From assembly GCF_937863155.1 (NCBI RefSeq), contig NZ_CALMFB010000070.1, forward strand, positions 62,001 through 126,000: 64,000 nucleotides of DNA, read 5' to 3'. Both the position numbers and the translations under genes were made by a program. Numbering within the stretch: the stretch's first letter is position 1; each line of letters opens with the position of its first letter. The notes under the pieces are model-generated. The model ran no database searches and had not been told where the DNA came from. It worked only from the letters and a program-made list of their open reading frames with translations. Shown piece after piece: positions 1-64,000 of this stretch. Origin of the DNA: an uncultured Brevundimonas sp. (GTDB taxonomy: Bacteria; Pseudomonadota; Alphaproteobacteria; Caulobacterales; Caulobacteraceae).

Positions 1-2
1 TC

Positions 3-371
3 GCCGACCTGTTCCGCAAGGGCGTGGACATGCGGGCGCTGGACCAGGCCCTGTGCGCCGCCGCCAACGCCGCCAAGCGCCAGCGCGTGCCCGACGCCGA
101 GCCGGTGTCGCTGGATCCGGCGCGCGGGACAATGTGGTCGTGCCCCAAGGCGCTGGAGACGCCCTTCGTCCTGACCCCCGGCACGGTGGCGGGCAAGGCG
201 GGCGGTCTGACCTTCCTGATCGGCGCCTATCAGCTGGGCCCCTATGTCGAGGGGCCGTATGAGGTGGTGGTGCCGCAGAGCGCCCTGCGCGCCCTGTTGG
301 CCCCGGCCTATGCGGACGAGTTCGCCGGCGCCCCGGTCAAGACCGGCGACGCCCCGGCCCCGCGCGGCTGA
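3..371 (+). CDS. DUF3298 (RsiV-like) domain protein, C-terminal part
   Basis: The reading frame is open to the left edge, so the gene starts outside the window and only about 122 C-terminal residues are seen. The pattern ADLFRKGVD, then a threonine/serine-rich strand FVLTPGTVAGKAGGLTFLIGAYQLGPYVEGPYEVVV and a final ALRALLAP helix matches the C-terminal half of the DUF3298/RsiV fold, which occurs in anti-sigma factors and in periplasmic lipoproteins. The tail ends in a proline/alanine-rich stretch. Whether a signal peptide or lipobox exists cannot be seen. The next gene is 71 bases downstream and is unrelated. Function beyond the domain name is not known. Confidence 0.72.
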   Translation, partial: ADLFRKGVDMRALDQALCAAANAAKRQRVPDAEPVSLDPARGTMWSCPKALETPFVLTPGTVAGKAGGLTFLIGAYQLGPYVEGPYEVVVPQSALRALLAPAYADEFAGAPVKTGDAPAPRG

Positions 372-442
372 CGGTTCGGGGCAACCCGGACCGACTTCAC
401 GGGTTTCCTTGCGGACCTTCCCACCCGCAAAGGAGAACCCCC

Positions 443-1036
443 ATGGGCCAGTCCCTGTCCGGAAAGACCATCGCCGTCCTGGCGACGGACGGCGTCGAGC
501 TGATCGAACTGACCGACCCGGTCAAGGCGCTGAAAGACGCCGGGGCCACGGTTCAGATCGTCTCGCTGAAGACCCAGCCGATCCAGGGCTTCAACCATCT
601 GACGCCGGGCGACACCGTGCCGGTCGACAAGGCCGTGGCGGATGTGGACGCCGGCTCCTATCACGGCCTGCTGCTGCCCGGCGGGGTGGCCAATCCCGAT
701 GCGCTCAGGGGCGATGACGATGCGCTTAAATTCGTCCGCGCCTTCTTCGATCAGGGCAAGCCGGTGGCCGCCATCTGTCATGCGCCCTGGGTTCTGATCG
801 ACGCCGGAGTGGCGGAAGGCCGCACCCTGACGGCGTTCAAGACCATCCGCACCGACCTCCGGAACGCCGGGGCCACTGTGGTCGACGAAGAGGTGGTGGT
901 GGACGAAGGCCTGGTCACCAGCCGCTGCCCCGACGACATCCCGGCCTTCAACGCCAAGATGATCGAGGAATTCGCCGAAGGCCGCCATCGCGGCCAGGCG
1001 CAGGCCGCCGCCGACGCCCCGCGACCGACCGCCTAA
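443..1036 (+). CDS. PfpI/DJ-1 family protein (type 1 glutamine amidotransferase-like)
   Basis: A 197-residue protein of the PfpI/YhbO branch of the DJ-1 superfamily. The N-terminus (KTIAVLATDGVELIEL) gives the first Rossmann strand with its conserved glutamate, and AAICHAPWVLIDAG holds the nucleophile-elbow cysteine followed by histidine, typical of PfpI-type enzymes. These proteins are described as deglycases, stress chaperones or glyoxalases, so the substrate cannot be assigned. The start is supported by AGGAG at 431-435, seven bases upstream. The last 15 residues are a low-complexity Ala/Gln/Pro tail absent from the core family. The stop overlaps by four bases the convergent methyltransferase gene. 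Confidence 0.9.
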   Translation: MGQSLSGKTIAVLATDGVELIELTDPVKALKDAGATVQIVSLKTQPIQGFNHLTPGDTVPVDKAVADVDAGSYHGLLLPGGVANPDALRGDDDALKFVRAFFDQGKPVAAICHAPWVLIDAGVAEGRTLTAFKTIRTDLRNAGATVVDEEVVVDEGLVTSRCPDDIPAFNAKMIEEFAEGRHRGQAQAAADAPRPTA

Positions 1037-1680
1037 AGCGCCCAGACCGCCGAACGCTTGATCTCCTGGTCCTCCAGCTCCCGCGTCGTCGGCACGCGGT
1101 ACTCGGCCAGGAAGGTCAGGCCTTCGCGCGGGAAATAGGTGCGCCCCGGATCGCCGATCAGCACCCGCGTTCCGGCCGCCTTGGCCTGATGCAGCCAGTC
1201 CAACACCCGGTCGGCCATCGGCCGTTCGTAACAGACGTCGCCGGCGCAGATCACGTCCACCGCCGGGGGTGGCGCGTCCAGCAGGTTCCGGTCAGTGAAG
1301 TCGGCCACAACGCTGTTGGCCGCCGCGTTCAGCCCGACGGCCGCCCCGCAGAAGGGGTCGATGTCGGCGCACAGCACCCGCTCCGCCCCCGCCTTCATGG
1401 CCGCGATGCCGACCAGGCCGGACCCGGCGGCGAAATCCAGCACCGAGCGACCCGCGACCGCGTGCGGATGATCCAGCAGCCAGCGCGCCAGCGCCTGCCC
1501 CCCCGCCCAGGCGAAGGCCCAGAACGGCGGCGGCAGGCCCATCTGGCCCAGTTCCTCCTCCGTCAGCCGCCAGATCGGCGTGACCTCGTCCGCCAGCCAC
1601 AGCGAAATCTCCGGCGCATGCGGCACGGGCTGAAGCCGGGTGTTGGCGACGATGAAGGCCGCCGGATCGAGGATGGTCAT
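1033..1680 (-). CDS. class I SAM-dependent methyltransferase, ETFB-lysine methyltransferase-like
   Basis: A 215-residue Rossmann methyltransferase. It shows PPFWAFAWAGGQALAR at residues 51-66, motif I LDFAAGSGLVGI at 81-92, the acidic ribose-binding ADIDP at 105-109 and GDVCYE at 147-152. The combination of the WAF-W-GGQAL entry motif and D-V-x-Y-E is that of the METTL20/ETFBKMT group, whose bacterial members methylate the electron transfer flavoprotein beta subunit. The exact substrate here is inferred. Its ATG overlaps the stop of the upstream desaturase as ATGA (1677-1680), so the two are probably translationally coupled. It meets the PfpI-like gene tail to tail with a four-base overlap. 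Confidence 0.85.
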   Translation of the reverse strand: MTILDPAAFIVANTRLQPVPHAPEISLWLADEVTPIWRLTEEELGQMGLPPPFWAFAWAGGQALARWLLDHPHAVAGRSVLDFAAGSGLVGIAAMKAGAERVLCADIDPFCGAAVGLNAAANSVVADFTDRNLLDAPPPAVDVICAGDVCYERPMADRVLDWLHQAKAAGTRVLIGDPGRTYFPREGLTFLAEYRVPTTRELEDQEIKRSAVWAL

Positions 1681-2660
1681 GCGCGAGATGTCGCCCTCTT
1701 CAGAACCTGGGCGTAACCGTCCGCCACCTCCATCCGCGCGCCCTCGGGCCGGGCGTGCAGGGCGTAGTGCAGGTCGGGCAGGCGCCAGCAGGGGACGTGC
1801 ATGAACAGGTGATGCTCGGCGTGGAAATTGACCCAGTAGGGGGCGATCAAGGCCCGCGCCAGCCAGTTGGCCCGCGTGGTGCGGGCGGCGCGGAAGGCGT
1901 CATGGCTGGAGCCTTCGACACAGGCGTGCTCGGCGATGTTGCGCAGGCGCGTCACCATCGGGAACCAGGTCGCCATCGGCAGCAGCCACAGCACCAACCA
2001 CGCCCACCAGGCCCCCGCCACGATGCAGACGGCCAGAAGCCCGGCATTGACCAGCAGGAAGGGCGCCACCGATTTGCCCGTGACGACGGCGCCCTCGGCC
2101 AGGTCTTCGTCGCGCGCGTCGCGGAAGGCCTTCAGCGCGAACAGCACCCTCTGCTTGAAGAAGGTCTGGCCCGTCAGGTCGCGCACCAGCTTGCGCCGCA
2201 GCGAGGCCCGCGTCACCGGAAACGGCGTCGACAGCGGCAGGTCCGGGTCTTCCGGCTGCTGGGCATATTTGTGATGCGACAGGTGATAGGGGCGATAGGC
2301 GCGCAGGCTGGCCCCCACCGGCACGGCGCACAGCCAGTGGCCGAGAAAGTCGTTCAGCCGCGGATTGGGCGACAGGCCCCCATGCGCCGCCTCGTGCATC
2401 AGTATGGCCAGGCCCAGCTGGCGCGTGCCGATGATCATGATCGACAGGGGGATCAGCCAGGGCCAGACCACCCCCACCACCACCGCCGCGACGATGGCCG
2501 CCCAGCAATGCAGCACCAGCAGCGGCCCGATCCAGGCCGACCGCTGCTGGAACGGCGCCCAGTCCTCAGGGCTGAACAGGCTGGCGGCGGCGATGCGGGG
2601 CGCGGCGGGCATGGCCTCAGAATAGGCGGCCCGCCTCATCCAGGCAAAGTCCGCAGCCAT
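1677..2660 (-). CDS. membrane fatty acid desaturase
   Basis: A membrane-bound di-iron desaturase of about 327 residues. The three histidine boxes are visible: HEAAH (about 89-93), HLSHH (about 126-130) and HAEHH near residue 284. Hydrophobic pairs flank them, for example LLVLHCWAAIVAAVVVGVVWPWLIPL before box 1 and LLVNAGLLAVCIVAGAWWAWLVLWLL before box 3. It probably introduces double bonds into membrane acyl chains or modifies a related lipid. I prefer the ATG at 2660 over an in-frame TTG at 2672. No good Shine-Dalgarno is present for either. It is divergent from the XRE-linked membrane gene, and the shared 78-base gap is full of TGTCAGG repeats. Confidence 0.88.
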   Translation of the reverse strand: MAADFAWMRRAAYSEAMPAAPRIAAASLFSPEDWAPFQQRSAWIGPLLVLHCWAAIVAAVVVGVVWPWLIPLSIMIIGTRQLGLAILMHEAAHGGLSPNPRLNDFLGHWLCAVPVGASLRAYRPYHLSHHKYAQQPEDPDLPLSTPFPVTRASLRRKLVRDLTGQTFFKQRVLFALKAFRDARDEDLAEGAVVTGKSVAPFLLVNAGLLAVCIVAGAWWAWLVLWLLPMATWFPMVTRLRNIAEHACVEGSSHDAFRAARTTRANWLARALIAPYWVNFHAEHHLFMHVPCWRLPDLHYALHARPEGARMEVADGYAQVLKRATSRA

Positions 2661-2724
2661 GTCAGGCTGCAATTACATTTTGTCAGGTTGACACGACATA
2701 AAGTCGGTGTCAGGTTGTCCTTAC
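2660..2724. promoter_or_regulatory. repeated TGTCAGG operator-like sites in divergent promoter region
   Basis: Three direct copies of TGTCAGGYTG lie at 2660-2669, 2681-2690 and 2708-2717. The middle copy forms the perfect inverted repeat TGTCA-GGT-TGACA (2681-2693). The last copy forms GTCAGG-N4-CCTTAC (2709-2724), an imperfect palindrome just upstream of the AAGGAG ribosome site of the membrane gene. GTCAGG-N4-CCTTAC recurs at 3344-3359. Binding by the nearby XRE protein is inferred. Confidence 0.5.
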
Positions 2725-2738
2725 ACAAGGAGAGCGAC

Positions 2739-3140
2739 ATGGACATGGCCAACACCCGCGGAACCCGCGCCCACAAGCAATATCTGTTCCGAACCTTCGC
2801 CTTCATGGCCGGCTATACGGCCGTGAACGTGGCGGCCATCTTCGGCGCCTTCGACGACATCGGTCGCGCGGGCGGCCTGGCTCTGGGCCTGGTCGTCGCC
2901 GCCCCCGTAGCGGGTCAGTTGTGGGCCACCCTGGCCCTGATGAACGACAGTGACGAGTTCGTGCGCGCGGTCACGGCCAAACGGTTCATCGTCGCCTCGG
3001 GCCTGGCCATGGCCCTGGCCACCGCCTGGGGCTTCATGGAGACCTATGGCGATGCGCCGCACATTCCAGCCTGGCTGATCTATCCACTGTTCTGGGCCAT
3101 GTTCGGCCTGGTCACCCCCTTCATTCGGACCAGCCGCTGA
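2739..3140 (+). CDS. small multi-pass membrane protein paired with XRE regulator
   Basis: A 133-residue protein with about four hydrophobic segments: YLFRTFAFMAGYTAVNVAAIFGAF, GLALGLVVAAPVAGQLWATLALM, FIVASGLAMALATAWGFM and WLIYPLFWAMFGLV. No enzymatic motif is present. The ATG at 2739 has a strong AAGGAG at 2727-2732 with a six-base spacer. A second ATG two codons later is possible. The stop overlaps the start of the XRE gene (TGATG at 3138-3142), so the two are coupled. Small membrane proteins next to one-domain XRE regulators are common in alphaproteobacteria. They may modulate the regulator, but that is inference. Function unknown. Confidence 0.85.
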   Translation: MDMANTRGTRAHKQYLFRTFAFMAGYTAVNVAAIFGAFDDIGRAGGLALGLVVAAPVAGQLWATLALMNDSDEFVRAVTAKRFIVASGLAMALATAWGFMETYGDAPHIPAWLIYPLFWAMFGLVTPFIRTSR

Positions 3141-3337
3141 TGAAAAACCGCCTGAAGGTGCTGCGGGCCGAACACGGCTGGACCCAGCAGGAGCTGGGCG
3201 ACCGTCTGGGCGTATCCCGCCAGGCCGTCATCGCCCTGGAGACCGAGAAACACGACCCGTCGCTGGACTTGGCCTATCGCATCGCCGCCCTGTTCGCCTG
3301 CCCGGTCGAAGACATCTTCCAGAACCCCCACGCCTGA
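3140..3337 (+). CDS. XRE-family helix-turn-helix regulator, single domain
   Basis: A 65-residue protein made almost entirely of one Cro/C1-type HTH: MKNRLKVLRAEHGWTQQELG, DRLGVSRQAVIALETEKHDP, then SLDLAYRIAALFACPVEDIF. This is the compact YozG/PbsX-like class without a sensor domain. The recognition helix is SRQAVIALET. Its start overlaps the stop of the upstream membrane gene by one base, which implies translational coupling. Matching operator-like sequences upstream of its own operon (2709-2724) and of the following hydrolase gene (3344-3359) suggest autoregulation and control of the hydrolase. That link is inferred from sequence only. Confidence 0.92.
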   Translation: MKNRLKVLRAEHGWTQQELGDRLGVSRQAVIALETEKHDPSLDLAYRIAALFACPVEDIFQNPHA

Positions 3338-3343
3338 CCGTAC

Positions 3344-3359
3344 GTCAGGATAACCTTAC
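3344..3359. promoter_or_regulatory. second GTCAGG-N4-CCTTAC site upstream of hydrolase
   Basis: GTCAGGATAACCTTAC lies 12 bases upstream of the hydrolase ATG and matches, with the same spacing, the site at 2709-2724 in front of the XRE operon. The two half-sites form an imperfect palindrome with one mismatch. Candidate operator for the XRE protein. Confidence 0.45.
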
Positions 3360-3371
3360 GCGAGAAAACCC

Positions 3372-4307
3372 ATGCTTCACATCGTCTCTTCCACGAGCCG
3401 CCTGACCCTGCGCGCCCTGTTCCTGGCCTCGGCCGTCGCCCTGGGGGTCGGGTCCGCAGCGTCGGCCGTGCACGCCGAACCGGCCACCGCCCAGGCGCCC
3501 GCCTCCTTCGTCTCGGACCGGCTGTCGGTTCAGGTGGTGGGACAGGGGCCGGACGTCATCCTGATCCCCGGCATGGCCTCGTCGCGCGAGGTGTGGCAGG
3601 CCGAGGCCGAGCGGCTGAAAGCCACGCACCGGGTGCATCTGGTGCAGCTGGCCGGGTTCGCGGGCGAGCCGTGGGTCCACGGCGACGGCGCCTTCCTGCA
3701 GCCGATGATCGACGAGCTGGCCCGCTATGTGGCCCAGCATACGGACGGCCGCCCCGCCGTGATCGGCCATTCCATGGGCGCCCTGACCGGCCTGATGCTG
3801 GCCCAGCAGCACCCCGATCGCGTCGATCGGCTGATGAGCGTCGACAGCCTGCCCTTCTTCGGCGCCCTGATGGGACCGACCGCCACGGTCGAGACGGTGC
3901 GCCCCGCCGCCGAACGGATGAGCGCCATCGTGCTGGGATCGTCGGAACAGGACTTCCTGGCCGGCCAGCGGATGACGGCCAACGGCATGGCCCGCGACGA
4001 GACCGACCGCGAACGCATCGTGCAATGGTCGCTGGCCACCGACCGCCATGCTCTGGCGGCGGCCATGAGCGACGTCATGACCACCGACATGCGGCCCCTG
4101 CTGGCAGGGATTTCGACGCCGGTGACGGCGCTTTACGCCTCGGACGCCAACGGCGGCGCCCCGGCGGCCATGGCCGACGCCATGTGGTCGTCGCAATATG
4201 CGGACCTGCCGGGCGTTCGCCTGATCCGCATCGACGGCAGCCGCCACTTCATCATGATGGACCAGCCCGCCGCGTTCGCCGAGGCGGTGGACGACTTCCT
4301 GAAATGA
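3372..4307 (+). CDS. exported alpha/beta hydrolase
   Basis: A 311-residue alpha/beta hydrolase with an N-terminal signal peptide: a basic start, a hydrophobic stretch LFLASAVALGVGSAASA and a likely cleavage after AVHA near residue 36. The oxyanion strand DVILIPGMASSREVW is followed by the nucleophile elbow GHSMG with Ser134. A late histidine (SRHFIMMDQP, H292) fits the catalytic base, and an acid near YASDANG is plausible. Substrate unknown; esterase or lipase activity in the periplasm is the natural guess. It follows the XRE gene by 34 bases and carries the same operator-like motif in its leader. A strong hairpin lies after the stop. Confidence 0.88.
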   Translation: MLHIVSSTSRLTLRALFLASAVALGVGSAASAVHAEPATAQAPASFVSDRLSVQVVGQGPDVILIPGMASSREVWQAEAERLKATHRVHLVQLAGFAGEPWVHGDGAFLQPMIDELARYVAQHTDGRPAVIGHSMGALTGLMLAQQHPDRVDRLMSVDSLPFFGALMGPTATVETVRPAAERMSAIVLGSSEQDFLAGQRMTANGMARDETDRERIVQWSLATDRHALAAAMSDVMTTDMRPLLAGISTPVTALYASDANGGAPAAMADAMWSSQYADLPGVRLIRIDGSRHFIMMDQPAAFAEAVDDFLK

Positions 4308-4313
4308 TCGAAC

Positions 4314-4347
4314 CCGGCGGCCGCGCGCCCCGCAGCGCGGCCGCCGG
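4314..4347. terminator. 13-bp hairpin between convergent genes
   Basis: A perfect 13-bp GC-only stem (4314-4326 with 4335-4347) and an eight-base loop separate the convergent hydrolase and OmpA-lipoprotein genes. There is no T-run on either strand, so it is either a Rho-independent terminator of the non-U type or a processing and stability hairpin serving both genes. Confidence 0.5.
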
Positions 4348-4356
4348 TCCGCATCG

Positions 4357-4929
4357 TCAGCTCAGGACGATGATGGCCACGCGCCGGTTCTGGGCCCGGC
4401 CGTCGGCGGTGTCGTTCGGGGCCACCGGCGCTGCCTCGCCATAGGAGATGGTGGCCATGCGGTTCAGGGCGATGCCCTGCTGGCTCAGGCTGCGGCGCAC
4501 GGCCTCGGCGCGCTGTTCGCCCAGCTGGCGGTTGTAGCGTTCGTCGCCGCGCGCGTCGGTGTGGCCTTGAATCTCCAGATAGACGTTGCGGTTCTCGGCC
4601 TTCAGCCGCTGGGCCAGTTCGGCCAGGCGCTGTTCCGCCTCGGGCGATAGCTGGTCGGCGTTGGTCGGGAATTTCACCGAGTCATCCGACAGCACCATCT
4701 CGAACAGGAATTTGCCTTCGGCCAGCTTGTGCGCGGCGTTGGCGCGGGTCAGCGCCTCGCCCGCCGTGCCGGCGACCTGGGTCACATTGGCGTCGGTCTG
4801 ATCGACGCGAGCGTCCACCACGGCGACATTGTCGCGCACGAAGCGATGGCTGGCGCAGCCGCTGGCCGCCAGGCCCAGGATCAGGACGGAACCGGTCAGC
4901 AGGACCGAACGGGGAAGGGATCGGGTCAA
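4357..4929 (-). CDS. OmpA-family lipoprotein
   Basis: About 190 residues. The N-terminus MTRSLPRSVLLTGSVLILGL ends in lipobox AASGC (Cys25), so an outer-membrane lipoprotein is expected. A short helix with heptad-like alanines (VAVVDARVDQTDANVTQVAG) precedes the OmpA peptidoglycan-binding domain. Visible are LEIQGHTDARGDERYNRQLG with the diaminopimelate-binding Asp, and the final RAQNRRVAIIVL. I favour the TTG at 4929 because it places a normal basic n-region before the lipobox. A GTG at 4989 would add 20 non-signal-like residues. It likely tethers the outer membrane to peptidoglycan, but lacks the Pal partner genes tolB/ybgF in this window. Confidence 0.85.
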   Translation of the reverse strand: MTRSLPRSVLLTGSVLILGLAASGCASHRFVRDNVAVVDARVDQTDANVTQVAGTAGEALTRANAAHKLAEGKFLFEMVLSDDSVKFPTNADQLSPEAEQRLAELAQRLKAENRNVYLEIQGHTDARGDERYNRQLGEQRAEAVRRSLSQQGIALNRMATISYGEAAPVAPNDTADGRAQNRRVAIIVLS

Positions 4930-5075
4930 GGTCGTGTCTCTTTTCGGGGCCGGGGCGCCACTCCCGTGCGTCGCGCCCGCGCACCTCACGGCCCGCTCGC
5001 GGCCATGTCATGACCCGCAGAAGGCGCGATGACGGCAGCTTGACCGTGTCGCGGCCACGATGCTGACGCGGACCG

Positions 5076-5927
5076 ATGGGCAGGATCGCCGGGTCCGGCC
5101 CGCCGATGCGGGCGCCGTCGCCAGGCCGCATGTCTCCGATCGCCCGGGTTTCCAAGACGCAAAGCCGGCAGGCCGGCCGCCGCTGGGGGGCTGCGGCGCT
5201 CAGCATCCTGGCCCATGCCGCCATCCTGGGGCCGGTGATGAGCCTGAGGGCCGATTTCGCACCGCCGCCCGCCCTGCCCGATCCGGTGCTGGTCACTCTG
5301 GAGCCGCCGCGCCCGACGCCGCCGCCCGCCCCGCCCGCGGCGGCGACCGATCCGGGCCCCGCGCCCGGTCCGGTGACCGCACAGACGGCGACGCCGCAAC
5401 CGACCCGCCCGCCGCCGTTGCGATTGCGCCCACTGCGCACGCCGCCGATGTCAGCGCCCCTGCCCGCCGCCGAACCCACGCCCGAACCGCCGGGCATCAG
5501 CCTGCTGGGCGCCGATCAGACGGCAGGCGCGGCCGTGGCCGGTCCGCCGGGCGGGGGTGGTGGAACGGGCGGGGGCGGTCAGGGGTCCGGCGCGGGCGGC
5601 GGCCGCTGCGACATGGTGCGACGGCTTCAGGACGCCCTGGCCGACGATGTCGAGGTGCGGGCCGCCGTGCGGATGGCCCATGACGCCCTGTCGGCCCAGG
5701 GCCGCGCCCTGCTGGTCTGGGACGGCGACTGGCTTCAGAGCCGGGGCGAGGCGGGCAAGGGCCTGGCGGGCCTGCGTCAGGCGGTGGCGGTCGAGGTCGC
5801 CTTCGCGCCCGCCGCCTGCAAGGACCAGCCGATGCGGGGCCTAGCCGTCATCGCCCTGCCCGACGGGCCGCGCATCGCCGTGGGCCGGGCCGCCTGGCGC
5901 TGGCGCGACCTGACGGGGGCGGGGTAG
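5076..5927 (+). CDS. TonB-like proline-rich membrane-anchored protein
   Basis: A protein of up to 283 residues with a basic N-terminus, one membrane anchor (GAAALSILAHAAILGPVMSL), a long Pro/Ala periplasmic spacer, a Gly-rich stretch and a C-terminal domain starting CDMVRRLQDALADDVEVRAAV. The layout resembles TonB/TolA-type energy transducers. I do not recognise the C-terminal domain as canonical TonB: the usual YP motif is absent. Internal ATGs at 5106 and 5130 are equally plausible starts. No ExbB/ExbD genes are near. It lies convergent to lepA with a 24-base gap. Function unknown. Confidence 0.72.
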   Translation: MGRIAGSGPPMRAPSPGRMSPIARVSKTQSRQAGRRWGAAALSILAHAAILGPVMSLRADFAPPPALPDPVLVTLEPPRPTPPPAPPAAATDPGPAPGPVTAQTATPQPTRPPPLRLRPLRTPPMSAPLPAAEPTPEPPGISLLGADQTAGAAVAGPPGGGGGTGGGGQGSGAGGGRCDMVRRLQDALADDVEVRAAVRMAHDALSAQGRALLVWDGDWLQSRGEAGKGLAGLRQAVAVEVAFAPAACKDQPMRGLAVIALPDGPRIAVGRAAWRWRDLTGAG

Positions 5928-5951
5928 CGGGGCGCCGCCGGATAGGCCGGA

Positions 5952-7760
<1,809 letters not shown>

Positions 7761-7855
7761 GGGCGGCGCCTAGCATGTCACGAAGAATTCGCCAATGCGG
7801 CGGCCCTGCGACTTGCACGCGACAACCCCGTCATTATCTCGCGCACAACCGCCCA

Positions 7856-7875
7856 GGACCGTTTGAGAACGGTCC
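7856..7875. promoter_or_regulatory. 8-bp perfect inverted repeat upstream of RND efflux operon
   Basis: GGACCGTT-TGAG-AACGGTCC is a perfect 8+8 palindrome with a four-base spacer. It lies about 102 bases upstream of the efflux operon start and 96 bases from the lepA start. Size and symmetry fit a TetR- or MarR-type operator, but no such regulator gene adjoins it. It has no following T-run in either direction, so a terminator is less likely. Confidence 0.45.
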
Positions 7876-7977
7876 AAGAACAGGCTAAAGGGCGACAGTG
7901 ATATTTCGGGCGCCCGCGTGGGGCCGCCCCCGTCGCGGTCTCCTCCCCGCTGGCGGTTCTCCAGGGGATGACAGAAC

Positions 7978-9099
7978 GTGGCGATTGCGACCCGGACGGC
8001 CCGCACGGGCCTGATGATGGCGGGCCTGTTGGCCCTGGCCGCCTGCGGCGGCGGCGACAAGAAGGATGAAAAGGCCACGGCGCCGTCTCGCCAGTCGGTG
8101 ACGGCCGCGACCGTGGCCCTGGTCAATCTGCCGCGCACGGTCACCGCCTCGGGCAGCGTCTCGGCCTGGGAAGAGGTGCCGGTGGCCGCCGAGACCGGCG
8201 GGCTTCAGGCCGTGGCGGTCCATGTCGACGAAGGCGCCTACGTCCGGCAGGGCCAGATCCTGGTCAAGCTGAACGACGCCCTGCTGCGCGCCCAGCTGCG
8301 CCAACAGGACGCCAGCGTCACCGCCGCCGAGGCCAACGCCGCGCGCGAAGACGCCGACCTGGCCCGCGCCCGCGAGCTTAAGGAACGCGGCTTCCTGTCC
8401 CAGGCGTCGTTGGACATGGCCATCGCCGAGCAGCGCTCGGCCGAGGCCCAGCTGGCGTCGGCCCGCGCCGCCCGCGCCGAGACGGCCACGCGCCTGGACC
8501 AGACCAATCTGCGCGCGCCGGTTTCAGGCCGCATCATCAGCCGCAGCGTGACACGCGGCCAGATCGTCCAGCCGGGCGCCGAACTGTTCCGCATGGTCCG
8601 CGAGGGCCGTCTGGAGCTGGACGCCCAGGTGCCCGAGGCCGAGCTGCCGCTGGTGCGCGCCGGCCAGACGGCCGCCGTCGCCTCGGACCAGGCCGGAACC
8701 ACCACCGGCAGCGTCCGCATCGTGACGCCCGAGGTCGATCCCCAGACCCGCCTGGGCGTGGCGCGCATCTCGTTGTCGCCGTCCAGCGGCCTGCGCTCGG
8801 GCATGTTCGCCAGGGCCACCATCGCCGTTGGCGACCAGCCGGCCCTGACCGTGCCGTCGGCCGCCATCGTCTTCCGCGAAGGCAAGGCCGGCGCCTATGT
8901 GATCGGCCAGAACGGCGCGGTGCGCTTCACCCCGGTTCAGACCGGCGCCCGCAGCGGCGACAATGTCGCGGTCACTCAGGGCCTGGAGGCCGGTCAGCAG
9001 GTGGTGGTGCGCGGCGCGGGCTTCCTGGGCGACGGCGATCTGGTCAGCATCAGCCGCCCCGGCGCCCCGGCGACGGCGCCCGCCCCGGCCGCCAAATAG
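7978..9099 (+). CDS. RND efflux periplasmic adaptor (membrane fusion) lipoprotein
   Basis: A 373-residue HlyD/AcrA-type adaptor. The lipobox LAAC (Cys23) follows the n-region MAIATRTARTGLMMAG. Then come a beta-barrel/lipoyl half (VAVHVDEGAYVRQGQILVKL), an alpha-hairpin rich in Ala/Glu/Arg (about residues 95-165), the second lipoyl half LRAPVSGRIISRSVTRGQIV and a C-terminal barrel and proximal domain. It bridges the inner-membrane pump to an outer-membrane channel. The GTG start at 7978 is chosen because it keeps the charged n-region. AGGGGA lies about 10 bases upstream. The pump gene starts nine bases downstream. No outer-membrane factor gene is adjacent. Confidence 0.92.
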   Translation: MAIATRTARTGLMMAGLLALAACGGGDKKDEKATAPSRQSVTAATVALVNLPRTVTASGSVSAWEEVPVAAETGGLQAVAVHVDEGAYVRQGQILVKLNDALLRAQLRQQDASVTAAEANAAREDADLARARELKERGFLSQASLDMAIAEQRSAEAQLASARAARAETATRLDQTNLRAPVSGRIISRSVTRGQIVQPGAELFRMVREGRLELDAQVPEAELPLVRAGQTAAVASDQAGTTTGSVRIVTPEVDPQTRLGVARISLSPSSGLRSGMFARATIAVGDQPALTVPSAAIVFREGKAGAYVIGQNGAVRFTPVQTGARSGDNVAVTQGLEAGQQVVVRGAGFLGDGDLVSISRPGAPATAPAPAAK

Positions 9100-9108
9100 G
9101 GCGCGGCC

Positions 9109-12100
9109 ATGAACCACAACAATATCTCACGCTGGGCGATCAAGAACCCGATCCCGGTCGTCCTGATGTTCATCGTGCTGACGATCGCGGGGATCGGCAG
9201 CTACTTCAACCTGCGCACCAACAACTTCCCCGACGTGGATCTGCCCATCGTGGCGGTCACCGTGATTCAGGCGGGGGCCGCCCCGACCGAGCTGGAGACC
9301 CAGGTCACCCGTCTGGTCGAGGATTCCGTCGCCGGCCTGGGCCAGGTGCGGCACATCACCTCCACCGTCAACGAAGGCGCCTCGACCACCCTGGTCGAGT
9401 TCCAGCTGGGCGTGGACCTGGAGAAGGCCACCAACGACGTGCGCAACGCCGTCAGCCGCATCCGCCAGGACCTGCCGGCCGACGTGCTGGAGCCCATCGT
9501 CCAGCGGATCGAGTTCACCTCCATCCCCTTCGCCAACTATGTCGTCAGCGCGCCGGGCATGAGCCCGGAGGAACTGAGCTGGTTCATCGACAATACGGTC
9601 GCCAAACGCCTGCTGTCGGTGAAGGGCGTAGGCCAGGTCAGCCGCGACGGCGGCGTCAGCCGCGAGGTCCGCATCAAGCTGGACCCCGCCAAGCTGGAAT
9701 CCTTCGGCGTCACCGCCGCCGCCGTGTCGAACCAGCTGCGGGCCCAGAACATCAACCTGCCCGGCGGTCGCGGTCAGATCGGCGGCGAGGAACAGGCCAT
9801 CCGCACCGTCGGTTCGGCCCAGTCGGTCGATCAACTGCGCGAGACCCTGATCCCCGTCGGCGCCCGCTCGGTGCGCCTGGGCGACCTGGGCGAGGTGACC
9901 GACGAATGGTCCGAGCCGCGCGGCCGCGCCCGCTATGACGGCCAGGAAGTGGTCGGTTTCGCCGTGGCCCGCGCCATCGGCTCGTCGGAAGTCGATGTCT
10001 ATCACGCCGTCGAAAAGGCGGTTCAGGCCCTGGACGCCGAACGCGACGACGTGACCATCGAGGAAGTCGCCAACACCACGGTCGACGTGGTCAACAATTT
10101 CCACGCCTCGGTCGAAGCCCTTCTGCTGGGCGCCCTGCTGGCCGTGGCGGTGGTGTTCGTCTTCCTGCGCGACTGGCGGGCCACCTTCATCGCGGCGGTG
10201 GCCATGCCGCTGTCGCTGATCCCTACCTTCTGGATCATGGACCTGACAGGTCAGTCGCTGAACGTGGTGACCCTGCTGGCGCTGTCGCTGACCATCGGCA
10301 TCCTGGTCGACGACGCCATCGTCGAGATCGAGAACATCGTCCGGCACATCCGCGACGGCAAGGCGCCCTATCCGGCCGCCATGGAGGCCGCCGACGAGAT
10401 CGGTCTGGCGGTCATGGCCACCACCGCGACCCTGGTGGCGGTGTTCGCCCCCACCGGCTTCATGCCCGGCATCGTGGGGCAGTTCTTCTCCAGCTTCGCC
10501 ATCGCCACCTGCGTCAGCGTGCTGTTCTCGCTCTTGGTCGCGCGCACCCTAACGCCGCTGATGGGCGCCTATATGCTGAAGCGCGACCAGGGCAAGGAGC
10601 ACGGCGATCCGCGCTGGATGAAGACCTATCTGGGGTGGCTGGACTGGTGCCTTGGCGATTCCGCTTCGGCCGATCTGAAGCGTGACCGGGCCGAACGGCG
10701 CGGCGGCTGGGTGCGGCGCCATCTGTATTTCCGCCTGTTCGACCACCGCATCTGGGTGGTGGGCTTCGGCACGCTGTTCTTCGTCGGCTCGCTGGGCCTG
10801 GCCGCCATGCTGCCGGGCGAGTTCATCCCGGCCGAGGACATTTCCCGCTCCAGCCTGAAGGTCCAGCTGCCGCCCGGCGCGACGCTGCAGGAGACGGACG
10901 AGACGGTCCAGCGGATCAACCGCGTGCTTCTGGCGCGGCCCGAGGTGAAGTCGGTCTATTCTTCGGTCGGTTCGGCCTCGGTCAGCTTCGGCCCCGGCGG
11001 CGGCTCCAGCGCCGGCGAGGTGCGCACGGCCAATCTGACCGTCAATCTGGTTCCCAAGGGCGACCGCCGCCTGGGCCAGCAGGCGTTCGAGCGCGACGTG
11101 GGTCGCGAGCTGTCGCGTGAACCGGGCGCCCGCATCCAGTTCGGGGACGCCTCGGGCGGCGGCTCGGGCCTGCTGAACATCGCCCTGGTCAGCGACGAGC
11201 CGGAGGCCCTGCAACACGCCTCGGCCCAGCTGGAGCGCGAAATGCGCGCCATCCCGGGCCTGAACAATGTGCAGTCCACCTCATCCCTGGTGCGGCCCGA
11301 GATCCTGATCACGCCCAAGGCCGATGTCGCGGCCCTGATGGGCGTCAGCTCGGCCGACATCAGCCAGGTGGCGCGCGTGGCCACCATCGGCGACGCCGAT
11401 CAGCTGCTGCCCAAATTCAACCTGGGCGACCGCCAGGTGCCGATCCGGGTCATGCTGCGTGAAGACGCCCGCCAGGATCTGGGCGTGCTGGAGACGCTGA
11501 AGGTGCCGACCGCCTCGGGCGCCCTGGTGCCCCTGTCGGCGGTGGCCGACATCGGCTTCGGCGCCGGCCCGAACCAGATCGACCGTCTGGACCGGCGCCG
11601 CGTGGCCACCATCACCGGCGAGCTGGCCGGCGTGGCCCTCAGCGACGCCACCGCCGCGGTCAACGCCCTGCCGATCATGAAGGACCTGCCCGACGGCGTG
11701 GAGCAGCAACTGACCGGCGACGCCGAAAGCAACGCCGAGCTGGGCCAGGGCTTCGCCTTCGCCATCGTGACGGGCATCCTGTTAATGTACGTGGTGCTGG
11801 TGCTGCTGTTCGGCAGCTTCTTCCACCCGATCACCATTCTGGCGGCGCTGCCGGTGTCGTTCGGCGGGGCCTTCTTCGCCCTGCTGATCACCGGCAAGTC
11901 GCTGTCGATGCCGGCTTTCATCGGCATCATCATGCTGACGGGCATCGCGGCCAAGAACTCCATCCTGCTGGTCGACTACGCCATCATGGCGCTGCGCAAC
12001 GGCATGAACCGGCATGACGCCCTGGTGGACGCCGCGCACAAGCGGGCGCGGCCGATCATCATGACCACCCTGGCCATGGGTCTGGGCATGTTGCCGATCG

Positions 12101-12303
12101 CCATGTCCTTCATGCCGGGCACCGAGTTCCGCAGCCCGATGGCCATCGCCGTGATCGGGGGGCTGATCACCTCGACCGCCCTGTCGCTGCTGTTCGTGCC
12201 GGTGGTGTTCAGCCTGATCGACGGGGTGAAGGTGCGGCTGGAACGCATCCTGGACCGCAAATTCCGCCACGCCCACGACGCCGGAGAACAAACGGCCGAA
12301 TAG
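9109..12303 (+). CDS. RND-family efflux permease (HAE/AcrB-like)
   Basis: A 1064-residue inner-membrane pump of normal RND length. TM1 is PVVLMFIVLTIAGIGSYF. The porter-domain hallmark NFPDVDLPIVAVTVIQAGAAP follows, then the TM4 proton-relay motif IGILVDDAIVEIENIVRHI with the DD pair. The second half repeats this with GIIMLTGIAAKNSILLVDYA and GLGMLPIAM. Together with the adaptor upstream it forms a proton-driven tripartite exporter. The partner outer-membrane channel must be encoded elsewhere. Substrates cannot be predicted. The operon ends at a clear intrinsic terminator 52 bases downstream. Confidence 0.95.
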   Translation: MNHNNISRWAIKNPIPVVLMFIVLTIAGIGSYFNLRTNNFPDVDLPIVAVTVIQAGAAPTELETQVTRLVEDSVAGLGQVRHITSTVNEGASTTLVEFQLGVDLEKATNDVRNAVSRIRQDLPADVLEPIVQRIEFTSIPFANYVVSAPGMSPEELSWFIDNTVAKRLLSVKGVGQVSRDGGVSREVRIKLDPAKLESFGVTAAAVSNQLRAQNINLPGGRGQIGGEEQAIRTVGSAQSVDQLRETLIPVGARSVRLGDLGEVTDEWSEPRGRARYDGQEVVGFAVARAIGSSEVDVYHAVEKAVQALDAERDDVTIEEVANTTVDVVNNFHASVEALLLGALLAVAVVFVFLRDWRATFIAAVAMPLSLIPTFWIMDLTGQSLNVVTLLALSLTIGILVDDAIVEIENIVRHIRDGKAPYPAAMEAADEIGLAVMATTATLVAVFAPTGFMPGIVGQFFSSFAIATCVSVLFSLLVARTLTPLMGAYMLKRDQGKEHGDPRWMKTYLGWLDWCLGDSASADLKRDRAERRGGWVRRHLYFRLFDHRIWVVGFGTLFFVGSLGLAAMLPGEFIPAEDISRSSLKVQLPPGATLQETDETVQRINRVLLARPEVKSVYSSVGSASVSFGPGGGSSAGEVRTANLTVNLVPKGDRRLGQQAFERDVGRELSREPGARIQFGDASGGGSGLLNIALVSDEPEALQHASAQLEREMRAIPGLNNVQSTSSLVRPEILITPKADVAALMGVSSADISQVARVATIGDADQLLPKFNLGDRQVPIRVMLREDARQDLGVLETLKVPTASGALVPLSAVADIGFGAGPNQIDRLDRRRVATITGELAGVALSDATAAVNALPIMKDLPDGVEQQLTGDAESNAELGQGFAFAIVTGILLMYVVLVLLFGSFFHPITILAALPVSFGGAFFALLITGKSLSMPAFIGIIMLTGIAAKNSILLVDYAIMALRNGMNRHDALVDAAHKRARPIIMTTLAMGLGMLPIAMSFMPGTEFRSPMAIAVIGGLITSTALSLLFVPVVFSLIDGVKVRLERILDRKFRHAHDAGEQTAE

Positions 12304-12354
12304 GGCGCCCGTCCCGCACCGTTGGGGCGACTGGCGTCGAAACCCACGCAGAAG

Positions 12355-12390
12355 AAGGCCCCGGTTCGCGCCGGGGCCTTTTCTTTTCTT
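12355..12390 (+). terminator. intrinsic terminator of RND operon
   Basis: The stem AAGGCCCCGG (12355-12364) pairs with CCGGGGCCTT (12371-12380) around a six-base TTCGCG loop and is followed by TTCTTTTCTT. This is a textbook Rho-independent terminator on the plus strand. Confidence 0.92.
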
Positions 12391-12611
12391 CAGGGGGCGA
12401 ACCGTTGGCGGAGCAGGAAGCTACGACTGACCGCACCCGCCGCCCTTCAGGCGACAGAGAAGGTTCGCCGTATGGCGCCGCCCGCCCGATGACGATGGGG
12501 CGACGTCGCCGAATCCTGTGATCGCAGCCTGTGACTGGCGCCCTGAACAGAGGCCGTCCAGGTCGCGCGAGCACGCGCGGCGCCGGACGCCCCGCAGGCG
12601 ATGGGATCGCG
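12391..12611. other. intergenic stretch without supported gene
   Basis: About 220 bases between two terminators. It contains the palindrome GGCGACGTCGCC (12499-12510). Short open frames on the minus strand have compositional bias only and no ribosome site. I see no RNA gene or riboswitch-like conserved motif. Confidence 0.5.
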
Positions 12612-12646
12612 CCAAAGAAAACCGGCCGGGGCGAACCCCGGCCGGT
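12612..12646 (-). terminator. intrinsic terminator of TonB receptor gene
   Basis: On the minus strand an 11-bp stem (12636-12646 with 12621-12631) and a four-base TTCG-type loop are followed by TTTCTTT (12613-12620). It lies just past the receptor stop. Confidence 0.88.
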
Positions 12647-12673
12647 CTCTTCAGCCCCCGTATGAGGGGGTGA

Positions 12674-15271
12674 TCAGTACTTCAGACGCATGGTCACGCC
12701 GAAGGTGCGCGGCTGACCCAGGAAGGCGTTGTAGGTCGTCGTGTCCGCAGCCGGGTTGTAGTAGGTCCCGGCGTACGGGCCCGAGGTCTGCAGGGTCGAG
12801 CCGAACGGCGTGCCTTGCAGCGGGCCGTTGAACACCACCTGATAGTATTCCTCGTCCGTCAGGTTCTGGCCCCACAGCTCGACGGTCCAGCGATCATCTT
12901 CGCTGCCGATCGAGATGCGACCGTTCAGCAGGGTGAAGGCGTCCTGCATCTTGGCCGGCAGCAGGTCCGAACCGGTGTTGTATTCCGAAGTGTATTTGCC
13001 CGACAGGCTGAAGCCCGCGCGCATGCCCTCGCCAATCGACCGGTCGAAATTGATGCCCAGGGTGGTGGTGATCTCCGGGGCGAACGACACCGTGTTGCCC
13101 GGCAGCAGGCTGAGCGCCGGGAAGCGCGACGGAACCTGCAGATCGGCGGCGGTGAACTCGCCGTAGGTGCTGTCCGTGTAGGTGAAGCCGCCTTGCAGCG
13201 ACAGACCTTCAACCGGCGTGAACCACATGAAGTCCATGTCGACGCCGCGGGTGTCCAGCTCAGGAATGCTTTCGACGATGAAGGCGATGCCGGCGAAGGT
13301 GTTCAGCTGGAAGTTCTGGAAATTCTGCTGATAGGCGGTGACGTTCAGCAGCAGGGTGCGATCCAGCAGGGTGCTCTTGAAGCCCAGCTCGTAGCTGTCG
13401 ACCGTTTCCGAGGCGAACGAGGTGTCGTCGACCGGACGCGGGCTGGAGTTGTTGGCCGCACGCGGTTCGGACGACCGCTCCAGGTTGAAGCCGCCCGACT
13501 TGAAGCCGCGCGCCGCCGAACCATAGACCATCAGGCTGGGGTTGAAGCGATACTGCAGCGAGACGCGGCCCGAGATGTCGTCGTCCTCGAACTCCTGCGT
13601 ATAGGTGCGGCCGTCGAAGTCGGGGTTGGTCTGGTTGATGCACAGACCGCCGCCCAGCAGGGCGTTCAGCGGCTGGCCGGGCGCCATGACCGGGTTGGCG
13701 CGACCGGCCGCGCAGGGCAGGCCGTTGTTGCCGATGTTGTCCTGCATGGTCAGCAGGGTCTTCTCTTCACGCGTGTAGCGCAGGCCGACCGTCAGCTCCA
13801 GCTGCTCGGTCAGACGGAAGCTGTTGTTGGTGAAGACGGCGAACGAGTTCGAGTCCTGCGAATACTGGTCCAGGTAACCGTCGCCGGCGGCATAGAGCGG
13901 ACCCGCCACGGCCGGAGCGCCGAAGCCGGTGGTGGCGCAGCCGACGTTGGCCGGGAACGGCGCGGTCAGGCAGCGCAGGAAGGTCGAGGCGGCGCCGGGG
14001 AAGCCGGCCTGGGACGCACCCAGGGTCGACAGATAGCCGTTCCAGGCCGCCCCGAAGAGGAAGGCGTCGTTCCGCGACAGGTCTTCGGCGCTGTACATGG
14101 CGCCGACCAGCCAATCCAGACGGTCGGTCGAACCGGCCAGGCGGACTTCCTGGCTGAACTGCTCCAGCTGGAAGTCGAAGCTGCCGTCCGGCAGGCGATA
14201 GAACAGGTCCGCGCCGGTGAAGTCGACGTCGCCGCCATTGACGGTGGACCATTCACGCGCGGCGGTGATCGAGGTCAGGGTGGCGCCGCCGAAGGCTTCC
14301 AGGTCGTGGTTGATCTCCAGCGAGATGCCGCGATCCTCGATCTTCTGGCTGGTGCTGCGGTTGGCGCGGGCTTCGCGGCTGAAGGGCTGCGGGCCATAGG
14401 GCGGTCCGGCGACGCCGGTCCCGCCGGTCAGGGCGTCGATGATGGCGGCCGTCGGGCCCAGCACCACCGGAACGGCGACGCAGCACCATTCGTCACGCCG
14501 CGAATAGTCGGCGATCAGGCGGAACGAGGTGGCGTCGTTGGGCAGCCATAGCAGTTGACCGCGGACGGTCGAGAAATTCTGGTTCTGGTCGTCACGTTCG
14601 GTGCGGGGACCAGCGCCGACGTTGACGTTGTAGAAGCCCTCACGCTCGCGGTGGGCGGCGTACAGGCGCATGGCCAGGGTGTCGGTCAGCGGACCGGTGA
14701 TCGAACCGGCCAGGCCCCACGAACCGTAGTTGCCCCAGCCCAGTTCGCCCTCGAAGCCCGGGGTGAACGACGGCGCTTCGGTGATGACGTTGATGACGCC
14801 GGCCGAGGTGTTCTTGCCGAACAGGGTGCCTTGCGGGCCCTTCAGCACTTCGATGCGGCTCATTTCGCCCAGATCGCCGAAGCCGACGCCGTTGCGCGAA
14901 CGATAGACGCCGTCGATGACCACGCCGACCGAGCTTTCGATGCCCGGGTTGTCGGCCACGGTGCCGACGCCGCGGATCCGGGCGGTGGTCACCGATTCAT
15001 TGGTGGTCGAGGTGACGATCAGGCCGGGGGTCAGGATCTGCAGATCCTTGATGTCGCGCACGCCGGCGTTGTCCAGCGTCTCGGACGACAGCGACGTGAC
15101 CACGATCGGCACGTCCTGCAGGTTCTGTTCGCGCTTCTGGGCGGTGACGATGATGTCGTCGACCGTTTGCGTCGGCCCTTCCTGGGCGGCGGCGACCCCG
15201 GCGAAGCCGAAGACGACCGCGCCGACGACGGCGGCGGACACGGTGGTGCGAAGGAGATTGGTGCGGCGCAT
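12674..15271 (-). CDS. TonB-dependent receptor
   Basis: An 865-residue outer-membrane receptor. The signal peptide MRRTNLLRTTVSAAVVGAVV ends near GVAAAQ. A TonB-box region (DDIIVTAQKREQ) follows, then the plug domain with VPIVVTSLSS, RIRGVGT and the conserved RIEVLKGPQGTLFGKN. The barrel ends in aromatic FGVTMRLKY. It imports a siderophore, vitamin or glycan fragment across the outer membrane using TonB energy. No substrate gene adjoins it. The ATG at 15271 is chosen because it gives a normal signal peptide with GGGAG five bases upstream. A 44-residue upstream extension is unlikely. Confidence 0.95.
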   Translation of the reverse strand: MRRTNLLRTTVSAAVVGAVVFGFAGVAAAQEGPTQTVDDIIVTAQKREQNLQDVPIVVTSLSSETLDNAGVRDIKDLQILTPGLIVTSTTNESVTTARIRGVGTVADNPGIESSVGVVIDGVYRSRNGVGFGDLGEMSRIEVLKGPQGTLFGKNTSAGVINVITEAPSFTPGFEGELGWGNYGSWGLAGSITGPLTDTLAMRLYAAHREREGFYNVNVGAGPRTERDDQNQNFSTVRGQLLWLPNDATSFRLIADYSRRDEWCCVAVPVVLGPTAAIIDALTGGTGVAGPPYGPQPFSREARANRSTSQKIEDRGISLEINHDLEAFGGATLTSITAAREWSTVNGGDVDFTGADLFYRLPDGSFDFQLEQFSQEVRLAGSTDRLDWLVGAMYSAEDLSRNDAFLFGAAWNGYLSTLGASQAGFPGAASTFLRCLTAPFPANVGCATTGFGAPAVAGPLYAAGDGYLDQYSQDSNSFAVFTNNSFRLTEQLELTVGLRYTREEKTLLTMQDNIGNNGLPCAAGRANPVMAPGQPLNALLGGGLCINQTNPDFDGRTYTQEFEDDDISGRVSLQYRFNPSLMVYGSAARGFKSGGFNLERSSEPRAANNSSPRPVDDTSFASETVDSYELGFKSTLLDRTLLLNVTAYQQNFQNFQLNTFAGIAFIVESIPELDTRGVDMDFMWFTPVEGLSLQGGFTYTDSTYGEFTAADLQVPSRFPALSLLPGNTVSFAPEITTTLGINFDRSIGEGMRAGFSLSGKYTSEYNTGSDLLPAKMQDAFTLLNGRISIGSEDDRWTVELWGQNLTDEEYYQVVFNGPLQGTPFGSTLQTSGPYAGTYYNPAADTTTYNAFLGQPRTFGVTMRLKY

Positions 15272-15510
15272 GACGGCTCCCGGCCTCTCGATGGCCCGGC
15301 CGTGACGATGACGGCCGGGGCGTTCCTGATCCCTATCCCCCGCCCTGCTTTGGAGCGAGGATTCTGAGCCTTCATGGGTAACGCGAGGCCGAGACTCCGA
15401 CAAGCAGCGGCAAAGGTCCGGGCGCCGATTTATCCTTGCCGTCGCCCCGACTGTGACACGAAAGCGACAAAATGCGCTGACGCAAGGTCAATATTCGACC
15501 CCTGAGCGCC

Positions 15511-16716
15511 TCAATCCTTCGCCGTTCGCGCGATTTTCTTGCGCGACGCCCGCGACGCAGCGCCCAGAACCAGGGCGCCCCACAGCGCCGACAGCACGGA
15601 ACCGGCGATCACCCCCAGCTTGACCGCCACCTGCTGGGGCGAATCCACATCGCCGGGCAGGGCCAGGGCGCCGATGAACAGGCTCATGGTGAAACCGACG
15701 CCGCACAGGACCGCGACCCCATAGATCTGCATCCAGCTGGCCCCCGTTGGTCGACGGCCGATCTTCAGGGCGGCGGCCAGCCAGACCAGGACCATCACCC
15801 CCGCCTGCTTGCCCACGAACAGACCCGCCGCAATGCCGACGACCAGCGGGACCAGCGCCGGGTCCAGCGACAGGCCCGCGAACGACACCCCCGCCTTGGC
15901 GAAGGCGAAGATCGGCAGGACCAGATAGGCGACGTAAGGATGCAGGTCGTGCATCGCCTCTTTCAGCGGGCTCTGGCCGTCCTCGGTGCGGGCGCGAACC
16001 GGCACGATGGCGGCGAAGGCCACGGCCGTCAGGGAGGTCGACAGGCCCGCCTGCACCGTCAGCCACCACACCGCCGCAAAGCCCGCGACCCAGAAGGGCG
16101 CCGGAACCTTTCGCCGCGACGCCATCAGCGCGCCGGCGACCAGCAGGGCCGCAACGCCGGCCAGGGGCGGCCAGGCCACCCCCTCGCTGAACAGCACGGC
16201 GATCAGGGCGATGGCCCCCAGGTCGTCGACAATGGCCAGTGTCAGCAGAAACACCCGCAGCGACGCCGGCAAGCCGCGTCCGACCAAGGCGAAGACGGCC
16301 AGGGCGAAGGCGATGTCGGTGGCCAGGGGGATGGGCCACCCCTGGTGCGGCCCGCCCGTGGGCAGGACCACGGCCATATAGGCCAGGGCGGGCGCGACCA
16401 TACCGCCGACGGCGGCCAGCACGGGTGTGGCCAGCTGCTTCGGATCGCTGAGTTCGCCGCGCAGGATTTCGTATTTGATCTCCAGCCCCACCACCAGAAA
16501 GAAGACCGCCATCAGGCCTTCCTTGATCCATTCGGCGGTGGTCAGGGTCAGGGCCAGGGGGCCGAACCGGAACGGCAGTTCGGCCTTCAGCCCGGCGAAA
16601 TAGTCGGCCGCCCACGGCGAGTTGGCGACCAGCAGGGCCAGAAGGGCCGCAAGGCCCAGCACCACGCCGGACCCGGCCTCGGTCTTCAGGAAATCAAGCG
16701 TCAGTTTGCGCGCCAC
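15511..16716 (-). CDS. nhaA: Na+/H+ antiporter NhaA
   Basis: A 401-residue NhaA-type antiporter with about 12 membrane segments. The pair D164-D165 sits in AIVDDLGAIALIA, and D134 in LATDIAFALA; these match the ion-binding aspartates of E. coli NhaA within one residue. FFLVVGLEIKYEILRGEL is the family signature. It expels sodium in exchange for protons at high pH or salt. The GTG at 16716 is selected because GGAGG sits five bases upstream and it yields the family length. A longer upstream reading lacks any such support. It is divergent from selO across about 200 bases. The C-terminus is basic (SRKKIARTAKD). Confidence 0.95.
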   Translation of the reverse strand: MARKLTLDFLKTEAGSGVVLGLAALLALLVANSPWAADYFAGLKAELPFRFGPLALTLTTAEWIKEGLMAVFFLVVGLEIKYEILRGELSDPKQLATPVLAAVGGMVAPALAYMAVVLPTGGPHQGWPIPLATDIAFALAVFALVGRGLPASLRVFLLTLAIVDDLGAIALIAVLFSEGVAWPPLAGVAALLVAGALMASRRKVPAPFWVAGFAAVWWLTVQAGLSTSLTAVAFAAIVPVRARTEDGQSPLKEAMHDLHPYVAYLVLPIFAFAKAGVSFAGLSLDPALVPLVVGIAAGLFVGKQAGVMVLVWLAAALKIGRRPTGASWMQIYGVAVLCGVGFTMSLFIGALALPGDVDSPQQVAVKLGVIAGSVLSALWGALVLGAASRASRKKIARTAKD

Positions 16717-16913
16717 GGCGGCCTCCAAAGAGATCAGTTGGGACTGTCGTGACGCCCGGTTACCGACGGGCGTCGGGACCGGATTCGCCCCGTTCGCCAG
16801 GACGCCGGCCTGACCGCGCAAGGCGGCCCGATCTCTGCGGTCGATGATAAACCCGGACCGATCGGCGGTCAAAACGGCTTGCGGACAGGCGCATCAGGCC
16901 GCATCTGCCGCCC

Positions 16914-18317
16914 ATGCCCGTATCGTCCGCCTATCGCCCCGAGCCGCGCTTCTTCGATCTGGGGGGCGAATATGGCGACGCCGTGCGGCCGGCCGATTTT
17001 CCCCAGACCATCCTGCGATACCGCAACGACCGGGCGGCCGCCCAGGTGGGGCTGGACACGCTGACGCCTGACGAATGGATCGCCCATTTCGGGCGGTTCG
17101 AGCCTCTGCCGGGCCAACCGGGGGCGGTCGCCATGCGCTATCACGGGCATCAGTTCCGCACCTACAACCCCGACCTGGGTGACGGGCGGGGCTTTCTGGC
17201 GGCGCAGATGCGCGACTCCTCTGATCGCCTCCTGGACCTGGGCACGAAGGGTTCCGGCCAGACGCCGTGGTCGCGCAAGGCGGACGGGCGGCTGACGCTG
17301 AAGGGCGGGGTGCGCGAAATCCTGGCGGCCGAGATGCTGGAGACGCTGAACGTCCCCACCTGCCGCATCCTGAGCCTGATCGAGACGGGCGAGGATCTGG
17401 AGCGGGGCGACGAGCCGTCGCCGACCCGATCCGTCGTCATGGTGCGGCTGTCGCACAGCCATGTGCGGTTCGGCACGTTTCAGCGCGCGGCCTATTTTCA
17501 GCGGGCGGACCAGATCGAGACCCTGATCGAACACGTCCGCAGCCTGTATCACCCCCAGGTGGCGCCCGGCGATGCGCCCGGCCTGCTGGGCGCCGTGGTC
17601 GCCGCCTCGGCCCGGCTGACGGCGCGCTGGATCGCCGCCGGCTTCGTGCACGGGGTGCTGAACACCGACAATCTGAACGTCACGGGCGAGAGCTTCGACT
17701 ATGGCCCCTGGCGTTTCCTGCCCCATTACGAGCCGGGGTTCACCGCCGCCTATTTCGACCAGTTTGGCCTCTACGCCTTCGCGCGCCAGCCCGAGGCGGT
17801 GTTCTGGAACCTGACCCAGTTCGCCGGTTGCCTGAAGCTGGTTGCGGACGCCGGCGCCCTGACCCAGGCGCTGAACGGTTTCGGGGCGGCCTATATCGCC
17901 GAACTGCGCGCGGCCTTCCTGATGCGGCTGGGCGTGCGCAGCCTGGGCGAGGCGGCGGATCAGCGGCTGGTGGATGTCAGCCTGGCCCTGCTGCGCGAAG
18001 GCGGCGAGGCGATGCGGTGGGAGCCTCTGTTCTTCGACTGGTTCGGAGGCTTCGCCTCGTCCGAGCGCGCGCTGCGCGGCCCGCGCCGCGACCTGTATCA
18101 GGGCGAGGCCTTCGACGCCTTCCGCTTCGCCCTGTTCGAACATGAGCCGGACCGGCCCGAGCGGCTGGAACACCCCGTCTTCGCCGCCGCCGAACCCGAG
18201 GAGATGCGGATCGACGAGGTGGAAGCCATATGGGCCGCCATCGCCGCCGATGACGACTGGCGGCCGCTGCGCGCCAAGCTGGAGCGGCTGGCGGCCGTGC
18301 GCGACGCCCTGGCCTGA
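16914..18317 (+). CDS. selO: protein adenylyltransferase SelO (YdiU)
   Basis: A 467-residue pseudokinase-fold AMPylase. GTKGSGQTPWSR (about 110-121), RLTLKGGVREIL and HGVLNTDNLNVTGESFDYGP (246-265) are the family ATP-binding and active-site motifs. The Asn and Asp residues in NTDN and DYGP bind metal in the inverted nucleotide orientation. It transfers AMP to Ser/Thr/Tyr of redox-related proteins. The bacterial form lacks the selenocysteine of eukaryotic homologs, and none is seen here. The length is slightly short of the E. coli protein (478). No partner gene is nearby. Confidence 0.96.
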   Translation: MPVSSAYRPEPRFFDLGGEYGDAVRPADFPQTILRYRNDRAAAQVGLDTLTPDEWIAHFGRFEPLPGQPGAVAMRYHGHQFRTYNPDLGDGRGFLAAQMRDSSDRLLDLGTKGSGQTPWSRKADGRLTLKGGVREILAAEMLETLNVPTCRILSLIETGEDLERGDEPSPTRSVVMVRLSHSHVRFGTFQRAAYFQRADQIETLIEHVRSLYHPQVAPGDAPGLLGAVVAASARLTARWIAAGFVHGVLNTDNLNVTGESFDYGPWRFLPHYEPGFTAAYFDQFGLYAFARQPEAVFWNLTQFAGCLKLVADAGALTQALNGFGAAYIAELRAAFLMRLGVRSLGEAADQRLVDVSLALLREGGEAMRWEPLFFDWFGGFASSERALRGPRRDLYQGEAFDAFRFALFEHEPDRPERLEHPVFAAAEPEEMRIDEVEAIWAAIAADDDWRPLRAKLERLAAVRDALA

Positions 18318-18407
18318 AGCCGGCGCCAGCGGCGGCGTCGTCAGGTTCCGACGCTGTCGATCAACTGATGTTACAGCCAAGCTGCGGGCCTTGCCGTAAA
18401 CCGCAGC

Positions 18408-18439
18408 GGCCTTAAGTCAACGCTCGCTGACTTAAGGCC
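18408..18439. promoter_or_regulatory. 12-bp perfect inverted repeat abutting DoxX gene
   Basis: GGCCTTAAGTCA (18408-18419) and TGACTTAAGGCC (18428-18439) form a perfect 12-bp inverted repeat with an eight-base spacer, ending 11 bases before the DoxX ATG. No T-run follows on the plus strand. It could be an operator dyad or a leader hairpin covering the ribosome-binding region, and no other Shine-Dalgarno is evident. Confidence 0.5.
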
Positions 18440-18450
18440 TCCTCACACCC

Positions 18451-18882
18451 ATGATCTCTTCCGCCCCGACCCGCACCCACACCCCGGCCCAGCTTCGGCT
18501 GTGCGCCACCTATCGCAACCTGGGCCTGTGGACGATGCAGGGTTGGGTGGCGATGTTCTTCATCGCCGCCGGCTACGCCAAGCTGACCGAGCCGATGGCC
18601 AATCTGACGGCGCTGATGACCTGGCCCGGCATGGCGGCCGAGGGTCTGGTGCGCGGCCTGGGCGGGGTCGAGATCGCGCTGGCCCTGGGCCTGCTGGCGC
18701 CGCTGGCGTCGTGGCGGGTCGGGCGGCCGATTCTGCTGGCGTCGGCCGCGGGCCTGCTGGCGCTTCAGACCGCCATGGCCGGGGTTCATATCCTGGGCGC
18801 CGACTGGGGCCTGGCGGCGGTCAATCTGGTGCTGGCGGCCATGACCGGCGCGGTGATGCTGGGCCGACGCGGCGAAGGCTGA
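18451..18882 (+). CDS. DoxX-family membrane protein
   Basis: A 143-residue protein with four membrane segments: MQGWVAMFFIAAGYAKL, LVRGLGGVEIALALGLLAPL, ILLASAAGLLALQTAMAG and LGAVNLVLAAMTGAVML-like. The pattern F-AAGYAKLT and GGVEI-LALGLL is that of DoxX-like proteins, which appear in quinone- or redox-linked membrane roles but rarely have proven activities. There is no convincing ribosome site; instead the palindrome at 18408-18439 fills the leader. It is followed by the MerR-type gene after about 58 bases, with its own promoter-like element, so it may be monocistronic. Confidence 0.82.
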   Translation: MISSAPTRTHTPAQLRLCATYRNLGLWTMQGWVAMFFIAAGYAKLTEPMANLTALMTWPGMAAEGLVRGLGGVEIALALGLLAPLASWRVGRPILLASAAGLLALQTAMAGVHILGADWGLAAVNLVLAAMTGAVMLGRRGEG

Positions 18883-18903
18883 GGCTCGCGCCGAAACCTT
18901 CCC

Positions 18904-18920
18904 TTTACGTGCACGTCAAG
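18904..18920 (+). promoter_or_regulatory. LiuR/MerR-type operator upstream of regulator operon
   Basis: TTTACGTGCACGTCAAG contains the perfect palindrome ACGTGCACGT (18907-18916) within a near-symmetric 16-mer. It resembles sites reported for LiuR-type MerR regulators of acyl-CoA degradation. A TATGCA (18928-18933) follows at -10 position, which would put the transcript start at or next to the ATG at 18941. Confidence 0.55.
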
Positions 18921-18940
18921 TTTGGGCTATGCAGGCGGTC

Positions 18941-19423
18941 ATGTCGACCGCCGACGATCATCGCACCTATTCGATCCGGCAGCTGTGCCGCGAATTCGAC
19001 GCGACCGCCCGCGCCCTGCGTTTTTATGAGGACAAGGGCCTGCTGACGCCTGCGCGCAAGGGGCAGACGCGGGTCTATGACGCGCGCGACCGGGCGCGGC
19101 TGAAACTAATCCTGCGGGGCCGCCGCATCGGCTTCACCCTGCAGGAGATCCAGGAGATGCTGGATCTGTATGACCACAAGGACCACAACGCCCATCAGAT
19201 GGCCGTGGCCCTGCGCCGTCATCGCGCCCAAATCGAGGCCCTGAAACAGCAGCGCCAGGATCTGGACGAGGCCATCACCACCGCCGAAGAAGCCTGTGCG
19301 GTGATGGAATCCAAACTGGGCGAACATCGCCCCGACCTGCTGCCGGGCGCCGACGAATACGCCAGCCTGCTGCGCGAACGCCTGAACCCCGACCACTCCC
19401 AGCCCTTCAAAGCGAGAGCCTGA
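18941..19423 (+). CDS. MerR-family regulator, LiuR-like
   Basis: A 160-residue MerR protein. The winged HTH YSIRQLCREFDATARALRFY is followed by EDKGLLTPARKGQTRVYDAR, the dimer coiled coil at about residues 75-115 (HKDHNAHQMAVALRRHRAQI) and a C-terminal tail. The effector region has no metal-binding cysteine cluster: only one late Cys. Its operon with two acyl-CoA dehydrogenases fits the LiuR group that controls branched-chain amino acid and fatty acid catabolism. I take ATG 18941 rather than 18929 because the latter would lie inside the likely -10 element. The next gene follows after two bases, so the dehydrogenases are in the same operon. Confidence 0.88.
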   Translation: MSTADDHRTYSIRQLCREFDATARALRFYEDKGLLTPARKGQTRVYDARDRARLKLILRGRRIGFTLQEIQEMLDLYDHKDHNAHQMAVALRRHRAQIEALKQQRQDLDEAITTAEEACAVMESKLGEHRPDLLPGADEYASLLRERLNPDHSQPFKARA

Positions 19424-19425
19424 CC

Positions 19426-21210
19426 ATGGCCTATAAGGCGCCTGTCCGCGACCTGACGTTCATCCTGAACGAGGTGCTGGAGATCGACCGTTTCACCAAC
19501 CAGCCGGGCTTTCAGGACGTGTCGTCCGAACTGGCCCAGCAGATTCTGGAAGAGGCCGGCCGCTTCGCCGACGAGGTCATCGCCCCGATCAACAATCCGG
19601 GCGACAAGGAAGGCTGTCACATCGACGGCAACGTCGTGACCGGTCCGAAGGGCTGGAAGGAAGCCTATCATCAGATGGTCGAGGCCGGCTGGCCTTCGCT
19701 GATGATGGACCCGGAATACGGCGGTCAGGGCATGCCCTCGGTGATCGGCTCGGCGGTGGGCCAGTTCACGGCCGGCGCCTCGGCGGCTTTTTCGATGTAT
19801 CCGGGTCTGACGGCGGGCGCCTGGGCCGGCATCCACGCCAACGCCTCGGATGAGCTGAAGGCGAAATACCTGCCCAAGATGACGACCGGCGAATGGACCG
19901 GCACCATGAACCTGACCGAGCCGCAGTGCGGCACCGATCTGGGCATGGTCCGCACCAAGGCGGTTCCGCAGGCCGACGGCAGCTACAGGATCACCGGCCA
20001 GAAGATCTGGATCTCGGCGGGCGAGCACGACTTCGCCGACAACATCATCCACACCGTCCTGGCCCGCGTCGAAGGCGCCCCGGCCGGGATCAAGGGTCTG
20101 TCGCTGTTCCTGGTGCCCAAATTCCTGGTCAATGAGGACGGGTCGCTGGGCGCGCGCAACGGCGTCGAATGCGCGGGCCTGGAGCACAAGATGGGCATCC
20201 ACGGCAACGCCACCTGCGTCATGGCCTATGACGACGCCACCGGCTGGCTGATCGGCGAAGAAGGCCGGGGCATGAACAACATGTTCGTGGTCATGAACGA
20301 GGCGCGCCTGGGCACGGGTCTGCAAGGCCTGGCCATCGGCACGGCCGCCTATCAGGCCGCGGTCGAGTTCGCCAAGGACCGCCTGCAAGGGCGTTCGCTG
20401 ACGGGTCCGAAGAACCCCGACGGCCCGGCCGATCCGATCATCGTCCATCCCGACGTGCGTCGCATGCTGCTGGAGGCCCGGGCCTTCGTCGAGGGCGGCC
20501 AGGCCTTCATCCTGTGGACCGCGCTTCAGGCCGACCTGGAGAAGTCGGAAGACGAGGCCGTGGCGCAAAAGGCCAAGGACTATATGGGTCTGCTGACCCC
20601 GGTGCTGAAAGCCTATCTGACCGACAAGGGCTTCCACGCCGCCAGCCTGGCGATGCAGGTGCACGGCGGCAGTGGCTACACCGAGCATTTCCCGGCGTCG
20701 CAGTATCTGCGCGATGCGCGGATCACCATGATCTATGAGGGCACCAACGGCATCCAGGCGCTGGACCTGGTGGGCCGCAAACTGCCCGCCAACGGCGGTC
20801 GCGCGATCATGAGCTGGTTCGCCGACATCGACGCCTATGTGGCCGAAAACGGCGCGGCGGACGAGACGATCAAACCCTTCATCGACGGCCTGGCCGACGC
20901 CAAGAAGAAGCTTCAGGACGGCACCATGTGGCTGATGCAGAACGGCATGGCCAACCCGGACAACGCCGGCGCCGCCTCGACCGACTATCTGAATATCTTC
21001 GGCCTGACCGCCCTGGCCTATTGCTGGGCCCAGATGGCGGCGGCGGCGCAAAAGCAGATCGCGGCCGGCTCGACCGACCCCTTCTACGCCGCCAAGCTGC
21101 AGACCGGCCGTTATTTCGTCGAGCGCATCCTGCCCGACGCCGACGCCCATCTGAAGAAGCTGAAGACCGGCGCCGACGTGCTGATGGCCATGCCGGCCGA
21201 GGCGTTCTGA
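19426..21210 (+). CDS. acyl-CoA dehydrogenase with C-terminal extension (DmdC-like)
   Basis: A 594-residue flavoprotein of the long acyl-CoA dehydrogenase class that also includes the 3-methylmercaptopropionyl-CoA dehydrogenase DmdC. The core shows the FAD/substrate motif NLTEPQCGTDLGMVRTKA, GQKIWISAGEHD and the catalytic-base region MIYEGTNGIQALDL with Glu in YEGT. The extra C-terminal ~130 residues (DAYVAENGAADETIKPFIDG onward) form the family's added helical domain. The true acyl substrate cannot be told from sequence; many such genes act on medium- or long-chain acyl-CoA. It follows the LiuR-like regulator by two bases and is probably controlled by it. Confidence 0.92.
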   Translation: MAYKAPVRDLTFILNEVLEIDRFTNQPGFQDVSSELAQQILEEAGRFADEVIAPINNPGDKEGCHIDGNVVTGPKGWKEAYHQMVEAGWPSLMMDPEYGGQGMPSVIGSAVGQFTAGASAAFSMYPGLTAGAWAGIHANASDELKAKYLPKMTTGEWTGTMNLTEPQCGTDLGMVRTKAVPQADGSYRITGQKIWISAGEHDFADNIIHTVLARVEGAPAGIKGLSLFLVPKFLVNEDGSLGARNGVECAGLEHKMGIHGNATCVMAYDDATGWLIGEEGRGMNNMFVVMNEARLGTGLQGLAIGTAAYQAAVEFAKDRLQGRSLTGPKNPDGPADPIIVHPDVRRMLLEARAFVEGGQAFILWTALQADLEKSEDEAVAQKAKDYMGLLTPVLKAYLTDKGFHAASLAMQVHGGSGYTEHFPASQYLRDARITMIYEGTNGIQALDLVGRKLPANGGRAIMSWFADIDAYVAENGAADETIKPFIDGLADAKKKLQDGTMWLMQNGMANPDNAGAASTDYLNIFGLTALAYCWAQMAAAAQKQIAAGSTDPFYAAKLQTGRYFVERILPDADAHLKKLKTGADVLMAMPAEAF

Positions 21211-21211
21211 G

Positions 21212-21568
21212 GTGGATTTGACCCGGCCGATGCTGTGGGCGGTCGGCGTTCTCGCCGCAGTCGTAATCGGCATCGTCGGCTGGCTTCGGACACGCTCCGT
21301 CAACAAGCATGATCCGCTACAGGATCGCTTGGCGGAGCATTTCAGGCGCTACCTTGAAACCGGTCGCTCAGATGACGAGAAGGCCGCACTCGTGGAAGCG
21401 CTTCGTAGCGAACTCAAGCAGCGTCAGACGCCGCGAGACGAATGGCGTTTCCGTCTTTCTTCAGCGCTCAATCTGATCGGACCCACTGACACCCGAACCC
21501 GTGCAGAAACCATCAGCAAGGCTCACGATCTGGTGGATGTCATCGAACGCCTCGGAACCTCCTCATGA
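21212..21568 (+). CDS. small membrane-anchored protein of unknown function, low GC
   Basis: A 118-residue protein with one N-terminal membrane span (MLWAVGVLAAVVIGIVGWL) and a charged cytoplasmic part with predicted helices (DRLAEHFRRYLETGRSDDEKAALVEALRSELKQ). No known motif was recognised. The start is a GTG one base after the upstream stop, and its TGA overlaps the next ATG (ATGA at 21565-21568), so it is built into the operon. By eye its base composition is clearly less GC-rich than its neighbours and it uses codons such as CTT, CGT, TCA and GTA freely. That suggests a recently acquired gene. Function unknown. Confidence 0.68.
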   Translation: MDLTRPMLWAVGVLAAVVIGIVGWLRTRSVNKHDPLQDRLAEHFRRYLETGRSDDEKAALVEALRSELKQRQTPRDEWRFRLSSALNLIGPTDTRTRAETISKAHDLVDVIERLGTSS

Positions 21569-22728
21569 ACGTCCTCAACGTCCCCGAACCCGACTTCATG
21601 CGCGAAGAGGAGATCACCCTCTTCTCCGACAGCGTCGGCAAATGGATCGACGAGCACGCCCCGCCCGAAAAGTTCGCCCGGTGGATCGCCGACTCCTCGG
21701 TGCCGCGCCAGCTGTGGAACGACGCGGGCGATGCAGGGCTGCTGGGCATCTCCATGCCGGAAGAGGACGGCGGCTTCGGCGGCGACTATCGGCATGAGGT
21801 GATGCTGATGCGCCAGCTGGGCTGGAAGGGTGCGGACCATTTCGGCATCAGCCTGCACAACGCCATCGTCATGCCCTACATCTGGCACTACGGCACGGCC
21901 GAGCAGAAGGCGCGCTGGCTGCCGCGCCTGCAATCCGGCGAACTGGTCGGCGCCATCGCCATGACCGAGCCGGGCGCCGGGTCCGACCTTCAGGGCGTGC
22001 GCACCACCGCCCTGAAGCAGGGCAACCAGTATGTGGTCAACGGCTCCAAGACCTTCATCACCAACGGCCAACTGGCCAATTTCATCATCGTGGTGGCCAA
22101 GACCGACCCGGCCGAGGGCGCCAAGGGGGTGTCGCTGGTGGTGGTCGAGACCGATGGCGCCGAAGGCTTCGAACGCGGCCGCAACCTGCACAAGATCGGC
22201 ATGGAGGCCAACGACACCTCCGAACTGTTCTTCAACGAGGTCAAGGTTCCCGGTGACAACATCATCGGCGGGACCGAGGGCCAGGGCTTCTATCAGCTGA
22301 TGCAGCAACTGCCTCAGGAACGGCTGAACATCGCGGTTCAGGGCGTCGCCGCCGCCGAGCGCGGGCTGGAGGCCACCATCGCCTACGTCAAGGAGCGTAA
22401 GGCGTTCGGCAAGCGGGTCATCGACTTCCAGAACACCCAGTTCAAACTGGCCGAGGTCAAGACCAAACTGACGGTGGCCAAGGTTTTCGTCGACCACTGC
22501 ATCGAGCGCCACCTGAAGGGCGAACTGGACGCCGCCACCGCCTCCATGGCCAAATACTGGGTCACCGACATCCAGGGCGAGACGATCGACGAGATGCTGC
22601 AGCTTTTCGGCGGCTATGGCTACATGAACGAATATCCGATCGCCCAACTGTACAAGGATGCGCGGGTCCAGCGCATCTATGGCGGCACCAACGAGATCAT
22701 GAAGCTGCTGATCGCGCGGACGCTGTAG
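21565..22728 (+). CDS. acyl-CoA dehydrogenase (long-chain/isovaleryl type active site)
   Basis: A 387-residue acyl-CoA dehydrogenase of ordinary length. Motifs: AIAMTEPGAGSDLQGVRTTA for FAD contacts, GSKTFITNGQLANFIIVVAK, and RIYGGTNEIMKLLIART at the C-terminus. The usual catalytic Glu position there is Gly (YGGT instead of YEGT). A Glu in LPQERLNIAVQG occupies the alternative position used by long-chain and isovaleryl-CoA dehydrogenases. The substrate is therefore likely long-chain or branched acyl-CoA. It is translationally coupled to the preceding small gene and belongs to the MerR-headed operon. Confidence 0.92.
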   Translation: MNVLNVPEPDFMREEEITLFSDSVGKWIDEHAPPEKFARWIADSSVPRQLWNDAGDAGLLGISMPEEDGGFGGDYRHEVMLMRQLGWKGADHFGISLHNAIVMPYIWHYGTAEQKARWLPRLQSGELVGAIAMTEPGAGSDLQGVRTTALKQGNQYVVNGSKTFITNGQLANFIIVVAKTDPAEGAKGVSLVVVETDGAEGFERGRNLHKIGMEANDTSELFFNEVKVPGDNIIGGTEGQGFYQLMQQLPQERLNIAVQGVAAAERGLEATIAYVKERKAFGKRVIDFQNTQFKLAEVKTKLTVAKVFVDHCIERHLKGELDAATASMAKYWVTDIQGETIDEMLQLFGGYGYMNEYPIAQLYKDARVQRIYGGTNEIMKLLIARTL

Positions 22729-22741
22729 CCCTTGAACGAGC

Positions 22742-22763
22742 GTACGCAAATGCGTACATTTGC
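22742..22763. promoter_or_regulatory. nested palindromes, candidate YefM/YoeB operator
   Basis: GTACGC-AAAT-GCGTAC (22742-22757) and GCAAATG-CGTA-CATTTGC (22746-22763) overlap immediately upstream of the antitoxin ATG. Type II antitoxins of the Phd/YefM family bind such tandem palindromes over their own promoter. The absence of a separate Shine-Dalgarno suggests the promoter and operator lie right at the start codon. Confidence 0.6.
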
Positions 22764-22766
22764 AGC

Positions 22767-23021
22767 ATGAACGCCATGTCCGTCACCGAGCTTCGCAAGA
22801 ATCTGGCCGCCGCCATCGACCGGGTGACGGCGGATCACGACTACACCATCATCACCCGCGAAGGCGGCAAGCCCGCCGCCGTGCTGATGTCGTTGGAAGA
22901 CTTCGCCTCGTGGCAGGAGACCCAATATCTGCTGCGCAGCCCGGCGAACGCCGAACGGCTGCGCAAGGCGGTGGCGGAACTGGACGCCGGGGGCGGACAG
23001 TCGCGTGAGCTGATCGATTGA
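22767..23021 (+). CDS. yefM: YefM-type antitoxin
   Basis: An 84-residue Phd/YefM antitoxin. N-terminal DNA-binding fold MNAMSVTELRKNLAAAIDRV with the fold-closing strand YTIITREGGKPAAVLMSLED, followed by the toxin-wrapping segment ETQYLLRSPANAERLRKAVAEL, which closely follows the E. coli YefM pattern (E-T-x-YLLRSPAN). The C-terminal acidic tail covers the YoeB active site. Its stop TGA overlaps the toxin's TTG start (TTGA). A second ATG at 22776 is an alternative start. Autorepression through the nested palindromes at 22742-22763 is expected. Confidence 0.95.
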   Translation: MNAMSVTELRKNLAAAIDRVTADHDYTIITREGGKPAAVLMSLEDFASWQETQYLLRSPANAERLRKAVAELDAGGGQSRELID

Positions 23022-23278
23022 AGATCACCTTCCAGGACGAAGGCTGGGAGGACTATCTTCACTGGCAGCAGCATGACCGCCAACTGCTCAAGAAGCTGAA
23101 CACCCTGATCCGGGAATGCCGCCGCACCCCGTTCGCCGGCACGGGCAAACCCGAACCGTTGAAAGGCGAATTCGCAGGCTGGTGGTCACGCCGGATCGAC
23201 CAGGAACACCGCCTGGTCTATCGCATCACCGACGACGCCCTGCTGATCGCCCAGTGCCGCTATCACTACAGCCGATGA
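23018..23278 (+). CDS. yoeB: YoeB-type ribosome-dependent mRNA endonuclease toxin
   Basis: An 86-residue Txe/YoeB toxin with all catalytic positions intact and in E. coli register: Glu46 (in KPEPLKG), Arg65 (HRLVYR), His83 and Tyr84 (CRYHYSR). It cleaves mRNA in the ribosomal A site when the antitoxin is degraded. The start is TTG overlapping the antitoxin stop, which keeps toxin below antitoxin yield. Unusually, its own stop overlaps the rsmE start as ATGA (23275-23278), so a housekeeping rRNA methyltransferase is translated in the same operon. Confidence 0.96.
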   Translation: MKITFQDEGWEDYLHWQQHDRQLLKKLNTLIRECRRTPFAGTGKPEPLKGEFAGWWSRRIDQEHRLVYRITDDALLIAQCRYHYSR

Positions 23279-24120
23279 TCCGTCTCCACGTCCCTCAGCC
23301 CCTGTCTTCCGGCGGCGCCGTCGCGCCGAGCTTGGATCAGTCGCGCTATCTGACCCAGGTCATGCGGTTGAAGGCGGGCGACGCCCTGCTGGTGTTCAAC
23401 GGCGCGGACGGCGAATGGCGCGCGACCGTGGCCGAGGTGCTGAAGAAGGGCGTCATCCTGCGCGCGGACGAACAGGTTCGGCCTCAGACCGCCGCGCCCG
23501 AGGTCGAGCTGCTGATGGCCGTGGTCAAGAAGGCGCCGCTGGAGTTCGCGGTCGAGAAGGCGACGGAGCTGGGCGTGGCCCGCATCCGCCTGGTCCGCAC
23601 CCGCCGCACCACGACCGAGCATCTGCGCCTGGACCGGCTGGACGCCATCGCCATCGAAAGCGCCGAACAGTGCGGGCGGCTGGACGTGCCGCCGGTGGAT
23701 GATCCGGTCAAGCTGGACGCCTTGCTGGACCGCTGGGACGGGTCACGCCGTCTGATGTTCTGCGACGAGACGGGCGGCCCCGACGCCGCCGCGACGCTTG
23801 CGGCCTTCAATCCTCCCCCATCGGGGGAGGGGGACCCTGCGCAGCAGGGTGGAGGGGGCTCGGAGCCGGAGCGCGCTGCCGCCCCCTCCACCGCTTCGCG
23901 GTCCCCCTCCCCCGATGGGGGAGGATTGCCTCAACCCTGGTCCATCCTGATCGGTCCCGAAGGCGGTTTCGCGCCCGAGGAACGCGCGCGGCTGCTGGAC
24001 CTGCCCCAGGCGGTTCCGGTGTCGCTGGGGCCGCGCATCCTGCGGGCGGACACGGCGGCGGCGGCGGCCCTGACCCTGTGGCAGTCGGCATTGGGCGACT
24101 GGACGCAAGGCGCCTCTTGA
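23275..24120 (+). CDS. rsmE: 16S rRNA m3U1498 methyltransferase RsmE with in-frame repeat insertion
   Basis: A 281-residue SPOUT methyltransferase. An N-terminal PUA-like domain (MIRLHVPQPL, YLTQVMRLKAGD) is followed by VVKKAPLEFAVEKATELG, SAEQCGR, the SAM-knot LIGPEGGFAPEERA and RILRADTAAAAALTLWQ. It methylates U1498 at N3 in 16S rRNA. It is about 40 residues longer than usual. Codons 179-218 come from a palindromic repeat (23809-23927) inserted in the loop just before the SAM-binding LIGPEGGF, giving a Pro/Gly/Ser/Glu-rich linker. The ATG overlaps the yoeB stop, so expression may depend on the toxin-antitoxin promoter. Catalytic motifs are intact and the protein should be functional. Confidence 0.93.
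   Translation: MIRLHVPQPLSSGGAVAPSLDQSRYLTQVMRLKAGDALLVFNGADGEWRATVAEVLKKGVILRADEQVRPQTAAPEVELLMAVVKKAPLEFAVEKATELGVARIRLVRTRRTTTEHLRLDRLDAIAIESAEQCGRLDVPPVDDPVKLDALLDRWDGSRRLMFCDETGGPDAAATLAAFNPPPSGEGDPAQQGGGGSEPERAAAPSTASRSPSPDGGGLPQPWSILIGPEGGFAPEERARLLDLPQAVPVSLGPRILRADTAAAAALTLWQSALGDWTQGAS
23809..23927. repeat. 119-bp palindromic repeat element inside rsmE
   Basis: Perfect 28-bp terminal inverted repeats (23809-23836 and 23900-23927) enclose a second inner stem (GGTGGAGGGGGC 23848-23859 with GCCCCCTCCACC 23881-23892) and a small CCCTGC/GCAGGG hairpin. Such GC-rich palindromes are usually intergenic. Here the element plus one base equals exactly 40 codons and has no stop in the rsmE frame. 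Transposition genes are absent, so this is a non-autonomous element. Confidence 0.85.
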
Positions 24121-24170
24121 GCCGGGCCGCGTCCTGACCCATTTAGCGTTCGCAACAGGGGCAGGAACAT

Positions 24171-25529
24171 ATGGCCGAGGCGCCGCTTTCCCGGAACGAT
24201 CTGGTCGAGGCCCTGTCCAGGGGGATCAAGCCCAAGGACCAGTGGCGCATCGGCGCCGAGCACGAGAAGTTCGGCTTTGATCGCCACACCCTGCGCCGCC
24301 CCGCCTATGAGGGCGACACCGGCATCAAGGCCATGCTGGCGGGCCTGACCCGCTTCGGCTGGGCCGAGGTGGAGGAAGGCGGCCATGTCATCGCCCTGGA
24401 GCGCAAGAACGCCGAGGGGTTCAGCGCCTCCATCAGCCTGGAGCCGGGCGGCCAGTTCGAACTGTCGGGCGCGCCGCTGAAGGACATTCACGACATCTGT
24501 TCGGAAACCGGCCAGCACCTGATGGAGGTCAAGCAGGTGGCCGACCAGATCGGCCTGGGCTTCCTGGGCCTGGGGTTCGATCCCATGTGGCGGCGCGACG
24601 ACATCCCCGTCATGCCCAAGGGCCGCTATGACATCATGCGCGCCTATATGCCCAAGGTCGGGTCGCTGGGCCTGGACATGATGCTGCGCACCTGCACCAT
24701 CCAGGCCAATCTCGACTTCGACTCCGAAGCCGACATGGTGCTGAAATTCCGCACCAGCCTGGCCCTGCAGCCGATCGCCACCGCCCTGTTCGCCAACAGT
24801 CCGTTCACCGAGGGGCGGCCCAACGGCTTCCTTTCGGCCCGCGCCAATGTCTGGACCGACACCGACCCGGACCGCACGGGCATGCTGGATTTCGTCTTCC
24901 AGGACGGCTTCGGCTTCGAACGCTATGTCGACTATGCGCTGGATACGCCGATGTATTTCGTCAAGCGCGACGGCCGCTACATCAATGCGGCGGGCCAGTC
25001 GTTCCGCGACTTCATGGCCGGCCGTCTTGAGGCCCGCCCTGGCGAGACGGCGCTGAACAAGGACTGGGCCGACCACCTGACCACCCTGTTCCCCGAGGTG
25101 CGGCTGAAGTCGTACCTTGAGATGCGCGGCGCCGATGGCGGGCCGTGGAGCCGCATCTGCGCCCTGCCCGCCCTGTGGGCCGGCATCTTCTATGACGCGC
25201 CGTCGCTGGCCGCCGCCTGGGATCTTTGCAAGGACTGGGACATCGCCGACCACGAGCGCCTGCGCCGCGACGTCACCCATCTGGGCCTGAAGGCGGAGGT
25301 GGCGGGGCGCAGCGTTCAGGACGTGGCCCGCGACATGGTCGCCATCGCCCGCCTGGGGCTTAAGAACCGCGCCCGTTTCAGCGGCGGCATGGTGGACGAG
25401 CGCGGCTATCTGTCGGAACTGGAAGACATCGCCGACAGCGGCGTCACCCCGGCCGAACGGCTGCTGGAGCTGTATCACGGCCCGTGGAACGGCGATGTGA
25501 AGCGCGCCTATGCGGACTTCGCCTACTGA
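24171..25529 (+). CDS. gshA: glutamate-cysteine ligase, plant/alphaproteobacterial class
   Basis: A 452-residue GCS2-family ligase that joins glutamate and cysteine in the first, rate-limiting step of glutathione synthesis. Key stretches are WRIGAEHEKFGF near the N-terminus (metal and glutamate site), SLEPGGQFELSGAP, MPKGRYDIMRAYMPKVGSLG and LRTCTIQANLDFDSE. The length equals that of class-3 enzymes from plants and Rhizobiales. The ATG has an AGGA-type site about six bases upstream. It stands alone; gshB is not in the window. Confidence 0.95.
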   Translation: MAEAPLSRNDLVEALSRGIKPKDQWRIGAEHEKFGFDRHTLRRPAYEGDTGIKAMLAGLTRFGWAEVEEGGHVIALERKNAEGFSASISLEPGGQFELSGAPLKDIHDICSETGQHLMEVKQVADQIGLGFLGLGFDPMWRRDDIPVMPKGRYDIMRAYMPKVGSLGLDMMLRTCTIQANLDFDSEADMVLKFRTSLALQPIATALFANSPFTEGRPNGFLSARANVWTDTDPDRTGMLDFVFQDGFGFERYVDYALDTPMYFVKRDGRYINAAGQSFRDFMAGRLEARPGETALNKDWADHLTTLFPEVRLKSYLEMRGADGGPWSRICALPALWAGIFYDAPSLAAAWDLCKDWDIADHERLRRDVTHLGLKAEVAGRSVQDVARDMVAIARLGLKNRARFSGGMVDERGYLSELEDIADSGVTPAERLLELYHGPWNGDVKRAYADFAY

Positions 25530-25586
25530 AGCGGATAAGATGATCCGGCCCTGCATCCCGGACGGGGTCTGGCGCGTATCTGCGGC

Positions 25587-26390
25587 ATGAGCATCACAGA
25601 CATCGCTGGCCTGCTGGGCCTGAACCTGCTGCTGATCGTCGGGGTGATGACGGCGCTGTGGACCCTGGCAGTGCGGCTGAAGGACGTCAGCTTCATCGAT
25701 GCGGTCTGGCCCATGGCCATGCTGCTGCTGGCGCTGGCGACCTGGCCGCGGACGGACGGCGACATGGCGCGCAAGGCCCTGTTGCTGACGCTGGTCGCGG
25801 TGTGGGCGCTGCGGCTGGGGTGGCATCTGTTGCGGCGCTGGCGGGCGCAAGGGGCGGACGGACGCTATGTCGTCCTGGTCGAACGGATCGAGCAGAAACG
25901 GGGCTGGTCCTTTCCGTGCACGGCCCTGGTCTTCGTCTTCCTGCCCCAGGCGGTTCTGGCCTGGCTGACCAGCCTGCCGGTGCAACTGGGTCAGGTGGCG
26001 GCCCAGCCGGCGCTGGGCTGGCTGGCCTGGGCCGGGGCGGGGCTGGCGGTCGTGGGCATCGTGTTTGAAAGCCTCGGCGACGCCCAGCTGGCGGCGTTCA
26101 AACGCGATCCGGCCAACAGGGGCAAGGTGCTGGATACCGGCCTGTGGCGCTACACCCGCCACCCCAACTATTTCGGCGACGCCTGTGTCTGGTGGGGGCT
26201 TTATCTGATCGCGGCCGAGACGGGGCCGGGCCTGTGGTCCATCGCCGGGCCGCTGTTCCTGACCTGGACCCTGACGCGCTGGTCCGGCATCGGCGTGACC
26301 GAAAAGGCGATCCACAAATCGAGGCCAGGCTATGCCGACTATGTGAACCGCACCAGCGCCTTCATCCCCTGGCCGCCGAAGCGGGCGTGA
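25587..26390 (+). CDS. DUF1295 / steroid 5-alpha-reductase-like membrane protein
   Basis: A 267-residue protein with about seven membrane segments. The C-terminal LWRYTRHPNYFGDACVWWGL and YADYVNRTSAFIPWPP motifs are those of the DUF1295/ICMT-like superfamily, in which the RHPNY region binds a nucleotide or SAM cofactor. Bacterial DUF1295 members lack a proven reaction; an NADPH-linked reductase or lipid modification is possible. The spacing to gshA is 57 bases and no shared motif suggests a joint role. Confidence 0.88.
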   Translation: MSITDIAGLLGLNLLLIVGVMTALWTLAVRLKDVSFIDAVWPMAMLLLALATWPRTDGDMARKALLLTLVAVWALRLGWHLLRRWRAQGADGRYVVLVERIEQKRGWSFPCTALVFVFLPQAVLAWLTSLPVQLGQVAAQPALGWLAWAGAGLAVVGIVFESLGDAQLAAFKRDPANRGKVLDTGLWRYTRHPNYFGDACVWWGLYLIAAETGPGLWSIAGPLFLTWTLTRWSGIGVTEKAIHKSRPGYADYVNRTSAFIPWPPKRA

Positions 26391-26452
26391 CCTGATATAT
26401 AGAGGACCGCCGATCGCCAGCCCGACACCGCGCCGCCGTCTATGAGGCCTTC

Positions 26453-27205
26453 ATGACCCACCCCATCCACATCGGCGTCGGCGGCTGGACGTATGAGCCG
26501 TGGCGCGGCGCCTTCTATCCCGAGGGTCTGGCCCAGAAACGGGAACTGGAGTTCGCCAGCCGCGCCCTGACCAGCATCGAGATCAACGGCACCTATTATT
26601 CCACCTTCAAGCCCGACAGCTGGATGAAGTGGCGCGACGAGACGCCCGAGGATTTCGTCTTCGCCGTCAAGGCCAGCCGCTATTGCACCAACCGCAAGGT
26701 GCTGAGCGAAGGCGGCGACAGTTTCGCGCGGTTCCTGGATCAGGGGCTGACGGCCCTGGGGCCCAAGCTGGGGCCGATCAACTGGCAGTTCATGGCCACC
26801 AAGAAGTTCGATCCTGAGGATTTCGAGGGCTTTCTGAAACTGTTGCCGGCGGAAAAGGACGGCCTGCGGCTGCGCCATGCGCTGGAGGTGCGGCACGACA
26901 GTTTCGATACGCCCCAGTTCTATGATCTGGCGGCGAAATATGGCGCGGCCATCGTCTATGCCGTGGACGACGAGGCGCCCGAATGGCCGCGCATCGATCA
27001 GCCGACGGCCGATTTCACATACGCCCGGCTGATGTCCAGTCGCGAGGACGAAGCCACCGGCATGACCGGCGCCGAGCTGGACGCCGTGGCGGCCCAGACC
27101 CGCGCCTGGGCGAAACGCGGCGAGGTGTTCGCCTATTTCATCGCGGGGGCCAAGGTGCGAAACCCGGCCGCCGCCCAGGCCCTGATCGCCCGCCTGAAAA
27201 CCTAA
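26453..27205 (+). CDS. DUF72 (YecE-like) TIM-barrel protein
   Basis: A 250-residue DUF72 protein. IHIGVGGWTYEPWRGAFYPEG, EINGTYYSTFKPDSWMKWRDETPEDFVFAVK and GPINWQFMATKKF are the family blocks, as is the C-terminal RGEVFAYFIAGAKVRNPAAA with a family Asn. The barrel resembles metal-dependent nucleases and the biological substrate is unknown. Its stop overlaps by four bases the convergent cupin gene. Confidence 0.9.
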   Translation: MTHPIHIGVGGWTYEPWRGAFYPEGLAQKRELEFASRALTSIEINGTYYSTFKPDSWMKWRDETPEDFVFAVKASRYCTNRKVLSEGGDSFARFLDQGLTALGPKLGPINWQFMATKKFDPEDFEGFLKLLPAEKDGLRLRHALEVRHDSFDTPQFYDLAAKYGAAIVYAVDDEAPEWPRIDQPTADFTYARLMSSREDEATGMTGAELDAVAAQTRAWAKRGEVFAYFIAGAKVRNPAAAQALIARLKT

Positions 27206-27606
27206 CCGGGGTTGTTGGCGAACCAGTCGACGATGGCGGGCATGTCGCGCTCGAACCCGCCGGGGATGTACAGGTTCAACAGGCCCGCGCGCCGGTCGGT
27301 GCGGTTGGCGAAGTCGTGCCGCACGCCCGGCGCGGCCCGCACGAAACCGCCGGCCGGAACGTCGATCCAGTCGTCGCCGACCAGAAAGCTCATTACCCCT
27401 TCGATGACATAGAAGACGTCGTCGTTGTCGGCATGGCTGTGGGCGCCCGGGCCATCGGTGTGCGGCTCCAGCCACCATTCGGAAATCGAATAGGCGGCGC
27501 CGGTTTCGCCCTCGTCGGCCTTGAACACGGCGCGCATCCGGCCCATCGCATAGTCACGGCCTTCGCCCGGCCCCAGAATGATCGCCGCCCCGCGTTCCGC
27601 CGACAT
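27202..27606 (-). CDS. cupin-domain protein
   Basis: A 134-residue single-domain cupin. Cupin motif 1 is GAHSHADNDDVFYVIEG (metal-binding His-x-His and Glu), and motif 2 is FVRAAPGVRHDFANRT with the last histidine. Metal-dependent dioxygenase, isomerase or sensing roles are all possible. The ATG at 27606 has a strong AAGGAG six bases upstream, which decides the start; a far longer open frame upstream is not coding. It is convergent with the DUF72 gene and divergent from the alcohol dehydrogenase. Confidence 0.88.
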   Translation of the reverse strand: MSAERGAAIILGPGEGRDYAMGRMRAVFKADEGETGAAYSISEWWLEPHTDGPGAHSHADNDDVFYVIEGVMSFLVGDDWIDVPAGGFVRAAPGVRHDFANRTDRRAGLLNLYIPGGFERDMPAIVDWFANNPG

Positions 27607-27672
27607 GCGCGTCTCCTTCGCTTTTCGCCGCCATGTTGAAGGAAACGGAACGGCCCGACCAGAGAGACCGCC

Positions 27673-28731
27673 ATGCCCATCAACACCCGCGCCTTCGCCG
27701 CCACCGCTTCGGACAAGCCGCTGACGCCCTATGGCTTCGACCGGCGCGATCCGGGGCCGGACGATGTGGCGATCGAGATCCGTTACTGCGGCGTCTGTCA
27801 TTCGGACCTGCATGTGGTCCAGAACGACTCGGGCCGGACGCGCTATCCCATCGTGCCGGGTCATGAGATCGCCGGCGTGGTGACGGCGGTGGGCGAAAAC
27901 GTCAGCCGCTTCCAGATCGGCGACCGCGTCGGCGTCGGCTGCATGGTCGACAGCTGCCGCCAGTGCCGCCCCTGTCAGGAGGGCGAGGAGCAGTATTGCG
28001 CGACCGGCATGACCCAGACCTATGGCTCGGCCGATCCCAAGGGCGGGCCGGTGGGCCAGGCCATCACCCAGGGCGGCTATTCCAGCGCCATCGTGGTGGA
28101 CCAGGATTTCGTGCTGCGCATACCCGACGCCCTGCCGCTGGACGCCGCCGCACCCCTGCTGTGCGCGGGCATCACCACCTGGTCGCCGCTGCGCCACTGG
28201 AAGGTGGGGCCGGGGTCGCGCGTCGCCGTGGTCGGCCTGGGCGGCCTGGGCCATATGGCGGTCAAGCTGGCCGCCGCTCTGGGCGCCGAGGTAACGGTTC
28301 TGTCCACCTCGGACCGCAAGAAGGCCGACGCCGAACGGATGGGCGCCCGCCATTTCCTGATCAACTCGGACACCACGGCCATGAAGGCGGCGGCCGAGGG
28401 CTTTGACCTGATCATCAACACCGTCTCGGCCACGCACGAGATCGCGGGTCATCTGAACCTGCTGGCGCGGGACGGGACCATGGTCATGCTGGGCCTGACG
28501 ACCGAGGCCCTGCCGGTCTTCGCCGTGCCCCTGTTGTGGCGCCGCCGCAGCGTGGCCGGCAGCCTGATCGGCGGCATCCGCGAGACGCAGGAGATGCTGG
28601 ATTTCTGCGCCGCCAACGGCATCGCTTGCGACATCGAGCTGATCGCCCCGGACCAGATCAACGACGCCTATGCACGCATGGAGCGGTCGGACGTGCGCTA
28701 TCGCTTCGTCATCGACATGGCGCGGCTTTGA
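27673..28731 (+). CDS. zinc-dependent NAD(P) alcohol dehydrogenase (YahK/cinnamyl type)
   Basis: A 352-residue medium-chain dehydrogenase. Catalytic zinc ligands lie in CGVCHSDLH and PGHE, the structural zinc cysteines in [20 protein letters not shown], and the cofactor motif is [15 protein letters not shown]. The sequence order matches the cinnamyl-alcohol/YahK aldehyde reductase group, which reduces aldehydes with NADPH. It has its own start 66 bases from the divergent cupin gene. Substrate not determinable. Confidence 0.93.
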
Positions 28732-28817
28732 CTTTGCGCTGAACCTTCGGCGGGTTAAGCCTGTTGGTGAAGACGGTCCGTCAGAGACCGTCGCACTAGG
28801 GACAAAAGGAAACGCAA

Positions 28818-29543
28818 ATGGCTCGAGTGGCTCTGGTCACGGGTGGCACCCGCGGCATCGGCAAGGCGATCGTTCAGCGGTTGAAGGAAGACGGCCTGTC
28901 CGTCGCCGCCGGATACTCCGGCAACACCGAGGCGGCCGAAGCCACGGCCCGCGAACTGGGCGTCATGGTGGTCAAGGGCAATGTCGGCAGTTTCGAGGAC
29001 TGCCAGCGCGCCGTGGCCGAGGTGGAGGCCGAACTGGGCCCCATCGACGTGCTGGTGAACAACGCCGGCATCACCCGCGACGGCTTCTTCCACAAGATGA
29101 GCCACGATCAGTGGTCCGACGTGATCCGCGTCAATATGGACAGCGTCTTCAACATGACGCGCCAGGTGATCGGCGGCATGCGCGACCGCAGCTTCGGCCG
29201 CATCGTCAACATCTCGTCGATCAACGGGCAAAAGGGCCAGATCGGCCAGACCAACTATTCCGCCGCCAAGGCCGGGATGATCGGCTTCACCAAGGCCCTG
29301 GCCCTGGAGAACGCGCGCAAGGGCGTGACCGTCAACTGCATCGCGCCGGGCTATATCGACACCGAAATGGTCGGCGCCATGGACCAGAAGGTGCTGGACG
29401 GCATCATCGCCCAGATCCCGGTCGGAAGGCTCGGAAAAGGCGAGGAAATCGCCGACATGGTGTCGTGGCTGTCGGGCGAACGTGCCGGATATGTCACAGG
29501 CTGCACCCTATCGCTGAACGGCGGTCAGTATCTGGTCGGCTGA
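28818..29543 (+). CDS. phbB: acetoacetyl-CoA reductase (PhbB/PhaB)
   Basis: A 241-residue short-chain dehydrogenase. VTGGTRGIGKAI binds NADPH, NNAG(ITRDG) is structural, and the catalytic triad lies in NISSINGQKGQIGQTNYSAAKAG (Ser, Tyr, Lys). ITRDGFFHKMSHDQW and the close to GQTNYSAAKAGMIGFTKALA are typical of PhaB rather than FabG. It makes (R)-3-hydroxybutyryl-CoA for polyhydroxybutyrate. A good AAAGGAA ribosome site precedes the ATG. phaA and phaC are not in the window, so it is a detached PHB gene. Confidence 0.9.
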   Translation: MARVALVTGGTRGIGKAIVQRLKEDGLSVAAGYSGNTEAAEATARELGVMVVKGNVGSFEDCQRAVAEVEAELGPIDVLVNNAGITRDGFFHKMSHDQWSDVIRVNMDSVFNMTRQVIGGMRDRSFGRIVNISSINGQKGQIGQTNYSAAKAGMIGFTKALALENARKGVTVNCIAPGYIDTEMVGAMDQKVLDGIIAQIPVGRLGKGEEIADMVSWLSGERAGYVTGCTLSLNGGQYLVG

Positions 29544-29591
29544 TCCGACCCCGCCGCAAATCCGCCGCCGCCGCATGGATTCTATGACGGC

Positions 29592-30374
29592 ATGAAGCTG
29601 AGGTTCACGGCCTGCCGGGCGGTTTCGCCCCTTGCCGCCGCGATGGCGTTCGCCGTCGCGGGCGTGGCCGTCGCCCTGCCGGCCGCGGCCCAGAACCGCT
29701 CGAACGCCCAGGCTGAACAGAGCCAGTCCCTGCGCGACCGTCTGTTCAGCCGCAACCTGCCGGCCACGGGCCGCTATGTCGCCGAATCCGGCCAGGGCTT
29801 CGTGCTGGACCGCAGCGAATCCACGCCCCTGCTGCGGTTCGATCGCAGCGTCGAGACCTGGGTGCTGCGCCCCTCGCCCGCCCCGCGCGGCGACATCCTG
29901 TATCGCAACGACGCGGGCGAGACGGTGCTGCGGGTGACGGCCGACGGGGGCATGACCCTATACACCCGCCGCACACCGGCCGGGTCGCCGGTCACCCTGT
30001 CGGGACCGGGCGAAAGCCTGACGCCGCCGACGCTGGGGCCGGTGCAGCTGTTCAACCTGATGGCGCGACGCAGCGCCCTGGTGTCGGCCGCCCTGGGCCG
30101 GCTGGTCGAGATCAATCTGTCGGGCGAAGAGTCCGAGGCCCTGTCGGTCGACGCCCTGATCGTGACCACCGACGCAGTGGTGCGCATGGCGCGGTCCGCC
30201 TCGGCCCGAGGCTATCTGAGCCGGCTGCGCAGCATCACCATCGTCGAGGGCGAACGCGTCTCGGCCACCTATTCGCGCGGCGACCTGCGGATCGTGGTCG
30301 ATCCCGGCCGGGGGCCCGCCGGCCGGCCGTCATCGGCGCGGATCATCAACGCCTTCGCCGACGCCCGCGACTGA
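29592..30374 (+). CDS. exported DUF4908-like protein
   Basis: A 260-residue protein with a clear signal peptide (MKLRFTACRAVSPLAAAMAF through AAAQ, about 34 residues). The mature part begins with QSLRDRLFSRNLPATGRYVA and is mostly beta-strand-like (FVLDRSESTPLLRFD, WVLRPSPAPRGDILYRN, TVLRVTADGGMTLYTRR). It matches my memory of the DUF4908 family, found in Caulobacterales, with no proven function. It lies 48 bases after phbB and nearly abuts the convergent oxygenase gene. Confidence 0.75.
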   Translation: MKLRFTACRAVSPLAAAMAFAVAGVAVALPAAAQNRSNAQAEQSQSLRDRLFSRNLPATGRYVAESGQGFVLDRSESTPLLRFDRSVETWVLRPSPAPRGDILYRNDAGETVLRVTADGGMTLYTRRTPAGSPVTLSGPGESLTPPTLGPVQLFNLMARRSALVSAALGRLVEINLSGEESEALSVDALIVTTDAVVRMARSASARGYLSRLRSITIVEGERVSATYSRGDLRIVVDPGRGPAGRPSSARIINAFADARD

Positions 30375-30378
30375 CCCG

Positions 30379-31326
30379 TCAGATCAGGCGGATTTCGCGC
30401 AGCCGTTCGGTCAGGAAATCCTCGGCCATGATCGCCTTGCCGGCATAGCGGTCGGGATTGTCCGGCGTCACAGTGGACGGCAGGCTCTCGATCACGAAAT
30501 CCGGGTTGAAGTGCAGGAAGAAGGGCGTCGAATAGCGGGCGAAGCCGCGCCGTTCGGGCGCCGGATTGACCACCCGGTGCGTGGTGGACGGCAGGACGTG
30601 GTTGGTCAGCCGCTGCAGCATGTCGCCGATATTGATGACCAGGGCGCCCGGCGGCGGCGCGATGTCCAGCCACTGGCCATCGGCGTCCTTCAGTTGCAGC
30701 CCGGCCTCTTCGGCGCCCAGCAGCAGGGTGATGACGTTGATGTCTTCGTGCGCACCGGCGCGCACGCCCGGCGCATCGGCCGGCACCGGCGGATAGTGCA
30801 GCATGCGCAGCACCGAATTGCCCAGCTGGACCTTGTCCTCGAAATAGTCGTCGCCCAGCTCCAGATAGCGGGCGATGGCCTTCAGGATCTTGCGGCCCAG
30901 GTCGTCCAGGGCCGTGAACATGCCGTACAGATGCGACTGGAAGCCGGGGATTTCGGTCGGCCAGACATTGTCGCGCATATACTGGCGATAGGGGTGGCCT
31001 TCGGGCAGTTCGCGCCCGACGTGCCAGAACTCCTTCAGGTCCACCGTGGCGGCGCCCTTGGCCGCCTCGACCCCGAACGGCGTCAGGCCGCGCGCGCCGC
31101 CCGTGCCGGGCATGTGATACTGGCGCTTGGCGTCTTCCGGCAGGGCGAAGAAGGCCTTGGCGGCCGCCAGGGCGTTGTCCAGCGTCGCCTGGTCCAGCCC
31201 GTGATCGGCCACCACGGCGAAGCCATAGCGTTTGAACGAGGCGCCCAGGGCGTCGGCGAAGGCCTGGAAATCCTGGTCATGCAGTTGCATCGACACCGGG
31301 TCGATGGCGGATTTTACGGCGGTCAT
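30379..31326 (-). CDS. 2-oxoglutarate/Fe(II) oxygenase, isopenicillin-N-synthase-like
   Basis: A 315-residue enzyme of the 2OG-Fe(II) dioxygenase family with the DIOX_N domain (GFAVVADHGLDQATLDNALA). The iron ligands are His193 and Asp195 in AHEDINVITLL and His250 in STTHRVVNP. The cofactor-binding Arg and Ser lie in GFARYSTPFFLHF. The N-terminal TLTPFGVEAAKG-like segment matches bacterial homologs of plant-type oxygenases. The substrate is unknown. The ATG at 31326 is chosen; the longer upstream frame is not supported. Confidence 0.92.
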   Translation of the reverse strand: MTAVKSAIDPVSMQLHDQDFQAFADALGASFKRYGFAVVADHGLDQATLDNALAAAKAFFALPEDAKRQYHMPGTGGARGLTPFGVEAAKGAATVDLKEFWHVGRELPEGHPYRQYMRDNVWPTEIPGFQSHLYGMFTALDDLGRKILKAIARYLELGDDYFEDKVQLGNSVLRMLHYPPVPADAPGVRAGAHEDINVITLLLGAEEAGLQLKDADGQWLDIAPPPGALVINIGDMLQRLTNHVLPSTTHRVVNPAPERRGFARYSTPFFLHFNPDFVIESLPSTVTPDNPDRYAGKAIMAEDFLTERLREIRLI

Positions 31327-31429
31327 GCGTGAACTCGCGGGCGGGCCAGTATGGATTATCGGCTGTGTCCATACGCCCTGTGGCGCCCTGATGGCAAAGC
31401 GCATTCGTCGTTCAGCAACCGTACAGGCG

Positions 31430-31455
31430 GGAACCTTCACAGTAAGGGCCGCGTT
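31430..31455 (+). promoter_or_regulatory. EcfG-type general stress promoter motif
   Basis: GGAAC (31430-31434), a 17-base spacer and CGTT (31452-31455) match the alphaproteobacterial EcfG/SigT consensus GGAAC-N16/17-CGTT. The element lies 33 bases upstream of the OmpA-lipoprotein ATG. Confidence 0.65.
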
Positions 31456-31487
31456 TCAGCGCCGAATTCACCACGGAGACCCTCCCC

Positions 31488-32162
31488 ATGCGCGCCAAAC
31501 TGGCTCTCGTCAGCGTTTCGATCGCCGCCCTTGTGGGCGCGGCGGCCTGCACCACCACCGACCCCTACAGCTCGACCCCGGGCCGCAACAACACCGGCAC
31601 CGGCATCCTGGCCGGGGCTGCGGCCGGCGCCATCCTGGGCTATCTGACCCACACCTCTGACGGCGAACAGGGCCGCAAGAACGCCCTGATCGGCGCGGGC
31701 GTCGGCGCCCTGGCCGGCGGCGCGGTGGGCAACTACATGGACCGCCAGCAGCGCGCCCTGGAGGCCGAACTGTCGGGCACCGGCGTGGGCGTGGCGCGTC
31801 AGGGCGACACCCTGGTGCTGCGCATGCCGGCCGACGTCACCTTCGCCACCAACCAGTCGTCGATCGAGCCGCGCTTCCTGGCCACCCTGGATGACGTGGC
31901 GCGGGTGCTGCAGGAATACGACCGGTCGGTGGTCGATGTGATCGGCCACACCGACTCTTCGGGCGGCGACGCCATCAACCAGCCCCTGTCGGAACGCCGC
32001 GCGTCCTCGGTCGCCAGCTATCTGATCCAGCGCGGCGTGATGCGCGAGCGTCTGTTCGTCCAGGGCGTCAGCAGCCGCGCCCCGGTGGCCGACAACGGCA
32101 CCCCGGCCGGCCGCGCCCAGAACCGCCGCGTCGAGATCCTGATCCGCCCCTTCACGGGCTGA
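31488..32162 (+). CDS. OmpA-family lipoprotein with glycine-zipper segment
   Basis: A 224-residue YiaD-like protein. Lipobox GAAAC gives Cys21. Two glycine-zipper helices (GILAGAAAGAILGYLTH and ALIGAGVGALAGGAVGNYMD) lie at about residues 43-85, then the OmpA domain with DVIGHTDSSGGDAINQPLSE and the final RAQNRRVEILIRPF. The zipper may insert into or span the membrane, and the OmpA domain binds peptidoglycan. A GGAG ribosome site precedes the ATG. An EcfG-type promoter motif upstream suggests induction in the general stress response. Confidence 0.92.
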   Translation: MRAKLALVSVSIAALVGAAACTTTDPYSSTPGRNNTGTGILAGAAAGAILGYLTHTSDGEQGRKNALIGAGVGALAGGAVGNYMDRQQRALEAELSGTGVGVARQGDTLVLRMPADVTFATNQSSIEPRFLATLDDVARVLQEYDRSVVDVIGHTDSSGGDAINQPLSERRASSVASYLIQRGVMRERLFVQGVSSRAPVADNGTPAGRAQNRRVEILIRPFTG

Positions 32163-32185
32163 TCGCCGACGATGCGAAGATCGGG

Positions 32186-32220
32186 ACGGGCGGCCGCCAT
32201 GGCCGCCCGTTTCGCGTTTC
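32186..32220 (+). terminator. intrinsic terminator after OmpA lipoprotein gene
   Basis: ACGGGCGGCC (32186-32195) pairs with GGCCGCCCGT (32201-32210) over a five-base loop and is followed by TTCGCGTTTC, a weak T-rich tail. Confidence 0.7.
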
Positions 32221-32296
32221 AGGACACACTGTTGCGTGACTTGCGCCCAACGCGCGAACATGATCCTTAACGCCCAGCGGATTCCGGGGGGACAGC

Positions 32297-32464
32297 TTGG
32301 GCGATCACGAACTGACGCAGGGTCTGAAGATGGCGGCCACGGCCGTCGTGTCGGCTGTGCTGGTCGCTGCCCTGGTCATCACGGTTGGCGATGCGCTGCT
32401 GGGCCGGGTCGATCCGGCCGAGGGCGCGCAACCAGCGCCGATGCTGATCCGCACCGGCGGCTGA
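32297..32464 (+). CDS. small single-span membrane protein
   Basis: A 55-residue open frame with a TTG start preceded by GGGGGGA at 32286-32292. It encodes an acidic start ([10 protein letters not shown]), one hydrophobic segment [20 protein letters not shown] and a short periplasmic tail with PAEGAQPAP. It fills otherwise empty sequence between the OmpA terminator and the ugd stop and keeps the GC-rich third-position pattern of real genes. No function is recognised. The ATG at about 32327 is an alternative start. Confidence 0.5.
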
Positions 32465-32477
32465 GCGCAAACCGCCC

Positions 32478-33782
32478 CTATTTCCGGCCGATCGAGCTGT
32501 AGCGGAAGCCGCGCGCCCGCAGGTCGTCGGGCTTGTAGACATTCCTCAGATCCACCATCACCGGCTGGCGCAGCAGCGCCTTGACCCGATCCAGGTCCAG
32601 CGCCCGGAACTGGTCCCATTCGGTCAGGATGACCACCGCATCGGCCCCCTGGACCGCCTCATAGGGACCGTCCTTGAACACCACCCCGTCCAGCATCTTG
32701 GACGCCTCGTGCATGCCTTCAGGGTCGAAGGCCTGAACCGTCGCGCCCGCCGCGATCAGGGCCGGCGCCACGTCCAGCGACGGGGCGTCGCGCATGTCGT
32801 CGGTGTTGGGTTTGAACGTCAGGCCCAGCAGGGCGATCGTCTTGCCCGACAGATCGCCGTCCAGCGCCGTCTGGACGCGCCCGGCCATGGCCTTCTTGCG
32901 CGCATCGTTGACGGCCACGGTGGTTTCGACCAGCCGCACCGGGCTGCCGGCGTCGGTCGCCGTGCGCACCAGGGCCAGGGTGTCCTTGGGGAAGCACGAT
33001 CCGCCATAGCCCGGCCCCGCATGCAGGAATTTGGAGCCGATCCGGTTGTCCAGCCCGATGCCCTTGGCCACCTGCTGCACATCGGCCCCGACCTTTTCGC
33101 ACAGGTCGGCCATTTCGTTGATGAAGGTGATCTTCAGCGCCAGGAAGGCGTTGGCGGCGTATTTGATCAGTTCCGAGGTGCGCCGGCCGGTGAACAGGAT
33201 CGGCGTCTCGTTCAGGTTCAGCGGCCGATAGATTTCGCCCATCACGCCGCGCGCGCGGTCGTTCTCGACCCCCACCACCACGCGGTCGGGCCGCTTGAAG
33301 TCGCCGATGGCCGCGCCTTCGCGCAGGAACTCGGGGTTGGACACCACGGCGAAGTCGGCGTCCGGGCGGCGTTCGCGGATGATGCGTTCGATCTCGTCGC
33401 CCGTTCCCACCGGCACGGTGGATTTGGTCACCACCACGGTGAAGCCGTCCATCAGGTCGGCGACCTCCTCGGCCACCGCATAAACAAAGCTCAGGTCCGC
33501 ATGGCCGTCGCCCCGGCGCGAGGGCGTGCCCACGGCGATGAACACCGCATCGGCCGTGCGGATCGCTTCGGCCCCGTCCACCGCGAACGACAGGCGGCCG
33601 TCGCGCACATTGGCGGCCACCAGATCTTCCAGCCCCGGCTCATAGATCGGCATTTCGCCGCGGTTCAGCCGTTCGATCTTGCCGGCGTCCTTGTCGACGC
33701 AGACGACGGTGTGGCCGAAGTCGGCGAAACAGGCCCCCGACACCAGGCCGACATAGCCCGTGCCGATCATTGCGATGCGCAT
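32478..33782 (-). CDS. ugd: UDP-glucose 6-dehydrogenase
   Basis: A 434-residue UDP-glucose/GDP-mannose dehydrogenase. [20 protein letters not shown] binds [17 protein letters not shown] and the catalytic [16 protein letters not shown] (active Cys) follow, and [20 protein letters not shown] opens the C-terminal domain. It oxidises UDP-glucose to UDP-glucuronate for polysaccharide or capsule building. This fits the export and sugar genes 5 kb downstream. The ATG at 33782 gives the family length. Confidence 0.95.
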
Positions 33783-33878
33783 ATGCGTTTCCCTGGGCGA
33801 ACCCGTGCAGGCGGTGGCGGTCAGATAACCCCCGCCCGCCCTCTTGTGAAGCGAGGCCGGGTCTGCGACGGACGGGGA

Positions 33879-34802
33879 ATGAGCCAGGGGGCCGATCCCG
33901 CCACCCGCCTCGGCCGCCTGGCGCGGCTGGAGGCCGACAGCATCCACATCCTGCGGGAAGTGGCGGCCCAGTGCGCGCGCCCGGTGCTGCTGTATTCCAT
34001 CGGCAAGGATTCGGCCGTCCTGCTGCATCTGGCCCGAAAGGCCTTTGCGCCCCTGCCCCCGCCGTTTCCGTTGCTGCATGTCGATACGACGTGGAAATTC
34101 CGCGACATGTACGCCCTGCGCGACCGGATGGCGGCCGAAAGCGGCATGGAGCTGAAGGTCTATTCCAACCCTGAGGGGCTGGCGCGCGGGATCAACCCGT
34201 TCGACCACGGCTCGGCGGTTCACACCGACATCTGGAAGACGCAAGGGTTGAAACAGGCGCTGGACCTGCACGGTTTCGATGCGGCGATCGGCGGCGCCCG
34301 TCGCGATGAAGAGGCCAGCCGCGCCAAGGAGCGGGTGTTCAGCTTCCGCGGCCCCGGCCACCGCTGGGATCCGCGCCGCCAGCGGCCCGAGCTGTGGAGC
34401 CTGTTCAACGCCCGCATCCAGCCTGGCGAGAGCATGCGGGTCTTCCCCCTGTCCGACTGGACCGAGCTGGACGTGTGGGACTACATCGCCGCCGAGAATA
34501 TTCCCGTCGTGCCGTTGTATTTCGCCGCCCCGCGCCCGGTCCTGCGACGCGACGGGGTGTGGATCATGGTCGATGACGACCGCATGCGACTGGCGCCCGG
34601 CGAAACGCCGGAAATCCGGTCCGTCCGCTTCCGCACCCTGGGCTGCTATCCCTTGTCGGGCGCCATCGACAGCGAGGCGACGACGCTGGAGGCCGTGATC
34701 GCCGAAATGCGCGCCTCGCGCAGTTCGGAACGCCAGGGGCGGCTGATCGACAGCGACCAGGCCGGGTCGATGGAGAAGAAGAAGGCGGAGGGTTATTTCT
34801 GA
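33879..34802 (+). CDS. cysD: sulfate adenylyltransferase subunit 2
   Basis: A 307-residue CysD. The PP-loop [17 protein letters not shown] binds [48 protein letters not shown] and the closing [19 protein letters not shown] are all conserved in the family. It forms APS from sulfate and ATP using the GTPase energy of CysN. The stop overlaps the cysN start (TGATG), so synthesis is coupled. No strong ribosome site is seen before ATG 33879. Confidence 0.96.
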
Positions 34803-36634
34803 TGGCCAGCGCCGCGCCCGACACCCTGCGCTTCATCACCTGCGGCTCGGTGGATGACGGCAAGTCCACCCTGATCGGCCGGCTGCTGTTCGAGGCCGGG
34901 GCCGTGCCCGACGACCAGCTGGCGGCGCTGGCGGTCGGGCCGCATGGGCCGGACTATTCGCTTCTGGTCGACGGCCTGCTGGCGGAACGCGAACAGGGCA
35001 TCACCATCGACGTGGCCTATCGCTATTTCGCCACCGGACGGCGCAAATTCATCGTCGCCGACACGCCGGGGCATGAGCAGTACACCCGCAACATGGTCAC
35101 CGCCGCATCCGGCGCCGATGCGGCCGTGGTGCTGGTGGACGCCGCCAAGGGGGTGCTGGTCCAGACGCGCCGTCACGCCTTCCTGTGCGCCCTTCTGGGC
35201 ATTCGCACCGCCGTCCTGGCCGTAACCAAGATGGACAGCGTCGGCTGGGACCGCGCCGCCTTCGACGCCATCGTGGCCGAGTTTTCGAGTTTCGCGGAAC
35301 GGATCGGCCTGACCGCCGTCCTGCCGATCCCCATCAGCGGGCGCGACGGCGACAATGTCGCCACGCCCAGCCCGCGCACGCCCTGGTTCGACGGCGCGCC
35401 CCTGTTGCAGACGCTGGAATCCCTGTCGCCGCCGCGCGAAGGCGCCGATGCGGCCTTCCGCCTGCCGGTGCAGCTGGTCCAGCGGACGGAAGGCGGCCGC
35501 GCCTATCTGGGCCGGATCGCTCAGGGCGCCGTGTCCGTGGGGGACCGATTGCGGGTCGAGCCGTCGGGTCGTCAGGCGTCGGTGCGGGCGCTGACCGTTT
35601 CGGGCCAGACGGTCCGGACGGCGACCGATCGCGCCTCGGTCGCCGTGATCCTGGACGCCGACGTCGATGTGGCGCGCGGCGATGTTCTGGCCGCCGCCGC
35701 CCGCCCGCTGGAAAGCGCCGACCAGTTCGAGGCGACCCTGGTCTGGATGGCCGAGGCGCCGATGCTGCCGGGCCGGGTCTATGACATCCAGATCGGAACC
35801 GCCTCATGCGGGGGCCAGGTCAGCGACATCCGCCACCGCATCGACGTCAACAGTCTGGAGCCACTGGCCGCGCGCACCCTGGGGCTGAACGAGATCGGCG
35901 TCTGCCACATCGCCCTGTCGCGTGACGTCGCCTTCGCCCCCTATGAGCAGAGCCGCGAACTGGGCGGCTTCATCGTCATCGACCGCGAGAGCAAGGCCAC
36001 CGTGGGCGCCGGCATGATCCGGTTCGCCCTGCGCCGCGCGCACAACATCCATCGCCAGCCGGTGCTGGTGGACCGCGCCCACCGTGCCGCCGCCAAGGGT
36101 CAGAAGCCGGCCGTGGTGTGGATGACCGGCCTGTCGGGCGCGGGCAAATCGACCATCGCCAATCTGGTCGAGGCGCGGCTGACCGCCGAGGGGCGCCATG
36201 CCGTGCTGATCGACGGCGACAATCTGCGCCACGGGCTGAACCGCGACCTGGGCTTCACCGCCGCCGACCGGGTCGAGAATGTGCGCCGGGCCGCCGAGGT
36301 GGCGCGGATGATGGCCGACGCGGGCCTGATCGTGCTGGTGTCGCTGATCTCGCCTTTCGCGGCCGAACGGCGGATGGCGCGCGAGATGATGGGCGAGGGC
36401 GAGTTCTTCGAAGTCTTCGTCGATGCGCCGCTGGGCGTCGTGGAGGCGCGCGACGTCAAGGGCCTGTACGCCAAGGCGCGGGCGGGCGAGCTTAAGAATT
36501 TCACCGGCATCGACAGCCCCTATGAGGCGCCAGAAACGCCCGAGGCCCGGCTGGACGCCGCCGCGACGACGCCCGAGGCGGCCGCCGATCAGGTCATCGC
36601 CATGCTGCGCGCGGCGGGCCGCCTGGACGCCTGA
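34802..36634 (+). CDS. cysNC: bifunctional sulfate adenylyltransferase GTPase / APS kinase (CysN-CysC)
   Basis: A 610-residue fusion like NodQ. Residues 1-430 are CysN: CGSVDDGKSTLIGRLL, REQGITIDVAYRYF, DTPGHEQYTRNM and TKMD for GTP. From about 437 comes APS kinase: WMTGLSGAGKSTIANLVE (Walker A near 443-451), DGDNLRHGLNRDLGF, and KGLYAKARAGELKNFTGIDSPYE-like signature. The pair CysD/CysNC activates sulfate to PAPS, the donor for sulfate assimilation and for sulfotransferases, one of which lies at 59849-60541. No reductase genes (cysH/cysI) adjoin, so a biosynthetic-PAPS role is attractive. Confidence 0.96.
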   Translation: MASAAPDTLRFITCGSVDDGKSTLIGRLLFEAGAVPDDQLAALAVGPHGPDYSLLVDGLLAEREQGITIDVAYRYFATGRRKFIVADTPGHEQYTRNMVTAASGADAAVVLVDAAKGVLVQTRRHAFLCALLGIRTAVLAVTKMDSVGWDRAAFDAIVAEFSSFAERIGLTAVLPIPISGRDGDNVATPSPRTPWFDGAPLLQTLESLSPPREGADAAFRLPVQLVQRTEGGRAYLGRIAQGAVSVGDRLRVEPSGRQASVRALTVSGQTVRTATDRASVAVILDADVDVARGDVLAAAARPLESADQFEATLVWMAEAPMLPGRVYDIQIGTASCGGQVSDIRHRIDVNSLEPLAARTLGLNEIGVCHIALSRDVAFAPYEQSRELGGFIVIDRESKATVGAGMIRFALRRAHNIHRQPVLVDRAHRAAAKGQKPAVVWMTGLSGAGKSTIANLVEARLTAEGRHAVLIDGDNLRHGLNRDLGFTAADRVENVRRAAEVARMMADAGLIVLVSLISPFAAERRMAREMMGEGEFFEVFVDAPLGVVEARDVKGLYAKARAGELKNFTGIDSPYEAPETPEARLDAAATTPEAAADQVIAMLRAAGRLDA

Positions 36635-36792
36635 GGCCGCCAGGGGTTTTCCGTCGAGAGACCATCAGGCCCGATGCACCACGGGTCGGCGGACCCTGGG
36701 CCGAACCGCTGTCCGTCTCTTTCTCTGCGGACCATCGCGCAAAGAAAATGGGCTGTGTCGCCATTGAGTGTTGGGGGTCTGTTCCCGCATTT

Positions 36793-36925
36793 CCGCTCAT
36801 CCCCGCGAAAGCGGGGATCCAGGTCTTTGAGCGATGCGGCGCTGCCGGTGATCCGCCATCGTCAGCCCTGAAACGCCGGTATCTCGAGAGCAGGACTGGG
36901 TCCCCGCTTTCGCGGGGATGAGCGG
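36793..36925. repeat. intergenic repeat with 25-bp perfect terminal inverted repeats
   Basis: The arms 36793-36817 and 36901-36925 are exact reverse complements and each contains its own hairpin (CCCCGCGAAAGCGGGG). The middle 83 bases are unrelated to the genes. This resembles short GC-rich repeats scattered in caulobacterial and sphingomonad genomes. The family was not checked by search. It sits in the 442-base gap between cysNC and the OmpA gene. The first 150 bases of that gap hold nothing I can name. Confidence 0.75.
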
Positions 36926-36973
36926 TGATTGTTGAGCGGCGTGCACGCGCCCACACGCGACAGGAACACAGCA

Positions 36974-37007
36974 AAGAAAAACCGCCGCCCCGTGAGGAGC
37001 GGCGGTT
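36974..37007 (-). terminator. intrinsic terminator of OmpA/porin gene
   Basis: On the minus strand AACCGCCGC pairs with GCGGCGGTT (36999-37007 with 36980-36988), followed by TTTTCTT. It lies about 70 bases past the stop of the minus-strand OmpA gene. Confidence 0.85.
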
Positions 37008-37076
37008 TCAGAAGTCGTCATCGACGCTTCGAAGGTCCAGATCGGGAGCCGGCGGACCGGCTCCCTCTCGTGGATC

Positions 37077-38231
<1,155 letters not shown>

Positions 38232-38465
38232 GGGTATGAGCCCTCCGCAGCCATAATTATTCTATGCGGCGGTTTCGCCGCCTGCAGAGGTCAATAACAG
38301 CGTTGCCACGGCAGGTCGAGCAGCAAACTTGGCCACAATGGGCCGATAAGTTGGAAGCGTGGCGTTGAAGCTACACGATAAAAGCCCGTCACGGCGGCTT
38401 CGGCGGCCAAATCGTGTCCTCAACGGGGCGTTGAGCCGGATGGGCGGGACAGATAGGGTTCGGAC

Positions 38466-39560
38466 ATGAACGCCCCCCCGGCCGGTTTGCCCGAAGCCTG
38501 TGAAGTCATCGCCGAGGCCGGCGTCAACCACAACGGCCGCGAGGATCTGGCGCTGGCGCTGATCCGGGCGGCGGCCCACGCTGGCGCGGATTGCGTTAAA
38601 TTCCAGACCTTTGACCCCGACGATCTGGTCACGACGTCGGCCCCGACCGCGGCGTACCAGGCCCGTGCGGGCGCCGGATCGGCCCAGAAGACCATGCTGG
38701 AGGCCCTGGTCCTGCCGTCGCCGGCGCTGAAGCGCGCGGCGCGCGCGGCCGAGGACGCCGCGATCACCTTTTTGTCAACGCCGTTCGACATCGGCTCCGC
38801 CCGGCTTCTGGTCGACGATCTGGGGATGAAGCGGATCAAGGTGGGGTCGGGCGAGCTGACCAACCTGCCCTTCCTGCTGGATCTGGCCCGCCTGGGGCGG
38901 CCGATTCTGCTGTCCACGGGCATGGCGACGCTGGAGGAGGTGCGCCGGGCGCTGGGGGTCGTGGTCTTCGCCCGGCTGGCGGGTGCGCAGGAGACGCCGT
39001 CGCTGGCGGCGTTCGAGGCGGCCCTGACGGCGCCCGAGGCGAAGGCGGTGCTGGACGAAACCGTGGTCATGCAGTGCACGACGCAATATCCGGCGCCGCA
39101 CGATCAGGCGAACCTGCGGGTGCTGGACGCCTATGCGGCCCTTGGGGTCCGGCCGGGTTACTCCGATCACACCCTGGGCCTGGATGTCGCCCTGGCCGCC
39201 GTGGCGCGCGGGGCGGTGGTGATCGAGAAACACCTGACCCTGTCGCGCGCGATGCAGGGGCCGGATCACGCGGCGTCTCTGGAGCCGGACGAGATGGCCG
39301 AACTGGTGCGCGGCGTGCGGCGGGTGACCCAGGCCCTGGGTTCGGCGCACAAGACGCCCCAGCCGGCCGAGATCGCCAATATGGCCGTGGCGCGCCGGGT
39401 TCTGGTGGCCGCCCGGCCGATCCAGGCCGGAGAGGCCTTCACGCCCGACAATCTGACGGCGCGGCGGGCGGGCGAAGGGCTGGCGCCGGGGCTGTACTGG
39501 TCGCTGCTGGGCCAGGCGGCGGCGCACGACTTCGCGGCGGACGAGGTGATCCAGCCATGA
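38466..39560 (+). CDS. neuB: NeuB-type nonulosonic acid synthase (legionaminic/sialic)
   Basis: A 364-residue synthase that condenses an N-acylated aminohexose with phosphoenolpyruvate. Visible are EAGVNHNGREDLALALI, CVKFQTF, FLSTPFDI, KVGSGELTNLPFLL, QCTTQYPAP, GYSDHTLGLD and EKHLTLSRAMQGPDHAASLEP, with the SAF antifreeze-like domain (VAARPIQAGEAFTPDNLTAR) at the C-terminus. The surrounding LegB, PtmE, NeuC and NeuA genes favour legionaminic acid. The stop overlaps the neuC start (ATGA). Confidence 0.93.
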   Translation: MNAPPAGLPEACEVIAEAGVNHNGREDLALALIRAAAHAGADCVKFQTFDPDDLVTTSAPTAAYQARAGAGSAQKTMLEALVLPSPALKRAARAAEDAAITFLSTPFDIGSARLLVDDLGMKRIKVGSGELTNLPFLLDLARLGRPILLSTGMATLEEVRRALGVVVFARLAGAQETPSLAAFEAALTAPEAKAVLDETVVMQCTTQYPAPHDQANLRVLDAYAALGVRPGYSDHTLGLDVALAAVARGAVVIEKHLTLSRAMQGPDHAASLEPDEMAELVRGVRRVTQALGSAHKTPQPAEIANMAVARRVLVAARPIQAGEAFTPDNLTARRAGEGLAPGLYWSLLGQAAAHDFAADEVIQP

Positions 39561-40717
39561 GGCGGATCGGCGTCTTCACCGCCACCCGGGCCGAGTTCGG
39601 CCTGCTGCGCCCGGTGATCGCGGCGCTGGAGGCCTCGGCGACATTGACGCCCCGCGTGATCGTTTCGGGCGCGCACCTGTCGGACCGGCACGGCCTGACG
39701 GTGCGCGAGATCGAGGCCGAGGGGGTGGCCGTGGCGGCCCGGGTTCCCGTTCCCCTGGCCGGGGATGCGCCGGTTCAGATCGCCGCCGACATGGCCGCGA
39801 CCCTGGACGGCTGTGCGCGGGCATACGCCGAACTGGAACTGGACGCCGTGCTGATGCTGGGCGACCGGACCGAACTGCTGGCGGCGGCGGCGGCGGCGGT
39901 CCCCCTGGCCCTGCCGATCCTGCACCTGGAAGGCGGGCATCTGACCCACGGCGCGGTCGATGATTCCATAAGGCATGCGGTCAGCAAGCTGGCGGCCCTG
40001 CATTTCACCGCCGCCAAGCCGTATCGCGCCCGGCTGATCCAGATGGGCGAGGCGCCTGAGCGGGTGTTCACCGTCGGATCGACGGCGGCGGACAATCTGC
40101 GCACCTTCGGACGGTGGACACGGACCGAGGTGGAGGCCGAGACGGGCCTGGACCTGTCGCCGGGCTTTATCCTGGCCACCTTCCACCCCGAAACCTTGGG
40201 GGCGATGACGCCCGCCGAACAGATCGACGCCTTTCTGAACGGCCTGGAGGCGGGGCGCGCGGGGCGCAAGGTGCTGATCACCCTGCCCAACACCGATGCG
40301 GGATCGCAGGCTATCCGTGAACGGATCGAGGTTTGGGCGGCGGCGAACGCCGGCTGGGCCGTGGCGCGCGCCTCGCTGGGCGCGCGGCTGTATCTGGGGG
40401 CGCTGACGGCCTGTGATGCGGTGGCGGGAAATTCGTCCAGCGGGGTGATCGAGGCGCCGATCGCGGGCGCTCCCGCCGTCAATGTGGGCCAGCGCCAGGC
40501 CGGACGGCTGCGGCCGCTCGGCGTGATTGATGCCCCCCTGGACGCCCCGACCATAGCGGCGGCGCTGAGACAGGCTCTGGACCCCGCTTTCCGCGCCCCG
40601 GCGGCCAAGGCCCCGCCCCCGTTCGGAGACGGCCACGCCGCCCAGCGGATCGTGCAGGTGCTGGAGACGACGGATTTCGCCGGACTGGCGCGCAAGCCGT
40701 TCGTGGATCGAGTCTGA
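39557..40717 (+). CDS. neuC: NeuC/LegG-type hydrolysing UDP-sugar 2-epimerase
   Basis: A 386-residue WecB/NeuC-fold enzyme: GVFTATRAEFGLLRPVI, MLGDRTELLA, LEGGHLTHGAVDDSIRHAVSKLA, FTVGSTAADNLR, TFHPETLG, and NSSSGVIEAPI in the UDP-binding region. It removes UDP while inverting C2 of a GlcNAc-type sugar, giving the acyl-mannosamine analogue for NeuB. The coupling to neuB through ATGA is direct evidence of a shared pathway. In the legionaminic route this corresponds to LegG. Ends 17 bases before the convergent cytidylyltransferase. Confidence 0.92.
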   Translation: MRRIGVFTATRAEFGLLRPVIAALEASATLTPRVIVSGAHLSDRHGLTVREIEAEGVAVAARVPVPLAGDAPVQIAADMAATLDGCARAYAELELDAVLMLGDRTELLAAAAAAVPLALPILHLEGGHLTHGAVDDSIRHAVSKLAALHFTAAKPYRARLIQMGEAPERVFTVGSTAADNLRTFGRWTRTEVEAETGLDLSPGFILATFHPETLGAMTPAEQIDAFLNGLEAGRAGRKVLITLPNTDAGSQAIRERIEVWAAANAGWAVARASLGARLYLGALTACDAVAGNSSSGVIEAPIAGAPAVNVGQRQAGRLRPLGVIDAPLDAPTIAAALRQALDPAFRAPAAKAPPPFGDGHAAQRIVQVLETTDFAGLARKPFVDRV

Positions 40718-40733
40718 AAGAACCGCGCGCGGA

Positions 40734-41399
40734 TCAGCCGCGCATCACGGCCTCGGCCGCCGCGAACTCGGCCGCCGTGTCGATGTCCCAGCCGCGTTCG
40801 GCCGGCATGATCCAGGCCAGGGCGCCGGGGACATCGAACCGGCGATCCGCCAACAGACGATCCGGCCGCCCGACATAGATGGCGCCGTTGATGACCCTCA
40901 GATCGTCCAGATCGCCGGCCGGGCCGATGACGCCGTCCGTCACGCGGCGATGGAAGGCGGCGGGCTTTGGCGGCGGCGAGACCCCGACCACGGCGGGCGC
41001 CGACCGGGCGTGGCACAGGGCGACCGCCCCCTGGACATCCGCCGCCGTCCGTAGCGGCGAGGTGGGCTGAAGCAGGACCAGATAGTCCCAGTGGCCGCCC
41101 ACAATCCCCAGGGCCAGAACTTCCAGGGCATGGGCGATGGCGTCAAACACGCTGGCGTCCGCGCCCGCCAGATCGGCCGGTCGGTCGATCACCGTCGCCC
41201 CGCGCGCGGCGGCCAGGGCGGCGACGGCCGGATCGTCGGTGGTCACGGCCACAGCGTCGATCGCAGGCGCGCCCAGGGCGGCGTCCAGCGTCCAGTCGAT
41301 CAGCGGACGCCCGTTGAAGGGGCGCAGGTTCTTGCCCGGCAGCCGCTGCGACCCGGCCCGCGCCGGGATCAGGGCCAGAACGCGCGCGCCGTCGATCAT
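40734..41399 (-). CDS. neuA: acylneuraminate (legionaminate) cytidylyltransferase
   Basis: A 221-residue CMP-nonulosonate synthetase. ALIPARAGSQRLPGKNLRPF is the nucleotide-binding motif, LLQPTSPLRTAADV supplies the base-binding segment, and YVGRPDRLLADR precedes the D-I-D segment. It activates the nonulosonic acid as CMP-sugar (LegF function). It is the only gene of the cluster on the minus strand, with its start divergent from legB (75-base gap) and its end facing neuC. Confidence 0.93.
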   Translation of the reverse strand: MIDGARVLALIPARAGSQRLPGKNLRPFNGRPLIDWTLDAALGAPAIDAVAVTTDDPAVAALAAARGATVIDRPADLAGADASVFDAIAHALEVLALGIVGGHWDYLVLLQPTSPLRTAADVQGAVALCHARSAPAVVGVSPPPKPAAFHRRVTDGVIGPAGDLDDLRVINGAIYVGRPDRLLADRRFDVPGALAWIMPAERGWDIDTAAEFAAAEAVMRG

Positions 41400-41473
41400 G
41401 CCGTCTTCCTTATCCCCGCGCGCGGCGGCTGATAGACTCGATTCGGTTCAGAGAATCAGGGGACGGCCCGCAG

Positions 41474-42472
41474 ATGGCAAGGAACGGCGCGGAGCTGAGG
41501 GGGCGCAAGGTGCTGGTCACCGGCGCCGGCGGCTTCATCGGCAGCCGGGTCTGCGAACGCCTGATTGAGGCCGGGGCCGATGTGCGGGCCCTGGTGCGCT
41601 ACACCTCCGACGGCGAGGCGGGCTGGCTGGACCGGTCGCCGATCCGGGCCGAGATCGAGGTGGCGCGCGGCGACCTGGCCGACCGCGACAGCGTGGCCGA
41701 CGCCATGAAGGGGCGCCAGATCGTGCTGCACCTGGGGGCGCTGATCGCCATCCCCTATTCCTATCTGGCGCCCGAAAGCTATGTGCGGACCAACATCCTG
41801 GGCACGCTGAACGTGCTGCAATGCGCGCGCGAACAGGGGATCGACCGCCTGGTCCACACCTCGACCAGCGAGGTTTACGGCAGCGCCCAGACCGTTCCGA
41901 TGACCGAGGATCACCCCCTGGTGGGCCAGTCGCCCTATTCGGCGTCCAAGATCGCGGCGGACAAGCTGGCCGAAAGCTATCACCGGTCGTTCGGCACGCC
42001 CGTGGTGACCCTGCGTCCCTTCAACACCTTCGGCCCCCGCCAGAGCGCGCGGGCGGTGATCCCGGCCCTGGCGGTGCAGGCCCTGGCCGGTCAGGTGGTG
42101 CGGATGGGCGACCCGCGGCCGACGCGGGACTTCGTCTTCGTGGACGACACGGCCGACGCCTTCGTGCGGGCGGCGACGGCGCCGGGGATCGAGGGAATGA
42201 CCCTGCATTTCGGCGGCGGCCGCGAGATCGCGGTCGGCGACCTGCCGCGCATGATCGGCGAGGCGGCGGGGATCGACGTCACGGTCGAGCATGACCCCCA
42301 GCGCATGCGCCCGGCCGCCAGCGAGGTGGAGCGGCTGATCGCCGACGCGTCGAGGGCGCGCGATCTGCTGGGCTGGACCCCGCGCGTCTCGGTCGAGGCG
42401 GGGCTGGCCCAGGTGGTCGACTTCATCCGCGAGAACCCGCACCTGTACCGCCCCCGGGAATACGCCGTGTGA
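41474..42472 (+). CDS. legB: LegB-like NAD-dependent 4,6-dehydratase
   Basis: A 332-residue extended SDR. VLVTGAGGFIGSRVCERLIE binds NAD. The catalytic TSTSEVYGSAQ and YSASKIAADKLAES hold Thr, Tyr and Lys. RPFNTFGPRQSARAVIP and RDFVFVDDTADAFV are typical of nucleotide-sugar dehydratases including LegB, which removes water from an NDP-GlcNAc-type sugar as the first step to legionaminic acid. The ptmE GTG overlaps its last codon and stop (GTGA at 42469-42472). The final residues YRPREYAV match the C-terminus of this branch. Confidence 0.88.
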   Translation: MARNGAELRGRKVLVTGAGGFIGSRVCERLIEAGADVRALVRYTSDGEAGWLDRSPIRAEIEVARGDLADRDSVADAMKGRQIVLHLGALIAIPYSYLAPESYVRTNILGTLNVLQCAREQGIDRLVHTSTSEVYGSAQTVPMTEDHPLVGQSPYSASKIAADKLAESYHRSFGTPVVTLRPFNTFGPRQSARAVIPALAVQALAGQVVRMGDPRPTRDFVFVDDTADAFVRAATAPGIEGMTLHFGGGREIAVGDLPRMIGEAAGIDVTVEHDPQRMRPAASEVERLIADASRARDLLGWTPRVSVEAGLAQVVDFIRENPHLYRPREYAV

Positions 42473-43524
42473 CCCGGCCGGGCGACATCGCCGGCAATCT
42501 GGTCGGACCCGAAACGCCGTTGCTGGAGGCCATCGGGCGGATGGATGCGGCGCGGCGCAAGATCCTACTGGTGGTCGATGCGGATCGGCGGCTGCTGGGC
42601 GCGGTGACCGATGGCGACATCCGCCGCGGCCTGATGCGGCGCCTGGCCATGGAGGCGCCGGTCCGCGAGGTGATGAACCCCGATCCGGTGTCGCTGAAGA
42701 CCGGGGCGTCCGACCGCACGGCGCTGCGGCGGCTGCAGGAACGGGGCGTGACCCTGGCGCCGGTCGTGGACGCCAAGGGGCGGGTGACGGGGCTGTATCC
42801 CGACGCCATCGCCCCGGCCCAGGCGCGCGACAATCTGGTGGTCATCATGGCCGGCGGGCGCGGGGCGCGGCTGGCCCCCCTGACCCAGACCTGTCCCAAG
42901 CCGATGCTGAAGGTGGCCGGGCGGCCGCTGCTGCAGACCATCATCGAACGGTTGCAGGCCCAGGGGTTCGGGCGGTTCCGCCTGGCCGTCAACTATCTGG
43001 CCGAGATGATCGAGGACCATTTCGGCGACGGATCGGCCATGGGCGCCGAGATCCGTTACCTGCGCGAGGATCATCCGCGCGGCACGGCCGGGGCGCTGTC
43101 GCTGCTGGACGAGCCGGTCGATGGGCCGATGCTGGTGATGAATGGCGACGTGCTGACCCGCGTCGGGTTTGGCGATCTGATCGACTTCCATACCGACCTT
43201 CAGGCCCAGGCCAGCCTGTGCGTGCGCGAGCATTCGTTCCAGTCACCGCACGGAGTGGCCGAGACGGACGGGCCGCGCCTGGTCTCCTTGCGCGAAAAGC
43301 CCACCTTCCGCTGGCAGGCCAATGCCGGGATCTATTGCCTGGACCCCGGCGTGCTGGGGCGGATACCGGCCGAGGGGGTCTATGACATGCCCGATCTTCT
43401 GGGCGCCCTGGCGGCCGAGGGGCGCACGGTCGGGGCCTTTCCCATCCACGAATACTGGCTGGACATCGGGCGGCCGCCGGACTTCGAGACGGCCCAGGCG
43501 GATTTCCGCGCCCTGTTCGACTGA
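42469..43524 (+). CDS. ptmE: CBS-domain nucleotidyltransferase (PtmE-like glucosamine-1-phosphate guanylyltransferase)
   Basis: A 351-residue fusion. Residues 8-115 are a pair of CBS domains (VTDGDIRRGLMRRL, ERGVTLAPVVDAKGRVTG), followed by an NTP-transferase domain beginning VVIMAGGRGARLAPLT (128-139) with PKPMLKVAGRPLL and the NGDVLTRVGF metal site. PtmE activates glucosamine-1-phosphate with GTP to feed the GDP-based legionaminic pathway. The CBS pair may sense adenosine nucleotides. Translation is coupled to legB by a GTGA overlap. Aminotransferase LegC and acetyltransferase LegH are not adjacent. Confidence 0.87.
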   Translation: MTRPGDIAGNLVGPETPLLEAIGRMDAARRKILLVVDADRRLLGAVTDGDIRRGLMRRLAMEAPVREVMNPDPVSLKTGASDRTALRRLQERGVTLAPVVDAKGRVTGLYPDAIAPAQARDNLVVIMAGGRGARLAPLTQTCPKPMLKVAGRPLLQTIIERLQAQGFGRFRLAVNYLAEMIEDHFGDGSAMGAEIRYLREDHPRGTAGALSLLDEPVDGPMLVMNGDVLTRVGFGDLIDFHTDLQAQASLCVREHSFQSPHGVAETDGPRLVSLREKPTFRWQANAGIYCLDPGVLGRIPAEGVYDMPDLLGALAAEGRTVGAFPIHEYWLDIGRPPDFETAQADFRALFD

Positions 43525-43671
43525 CCCAGCCGCCGTCAGGCCGCTTGCAACTGTGCGGCGGGCGGCTATGGTCGCGCCGACGGCCGGTCCTGGCTGCCGG
43601 GGTCCGTCGCGGCCCCCTGACGGGCCGGGCCGGTTTGTCTTCACGCCGTGCTGGGGCGCCGGTCCAACCCT

Positions 43672-44463
43672 ATGAACGCCATCCGATCCAGCGCCTCCTA
43701 TTTCGCCCGCCAGCTGCGGGTGATCGGCGCCCTGATGATGCGCGAGCTGACCACGCGCTTCGGGCGCGAGGGTCTGGGCTTCGCCTGGCTGGTGGGCGAG
43801 CCGCTGATCTTCTGTTTCGGCGTCATCATCCTGTGGAGCTTCTCCAAGCCCGCCTATGAGCACGGGGTGCGCATCGCGCCGTTCGTGATGACCGGCTACA
43901 TGGCCCTGCTGCTGCTGCGCCACCAGATCGGGCTGAGCCAGGGCGCGCTTCAGGCCAATGTCGGCCTGTTGCACCACAAGCAGATCGCCATCCTGCACCT
44001 GTATCTGGCGCGCAATCTGCTGGAGGTGGCGGGCACCACGGTGGCCTTCATGGTCGTCTATGCGGCGCTGATCGCCCTGGGCCAGGTCGGCCTGCCGCAC
44101 GATCCGCTGCTGCTGTATTCCGGCTGGTTCATCCTGGCGTGGATGGGGATGGGGTTCGCCCTGATCATGGCCGGCCTGGCCATGCGGTTCGAGTTCATGG
44201 AACGGGTGGTGGGGCTGCTGTCCTATCTGCTGATCCCGATCTCGGGCGCCTTCTTCATGGTCAGCTGGCTGCCACCGGCCTATCGCGAGACCTTCCTGCT
44301 GGTGCCCTTCCCCCACGCCATCGAGATGATCCGCGCCGGGGTGTTCGGCGAGTTCACCGCCACCTATTACGACCCCCCTTACGCTCTGGTCTGGGCCGCG
44401 ATATTCAACATTGTCGGCATGGCCCTGATTTATGGCGCGCGGGACCGCATCAATGTGGAATAA
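43672..44463 (+). CDS. kpsM: capsule export ABC permease (KpsM)
   Basis: A 263-residue ABC-2-type permease with about six membrane segments (LIFCFGVIILWSFS, FVMTGYMALLLL, VAGTTVAFMVVYAALIALG, GLLSYLLIPISGAFF). MRELTTRFGREGLGFAWLVGEPL at the N-terminus is a KpsM/BexB signature. It exports group-2-type capsular polysaccharide across the inner membrane together with KpsT and KpsE. The ATG at 43672 is preferred over an upstream in-frame GTG at 43648. TTGCAA (43545) and TATGGT (43567) with a 16-base spacer are a possible promoter. Confidence 0.9.
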   Translation: MNAIRSSASYFARQLRVIGALMMRELTTRFGREGLGFAWLVGEPLIFCFGVIILWSFSKPAYEHGVRIAPFVMTGYMALLLLRHQIGLSQGALQANVGLLHHKQIAILHLYLARNLLEVAGTTVAFMVVYAALIALGQVGLPHDPLLLYSGWFILAWMGMGFALIMAGLAMRFEFMERVVGLLSYLLIPISGAFFMVSWLPPAYRETFLLVPFPHAIEMIRAGVFGEFTATYYDPPYALVWAAIFNIVGMALIYGARDRINVE

Positions 44464-44517
44464 GCCTGTTCGCTCTCATCCCTTCGCGCCGGCCCCCGCG
44501 CTGACGACGGAACCGAA

Positions 44518-45681
44518 ATGACCGATTCAAAGCTGAAATACCTGGGGCCGATTCCGAAGGCGCTGACGTTCGACCGGCCGCGCCAGGGCTGGGCCTCGCG
44601 CCTGCCGCTGGCCTTCCTGATCGTGGTCGCCCTGCCGACCCTGATCGCCATGGTCTATTTCCTGCTGATCGCCAGCCCGCGCTATGTGTCCGAGGCCCGG
44701 TTCATCGTGCGCGCCCAGAACAGCAGCCAGCCGTCCGGCGTGGGGCTGGCGCTGCAGGGGTTCGGCCTACCGGTCAGCCAGACCGACGCCTTCGCCGTGC
44801 ATGAATATATTCGCTCGCGCAACGCGGTCACCGACCTGCGCGGCCGGTTCGATCTGAACACGGTGCTGGGGCCCCAAGGCGCCGACATCCTGTCGCGCTA
44901 TCCGCGCATGGGCGAAAAGCGCACGATCGAGGGGACGCAGAAGGCCCTGCGCCGCTTCGTCACCGTGGGCTATGACGCCACCACCGGCATCTCCACCCTG
45001 CGGGTCGAGGCCTATCGCCCCGCCGACGCCAAGGCGATGGCCGACACCCTGCTGGCCGGGGGCGAGCGGCTGATCAACGGCATGAACGACCGGTCGGCCG
45101 CCGACACGGTGCGCGAGGCCAGCCGCGCCCGCGACGAGGCCCAGGCCCGCCTGTCCCAGGCCCAGCAGCAGCTGACCGCCTTCCGCAACCGCGAACGCAT
45201 CATCGACCCCGCGCGCCAGGCTAACGAGGGCCTCCAGATGATCAGCGAGCTGATGACCACGGTCGCCCGCCTGCGGGCCGAGCGGGCGCAGTTGGCGTCC
45301 GAGGCGCCCAACAGCCCGCAGTTGCCGCTGCTGGACGCGCGCATCAACGCCTTCCAGCGCCAGATCAACATCGAGCGCGCCAATATGGCCGGCGCCCAAG
45401 GGTCGCTGGCGCCGATGATCAGCACCTATGAGGATCTGGTCCTGAACCGCGAGTTCGCCGACAAGCAGCTGGCTGCCGCCACCGCCGCCCTGACCAGCGC
45501 CGAGCAGGAGGCCCGCCGCCAGAAGCTGTATCTGGAGCGGATCGTCCAGCCGACCCTGGCCGAACAACCGCTGGAGCCGAAGCGCTGGCTGGCGATCCTG
45601 ACGATCTTCGCCACCTGCCTGCTGATCTATGGCGTCGGCTGGCTGATGTGGGCCGGCATGCGCGAGCACAGGCAGCATTGA
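44518..45681 (+). CDS. kpsE: capsule export inner-membrane/periplasmic protein (KpsE/RkpR-like)
   Basis: A 387-residue PCP-3/KpsE protein. Two membrane anchors flank it: LPLAFLIVVALPTLIAMVYFLLIA near residue 30 and WLAILTIFATCLLIYGVGWLMWAG near the end. The periplasmic part begins SEARFIVRAQNSS and includes a long coiled coil (about 195-290, REASRARDEAQARLSQAQQQ). It links the ABC transporter to the outer-membrane exporter. KpsT starts by TGATG overlap. KpsD, KpsC and KpsS are not in the window. Confidence 0.9.
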   Translation: MTDSKLKYLGPIPKALTFDRPRQGWASRLPLAFLIVVALPTLIAMVYFLLIASPRYVSEARFIVRAQNSSQPSGVGLALQGFGLPVSQTDAFAVHEYIRSRNAVTDLRGRFDLNTVLGPQGADILSRYPRMGEKRTIEGTQKALRRFVTVGYDATTGISTLRVEAYRPADAKAMADTLLAGGERLINGMNDRSAADTVREASRARDEAQARLSQAQQQLTAFRNRERIIDPARQANEGLQMISELMTTVARLRAERAQLASEAPNSPQLPLLDARINAFQRQINIERANMAGAQGSLAPMISTYEDLVLNREFADKQLAAATAALTSAEQEARRQKLYLERIVQPTLAEQPLEPKRWLAILTIFATCLLIYGVGWLMWAGMREHRQH

Positions 45682-46358
45682 TGGAGCCGGCGGCCGACGA
45701 CACCCCGGGGCTGCGCGTCGAGAATCTGGGCCTGACCTTTCACGGGGTCAGCCGCCCCCTGTTCTCGGGCCTGAGCTTCGATCTGGCGAAGAGCGGACGG
45801 CTGGCGGTGCTGGGCCGCAACGGCCAGGGCAAGTCGACCCTGATCAAGATGCTGGGCGGCGTTCTGCCGGCGACCCAGGGCACGGTCGACTGGCGCATGA
45901 CGGCGTCGTGGCCCATCGGCTTCGGCGGCGGGTTTCAGGGCAGTCTGTCGGGCCTGGACAATGTGCGGTTCCTGGCGCGGCTGTACCGCAAGAATTTCGA
46001 CAATGTCCTGGCGCGGGTCGATGACTTCGCCGAACTGGGACCGGCGCTGAAATTGCCGGTGAAGCACTATTCGTCGGGCATGCGCGCGCGGCTGGCCTTC
46101 GGCCTGTCGCTGGCTATCGAGTTCGACTGCTATCTGATCGACGAACTGGTGGCGGTGGGCGACGCCCGCTTCCAGCAGAAATGCCAGCAGGAGCTGTTCG
46201 GCGCCCGCGCGGGCCGGGCCTTCATCATGGCCTCGCACGACACCCATCTGATCGCCAGCTATTGCGAGCGCGCCCTGATCATCGAAAGCGGCAAGGCCAA
46301 GCTGTTCGATGACATCCACGAGGCGGTCGACGTCTACACCTGGCTGCGCGCCGCATGA
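45681..46358 (+). CDS. kpsT: capsule export ABC ATPase (KpsT)
   Basis: A 225-residue ABC ATPase. GRNGQGKSTLIKMLGG is Walker A. HYSSGMRARLAFGLSLAIEF is the ABC signature in its KpsT variant, and YLIDELVAVGDARF is Walker B. GGGFQGSLSGLDNVRFLARLY is the Q-loop region. It powers polysaccharide export with KpsM. The ATG at 45681 overlaps the kpsE stop, and the final TGA overlaps the next gene's ATG. Confidence 0.94.
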   Translation: MEPAADDTPGLRVENLGLTFHGVSRPLFSGLSFDLAKSGRLAVLGRNGQGKSTLIKMLGGVLPATQGTVDWRMTASWPIGFGGGFQGSLSGLDNVRFLARLYRKNFDNVLARVDDFAELGPALKLPVKHYSSGMRARLAFGLSLAIEFDCYLIDELVAVGDARFQQKCQQELFGARAGRAFIMASHDTHLIASYCERALIIESGKAKLFDDIHEAVDVYTWLRAA

Positions 46359-47239
46359 GCGAACGGCCGCTGCATATCCTGTTCGCGCCGTCCCTGCGCG
46401 AGGGGCCGTGGCGTCAGGCGATCACGGCGGCGGCCCAGGCCAAGGGCCTGAGCGTCGGCGTGTGGGGCGGCGAACCGGCCGATGTGGTCCTGGTCGACCA
46501 CCTGGAGCCGGATCAGCTGGACGGCCTGACGCCGTCCGAATGGGTGGTGCTGGGCGATGCGCCCGAGGCGGGGCTGACCGCCTATGGCGACGCCTATCAG
46601 GAGTTTCCGCCCGCCGCCCACGCCTGGATGGCCGCCAGCAAGCGGCTGGCCATGGCCGCCACCCTGGTGGAGCGCGGCGCGCCGGTGCTGGGCATGCCGG
46701 CCATGGCGCTGGGCCTGCCGCGCCTGGGTCTGGTCAGCCAGACCATCACCGGCATCCCCGAGGACAACGCCGGCCCGACCGCGCCGGTCCTGGCCATGTA
46801 CCAGCGCCTGCCGCCGTTGATGGGCGCGCGCGCGGCCTGGTCGGCCGACCGCTTCAACTATCCGCTGCGGGACGATCCGCTGGGCGGGACGCCGCGGATG
46901 GACCTGACGGGCCGGGCGCGGACGCTGATGTTCGGTCCCTATGTCTGGCTGCCGCCCGGCGCCTGGCGCGCGACGCTGAAGATCATGGTCGATCCCGAAG
47001 GCGGCGAGGTTCCGCTGTGGTTCGACTGGGGCTGTGGCGAAGACGTGGCCACGGTGCGCGAGATGATCGACCAGGCGGGCTTCTACAGCCTGACGCTGGA
47101 TCACGTCTGGACCCGCCCCGGCGCGGCCCAATTGCGTATCGTCCTGAGCCAGGCGGTGTTCCAGGGGCGGATGGAGGTGCTGGACTGCCAGATCGAGCGG
47201 ATCGAACCGCCCGCGCCGGCCGGGGCGGACAGCCTCTAA
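46355..47239 (+). CDS. unknown two-domain protein coupled to capsule exporter
   Basis: A 294-residue protein with no family I recognise. The N-terminal part (LHILFAPSLREGPWRQAITAA, WVVLGDAPEAGLTAYGDAY) looks like a Rossmann-like alpha/beta domain. From about residue 170 a beta-rich domain (MFGPYVWLPPGAWRATLKIM, LWFDWGCGEDVATVREM, GFYSLTLDHVW) resembles a carbohydrate-binding sandwich. No signal peptide or membrane segment is present, so it acts in the cytoplasm. It is translationally coupled to kpsT (ATGA), so it probably handles or checks the polysaccharide before export (inference). It converges on rmlB with a four-base overlap. Confidence 0.78.
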   Translation: MSERPLHILFAPSLREGPWRQAITAAAQAKGLSVGVWGGEPADVVLVDHLEPDQLDGLTPSEWVVLGDAPEAGLTAYGDAYQEFPPAAHAWMAASKRLAMAATLVERGAPVLGMPAMALGLPRLGLVSQTITGIPEDNAGPTAPVLAMYQRLPPLMGARAAWSADRFNYPLRDDPLGGTPRMDLTGRARTLMFGPYVWLPPGAWRATLKIMVDPEGGEVPLWFDWGCGEDVATVREMIDQAGFYSLTLDHVWTRPGAAQLRIVLSQAVFQGRMEVLDCQIERIEPPAPAGADSL

Positions 47240-48294
47240 ACCGACAGGCCCTGGCGCCGGGTCGCCTGGCCGTTCGCCAGGATCGGCTCCCACCAGGCTT
47301 CATGGTCCAGATACCAGCGCACGGTTTGGGCCAGGCCCTCCTCGAACCCCATGCGCGGCGACCAGCCCAGTTCGTCACGGATGCGCGCGGGGTCGATGGC
47401 GTAGCGGCGGTCATGGCCCGGCCGGTCGGCGACATGCGTCATGGCCTGGGCGTGCGGCCGCCCGTCCGCGCGCGGCGCCATGGCGTCCAGGGCGGCGCAG
47501 ACGCCCTGGACCACCTGCAGATTGGTGCGTTCGGCCTCGCCGCCCACGGCGTAGGTACGGCCGACCTGGCCCGTCTCCAGCACCCGGATCAGGGCCTGGG
47601 CGTGATCGTCGACATGCAGCCAGTCGCGCACCTGCCGACCGTCGCCATAGATGGGCAGCGGCTGGCCCAACAGCGCCCGCAGCACCGTCAGAGGGATCAG
47701 CTTCTCCGGGTGCTGGCGCGGGCCGTAGTTGTTGGAGCAGTTGGTGACCAGCACCGGCAGCCCATAGGTGTGCCCCCAGGCCCGCACCAGATGGTCCGAC
47801 GCCGCCTTGGACGCCGCATAGGGCGAGCGCGGATCATAGGCCGTGGCCTCGTCGAACCGCCCCTGATCCCCCAGGGCGCCGAACACCTCGTCGGTCGATA
47901 CATGCAGGAAGCGGAAGGCGTCGGCCGCCGCCGCATCCAGCGTCTGCACATGGGTGCGCGCGGCCTGAAGCAGGACCAGCGTCCCCACCACATTGGTGTC
48001 GATGAAGGCGGCCGGGCCGTCGATGGACCGGTCCACATGACTTTCCGCCGCCAGATTCATGATCGCCGCCGGACGATGCGTCTGAAAGGTCCGCGCCACG
48101 GCCTCGGCGTCGGCGATGTCCCCCTGGATGAAGACATAGCCGGGCCGCCCTTCACAGTCGGCCAGGGACGACCGATGGCCGGCATAGGTCAGCTTGTCAT
48201 AGGCGACGACGCCCCGGCCCGCGTCCAGCAGCGCCCGCGTCAGGGCCGAGCCGATAAACCCGGCCGCGCCGGTGACCAGGACCGGGCCGCTCAT
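47236..48294 (-). CDS. rmlB: dTDP-glucose 4,6-dehydratase (RmlB)
   Basis: A 352-residue extended SDR of the RmlB type. LVTGAAGFIGSALTRAL, HVSTDEVFGALG (DE catalytic pair), SPYAASKAASDHLVRAW and NCSNNYGPRQHPEKLIPL are diagnostic, as is DWLHVDDHAQALI. It makes dTDP-4-keto-6-deoxyglucose for rhamnose or related sugars. rmlC lies immediately upstream with a four-base overlap (48291-48294). RmlA and RmlD genes are not visible here. Confidence 0.95.
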   Translation of the reverse strand: MSGPVLVTGAAGFIGSALTRALLDAGRGVVAYDKLTYAGHRSSLADCEGRPGYVFIQGDIADAEAVARTFQTHRPAAIMNLAAESHVDRSIDGPAAFIDTNVVGTLVLLQAARTHVQTLDAAAADAFRFLHVSTDEVFGALGDQGRFDEATAYDPRSPYAASKAASDHLVRAWGHTYGLPVLVTNCSNNYGPRQHPEKLIPLTVLRALLGQPLPIYGDGRQVRDWLHVDDHAQALIRVLETGQVGRTYAVGGEAERTNLQVVQGVCAALDAMAPRADGRPHAQAMTHVADRPGHDRRYAIDPARIRDELGWSPRMGFEEGLAQTVRWYLDHEAWWEPILANGQATRRQGLSV

Positions 48295-48860
48295 TCCACC
48301 ACCCTCAAGGCCATGGGGACGCCATCATAGGCGAAGGGCGCATCCGCATCGGCCAGCCGGGGCCAGGTCTTATCGCGATCGGACAGCACCGGCGGCCCCG
48401 CGTCGGGCCAGTCGACACCCAGCGCCGGATCATCCCAGGCCAGGCCGCCCTCGGCGACGGGCGCATAGGGGGCCGAAACGCGATAGGCCACCCGCGTCTC
48501 GGGCTTCTGGGTCATGAAGCCGTGGGCGAAGCCGACCGGGACATACAGCTGGTCCCCCGCCTCGGCGTCCAGGGTCACGGTCAGGGCGCGGCCGAAGGTC
48601 GGCGATCCGGCCCGCAGGTCCACCACCACGTCGAAGACGGCGCCGGTGATGCAGCGCACCAGCTTGGCCTGGGCGTGGGGCGACCGCTGGAAATGCAGGC
48701 CGCGCACCGTGCCGGGCGCATGCGACAGGGACAGATTGTCCTGAACAAAGCCGTGGTCCAGCCCCAGGGCCGCCAGCCGGTCGGCCGACCAGCTTTCCTC
48801 GAACCAGCCGCGGGCGTCGGCGAAACGGCGCGCGCGGATCAGGGTGACGCCCCAGCTCAT
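48291..48860 (-). CDS. rmlC: dTDP-4-dehydrorhamnose 3,5-epimerase (RmlC)
   Basis: A 189-residue cupin-like epimerase. FADARGWFEESWS, QDNLSLSHAPGTVRGLHFQ (catalytic His), VVVDLRAGSPTFGR, LYVPVGFAHGFMTQ and VAYRVSAPYAP (Tyr) are the RmlC blocks. It inverts C3 and C5 of the keto-deoxyhexose made by RmlB. The ATG at 48860 fits the family length. The wall-hydrolase gene ends 25 bases upstream on the same strand. Confidence 0.94.
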   Translation of the reverse strand: MSWGVTLIRARRFADARGWFEESWSADRLAALGLDHGFVQDNLSLSHAPGTVRGLHFQRSPHAQAKLVRCITGAVFDVVVDLRAGSPTFGRALTVTLDAEAGDQLYVPVGFAHGFMTQKPETRVAYRVSAPYAPVAEGGLAWDDPALGVDWPDAGPPVLSDRDKTWPRLADADAPFAYDGVPMALRVVE

Positions 48861-48885
48861 GTCCCGCGATCCACCCCGTGAAGGC

Positions 48886-49911
48886 TCAGGCGCCGGTCTC
48901 GGCCGGGGCCGCCGCCGGTTGCTCGGCCGTCGTCTGGCCGGTCAGCAGGGCATAGGCGCGGTCCAGCGCCTCGTTGCGCACGAAGATGATGCCGCCCGGC
49001 TGACGCGCCGGGGCCGCTTCGCCCGCGCCGGGGTTGGTCCCGTTCAGCGGCGCGCCATAGAAGATGTGCGCCCCGATCTGGCGCACCTGTTGCAGCCGCT
49101 GGCCCCAGGACGGGCGGACATAGTTGGCGTGATAGTTGACCGAGGACTTGGGCAGCTGGGCGCTGCTGCGGCCCTCCTGCACTTCGCGCGCGATGCGTTC
49201 GGCGCGGCGCCAGGCGGTCATGTTCACCTGGCCGCGCCCGATCGAGCCGTCGCAGGTGAAGGTGAACTGGCAGGTGCGGCTGTTGCGCTGATAGACCACG
49301 GCGCAGATCGAGCGCGGATAGGCGCCATGACGCGAGCGGTTGATGACCACCTCGGCCACCGCCGCCTGGCCCGCCTCGCTCTCGTTGCGGGCCTCGTAAT
49401 AGATGGCCTGAGTCAGGCATTCGATGTCGTTCTCGGGAATGCGCGGCGCCGTGGTCAGGTCCAGGCGCGGCGCGACATAGCGGCCGTTGCGGTTGGCGCT
49501 GGCCCGGGCGAATGGATTGGGCGCGGGCGGAGCGATGGTTCCGACGGGCTCTTCGCGCGACAGGACCGGCGCATCCGTCGTCGTCGCGGCGCGCAGCCGG
49601 GCGCGGGCCGGTTCGCGTGCGGGGTCTCGCTTCGTCGTGCGGGCGGCCGCGCGGACCGGATGGCGCGCCGGATCGGTTAGGCGGGCGCCGTTCCCATCGG
49701 TCAGCATCTGTTGCAACCGGGCATTCAGCCGGGCGCGCCGGTCCGCGTCGGTTTCGGGCGCGACGGCGGGCAGGACGTCCCGGACCACAGGGCGCGCGGC
49801 CGGGCGCACGCGCTCGGACTGGGCCGCCCCGGCCAGGCCGGCGACGCCCAGCAGGCAGGCCGCGCCCGCCACAACTATGGTTCGATGCGAAGCCTGCAAG
49901 GCGTGGCGCAC
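48886..49911 (-). CDS. cell wall hydrolase, SleB family
   Basis: A 341-residue protein with a signal-anchor (IVVAGAACLLGVAGLAGAAQ), an Arg/Ala/Pro-rich spacer and a C-terminal Hydrolase_2 (SleB) domain: ECLTQAIYYEARNESEAGQAAVAEVVINR with catalytic Glu, CAVVYQRNSRTCQFTFTCDG and VNYHANYVRPSWGQ. It probably cleaves peptidoglycan in the periplasm. The start is GTG at 49911. It lies upstream of rmlC on the same strand and is separated from the T2SS gspJ by a divergent gap. Confidence 0.88.
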   Translation of the reverse strand: MRHALQASHRTIVVAGAACLLGVAGLAGAAQSERVRPAARPVVRDVLPAVAPETDADRRARLNARLQQMLTDGNGARLTDPARHPVRAAARTTKRDPAREPARARLRAATTTDAPVLSREEPVGTIAPPAPNPFARASANRNGRYVAPRLDLTTAPRIPENDIECLTQAIYYEARNESEAGQAAVAEVVINRSRHGAYPRSICAVVYQRNSRTCQFTFTCDGSIGRGQVNMTAWRRAERIAREVQEGRSSAQLPKSSVNYHANYVRPSWGQRLQQVRQIGAHIFYGAPLNGTNPGAGEAAPARQPGGIIFVRNEALDRAYALLTGQTTAEQPAAAPAETGA

Positions 49912-50022
49912 TCCCGATCAGGCTCCTGAAATACCAGTCCCCGCCCTCATCGCCAAGCGGAGCCGCCGGGCGGTCGACACGGGGCCTTTGTTCCGCCGCG
50001 CGGGCGGGGCTACAACCGGCGC

Positions 50023-50646
50023 ATGACCCGTCCGCCCCGCGCCGGATTCTCGCTGATCGAAGCCCTGGTCGTGCTGGCTGTGGGGGGACTGGCGCTGACC
50101 GTCATCTTCTCGATCGGCATGCGGGCGGGCGACGCCGGATTTCGGCTGGGGCGCGGAGCCATGGCGGCGGCGGATCGCGATGTGGCCCTGGGCGACATCC
50201 GCGCCACGGTGCGCAGCATCGCCCTGCGCCCCACATCGGCCTTCCTGCCCCAGATCGACCGCCCCATGGACGGCCAGGCCCAGCGGATGGAGGTCGAGGT
50301 GGTGATGGAGCGGGCCACCCAGTGCGCGCCCCAGGGCTGGAGCGGCCGCCTGGTGCTGGAGATCGCCGACCAGGACGGCGAGCGGGTGCTGACCTGTCGC
50401 GCCGGGAACCGCCCCGTCACGCGGCTGATGACCCTGACGCAGGGGCAGACCGGCTTTTCCTATTCCACCGACGGCCAGGTGTGGACGCCCGCCTACGCCA
50501 ATACGCCGGCGCCGCGCGGCGATGGCCCCGTGCCGCCGCTGAACCTGTGGGTGCGCCTGGCCGGGCCGGGCGTGGACATCGTCGAAATGGCGTCGTCGGG
50601 CCGGGCCGAAATCTGGTATCGAGTGGGCGCCGATGGCGCGCTTTGA
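50023..50646 (+). CDS. gspJ: type II secretion minor pseudopilin GspJ
   Basis: A 207-residue prepilin-like protein. The leader MTRPPRAG is cut before FSLIEALVVLAVGGLALTVI, with Glu13 at +5 of the mature protein. The long mature part (about 199 residues) and position before gspK fit GspJ. It belongs to the tip of the pseudopilus that pushes substrates through the secretin. The gspK start overlaps by 14 bases. I consider GspJ more likely than GspI or GspH because of size. Confidence 0.85.
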   Translation: MTRPPRAGFSLIEALVVLAVGGLALTVIFSIGMRAGDAGFRLGRGAMAAADRDVALGDIRATVRSIALRPTSAFLPQIDRPMDGQAQRMEVEVVMERATQCAPQGWSGRLVLEIADQDGERVLTCRAGNRPVTRLMTLTQGQTGFSYSTDGQVWTPAYANTPAPRGDGPVPPLNLWVRLAGPGVDIVEMASSGRAEIWYRVGADGAL

Positions 50647-51679
50647 GCCGTCCCGCCCCGGGTTCGCCCTGCCCGCCGTTCTGGCGGTGACGGGGATGGT
50701 GACGCTGGTCTTCCTGGTCGCCATCACCGCCCTGGCCAGCCTGCAGGCCGAGGCGCGGTCCGCGCGCGAGCGGGTGCGTTTCCTGCAGCGCGCCATGACC
50801 GCCGAGGCTTCCTTGGCCTATATGATGGCGACCGAGCCGTTCCGCGCCAGCGTCATCCTGGCCGGGGCGCCGCGCAACATGGACGACACCTTCGGGTTGA
50901 ACCTGGCGACACCGGTGGAGTCCGGCGTGCCGGTCAGCGAAATCCGGCTGGACGGGCGGCCCTATCTGATGGACCAGGACGGGCCGATGGTCGTCCGGCT
51001 TCAGGACGCCGCCGGTCTGGTGAACCTGGCCCGCACCACGCCGGATGTGCACCAGCGGCTGGCGACGCTGGCGGGACTGCCCCTGTCCACGGCCCAGGCC
51101 GCCTACGCCCGATATGTCGACTATGTCGATCCCGACGACCTGCGCACCCTGAACGGGGCCGAGCGGCGCGACTATGGCGCGGCGGGCGGGCCGCCCGACC
51201 GGCACATGCTGCGGCCGTCGGAATGGCTGTCTCTGCTGGGCGTGCGCGACGGGGTCGATCCGCGCAAATGGAACGACGTGCGGCACGCCTTCATCGTCGA
51301 GCCGGAGATGATCACCTACAACGTCAACACCGCCCCTGCGATCGCGCTTCAGGCCGTGTTCGACATCAGCGCGGGCCAGGCCGAGAGCGCGATCCGGCGG
51401 CGCGAGGTCACTCCCTTCGCCAGCCTGGAGGAATTTCTTCAGACCGTCGGGTCCACCTTCGTATCCGACCCGATGCGCCTGTACACCTATCCGGGCGGGC
51501 GGGTGATCTATGAGATTCGCGACGGACGCTCGGCCTGGACCTACCGGGGCATGATCGTCCTGACCCCCGGCGGGGTTGTGCAACCGCTGTGGATCACGCA
51601 GACCGAACTGATGGAAGCGCCCCGACGGGCCGCGGCGGACACCACGAATGCGACTCGATTTCCTTACACCCCGTATTGA
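50633..51679 (+). CDS. gspK: type II secretion minor pseudopilin GspK
   Basis: A 348-residue GspK. The leader ends in PG and the hydrophobic stretch FALPAVLAVTGMVTLVFLVA lacks the usual Glu at +5, a GspK hallmark. The SAM-like domain (LQDAAGLVNLARTTPDVHQR, AYARYVDYVDPDDLRTLNGA, YNVNTAPAIALQAVFD) follows. It caps the pseudopilus with GspI and GspJ. Overlaps gspJ by 14 bases and gspL by 32. Confidence 0.93.
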   Translation: MARFEPSRPGFALPAVLAVTGMVTLVFLVAITALASLQAEARSARERVRFLQRAMTAEASLAYMMATEPFRASVILAGAPRNMDDTFGLNLATPVESGVPVSEIRLDGRPYLMDQDGPMVVRLQDAAGLVNLARTTPDVHQRLATLAGLPLSTAQAAYARYVDYVDPDDLRTLNGAERRDYGAAGGPPDRHMLRPSEWLSLLGVRDGVDPRKWNDVRHAFIVEPEMITYNVNTAPAIALQAVFDISAGQAESAIRRREVTPFASLEEFLQTVGSTFVSDPMRLYTYPGGRVIYEIRDGRSAWTYRGMIVLTPGGVVQPLWITQTELMEAPRRAAADTTNATRFPYTPY

Positions 51680-52721
51680 CCGGCTGAGCGCCGATGGCGG
51701 GCTGGAGGCCGTTTACGCCGGCGCGCCCCTGGGGCGGCTGTTCCGCCGTCCGGTGGTTCTGCTTGCGCGCGAACTATGCGCCTTCGGCCTGTTCGAGACG
51801 GCCAATCTGCCGCGCGGGCGCCGGCGCCAGGCGGCGCGGCTGCATGCGCGCACGGCCTCGCCCTATGTCGCGGGCGGCGCGGCCCTGGTGAAGTCGGGCG
51901 AGGATTTCGGCGTCTGGTGGTGGGATCTGGCGCGCGTCGCGCCGATGATCGCCGGGCGCGGCCAGGTCTCGCTGCGGCCCGAAACCCTGGCCCAGCCGGT
52001 CGGGCGGGACTGGCGCATCGTCAAGCTGGCGCGCGGTTATGAGGCCCAGCATTGGCGCGACGGGGGCCTGCGCGCCTCGGCCTGGCGGGCCGCGCGCTAT
52101 GACGACGCCGCCTGGACCGCCTTCGCCCGCACCCAGCGCGACGCGCGGGTCGAGGCGCCGGCCACGCCGCCGCCGGCCGAGAGCCTGCCGGTGGATCGGG
52201 GGGGCGAGGCCTTTTCCCTGGCCCGCGCCGAGATCACGCGCGAGCAGGCGATCGGTCTGGGCCTGGGCGGCCTGGCCCTGGCGTCGGCCAGCCTGTTCGC
52301 CTTGATTCTGGGCCAGTCGATCCAGACCGACAACAAGGCCGCCGAGATCGAGGGCGAGATCGCCGAAATCCAGGCCGCCACGCCCCGCCAGGCCGACACC
52401 CAGGCGCTGGAAGGCGAACGGCGCCGCCTGGCCTCGTTCCGCGAGATCGAAAACCGCACCAGCCCGCTGAGCGCCGCCGGCGCGGCCATCGGCATATTGG
52501 CCATCCACGACCTGACCCCGATCGCGCTGGACGCCCAGGCGGAGACCCTGACCCTGACCCTGCCCTATGAGGCGGTGAAGGTGGCCGGCGATCTGGTGGC
52601 CGAGTTCGAGGGCTCGGGCTATTTCCATCAGGTGGAGCCGCGCACCGACGCGGCCGGTCAGCGCCTGATCATCGAGATGCAGGTTCGCGAGGCGGCGCCA
52701 CCGTTGTCGCCTGACGCATGA
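51648..52721 (+). CDS. gspL: type II secretion inner-membrane protein GspL-like
   Basis: A 357-residue protein with a cytoplasmic N-terminal part, one membrane span near residues 203-222 (AIGLGLGGLALASASLFALI), a coiled coil (AAEIEGEIAEIQAATPRQAD) and a small periplasmic alpha/beta domain. This is the GspL/PilN layout, though sequence identity to classical GspL is low. It should couple GspE to GspM. Its 3' end overlaps the convergent gspH by 53 bases, an unusually long antisense overlap. Confidence 0.75.
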   Translation: MRLDFLTPRIDRLSADGGLEAVYAGAPLGRLFRRPVVLLARELCAFGLFETANLPRGRRRQAARLHARTASPYVAGGAALVKSGEDFGVWWWDLARVAPMIAGRGQVSLRPETLAQPVGRDWRIVKLARGYEAQHWRDGGLRASAWRAARYDDAAWTAFARTQRDARVEAPATPPPAESLPVDRGGEAFSLARAEITREQAIGLGLGGLALASASLFALILGQSIQTDNKAAEIEGEIAEIQAATPRQADTQALEGERRRLASFREIENRTSPLSAAGAAIGILAIHDLTPIALDAQAETLTLTLPYEAVKVAGDLVAEFEGSGYFHQVEPRTDAAGQRLIIEMQVREAAPPLSPDA

Positions 52722-53145
52722 AGCGACAGTCGGCGTCGCTGGAGATCAGCGTCATGACCACCCGGTCGCCGTTCAGCAGATTGGCTGTCGTGGGCGAACA
52801 AGCCCCGCCCGGCGCGATGTCCAGCGCCGGCGCCAGAGTATAGCGCCACGGTTCGCGCAGGGTGACGGTGCGCACGTCGGCGTCGGCCGCCGTCTGTCCG
52901 CCCGCGGCCGGATCGACCAGACGCAGGGCCTGGCCCGTGCGGTTGGCCTCGCGCCGCAGGTCGGACACCTGGCGCTGGAAATCGAAGAAGACGGCGTGGG
53001 ACGTGGCCTGGTCCATCATCCGGCCGGTCGAGGGCATGACGATGGCCGCGGCCATCGCGAAGATGGCCAGGACCACCAGCACCTCCATCAGGGAGAAGCC
53101 GGCGCGCCCGCGGCGTGGATCAGCGCTGCTGTTCCGAGCTGACAT
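52669..53145 (-). CDS. gspH: type II secretion minor pseudopilin GspH
   Basis: A 158-residue pseudopilin. The leader to Gly16 is followed by FSLMEVLVVLAIFAMAAAIV with Glu21 at +5. The mature chain has RMMDQATSHAVFFDFQRQVSDLRREANRT, the GspH amphipathic helix. It starts with ATG 53145 and overlaps gspG by 26 bases, and its tail overlaps gspL on the other strand. Confidence 0.85.
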   Translation of the reverse strand: MSARNSSADPRRGRAGFSLMEVLVVLAIFAMAAAIVMPSTGRMMDQATSHAVFFDFQRQVSDLRREANRTGQALRLVDPAAGGQTAADADVRTVTLREPWRYTLAPALDIAPGGACSPTTANLLNGDRVVMTLISSDADCRFMRQATTVAPPREPASR

Positions 53146-53617
53146 CGGCGTTGACGCCTTCGCCGCCCTCCTGGCCGTCGGCGCCGTAGCTGACGACCGA
53201 GGCCGCACCGCCGCCGGTCAGGCCGCCGGCCGCACCGGCGTCCGCCGGGGGCATATAGACATAGGGGCGCCCCCAGGGGTCGGACGGCAGGGCGTCCATA
53301 TAGGGCCCCTGCCAGCCGGGAACGGTGGTCGCGTCGGCCTGGATCAGCAGGTTCAGCCCTTCCTGCTGGGACGGCAGGCGGCCGATGTCGATGCGCATCG
53401 TCTCCAGCGCGCCCTTGATGGCCTTGGCCTGGATGCGGGCCGCCGTGGTCTTGGACCGATCCAGCTGGGCGAACAGGCGCGGGCCGACCACGGCCGCGAT
53501 CAGGGCGATGATGGCCAGGACGACCAGAATTTCCAACAGGCTGAAGCCCTGGCGCAGCGAACGGCGCGCGGCGGGCCCGGAGGAAGGCTTGCGGCGGTTT
53601 TGGAGACGGAACGTCAA
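53120..53617 (-). CDS. gspG: type II secretion major pseudopilin GspG
   Basis: A 165-residue major pseudopilin. The leader to Gly24 is followed by FSLLEILVVLAIIALIAAVV with Glu29 at +5. The conserved GspG block IKGALETMRIDIGRLPSQQEGLNLL and WQGPYMDALPSDPWGRPYVYMPP follows. The C-terminal tail is Gly/Ala-rich with EGGEGVNAD, the calcium-site region. The TTG at 53617 is preferred because AAGG lies seven bases upstream and no ATG fits before it. gspM is divergent across 116 bases. Confidence 0.93.
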   Translation of the reverse strand: MTFRLQNRRKPSSGPAARRSLRQGFSLLEILVVLAIIALIAAVVGPRLFAQLDRSKTTAARIQAKAIKGALETMRIDIGRLPSQQEGLNLLIQADATTVPGWQGPYMDALPSDPWGRPYVYMPPADAGAAGGLTGGGAASVVSYGADGQEGGEGVNADVSSEQQR

Positions 53618-53733
53618 GGTCTGCCTTGGTAAATCTGTTACGGACGGCTGACGGCTGCTATAGCTCACGGCCGGTTGGCGGTCGAAGAAAAAACGAAACG
53701 CGGGCGCGGGGGCGTGCGGCGGGTGGAGACGAT

Positions 53734-54414
53734 TTGAAAGCGGTTCTGGCGGAACTGAGATCGGCATGGTCGACGCGCACGCGCGCCCTGACCGCCCGTT
53801 TCCAGCGGACGACCCCGCGCGAGCGACTGCTGCTGGCGGCGCTGGCGCTGGGGGTGCTGGTCTATGCGCCCATTCTGGCCATGGAACGCCGCGCCCAGGC
53901 GTCCGACCGCTATATCGACGCGGTGACCGAACGGGCGGCGGCGCGGCTGGCGCTGGATGCGGCGCGGCGGGCCACGGCCGACCCCATCGACCGGGCGATC
54001 TACGAAGACATGCGCAGCTGGGGCATCGAGGCGACCAATGTGCCGACCGCCCAGGTTCTGCTGGAGCGGCGGCTGGTCGAGGCCGTGGCGCGGGCCGAGC
54101 TGGCCAACAGCCAGATCACCACCGAGACCGAGCTGGAGACCATCGGCGCGACCCAGTGGGTGCGCGGCGAGGTTCAGGCCGACCTGCGCTGGACCCCGAC
54201 CTTCGCCTTCCTGGACGCCCTGGCCGCCTGGCCAGAGGGGTTCCGCGTCACCAGCTTCCAGTATGAGACCACGCCGCCGCCGCCGGCCAATCCCGGCATC
54301 CCACCCGAAATCCTGGCCGAGATGATGGCCGGCCGGCCGCAGGGCCGGGTGCGCATCGGCGTGGCCGCCCCGGTGCGGCTGGCGCCCCCATCGACCGAAG
54401 GGGGAGCGTCGTGA
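53734..54414 (+). CDS. gspM: type II secretion protein GspM-like
   Basis: A 226-residue protein with one membrane span (RLLLAALALGVLVYAPILAM) after a basic cytoplasmic N-terminus and a coiled coil (ERAAARLALDAARRA), then a compact periplasmic alpha/beta domain. This matches GspM, the partner of GspL. The start is TTG at 53734, with GGTGGAG at 53722-53728. Its stop overlaps the next gene's GTG (GTGA). Confidence 0.82.
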   Translation: MKAVLAELRSAWSTRTRALTARFQRTTPRERLLLAALALGVLVYAPILAMERRAQASDRYIDAVTERAAARLALDAARRATADPIDRAIYEDMRSWGIEATNVPTAQVLLERRLVEAVARAELANSQITTETELETIGATQWVRGEVQADLRWTPTFAFLDALAAWPEGFRVTSFQYETTPPPPANPGIPPEILAEMMAGRPQGRVRIGVAAPVRLAPPSTEGGAS

Positions 54415-54893
54415 GCCGTCTGTTGCCCTTCCTGCTGGCCGTGCCGGTGATCGCCTTCCTGCTGGGCATGGCGTTCCCGGGCCTGCCCGAAGACCCGCCG
54501 GCCGTGCGCCGGGGCGGAACCGGCGCCCGCGCCGAAATGCTGCGTCCGGGCGAGACCTCGGCCGCGGCCGTGCGCTTCCTTCGCACCCTGCGGTCCGACC
54601 CCCCGCCTCCGCCTCCGCCGCCTCCGCCTCCGCCTCCCCCGCCGCCACCCCCGCCCCCGCCGCCGCCAGACGTGGCGGTGGTGTTCAAAAGCCTGCTGGC
54701 CGGCGTCGAACAGGACGCCGCCACCGGAACCTTGCGCGCCCTGGTCCGCCAGTCCGCCTCTTCCATGCCGCAAATCAACCGCATGGCTGTGGGAGACGCC
54801 TTTGGGGACGGTTGGCGCATAAGTGAAATTTCAGAGACCGCCGTCACACTGCGCAAGGGCCGGGAGGTCCGCGTAGTCCGCCTGTACGGCTGA
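54411..54893 (+). CDS. gspC: type II secretion GspC-like protein with polyproline linker
   Basis: A 160-residue protein. One membrane span (FLLAVPVIAFLLGMAFP) is followed by a run of about 23 prolines (residues 63-87) and a short beta-domain (ALVRQSASSMPQINRMAVGD to EVRVVRLYG) resembling the GspC homology region. Its place between gspM and gspD supports a GspC role joining secretin to platform. No PDZ or coiled-coil domain follows, so it is a minimal version. The start is GTG at 54411. Confidence 0.7.
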   Translation: MSRLLPFLLAVPVIAFLLGMAFPGLPEDPPAVRRGGTGARAEMLRPGETSAAAVRFLRTLRSDPPPPPPPPPPPPPPPPPPPPPPPDVAVVFKSLLAGVEQDAATGTLRALVRQSASSMPQINRMAVGDAFGDGWRISEISETAVTLRKGREVRVVRLYG

Positions 54894-54909
54894 TTCTCGG
54901 GAGAGCCGC

Positions 54910-57297
54910 ATGATCCAGACGACACCCCGCCGCCTGACGACGACCGCGCTTCGCGGCCTGCGCCGGTGCGCGGCCCTGACGCCGCTGATGCTGGCGGCCG
55001 GCTGCGCCGCCTTTCCGTACATGTCGGCCACCACGACCCGGCCCGACGCCGAGGCCGTGGCCCGCACCCGCGCTTCCGGGTCAGACGCGCCGATCATCGA
55101 CGGTCAGATCGGCGGCGACCGCCGCCCGACCGAGATGCTGACCCTGCCCGGCGGCGCGACTGCGCCCCAGGTGACGCGCCAGCCCGCCACCGAGGCCCAG
55201 ATCGCCGCCCTGCTGCCCGACGAACAGGTGGACGCCGCGCTGGCGCCCCAGTCGATCCCGCAATTCGTGGCCACGGCCTTCGCCGTGATCGGCGCGCCCT
55301 ACACCATGACGCCCGACGTGGCCCAGCGCACCGAGACCATCGCCGGCGGCACCGGCGGCACAGTGTCGAAGAGGGTGCTGTTCCGCATGACCCAGATGGC
55401 GTTGAAGCAGTACGGCATCGACGTCTTCATCGACAACGGCATGGTCACGGTGGGCGAGCCCGCCTCGGCCGCCGCGCCGGGCGCCGCCCAGGTGGTGCGC
55501 GGCCGCGCGCCCACCCCCGCCAGCGGCCGGGTGGTCCAGGTCTTCAACGTCCAGACCATCGAAGTCACGGCGATGCAGACCCTGCTGACCGATCTGTTCC
55601 CCGGCGCGGGCCAGGTGCGGATCACGCCGGACCCCCTGACCAACACCATGATCATCTCCGGTCCCGGCCGCGAAGTGGCCCAGGTGGTGCGGGTGCTGCG
55701 CGAACTGGACCAGCCGCGCTTCGCCGGATCGAACGTCCTGCGGGTCGAGCCGGCCTTCATGGCCGCCGACGCCCTGGCCCAGGCGGTGGAACAGGCGCTG
55801 ACGGTCGAAGGTTTTGTGGTCTCGCGCATGGCCGCCTCGGGCCGGTCGCTGGTGATCCTGTCCTATCCGGCCGCCAACCAGATCCTGATCTTCGCCAAGG
55901 ATCCCGAGCTGGCCGAACGGGCCAACTACTGGGTGTCGATGCTGGATCGCCCCGCCAGCCTGGGCGACAAGGCCTCGACCTTCGTCTTCCAGGTGCGCAA
56001 CACCGACGCCGCCTCTCTGGGCCGGCTGGCCATGGGCCAGTCCGGCGGGTCGTCTTCCCCGCAACCGCCCGTCGGCGTGCCCGGAGCGCCGCCCGCGCAG
56101 GCGGCCGAGGCGGCGCGTAACGCCGCGGCCCGCGCGGGCGGGGGCGCCGGTCAGGCCGGAGGCGACGGCGCCTTCCTGGGCGGACGCATCCTGACCGACA
56201 CGGTCGGCAACCGCATCCTGTTCACCGGCACGGCCAGCGACTACGCCCAGTTGCGCACGCTTCTGACCACCCTGGACGTGCCGGCGCCCCAGGTGGTGAT
56301 CGAGGTGATGATCGCCGAAGTCACCCTGACCGACGACACGGCCCTGGGCATCAATCTGTGGGGCCGCGAGGTGCGCGGCGACGGCACCTGGACCGGCGGC
56401 ACCGAGGGGGTCGAGATCGGCGCCGGCGGGGCCACCTTCAACTTCACCGGCCCGGACATTCGCGCGGCCATCAACGCCTCGGCCTCGAACAACCGCGTCA
56501 ACATCCTGCAGCGGCCGCAGCTGGTCACCCGCAGCGGCGGCACGGCCCGGTTCCAGGTCGGCACCGACGTGCCGATCATCACCTCGCAGCGGGCGACCAA
56601 TTTTTCGTCGGGCGACGAAGGCACCGATGTGCTGCAAAGCGTCCAGTACCGCCAGACCGGCGTCATCATGGAGGTGACGCCCGTCGTCTATGGCGACCGG
56701 GTCGATATCGAGATCAGCCAGGAAATCTCGTCCGCCGGCGCCCCGCCCGCGGGCACCAGCATCGGCAGCCCGACCATCCTGAACCGCAGCCTGACGACCC
56801 AGATCGCCATCACCAACGGCTGGACCGGCGTGCTGGGCGGGCTGATCAGCAACGACTACACCAAGAACAATTCCGGCGTGCCCTTCCTGAAGGACGTGCC
56901 CATCATCGGTTCGGCCTTCCAGGCCAATACGGTGTCGGGCGTGCGCACCGAGATTCTGGTGCTGATCACGCCGCACATCGTGCGCAACGACGAAGACATG
57001 GCCGACCGCGCCGACCGCTATGCGGCCGACATGAACGCGGCCTTCCGCACCGGGGCGGGCTGGTCCTACACCCTGTCGCCGTGGGGCGCGGGGCCGGCGA
57101 TCCGCGGCGTCGGCGTCGATCTGCCCAGCGCCCAGCGCGCCTCGGAACGGCCGCCGCTGATCCCGCGTCGCACGCCGCGCGAGAACGAGGTGGAGCCGCA
57201 GTTGGTCGATCCGGCCGCCGCGCCGCCGACCCTGCCGGTCGAACCCGAGACGCCGGCGCCCACCGTGGTCATGGCCACCCCGCCAGGCCGGCCCTGA
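54910..57297 (+). CDS. gspD: type II secretion secretin GspD
   Basis: A 795-residue secretin. Lipobox AAGC gives Cys32. Secretin N domains run from about 105 to 370, including FNVQTIEVTAMQTLLTDLFP and DPLTNTMIISGPGREVAQVV. A Gly/Ala-rich loop (about 375-420) separates them from the secretin core: EVMIAEVTLTDDTALGINLW, ILQRPQLVTRSGGTARFQVG, VPFLKDVPIIGSAFQA and RTEILVLITPHIV. It forms the outer-membrane channel. The ATG lies 16 bases after gspC. Confidence 0.95.
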   Translation: MIQTTPRRLTTTALRGLRRCAALTPLMLAAGCAAFPYMSATTTRPDAEAVARTRASGSDAPIIDGQIGGDRRPTEMLTLPGGATAPQVTRQPATEAQIAALLPDEQVDAALAPQSIPQFVATAFAVIGAPYTMTPDVAQRTETIAGGTGGTVSKRVLFRMTQMALKQYGIDVFIDNGMVTVGEPASAAAPGAAQVVRGRAPTPASGRVVQVFNVQTIEVTAMQTLLTDLFPGAGQVRITPDPLTNTMIISGPGREVAQVVRVLRELDQPRFAGSNVLRVEPAFMAADALAQAVEQALTVEGFVVSRMAASGRSLVILSYPAANQILIFAKDPELAERANYWVSMLDRPASLGDKASTFVFQVRNTDAASLGRLAMGQSGGSSSPQPPVGVPGAPPAQAAEAARNAAARAGGGAGQAGGDGAFLGGRILTDTVGNRILFTGTASDYAQLRTLLTTLDVPAPQVVIEVMIAEVTLTDDTALGINLWGREVRGDGTWTGGTEGVEIGAGGATFNFTGPDIRAAINASASNNRVNILQRPQLVTRSGGTARFQVGTDVPIITSQRATNFSSGDEGTDVLQSVQYRQTGVIMEVTPVVYGDRVDIEISQEISSAGAPPAGTSIGSPTILNRSLTTQIAITNGWTGVLGGLISNDYTKNNSGVPFLKDVPIIGSAFQANTVSGVRTEILVLITPHIVRNDEDMADRADRYAADMNAAFRTGAGWSYTLSPWGAGPAIRGVGVDLPSAQRASERPPLIPRRTPRENEVEPQLVDPAAAPPTLPVEPETPAPTVVMATPPGRP

Positions 57298-57313
57298 GCG
57301 TCAGAAACCCCGG

Positions 57314-57745
57314 TCAGAAACCCAGGCCGGGGATGTCGCTGCTCATGCGGCGCCAGCCCATCCGGTCGAACACCAGCGGCGCGGGCGGCGGCCCGGCGGC
57401 GGGCTGGACGCTGACCGTCATGGTGTAAAGCTGGACCCGGAACGCCCCCTGCCCCATGGGAAAGCCGGTATTGGCGACCTCGTCGCCATGCGGTTCGGCG
57501 ATCCAGCGCACCGTGTCGCCGCCCGGCAGGGCGATGACGCCCTCAGGCTCGGCCATCGGATTGACGGCGCGCGTCAGGGCCAGGGCGTTCTCCTGCTGGG
57601 CCGACTGGGCGATGGCGCGGGCGGCGCGCTGCTGGCCCCGGGCCATCTGAAGCTGCAGCTCGAAGATGGCCAGCAGCGTCACCGAGGCGATGGCCAGGGC
57701 GACCAGGGCCTCGATCAGGCTGAAGCCCGCGCGACGGCGCCGCAT
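57314..57745 (-). CDS. gspI: type II secretion minor pseudopilin GspI
   Basis: A 143-residue pseudopilin: leader MRRRRAG before FSLIEALVALAIASVTLLAI with Glu12 at +5, followed by the amphipathic GQQRAARAIAQSAQQENALAL. GspI fits by size and by linkage to gspF, whose stop overlaps its ATG (TGATG at 57743-57747). It helps start the pseudopilus with GspJ and GspK, encoded 7 kb away. The stop lies in a 13-bp tandem duplication. Confidence 0.85.
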   Translation of the reverse strand: MRRRRAGFSLIEALVALAIASVTLLAIFELQLQMARGQQRAARAIAQSAQQENALALTRAVNPMAEPEGVIALPGGDTVRWIAEPHGDEVANTGFPMGQGAFRVQLYTMTVSVQPAAGPPPAPLVFDRMGWRRMSSDIPGLGF

Positions 57746-58947
57746 CACACGGCGCCCTCGTAGACGCTGGACAGGGCCAGGACCAGCGACAGGGCCACGA
57801 AGCCGACGATCAGCGAGATGAAGGCGATGGCCAGCGGCTCCAATAACGAGGTCAGCCGCTTCATCCGGTCGCGCAGGCGATCTTCGTAATTGTCGGCGAT
57901 GAAGCCGAACATAGCCCCCACCGCGCCCGACTTCTGACCGGCGCGCAGCAGACTGAGATCCATCGCCTCCAGCCGCGTATGCGACGCCAGCGAGGCGTCT
58001 AGGGTGACGCCCGCCCTCAGGTCGCTGTCCAGCATGTCCAGCCCGCGCCGGAACGATCCGATCGGCACCGCCGCCCGCGACAGGGCCATGGCCGACAGAA
58101 TGGGCACGCCGCTGTTCAGGGCGAAGGCCGACAGGCGCGCCCAGGCGGTGATCTCTCGCGCCTGGATCACCGGGCCGATCACCGGCGCGCCGTGGGCGAC
58201 GCCATAGGCGCGGGCGCGCACCTGGGGATTGGTGGCGATCACCACGCCCAGCACGACCAGGGCGGCCAGGGCCAGGCCCACGATCGGCAGATTGGCGTTG
58301 GCGAACTCGCCCGCCGCCAGAACCCACCGCGACACGGCCGGCACATTCTCTCGGTTCTCGCCGATCATGGCCCCGAAACGCGGCACCACCTGGGTGAAGA
58401 TGAAGCCCACCGCGCCGAAGCCCGCGAACAGCAGGAAGGCCGGGTAGGTCATGGCGTTGGTGAAGTCGCGCCGCAGCCGGTCTTCATAGGCCATCTGTTC
58501 GGCCGCCTGACGCAGGACGTCGGCGATCTTGCCCGACGCCTCGCCCACCCGGGCCATGGCGTAGACATAGTCGGGGAAGCCCCGGACATGGCCCTCCATC
58601 GCCGCGCCGAAGGAATCGCCGCGACGCAGGGCGGCGATGGCGGCCTGGAACTGGGCCTTGCCCTTGTTGGCCTGAATGCCCTGGGCCACCGTCTCCATCG
58701 CTTCCAGCAGCGACACCCCGGCCTCGATCATCAGGGCCAGCTGACGCAGCACCAGCACCCGTTCGGCCGGTTTCAGGTCGCGGTCGCTACCCTGGGCCTT
58801 CACCGCCGCCGGGGCGATCTTCAGCACTGTCAGACCATCGGCCGACAGGCGGCGCACGGCCGCCGCCTCGTCCGGCGCGGCGACCTGGCCCTTCATCGTC
58901 AGGCCGTCACGGCCCACGGCCTCGTACTGGAACGGCAGATCGGTCAT
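57745..58947 (-). CDS. gspF: type II secretion inner-membrane platform protein GspF
   Basis: A 400-residue GspF/PilC protein. Two repeats of the T2SSF domain (about 65-190 and 270-395) with RQLALMIEAGVSLLEAMETV, VGEASGKIADVLRQAAEQMA, RLSAFALNSGVPILSAMALS and LRAGQKSGAVGAMFGFIADN, plus three membrane spans. It is the polytopic base that GspE drives. Its start overlaps the glycosyltransferase stop by four bases (58944-58947). Confidence 0.95.
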   Translation of the reverse strand: MTDLPFQYEAVGRDGLTMKGQVAAPDEAAAVRRLSADGLTVLKIAPAAVKAQGSDRDLKPAERVLVLRQLALMIEAGVSLLEAMETVAQGIQANKGKAQFQAAIAALRRGDSFGAAMEGHVRGFPDYVYAMARVGEASGKIADVLRQAAEQMAYEDRLRRDFTNAMTYPAFLLFAGFGAVGFIFTQVVPRFGAMIGENRENVPAVSRWVLAAGEFANANLPIVGLALAALVVLGVVIATNPQVRARAYGVAHGAPVIGPVIQAREITAWARLSAFALNSGVPILSAMALSRAAVPIGSFRRGLDMLDSDLRAGVTLDASLASHTRLEAMDLSLLRAGQKSGAVGAMFGFIADNYEDRLRDRMKRLTSLLEPLAIAFISLIVGFVALSLVLALSSVYEGAV

Positions 58948-59852
58948 GCGGCGGGCGGGAAGAACAGCGGCCTGACGCGGGGATGCGTCACCCGACCATA
59001 CAGGATCGGGGTGCGGTCCGTCCTGACATAGTCGCGGCCGGTCGCGGCGCGGTAATCACGGTGATAGGCGTCGGCCAGCGCCTCTTCCTCGCCCGGCAGG
59101 CGACGGCGGATGCCGCCTTCCTGGGTCGTGGCGCCGTAGTGCAGCTGGTGAAACGTGCCCTCGCCCACCAGCATGACCAGCGGCCCATCGGCGCTGAGAC
59201 GTTCAAAGGCGTCATAGTTGGCGAAACCGCCGCCCAGGGCGCGGAACCCCTCGTTGAACCCGCCCCGCTCCAGGAACCGCGCCCGGTCCATGACGAAGAA
59301 GGTGGTTTCCGGCGGCGAACGGAAGGCGCCCTCAGCATAGCTTTCGCCCAGGGCGCAGATCTCGAACAGGCGATAGCCGTCGGCGGGCCAGCCGATGCCG
59401 GCCAGAAGTCCGTCCTCGACCGCGCGAGTATAGCCTTCGGCGACCGACACCTGCTGCACCTTCGGCCCCAGGTGGAAGCCCAGTGTGGCGACGAAGGCGT
59501 CGGGGTGGACGGCCATGGCCTGAAGCGCACCCTGCACCAGGCCGGGCGAGGCCATGCGGGCGCCGTCCACGGCCACGGCGATCCGTTCGCCCTTGGCCAT
59601 GGCGGCCGCGCGGTTGATGGCGATGCAGGGCGAGGCGCCGCCGTCATCGACCCGCAGGATGGTCACCGGCGCATCGGCGTCGAACCATTCGGCGCGCACC
59701 GGATCGGTCGAGCCGTTGTCGGCCACGATGATCTCGACCTCACCCGGCGCAATCCCGGTCTGATAGGGCGGCAGCAACGACCGTATGGTGCGCGGCAGTT
59801 CACGCGCCATGTCGAAGGCCACCACCACGATGGACAGGCGCGGCCGGGTCAC
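58944..59852 (-). CDS. family 2 glycosyltransferase embedded in T2SS operon
   Basis: A 302-residue GT-A enzyme. LSIVVVAFDMARELPRTIRS and IIVADNGSTDPVRAEWFDAD bind the nucleotide sugar. The usual DxD is replaced by VDGAR (about residues 95-99). The C-terminal half includes DRARFLERGGFNEGFRALGG, as in GT2 enzymes. It has no membrane segment. The start is GTG at 59852, overlapping the sulfotransferase stop (GTGA). It is translated between sulfotransferase and gspF. Its acceptor, possibly a pseudopilin or secreted protein, is not known. Confidence 0.85.
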   Translation of the reverse strand: MTRPRLSIVVVAFDMARELPRTIRSLLPPYQTGIAPGEVEIIVADNGSTDPVRAEWFDADAPVTILRVDDGGASPCIAINRAAAMAKGERIAVAVDGARMASPGLVQGALQAMAVHPDAFVATLGFHLGPKVQQVSVAEGYTRAVEDGLLAGIGWPADGYRLFEICALGESYAEGAFRSPPETTFFVMDRARFLERGGFNEGFRALGGGFANYDAFERLSADGPLVMLVGEGTFHQLHYGATTQEGGIRRRLPGEEEALADAYHRDYRAATGRDYVRTDRTPILYGRVTHPRVRPLFFPPAA

Positions 59853-60541
59853 GCCGCCGCCTCCAGCAGGCGCGCCCACATGGCCGTGGCCTGGGTCGGC
59901 ACCGGTCCCGCGGCCTTCTGGTGCGTCAGTTCGGCCTCGCGGAACGGCATTGGCGCGGTGGCGTCCAGCCCCAGGTCGGCGGCGGCGGCCCGCACGCGCG
60001 CCTCATAATCCGGGGCGTCATAGTCGATGACGGCGAAGGGCGCCCTGTCGCGCCAGGCCAGCATGGCGGCGTTGTATCCGGCCCAGATGGCCACTGAGCG
60101 GTCGGTCTCGAAGCCGTTGCGCGCCGCCAGCGACCCGGCCACCGCCAGCGGATGCCGGAACGAGCCCACCAGCCGCAGATCCGGCAGCACCTCGAACCAG
60201 CCGTCCAGCAGCAGGGTGGCGCGCGGATCCTTGAACCCCCAAGGATGCGGCAGGCCGTCATAGTCGGCCAGAACGGCGCGCAGGGCCGCGATCTCGTCAC
60301 GGGTCCAGGCCACGGGCTCGGCGGGCGGCGCGTCCCAGGCGGCGCCGACGCGGGCCAGGACGGCGTCATGCACCGGCCACAGGCGCGGGTTTTCGCGGTT
60401 GCCCTTCTTGTTGTGCGGGGCGGCGGTGTTCACCTGGCCCAGGGTCAGGCCCAGATCCTGAAGACAGCCCGCCAGGCACGAGGTGCCCGACCGGTGCATG
60501 CCCACGACGGCGATCGGCGCCGCAGCCGGGACGGGACTCAA
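59849..60541 (-). CDS. PAPS-type sulfotransferase-like protein embedded in T2SS operon
   Basis: A 230-residue sulfotransferase-family protein. VVGMHRSGTSCLAGCLQDLG (HRSGTS at 16-21) is the PAPS phosphate-binding loop and GSFRHPLAVAGSLAARNGF (126-138) the 3'-phosphate site. WGFKDPRATLLLD lies between. It transfers sulfate, probably to a sugar or peptide hydroxyl. It is small for the family, lacking any membrane anchor. It overlaps gspE and the glycosyltransferase by four bases each. PAPS would come from cysD-cysNC 25 kb away. Confidence 0.82.
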   Translation of the reverse strand: MSPVPAAAPIAVVGMHRSGTSCLAGCLQDLGLTLGQVNTAAPHNKKGNRENPRLWPVHDAVLARVGAAWDAPPAEPVAWTRDEIAALRAVLADYDGLPHPWGFKDPRATLLLDGWFEVLPDLRLVGSFRHPLAVAGSLAARNGFETDRSVAIWAGYNAAMLAWRDRAPFAVIDYDAPDYEARVRAAAADLGLDATAPMPFREAELTHQKAAGPVPTQATAMWARLLEAAA

Positions 60542-62289
60542 GCCTCGCCTCCGCCGACGATGCGGTGAACCTCGGTCAGGGCCGTCTCGCCGCGCCGGGC
60601 CTTGAGGAAGGCGTCGTCGCCGAAGCTCAGAAAACCGTCCTCGCGCGCAATATCGGTCAGGCGGTCCTCGTCCGCGCCCTGGCGCAGGCCGGCGGTCAGG
60701 GCGGCGGACATGGGCGCGATCTCATAGACGCCGACCCGGCCGCGGAAGCCCGACTGGCCGCATTTGGGACAGCCGACCGGCTCGTGCCAGTTCGCCGGCT
60801 GGCCCTTGACCTGTTTGCGCACAGCCTTGGGCAGATCGGCCTCATGCAGGGCGGCCTCTTCGGGCGTGGAGGGCCGTTTACAATCGACGCACAGGCGCCG
60901 CACCAGCCGCTGGCCCTGGACGCCGCGGATCACGTCGGCCAGCAGATAGTCCTCGATCCCCAGGTCCAGCAGGCGCGGAATGGCCGCCAGGGCCGAGTTG
61001 GTGTGGACCGTCGAAATGACCAGGTGGCCGGTCAGGGCCGCCTGGACGGCGATGCGCGCCGTCTCGGGGTCGCGGATTTCGCCGACCATGATGACATCCG
61101 GGTCCTGGCGCAGGATCGAGCGCAGACCGGCGGCGAAGGTCAGGCCGATTTCGGACCGCACCCGCACCTGGACCACGCCGGGCAGGTCCAGTTCGACCGG
61201 GTCTTCGACCGTGATGATCTTGCGCTGGCCGTCGTTCAGATGGGTCAGCAGGCGATAGATGGTCGTGGTCTTGCCCGAGCCGGTCGGGCCGGTGACCAGC
61301 AGCACGCCGTTCGGCTGTTCCGACAGTTCCAGCAGGCTCTGTTCCTGGGCCGGGGACACCCCCAGTTCGGACAGTTCGGGCAGGCGGCTGGTCTTGCCCA
61401 GCAGGCGCAGGACGATGGATTCGCCCCACGACGCCGGCAGGGTCGAGACACGAAGATCCACCTCCTGGCCCGAGACGCGGATCGACTGGCGGCCGTCCTG
61501 CGGCAGGCGGCGCTCGCCGATATCCATGCCGGACAACAGCTTGATGCGCGAACAGACGGCGTCATAGCTGCTGCGCGGGGCGGTGCGGGCGGTGCTGAGC
61601 ACGCCGTCGATGCGCATACGCACGACGAAGCGGTCCTCGAACGGTTCGACGTGCACGTCCGAAGCGCGGCGCGACAGGGCCTCGGCGAAGACGGCGTTGA
61701 CGAAGTCGATGGTCGGCGCTTCTTGGGCCAGTTCGCGCAGGCGCGCCGCATCGGCGCCGCCGCCCAGGATATCGATATCCAGGCCGCCGCGCCCCTGATG
61801 CAGCAGGTCGCCGGTCAGGCCCTCGATCACCGACCGGGGCGCCAGCAGGAAGGTGACGGGATCGGGCGTGGCCTGGCCGATTCGTTCGGCCAGCAGGGTG
61901 TCCAGCGGCTGGACCGCCGCGCACAGGATCGGGGCGTCCGCCGCATCGCCCGCCCGCCAGGCCACGGCCTCGCGCTCCGCCCACCAGGACACGGGCGAGC
62001 CGATCTGGGCCAGGAAAGCGGCGATGCGGTCGGGCGCGGGCGCGTCCTCGGGCGTCAGCACCGCCAGACCCAGCTGTTCGGACAGCACCTGAAGCAAGTC
62101 CGTCTCGGACAGGGCGCCCAGGCGCACCAGATTCAGCCCGATCAGGCCGCCGTTCTGCGCCTGAAGAGACAGGGCGTTCTGAACGTCGGCCGCCGTGACC
62201 AGTCCACGATCCAGCAACAGTTCGCCCAGCCGCCGACGGTCGGCGGCGGGAAAGCGGATGGCGATCGGATCGGGGGACGGCGCGGTCAT
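60538..62289 (-). CDS. gspE: type II secretion ATPase GspE
   Basis: A 583-residue ATPase. The N-terminal MshEN-like domain runs to about 160, then comes the RecA-like motor: VTGPTGSGKTTTIYRLLTHL (Walker A 334-342), VEDPVELDLPG, DPDVIMVGEIRDPETARIAV (Walker B) and VHTNSALAAIPRL. Two CxxC pairs (467-470 and 507-510) bind zinc. It drives pseudopilus assembly. It is the first gene of the minus operon gspE-sulfotransferase-glycosyltransferase-gspF-gspI. Confidence 0.96.
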   Translation of the reverse strand: MTAPSPDPIAIRFPAADRRRLGELLLDRGLVTAADVQNALSLQAQNGGLIGLNLVRLGALSETDLLQVLSEQLGLAVLTPEDAPAPDRIAAFLAQIGSPVSWWAEREAVAWRAGDAADAPILCAAVQPLDTLLAERIGQATPDPVTFLLAPRSVIEGLTGDLLHQGRGGLDIDILGGGADAARLRELAQEAPTIDFVNAVFAEALSRRASDVHVEPFEDRFVVRMRIDGVLSTARTAPRSSYDAVCSRIKLLSGMDIGERRLPQDGRQSIRVSGQEVDLRVSTLPASWGESIVLRLLGKTSRLPELSELGVSPAQEQSLLELSEQPNGVLLVTGPTGSGKTTTIYRLLTHLNDGQRKIITVEDPVELDLPGVVQVRVRSEIGLTFAAGLRSILRQDPDVIMVGEIRDPETARIAVQAALTGHLVISTVHTNSALAAIPRLLDLGIEDYLLADVIRGVQGQRLVRRLCVDCKRPSTPEEAALHEADLPKAVRKQVKGQPANWHEPVGCPKCGQSGFRGRVGVYEIAPMSAALTAGLRQGADEDRLTDIAREDGFLSFGDDAFLKARRGETALTEVHRIVGGGEA

Positions 62290-62315
62290 GGATCAGGTCC
62301 GGTTCGGACGCGGCC

Positions 62316-62585
62316 TCAGCGTTTGGCCGCGACCTCGGGCATCAGGCCATCGACGATGAAACGCATACCGCTGGAATCATGGGCCATGGAGCGCAGAAAG
62401 GCCAGGGTGTTGCCGGCCTGTTCGGCGAAGGTGACGCTGCAGCTGGGCGTGAAGGTGACGTTCTGGAAATTCGGAGCCTGGCCGCCCGAATAGTGCAGGG
62501 CGGCGTTCTCGAACACCACATTGACGTAGGTGTTGCCATCCAGATCGACGCGGCCGGCGACAGTCTGATCCTTGATCTCGGCCAT
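62316..62585 (-). CDS. small conserved-looking protein of unknown function
   Basis: An 89-residue protein. AEIKDQTVAGRVDLDGNTYV opens a beta-rich segment (VVFENAALHYSGGQAPNFQN, TFTPSCSVTFAEQAGN) reminiscent of a short pentapeptide or beta-helix piece, then a helical tail (TLAFLRSMAHDSS). No signal peptide is present. The ATG at 62585 has GGAG eight bases upstream. It precedes gspE by 26 bases on the same strand and may be the operon's first gene. Function unknown. Confidence 0.75.
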   Translation of the reverse strand: MAEIKDQTVAGRVDLDGNTYVNVVFENAALHYSGGQAPNFQNVTFTPSCSVTFAEQAGNTLAFLRSMAHDSSGMRFIVDGLMPEVAAKR

Positions 62586-62708
62586 GGGCCAACTCCGTGA
62601 AGGTGAAGGGTTCTGTCCCCTTCCCTGCGCCAGAACGGGCGAGGCCGCAACCATGGGCGCGTTTGGAGCATGCCGACAGGCGACCTGCAGTCGGGTCCAG
62701 ACGACAGG

Positions 62709-62742
62709 CAAAGAAAAAGGGGAGGGCCGAAGCCCTCCCCTT
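62709..62742 (-). terminator. intrinsic terminator of large surface-protein gene
   Basis: On the minus strand an 11-bp stem (62732-62742 with 62717-62727) and a TTCG loop are followed by TTTTTCTTTG. It ends transcription of the gene at the right edge. Confidence 0.92.
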
Positions 62743-62773
62743 CCGAGACGATCCGAAGACCGTATCGTTTTTC

Positions 62774-64000
62774 TTACGGCACGTAGACGATGCCGGCGCC
62801 GGTGCCGACCGATTGGTCGTTGGCGACGGTGCCGCTTTCGAACTCGGTGACCGAGCCGTTGGCCAGGGTGGCGTAACGACGGGCCGTGATCTGCTCCGGA
62901 CGGGCTTCGATCGAGATCTGCACGTCGCCGCGGCCGAAGTCACCCAGTTCGGTGGTCAGCAGGGCGGTGTTGATCACGCGCTCGCCGTTGGCGGCGATGC
63001 TCGGGAACAGTTGCTTCGGCGCCGTCAGGGCGACGTAGCTGCCACCTTGCAGGGTCGGCTGGTTGTTCAGAACTTGGCCATAGACGGCGCCCGTGGTCGA
63101 AGCGCTGACGTTGCCCAGACGGATCAGGTTGGTCGAACCGTTGGCGTTCTGGATGGCGGTCGAGTTCATCCACGGGAAGATGATGTTGGTGCCATCACGC
63201 TCGATCGGCTCCAGGGCGCGGTTGGCCGCGGTTTCCTGGTTGTACTTCGTCGCATCCAGTTCGTAGGCGACAGCGATTTCGTAGGCCGAGGCCGGGATCG
63301 CAGCCGTACCCGTCTTGGTGACGGTGAACTCGTTGGCGGCGGTCAGGGTCAGACCACCCTTCACTTCCACGACGCCCGCCTGGATGTTGGCGTGGGTCGA
63401 GGTCGTGCGGCCGGTGTTGTAGGCGCTGGCCACACCACCGAAGGCGGTGTTCAGGGTCGAGAAGTTGCCGGTGACGACAGCATCGACGTCCAGGACGTCG
63501 GTGGCGGCGACCACGGCGTTGGTGCGCAGCAGGCCGTACTTGGCGGTTTCATCGACGATCAGAGCGGCCGTACCCAGGACGCCGACAGTGCCGGTTTCCG
63601 GAGCAGCGGTGTGGAAGCCCGCGGCGGTCTTGAAGGTGGTGTAGACCGGGGTCACGTCCAGGGTGGCGACGGTGTTGCCGTAGGCGCCGGTGCCCAGGGT
63701 GCGCGGAGCGACGATCGAGGCATCGACGGTCCAGGCGAAGGCGTCCGGACGGCTGATGATGACCTTGGTGCCCGAGAAACCGTTGTCGATCGGGGTCAGA
63801 GCGCCGTCGGTCACCAGGTTGGTGCGGACGCTGACGTCGCCGGCGCCGGTGACGCGGATCGGCAGATCCATGTTGAAGCTGGCGCAGTTGGCGGCCGAGT
63901 TCGACACGATGAACACAGCCGTCTTGGCCGTCGGGGTGGTCGACGGAGCGGCGGTGAAGGTGGTGCAGCCGGCGCCCGGCAGCACGTTGGCGGCCGTCGG
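62774..64000 (-). CDS. large secreted or surface structural protein, C-terminal part
   Basis: The frame stays open to the window edge, so only the last 408 residues are visible. Its sequence is rich in Thr, Ala, Val, Asn and Gly and low in charge, with repeating strand-turn patterns (KVIISRPDAFAWTVDASIVA, GGLTLTAANEFTVTKTG, NLIRLGNVSASTTGAVYGQV, GDFGRGDVQISIEARPEQIT). There are very few cysteines. This is typical of exported beta-rich cell-surface or S-layer-like proteins. No family was named with confidence. Its place beside the T2SS genes hints that it may be a substrate (inference). A strong terminator follows. Confidence 0.75.
   Translation of the reverse strand, partial: PTAANVLPGAGCTTFTAAPSTTPTAKTAVFIVSNSAANCASFNMDLPIRVTGAGDVSVRTNLVTDGALTPIDNGFSGTKVIISRPDAFAWTVDASIVAPRTLGTGAYGNTVATLDVTPVYTTFKTAAGFHTAAPETGTVGVLGTAALIVDETAKYGLLRTNAVVAATDVLDVDAVVTGNFSTLNTAFGGVASAYNTGRTTSTHANIQAGVVEVKGGLTLTAANEFTVTKTGTAAIPASAYEIAVAYELDATKYNQETAANRALEPIERDGTNIIFPWMNSTAIQNANGSTNLIRLGNVSASTTGAVYGQVLNNQPTLQGGSYVALTAPKQLFPSIAANGERVINTALLTTELGDFGRGDVQISIEARPEQITARRYATLANGSVTEFESGTVANDQSVGTGAGIVYVP

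Follow-up and report, generated by a model that had tools for sequence, protein, structure and literature searches.

Why would genes for a sulfotransferase-family protein (ST) and a GT2 glycosyltransferase (GT2) lie inside a type II secretion system (T2SS) operon of Brevundimonas, and on what would the two enzymes act? We examined gene order, slot contents and neighborhood at this locus in the window (the whole stretch of 64,000 nucleotides that was analysed) and in related genomes.

The gspE-gspF gene run and its T2SS

In the window, gspE, ST, GT2, gspF and gspI form a single minus-strand run. The gspE gene (60538..62289) encodes the T2SS ATPase (PF00437, 419 bits), which has an MshEN-like domain at its N terminus; gspE is followed by ST (59849..60541, TTG start), GT2 (58944..59852, GTG start), gspF for the inner-membrane platform protein (57745..58947; PF00482, 137.9 bits) and a gene for a gspI-type minor pseudopilin (57314..57745), assigned by its PF07963 N-methylation motif and its position. 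Overlaps of 4 bp join gspE to ST (TTGA), ST to GT2 (GTGA) and GT2 to gspF (ATGA), and gspF overlaps gspI by 1 bp (TGATG), or by 4 bp if a GTG start is used, which confirms the minus-strand operon with 1-4-base overlaps that an earlier note had described. That note listed gspE as the first gene; the five-gene run stands, but two genes on the same strand precede it, namely a gene for a 506-aa secreted protein (62774..64000, its 5' part lying past the window end; whole gene, L075:5775-7295) and, between this and gspE, a small conserved gene of 89 aa (62316..62585, start inferred). The small gene has homologues at the same position in several loci and matched no Pfam family in a profile search. 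A Caulobacter secreted pentapeptide protein, as described in the available portion of PMC12864828, was considered for it and led nowhere.

A 1- or 4-bp overlap is possible at 12 of the 24 close same-strand junctions of the window (<60 bp), and at 8 of 20 outside this run, as counted on a hand-edited gene list (7 calls dropped as shadows or replaced, 5 genes added). Because such overlaps are common in the window, those of this run are nothing special, and overlap length was rejected as a sign of coupling.

The core of a T2SS is present, since PF00437 (GspE), PF00482 (GspF), PF00263 (GspD) and PF08334 (GspG) all scored over their Pfam cut-offs. However, GspE scored 507.6 bits against TIGR02533, under the equivalog cut-off of 630, and GspD 288.8 bits against TIGR02517, under the cut-off of 351; the system is thus divergent, as the best matches of both proteins fall under the NCBIfam equivalog cut-offs. 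The MshEN-like domain of GspE was matched by the c-di-GMP domain profile NF053729 (52.1 bits; cut-off, 38). On the plus strand lie the genes for the secretin, gspD (54910..57297; PF00263, PF03958), and, named by position and conservation, gspC-like with a long proline run (54411..54893), gspM-like (53626..54414) and gspL-like (51648..52721), followed by gspK-like (50633..51679) and gspJ-like pseudopilin (50023..50646) genes, for which sequence reading also counted. The gspM-like protein matched no Pfam or NCBIfam family and the gspL-like protein no Pfam family. Genes for the major pseudopilin, gspG (53120..53767; PF08334, 99.4 bits), and a gspH-type pseudopilin (52669..53208; PF07963) are on the minus strand. 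The called starts of gspM, gspG and gspH are probably too far upstream.

ST matched PF13469 (Sulfotransfer_3) with 29.1 bits against a Pfam cut-off of 27 and had no NCBIfam match; of 25 aligned proteins, 24 matched PF13469 as well. Invariant across the alignment are the P-loop, GMHRSGTS, and an R-P-S motif. The best PDB profile match of ST was 2z6v (E=0.0014), titled uncharacterized, and protein-tyrosine sulfotransferases gave E values of 0.13-0.19. The family match makes ST a putative PAPS-dependent enzyme of the Sulfotransfer_3 family. GT2 matched PF00535 (33.3 bits; cut-off, 23.3) and chondroitin synthase 2z87 (E=1e-6). GT2 glycosyltransferases have a metal-binding DXD motif; at its expected site, 111 of 114 segments from relatives carry DGA[R/H] instead. 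Because DGAR or DGAH is conserved, GT2 appears to be a variant subfamily and not a product of decay. Neither ST nor GT2 has a strongly hydrophobic stretch, and by hydropathy both look cytosolic.

Contents of the gspE-gspF slot among genomes

The exact order gspE-ST-GT2-gspF was found in 3 of the 15 sampled genus genomes that have this T2SS, and also in B. variabilis DSM 4737. In B. lutea and a Maricaulis MAG (L128) the slot holds the pair plus a methyltransferase gene (MT). Six of the 15 T2SS genomes have MT alone and five have an empty slot, one of these with ST-GT2 upstream of gspE. The order in B. huaxiensis is secreted protein-ST-GT2-gspE-gspF, and the pair likewise adjoins the secreted-protein gene in MAG G180. 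The order search that the earlier note had proposed for other Caulobacterales therefore bore it out on one point: the arrangement recurs in other Brevundimonas species and in another family, that of the Maricaulis MAG, so the objection that it is unique to one strain fails.

Co-evolved stoichiometry, which the same note had read from the tight junctions, was not supported. Relatives with 76-93% identical gspE have MT or nothing in the slot, the B. huaxiensis pair is upstream of gspE, and 4-bp overlaps are ordinary in the window. In a gspE+gspF tree (G054, whose gspE is cut by a contig end, was omitted), sister genomes carry different genes in the slot, and the junctions are clean at the gene ends. 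Since the slot is exchangeable and sister genomes differ in it, ST and GT2 are not parts of the T2SS. Nor could ST-GT2 be shown to have been inherited cleanly along with gspE/F, as the ST+GT2 tree had weak support (47-73) and the B. lutea ST is 68-75% identical to the others, which are 69-78% identical to one another, though the B. lutea gspE/F is the most distant.

In the genus draw, the pair is linked to this T2SS more strongly than chance would give (Fisher p=1.5e-5; GT2 matches of 30-32% identity in G042 and G047 were not taken as orthologues). An ST homologue occurs in 15/15 T2SS genomes against 10/106 without it (Fisher p=6e-13). Twelve of the 15 have a further ST match outside the slot, no more than 30 kb from gspF. 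Of the 10 genomes that have ST but not this T2SS, five have an ST match 16-29 kb from the KpsM-like exporter gene.

Differences between sister genomes, the clean junctions and the nesting of the whole T2SS in polysaccharide genes would also be expected if the gspE-gspF junction, in a polysaccharide locus of changing content, readily accepted new genes and ST-GT2 or MT came to rest there with no functional relation to secretion. We consider this unlikely. The ST-GT2 pairs found in six genus genomes are all in the T2SS locus, and other families have the same kinds of gene near T2SS genes, though arranged differently (gspE-ST-GT2-MT-gspF, ST-GT2-gspF, gspE-ST), with at least one gsp match in the retrieved stretch of 7 of 20 non-genus loci of the order (20 of 21 matches covered, all except G489).

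Pairs also occur apart from secretion genes. Of 79 named loci, 28 have a GT2 no more than 200 bp from ST, and 21 of these 28 have no T2SS match; nine of the 21 have a KpsT-like ATPase. One locus without a T2SS match, from a MAG labelled Planctomycetota (L120), has a 57/59% identical pair. Six other genomes of the Brevundimonas family with a 37-43% identical GT2 (G154, G186, G127, G251, G146, G129) gave neither a T2SS nor an ST match in the retrieved stretch. ABC-exporter polysaccharide clusters with ST-GT2-GT2, for example in Pseudomonas (L162, L163, L169, L175, L184, L194), resemble the window in their homologous, adjoining ST and GT2 genes (ST, 41-48%, and GT2, 38-40% identity), which stand next to a KpsT-like ATPase; L163 and L175 also have an APS-kinase match, but these stretches lack a T2SS match.

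Polysaccharide, PAPS and secreted-protein genes around the T2SS

The T2SS is flanked by rml-like, KpsM/E/T-type and nonulosonate genes. The rmlB- and rmlC-like genes for dTDP-rhamnose (47236..48860, minus strand) and, on the opposite side, the rmlA- and rmlD-like genes (L075:8513-10284) were named by sequence reading, and their synteny is conserved. KpsM-, KpsE- and KpsT-like genes of an ABC polysaccharide exporter (43648..46358, plus strand) were recognized by PF01061, with 27 bits against a cut-off of 26.9, and by PF00005, over its cut-off; the KpsE-like protein gave weak matches only (Wzz, E=0.035). Genes of sialic/legionaminic-type nonulosonate synthesis at 38466..43524 comprise neuB, neuC, neuA, a dehydratase gene and a CBS-nucleotidyltransferase gene (PF03102, PF02350, PF02348, PF16363, PF00483). 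A cysD-like gene (named by reading, start inferred) and cysNC (PF01583, PF00009) follow at 33879..36634 on the plus strand; nowhere else in the genome assembly was an APS kinase matched, and together the two would supply PAPS, the sulfate donor.

Both cysNC and the KpsM-like gene were matched in 13 T2SS genomes, and in six of these they are close together: 96-310 bp apart and on one strand in G043, G055 and G069, and no more than 11 kb apart in G000, G015 and G049. In the other seven, cysNC is far from the KpsM-like gene or on another contig. Within about 31 kb of gspF, cysNC was found in only 5/16 genomes. Of 121 genus genomes, 74 have the KpsM-like gene, and most of these lack this T2SS. At a threshold of E<=1e-40 the gene went unmatched in G005 (66% complete) and in G067, the B. 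lutea genome that carries the pair; the pair and the exporter are thus not strictly tied.

The secreted protein upstream of gspE is about 50 kDa, with a signal peptide recognized by eye and hydropathy. Its gene is present in 15/15 genus genomes with this T2SS and in 0/106 others (121 in total), and in a phylum draw it was matched in 1 of 398 genomes, that of the window alone. Searches of Pfam, NCBIfam and PDB gave no match, and the PDB search detected no relative of known structure. Homology to the candidate coat proteins of two other T2SS loci was unsupported by hhalign (E 0.028, probability 1.8%; E 0.21, 0.3%). Codon bias of the gene ranked 9/51 in the window genome and was not high in 2/8 relatives.

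Candidate roles of ST and GT2 in a surface coat

Gene content, recurrence, slot exchange, co-occurrence and linkage to polysaccharide and PAPS genes are what the genomes display. The reading that we favor, to which we give somewhat better than even chances, is that ST and GT2 tailor a surface glycan and that their genes are retained within the operon of a dedicated S-layer-type T2SS. The T2SS, nested in a surface-polysaccharide locus, would be dedicated to one S-layer-like surface protein, and its cargo, the secreted protein, would form a layer. GT2 may add a sugar to a polysaccharide built in the cytosol and ST may sulfate the same polysaccharide, MT in relatives being a further putative cytosolic glycan-tailoring enzyme; the modified polysaccharide would then be exported by the KpsM/T-type ABC transporter. 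ST and GT2 are probably co-translated with the genes for the T2SS ATPase and platform protein, and coat protein and modified glycan would therefore be made together, the glycan probably forming the bed that the coat attaches to. Slot exchange, the co-occurrence of the secreted-protein gene with the T2SS, the neighboring polysaccharide and PAPS genes and the Aeromonas parallel described below favor this reading; the loose ties of the KpsM-like gene to the pair and of cysNC to gspF and the KpsM-like gene, the secreted protein's failure to match any known structure, its codon bias and the O-antigen of A. salmonicida weigh against it.

The contents of the slot (ST-GT2, MT, MT-ST-GT2 or nothing) would be exchanged much as O-antigen genes are. 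A more tentative extension, to which we would assign about one chance in four, makes the slot an exchangeable sugar code, in which the coat docks on, or carries, a sulfated and methylated glycan set by the cassette.

Alternatively, GT2, ST and MT might glycosylate and sulfate the secreted surface protein or a T2SS component, yielding a sulfated S-layer glycoprotein. In B. huaxiensis and G180 the pair stands next to the gene for the secreted protein, and elsewhere it lies within the T2SS operon; both would fit this, as would the Ser+Thr content of the secreted proteins (17-26%) and a Parvularculaceae T2SS locus with a sulfotransferase of another Pfam family (PF03567) near GT2 and a secreted-protein gene. 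However, T2SS substrates with signal peptides first cross the inner membrane via Sec or Tat, and since ST and GT2 look cytosolic, modification of the protein becomes less likely. In addition, the closest relative, G015, whose secreted protein is 74% identical to that of G000, has MT in its slot, so that slot content does not simply follow the secreted protein, and 21 of the 28 adjacent pairs in the named scan stand where no T2SS was matched. We give protein modification perhaps one chance in five; for the secreted protein it is possible but less likely than for the polysaccharide made by the neighboring genes. A pseudopilin or the secretin as the target, which the earlier note had put forward, was dropped as the leading interpretation: in the genus draw, 11/15 systems of this type have no pair between gspE and gspF, and 10/15 have no orthologous pair at all. 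The earlier interpretation is, overall, partly supported.

The closest parallel to this locus is in Aeromonas. In A. salmonicida and A. hydrophila AH-1, the available portions of PMC4483657 and PMC4413209 place the S-layer cluster (spsE-L, spsD, vapA) within the wb O-antigen cluster, so that T2SS genes and the gene for a ~50-kDa surface protein lie between rhamnose and ABC-2 O-antigen genes; the A. salmonicida region also has a sulfotransferase-domain gene, ORF19, and glycosyltransferase genes, like the ST and GT2 of the window. According to the same portions, spsE and spsF are consecutive and ORF19 is outside the T2SS block, whereas in Brevundimonas ST, GT2 or MT is inside gspE-gspF and varies with species, and the A. 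salmonicida O-antigen is reported to be sulfate-free despite ORF19. The secreted proteins of the two genera are likened by size and gene position, not by sequence. Slr4 of Pseudoalteromonas tunicata and NpdA of Paracidovorax citrulli (PMC7821379, PMC10765051, in the portions available) are T2SS-linked S-layer proteins that, like the secreted protein here, have a signal peptide and a gene adjoining the T2SS cluster, NpdA being 52 kDa with no conserved domains (PMC10765051); they come from different taxa and are likened by description, not sequence. Unlike the present case, "glycosyltransferase" and "sulfotransferase" are absent from the available NpdA text and "glycosyl" from that on Slr4. None of the matches listed in the open-access literature described a T2SS operon that contains a gene for a sulfotransferase or a GT2.

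Within the same order, Caulobacter RsaA forms an S-layer on LPS, but uses type I secretion. In a survey from 2025, rsaADEF served as the measure of S-layer potential in Caulobacterales (PMC12700997, available portion). If our favored reading is true, about one in eight sampled genus genomes (15/121) would have a T2SS-based surface coat missed by such a survey, the making of the coat would be linked to the making of its sugar bed, and sister genomes with different glycan cassettes would be natural experiments on S-layer glycan-anchor recognition in Gram-negative bacteria. If the sugar code also proved true, Caulobacterales would have a further S-layer route beside RsaA, with serotype-like switching of the anchor.

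The five-gene run and its surroundings

The five minus-strand genes that an earlier note had described at 57314-62289, namely gspE, a sulfotransferase-family gene (ST), a GT2 glycosyltransferase, gspF and gspI, were confirmed in both existence and coordinates, with overlaps of 4, 4, 4 and 1 (or 4) bp. The window ST matched PF13469 modestly (29.1 bits; cut-off 27), but this family was matched by 24 of 25 aligned ST proteins, and the P-loop, GMHRSGTS, did not vary in the ST alignment. The GT2 is a member of PF00535; in its subfamily DGA[R/H] occupies the expected DXD position in 111 of 114 aligned segments. The N-terminal domain of GspE (60538-62289) is of the MshEN type (NF053729, 52.1 bits; cut-off 38). 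Since, compared by eye with the motif given in a portion of PMC5013675, its motif I is almost whole and its motif II lacks the Arg, c-di-GMP control of the T2SS through this domain would be possible but uncertain.

On the same strand, ahead of gspE, lie a small conserved gene and the gene for a 506-aa secreted, S-layer-like protein. The small gene (62316-62585; 5317-5586 of L075, a stretch of the window genome reaching past the window end) was assigned to no family and sits between the secreted-protein gene and gspE; homologues 38-76% identical occupy the same position in several loci. The remaining gsp genes adjoin the run in divergent groups, and the gspC-like protein (54411-54893) contains more than 20 prolines in a run. 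Genes named from sequence reading as rhamnose-type flank the locus, rmlB and rmlC on one side and rmlD and rmlA on the other, and the flank also holds nonulosonic acid-type genes (neuB, neuC, neuA, a dehydratase and a nucleotidyltransferase) and ABC polysaccharide exporter-like genes. The sole APS-kinase match in the window's assembly is cysNC, at 34802-36634. Ribosomal_L2_N was unmatched in this assembly despite a listed completeness of 99.58%, so absences in it are to be read with care.

The slot between gspE and gspF

Among the 121 Brevundimonas genomes of the genus draw, gspF was at least 62% identical in 15, the next-best matches being below 30%. Orthologous GT2 (62-68%) and orthologous ST (72-77%) occurred in the same five genomes, window genome included, which are nested within the 15 T2SS genomes (Fisher p=1.5e-5 over 121 genomes). 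The slot held ST-GT2 in 3 of the 15 (the window genome G000, G069 and Brevundimonas sp. MYb52, G055), a methyltransferase (MT) followed by ST-GT2 in one (B. lutea NS26, G067) and an MT alone in six (G015, G049, G022, G115, G117, G054); it was empty in five (G034, G005, G043, G059 and B. huaxiensis 090558, G102). In B. huaxiensis the order secreted protein-ST-GT2 lies immediately upstream of gspE. The family draw added B. variabilis DSM 4737 (G317), whose gene order is that of the window.

A tree built from gspE and gspF, with 14 of the 15 genomes plus G317 and Maricaulis, contained four sister pairs with unlike slots, G000/G015, G069/G043, G317/G034 and G102/G049 (sister supports 94, 100, 97 and 100), and the junction DNA showed exchange clean at gene ends. 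The window genome also carries, divergently upstream of the secreted-protein gene (L075:7863-8516), a homologue of the slot MT that is 57% identical to one B. huaxiensis MT and 39-42% identical to the genus slot MTs. Contig 1 of G069 (2.97 Mb) has the same T2SS locus at both ends (L077; L078-L079), with broken matches (gspK, cell-wall hydrolase) in the second copy; this resembles a circular assembly that was left unclosed and contains errors.

ST-GT2 beyond the genus

GT2 was matched in 14 of 299 family-draw genomes (E<=1e-15), eight of them outside the genus. In two of these eight, G121 and G180, ST-GT2 stood close to a match for the secreted-protein gene, and in G121 it also lay inside the T2SS locus; the G180 stretch was too short to judge the T2SS. 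In the remaining six, T2SS and ST matches were both absent within the fetched stretch. The order draw gave GT2 matches in 25 of 398 genomes (E<=1e-30), 21 outside the genus; 20 of the 21 loci were fetched, and seven had at least one gsp match within the fetched stretch. Arrangements among the seven included gspE-ST-GT2-MT-gspF (L224, a Maricaulis MAG whose contig is as long as that of L128), ST-GT2-gspF-gspG (L225) and gspE-ST (L227); in L237 a secretin was the sole gsp match.

In the named scan, covering the best 80 of 131 relatives (79 loci), T2SS matches were present in 8 of 79 loci, for L138 a 28% secretin match alone. An ST lay within 200 bp of a GT2, on either strand, in 28 of the 79; T2SS matches were absent from 21 of these 28, and nine of the 21 had a KpsT-like exporter ATPase. 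Its distribution in the family draw, the order draw and the named scan suggests that ST-GT2 is an old polysaccharide module which T2SS loci of Caulobacterales have taken up repeatedly.

A Parvularculaceae T2SS locus (L153:6193-10873, on a contig as long as that of L241 in the order draw) has a secreted-protein gene and, near GT2, a sulfotransferase of PF03567, a different Pfam family from the window ST; it is possibly an independent version of the same coupling. A Pseudomonadales locus (L138:34-10945) combines the secretin match with a protein of 483 aa that probably has a signal peptide, an MT, a GT2 and a glycosyltransferase with a Sulfotransfer_3-like domain (23.9 bits, under the cut-off of 27), and may be another S-layer type locus.

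A putative sulfated glycan and secreted coat

The 16 aligned secreted-protein homologues (451-507 aa) were 22-74% identical to that of the window, in contrast to the genus gspE proteins (65-93%). Their profile matched exactly the 15 T2SS genomes and none of the 106 others in the genus draw; because 13 of the 15 had supplied rows, the informative part is the matches in G034 and G054, which had not, together with the 0/106. A PDB search with the secreted protein found no relatives. In codon adaptation to ribosomal genes, its gene ranked 1-3 among neighbours in six of eight relatives, 14/19 and 15/23 in the other two, and 9/51 in the window genome, where the reference was that of a relative. These ranks would be consistent with an abundant coat protein in most genomes, not all.

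ST homologues were present in 15/15 T2SS genomes of the genus draw versus 10/106 others (p=6e-13), and in 12 of the 15 a second ST match, outside the slot, was no more than 30 kb away from gspF. Of the 10 genomes that have an ST but lack this T2SS, five have an ST match 16-29 kb from the KpsM-like exporter gene. The KpsM-like gene is not T2SS-specific, since it is present in 74/121 genus genomes, including 13 of the 15 with the T2SS. All 13 have cysNC. In G043, G055 and G069 it shares the strand of the KpsM-like gene at a distance of 96-310 bp, in G000, G015 and G049 it is no further than 11 kb from that gene, and in the other seven it is distant or on a different contig. It lay within ~31 kb of gspF in 5/16 genomes. 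These distances indicate that PAPS supply is tied to the exporter locus in some of the genomes.

The earlier note had proposed that the two enzymes may modify a T2SS component or a secreted substrate, which we consider unlikely; from gene content we infer instead a sulfated surface glycan that would anchor a T2SS-secreted coat. According to part of PMC4483657, A. salmonicida has a T2SS (SpsE-L) and vapA inserted within an ABC-2 O-antigen cluster whose other genes include rmlB, Wzm, Wzt and glycosyltransferases; the same cluster includes ORF19, with a sulfotransferase domain and a role not known. The A. hydrophila AH-1 cluster resembles it, and the word 'sulfotransferase' is absent from the available part of that account (PMC4413209). 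Slr4 and NpdA are described in portions of PMC7821379 and PMC10765051 as T2SS-linked S-layer proteins, and S-layer potential in Caulobacterales was judged by rsaADEF in a 2025 survey, as given in part of PMC12700997. The window locus, whose secreted protein is a candidate S-layer protein, shares the anatomy of these parallels and has in addition, within its T2SS operon, a slot in which tailoring genes are exchanged.
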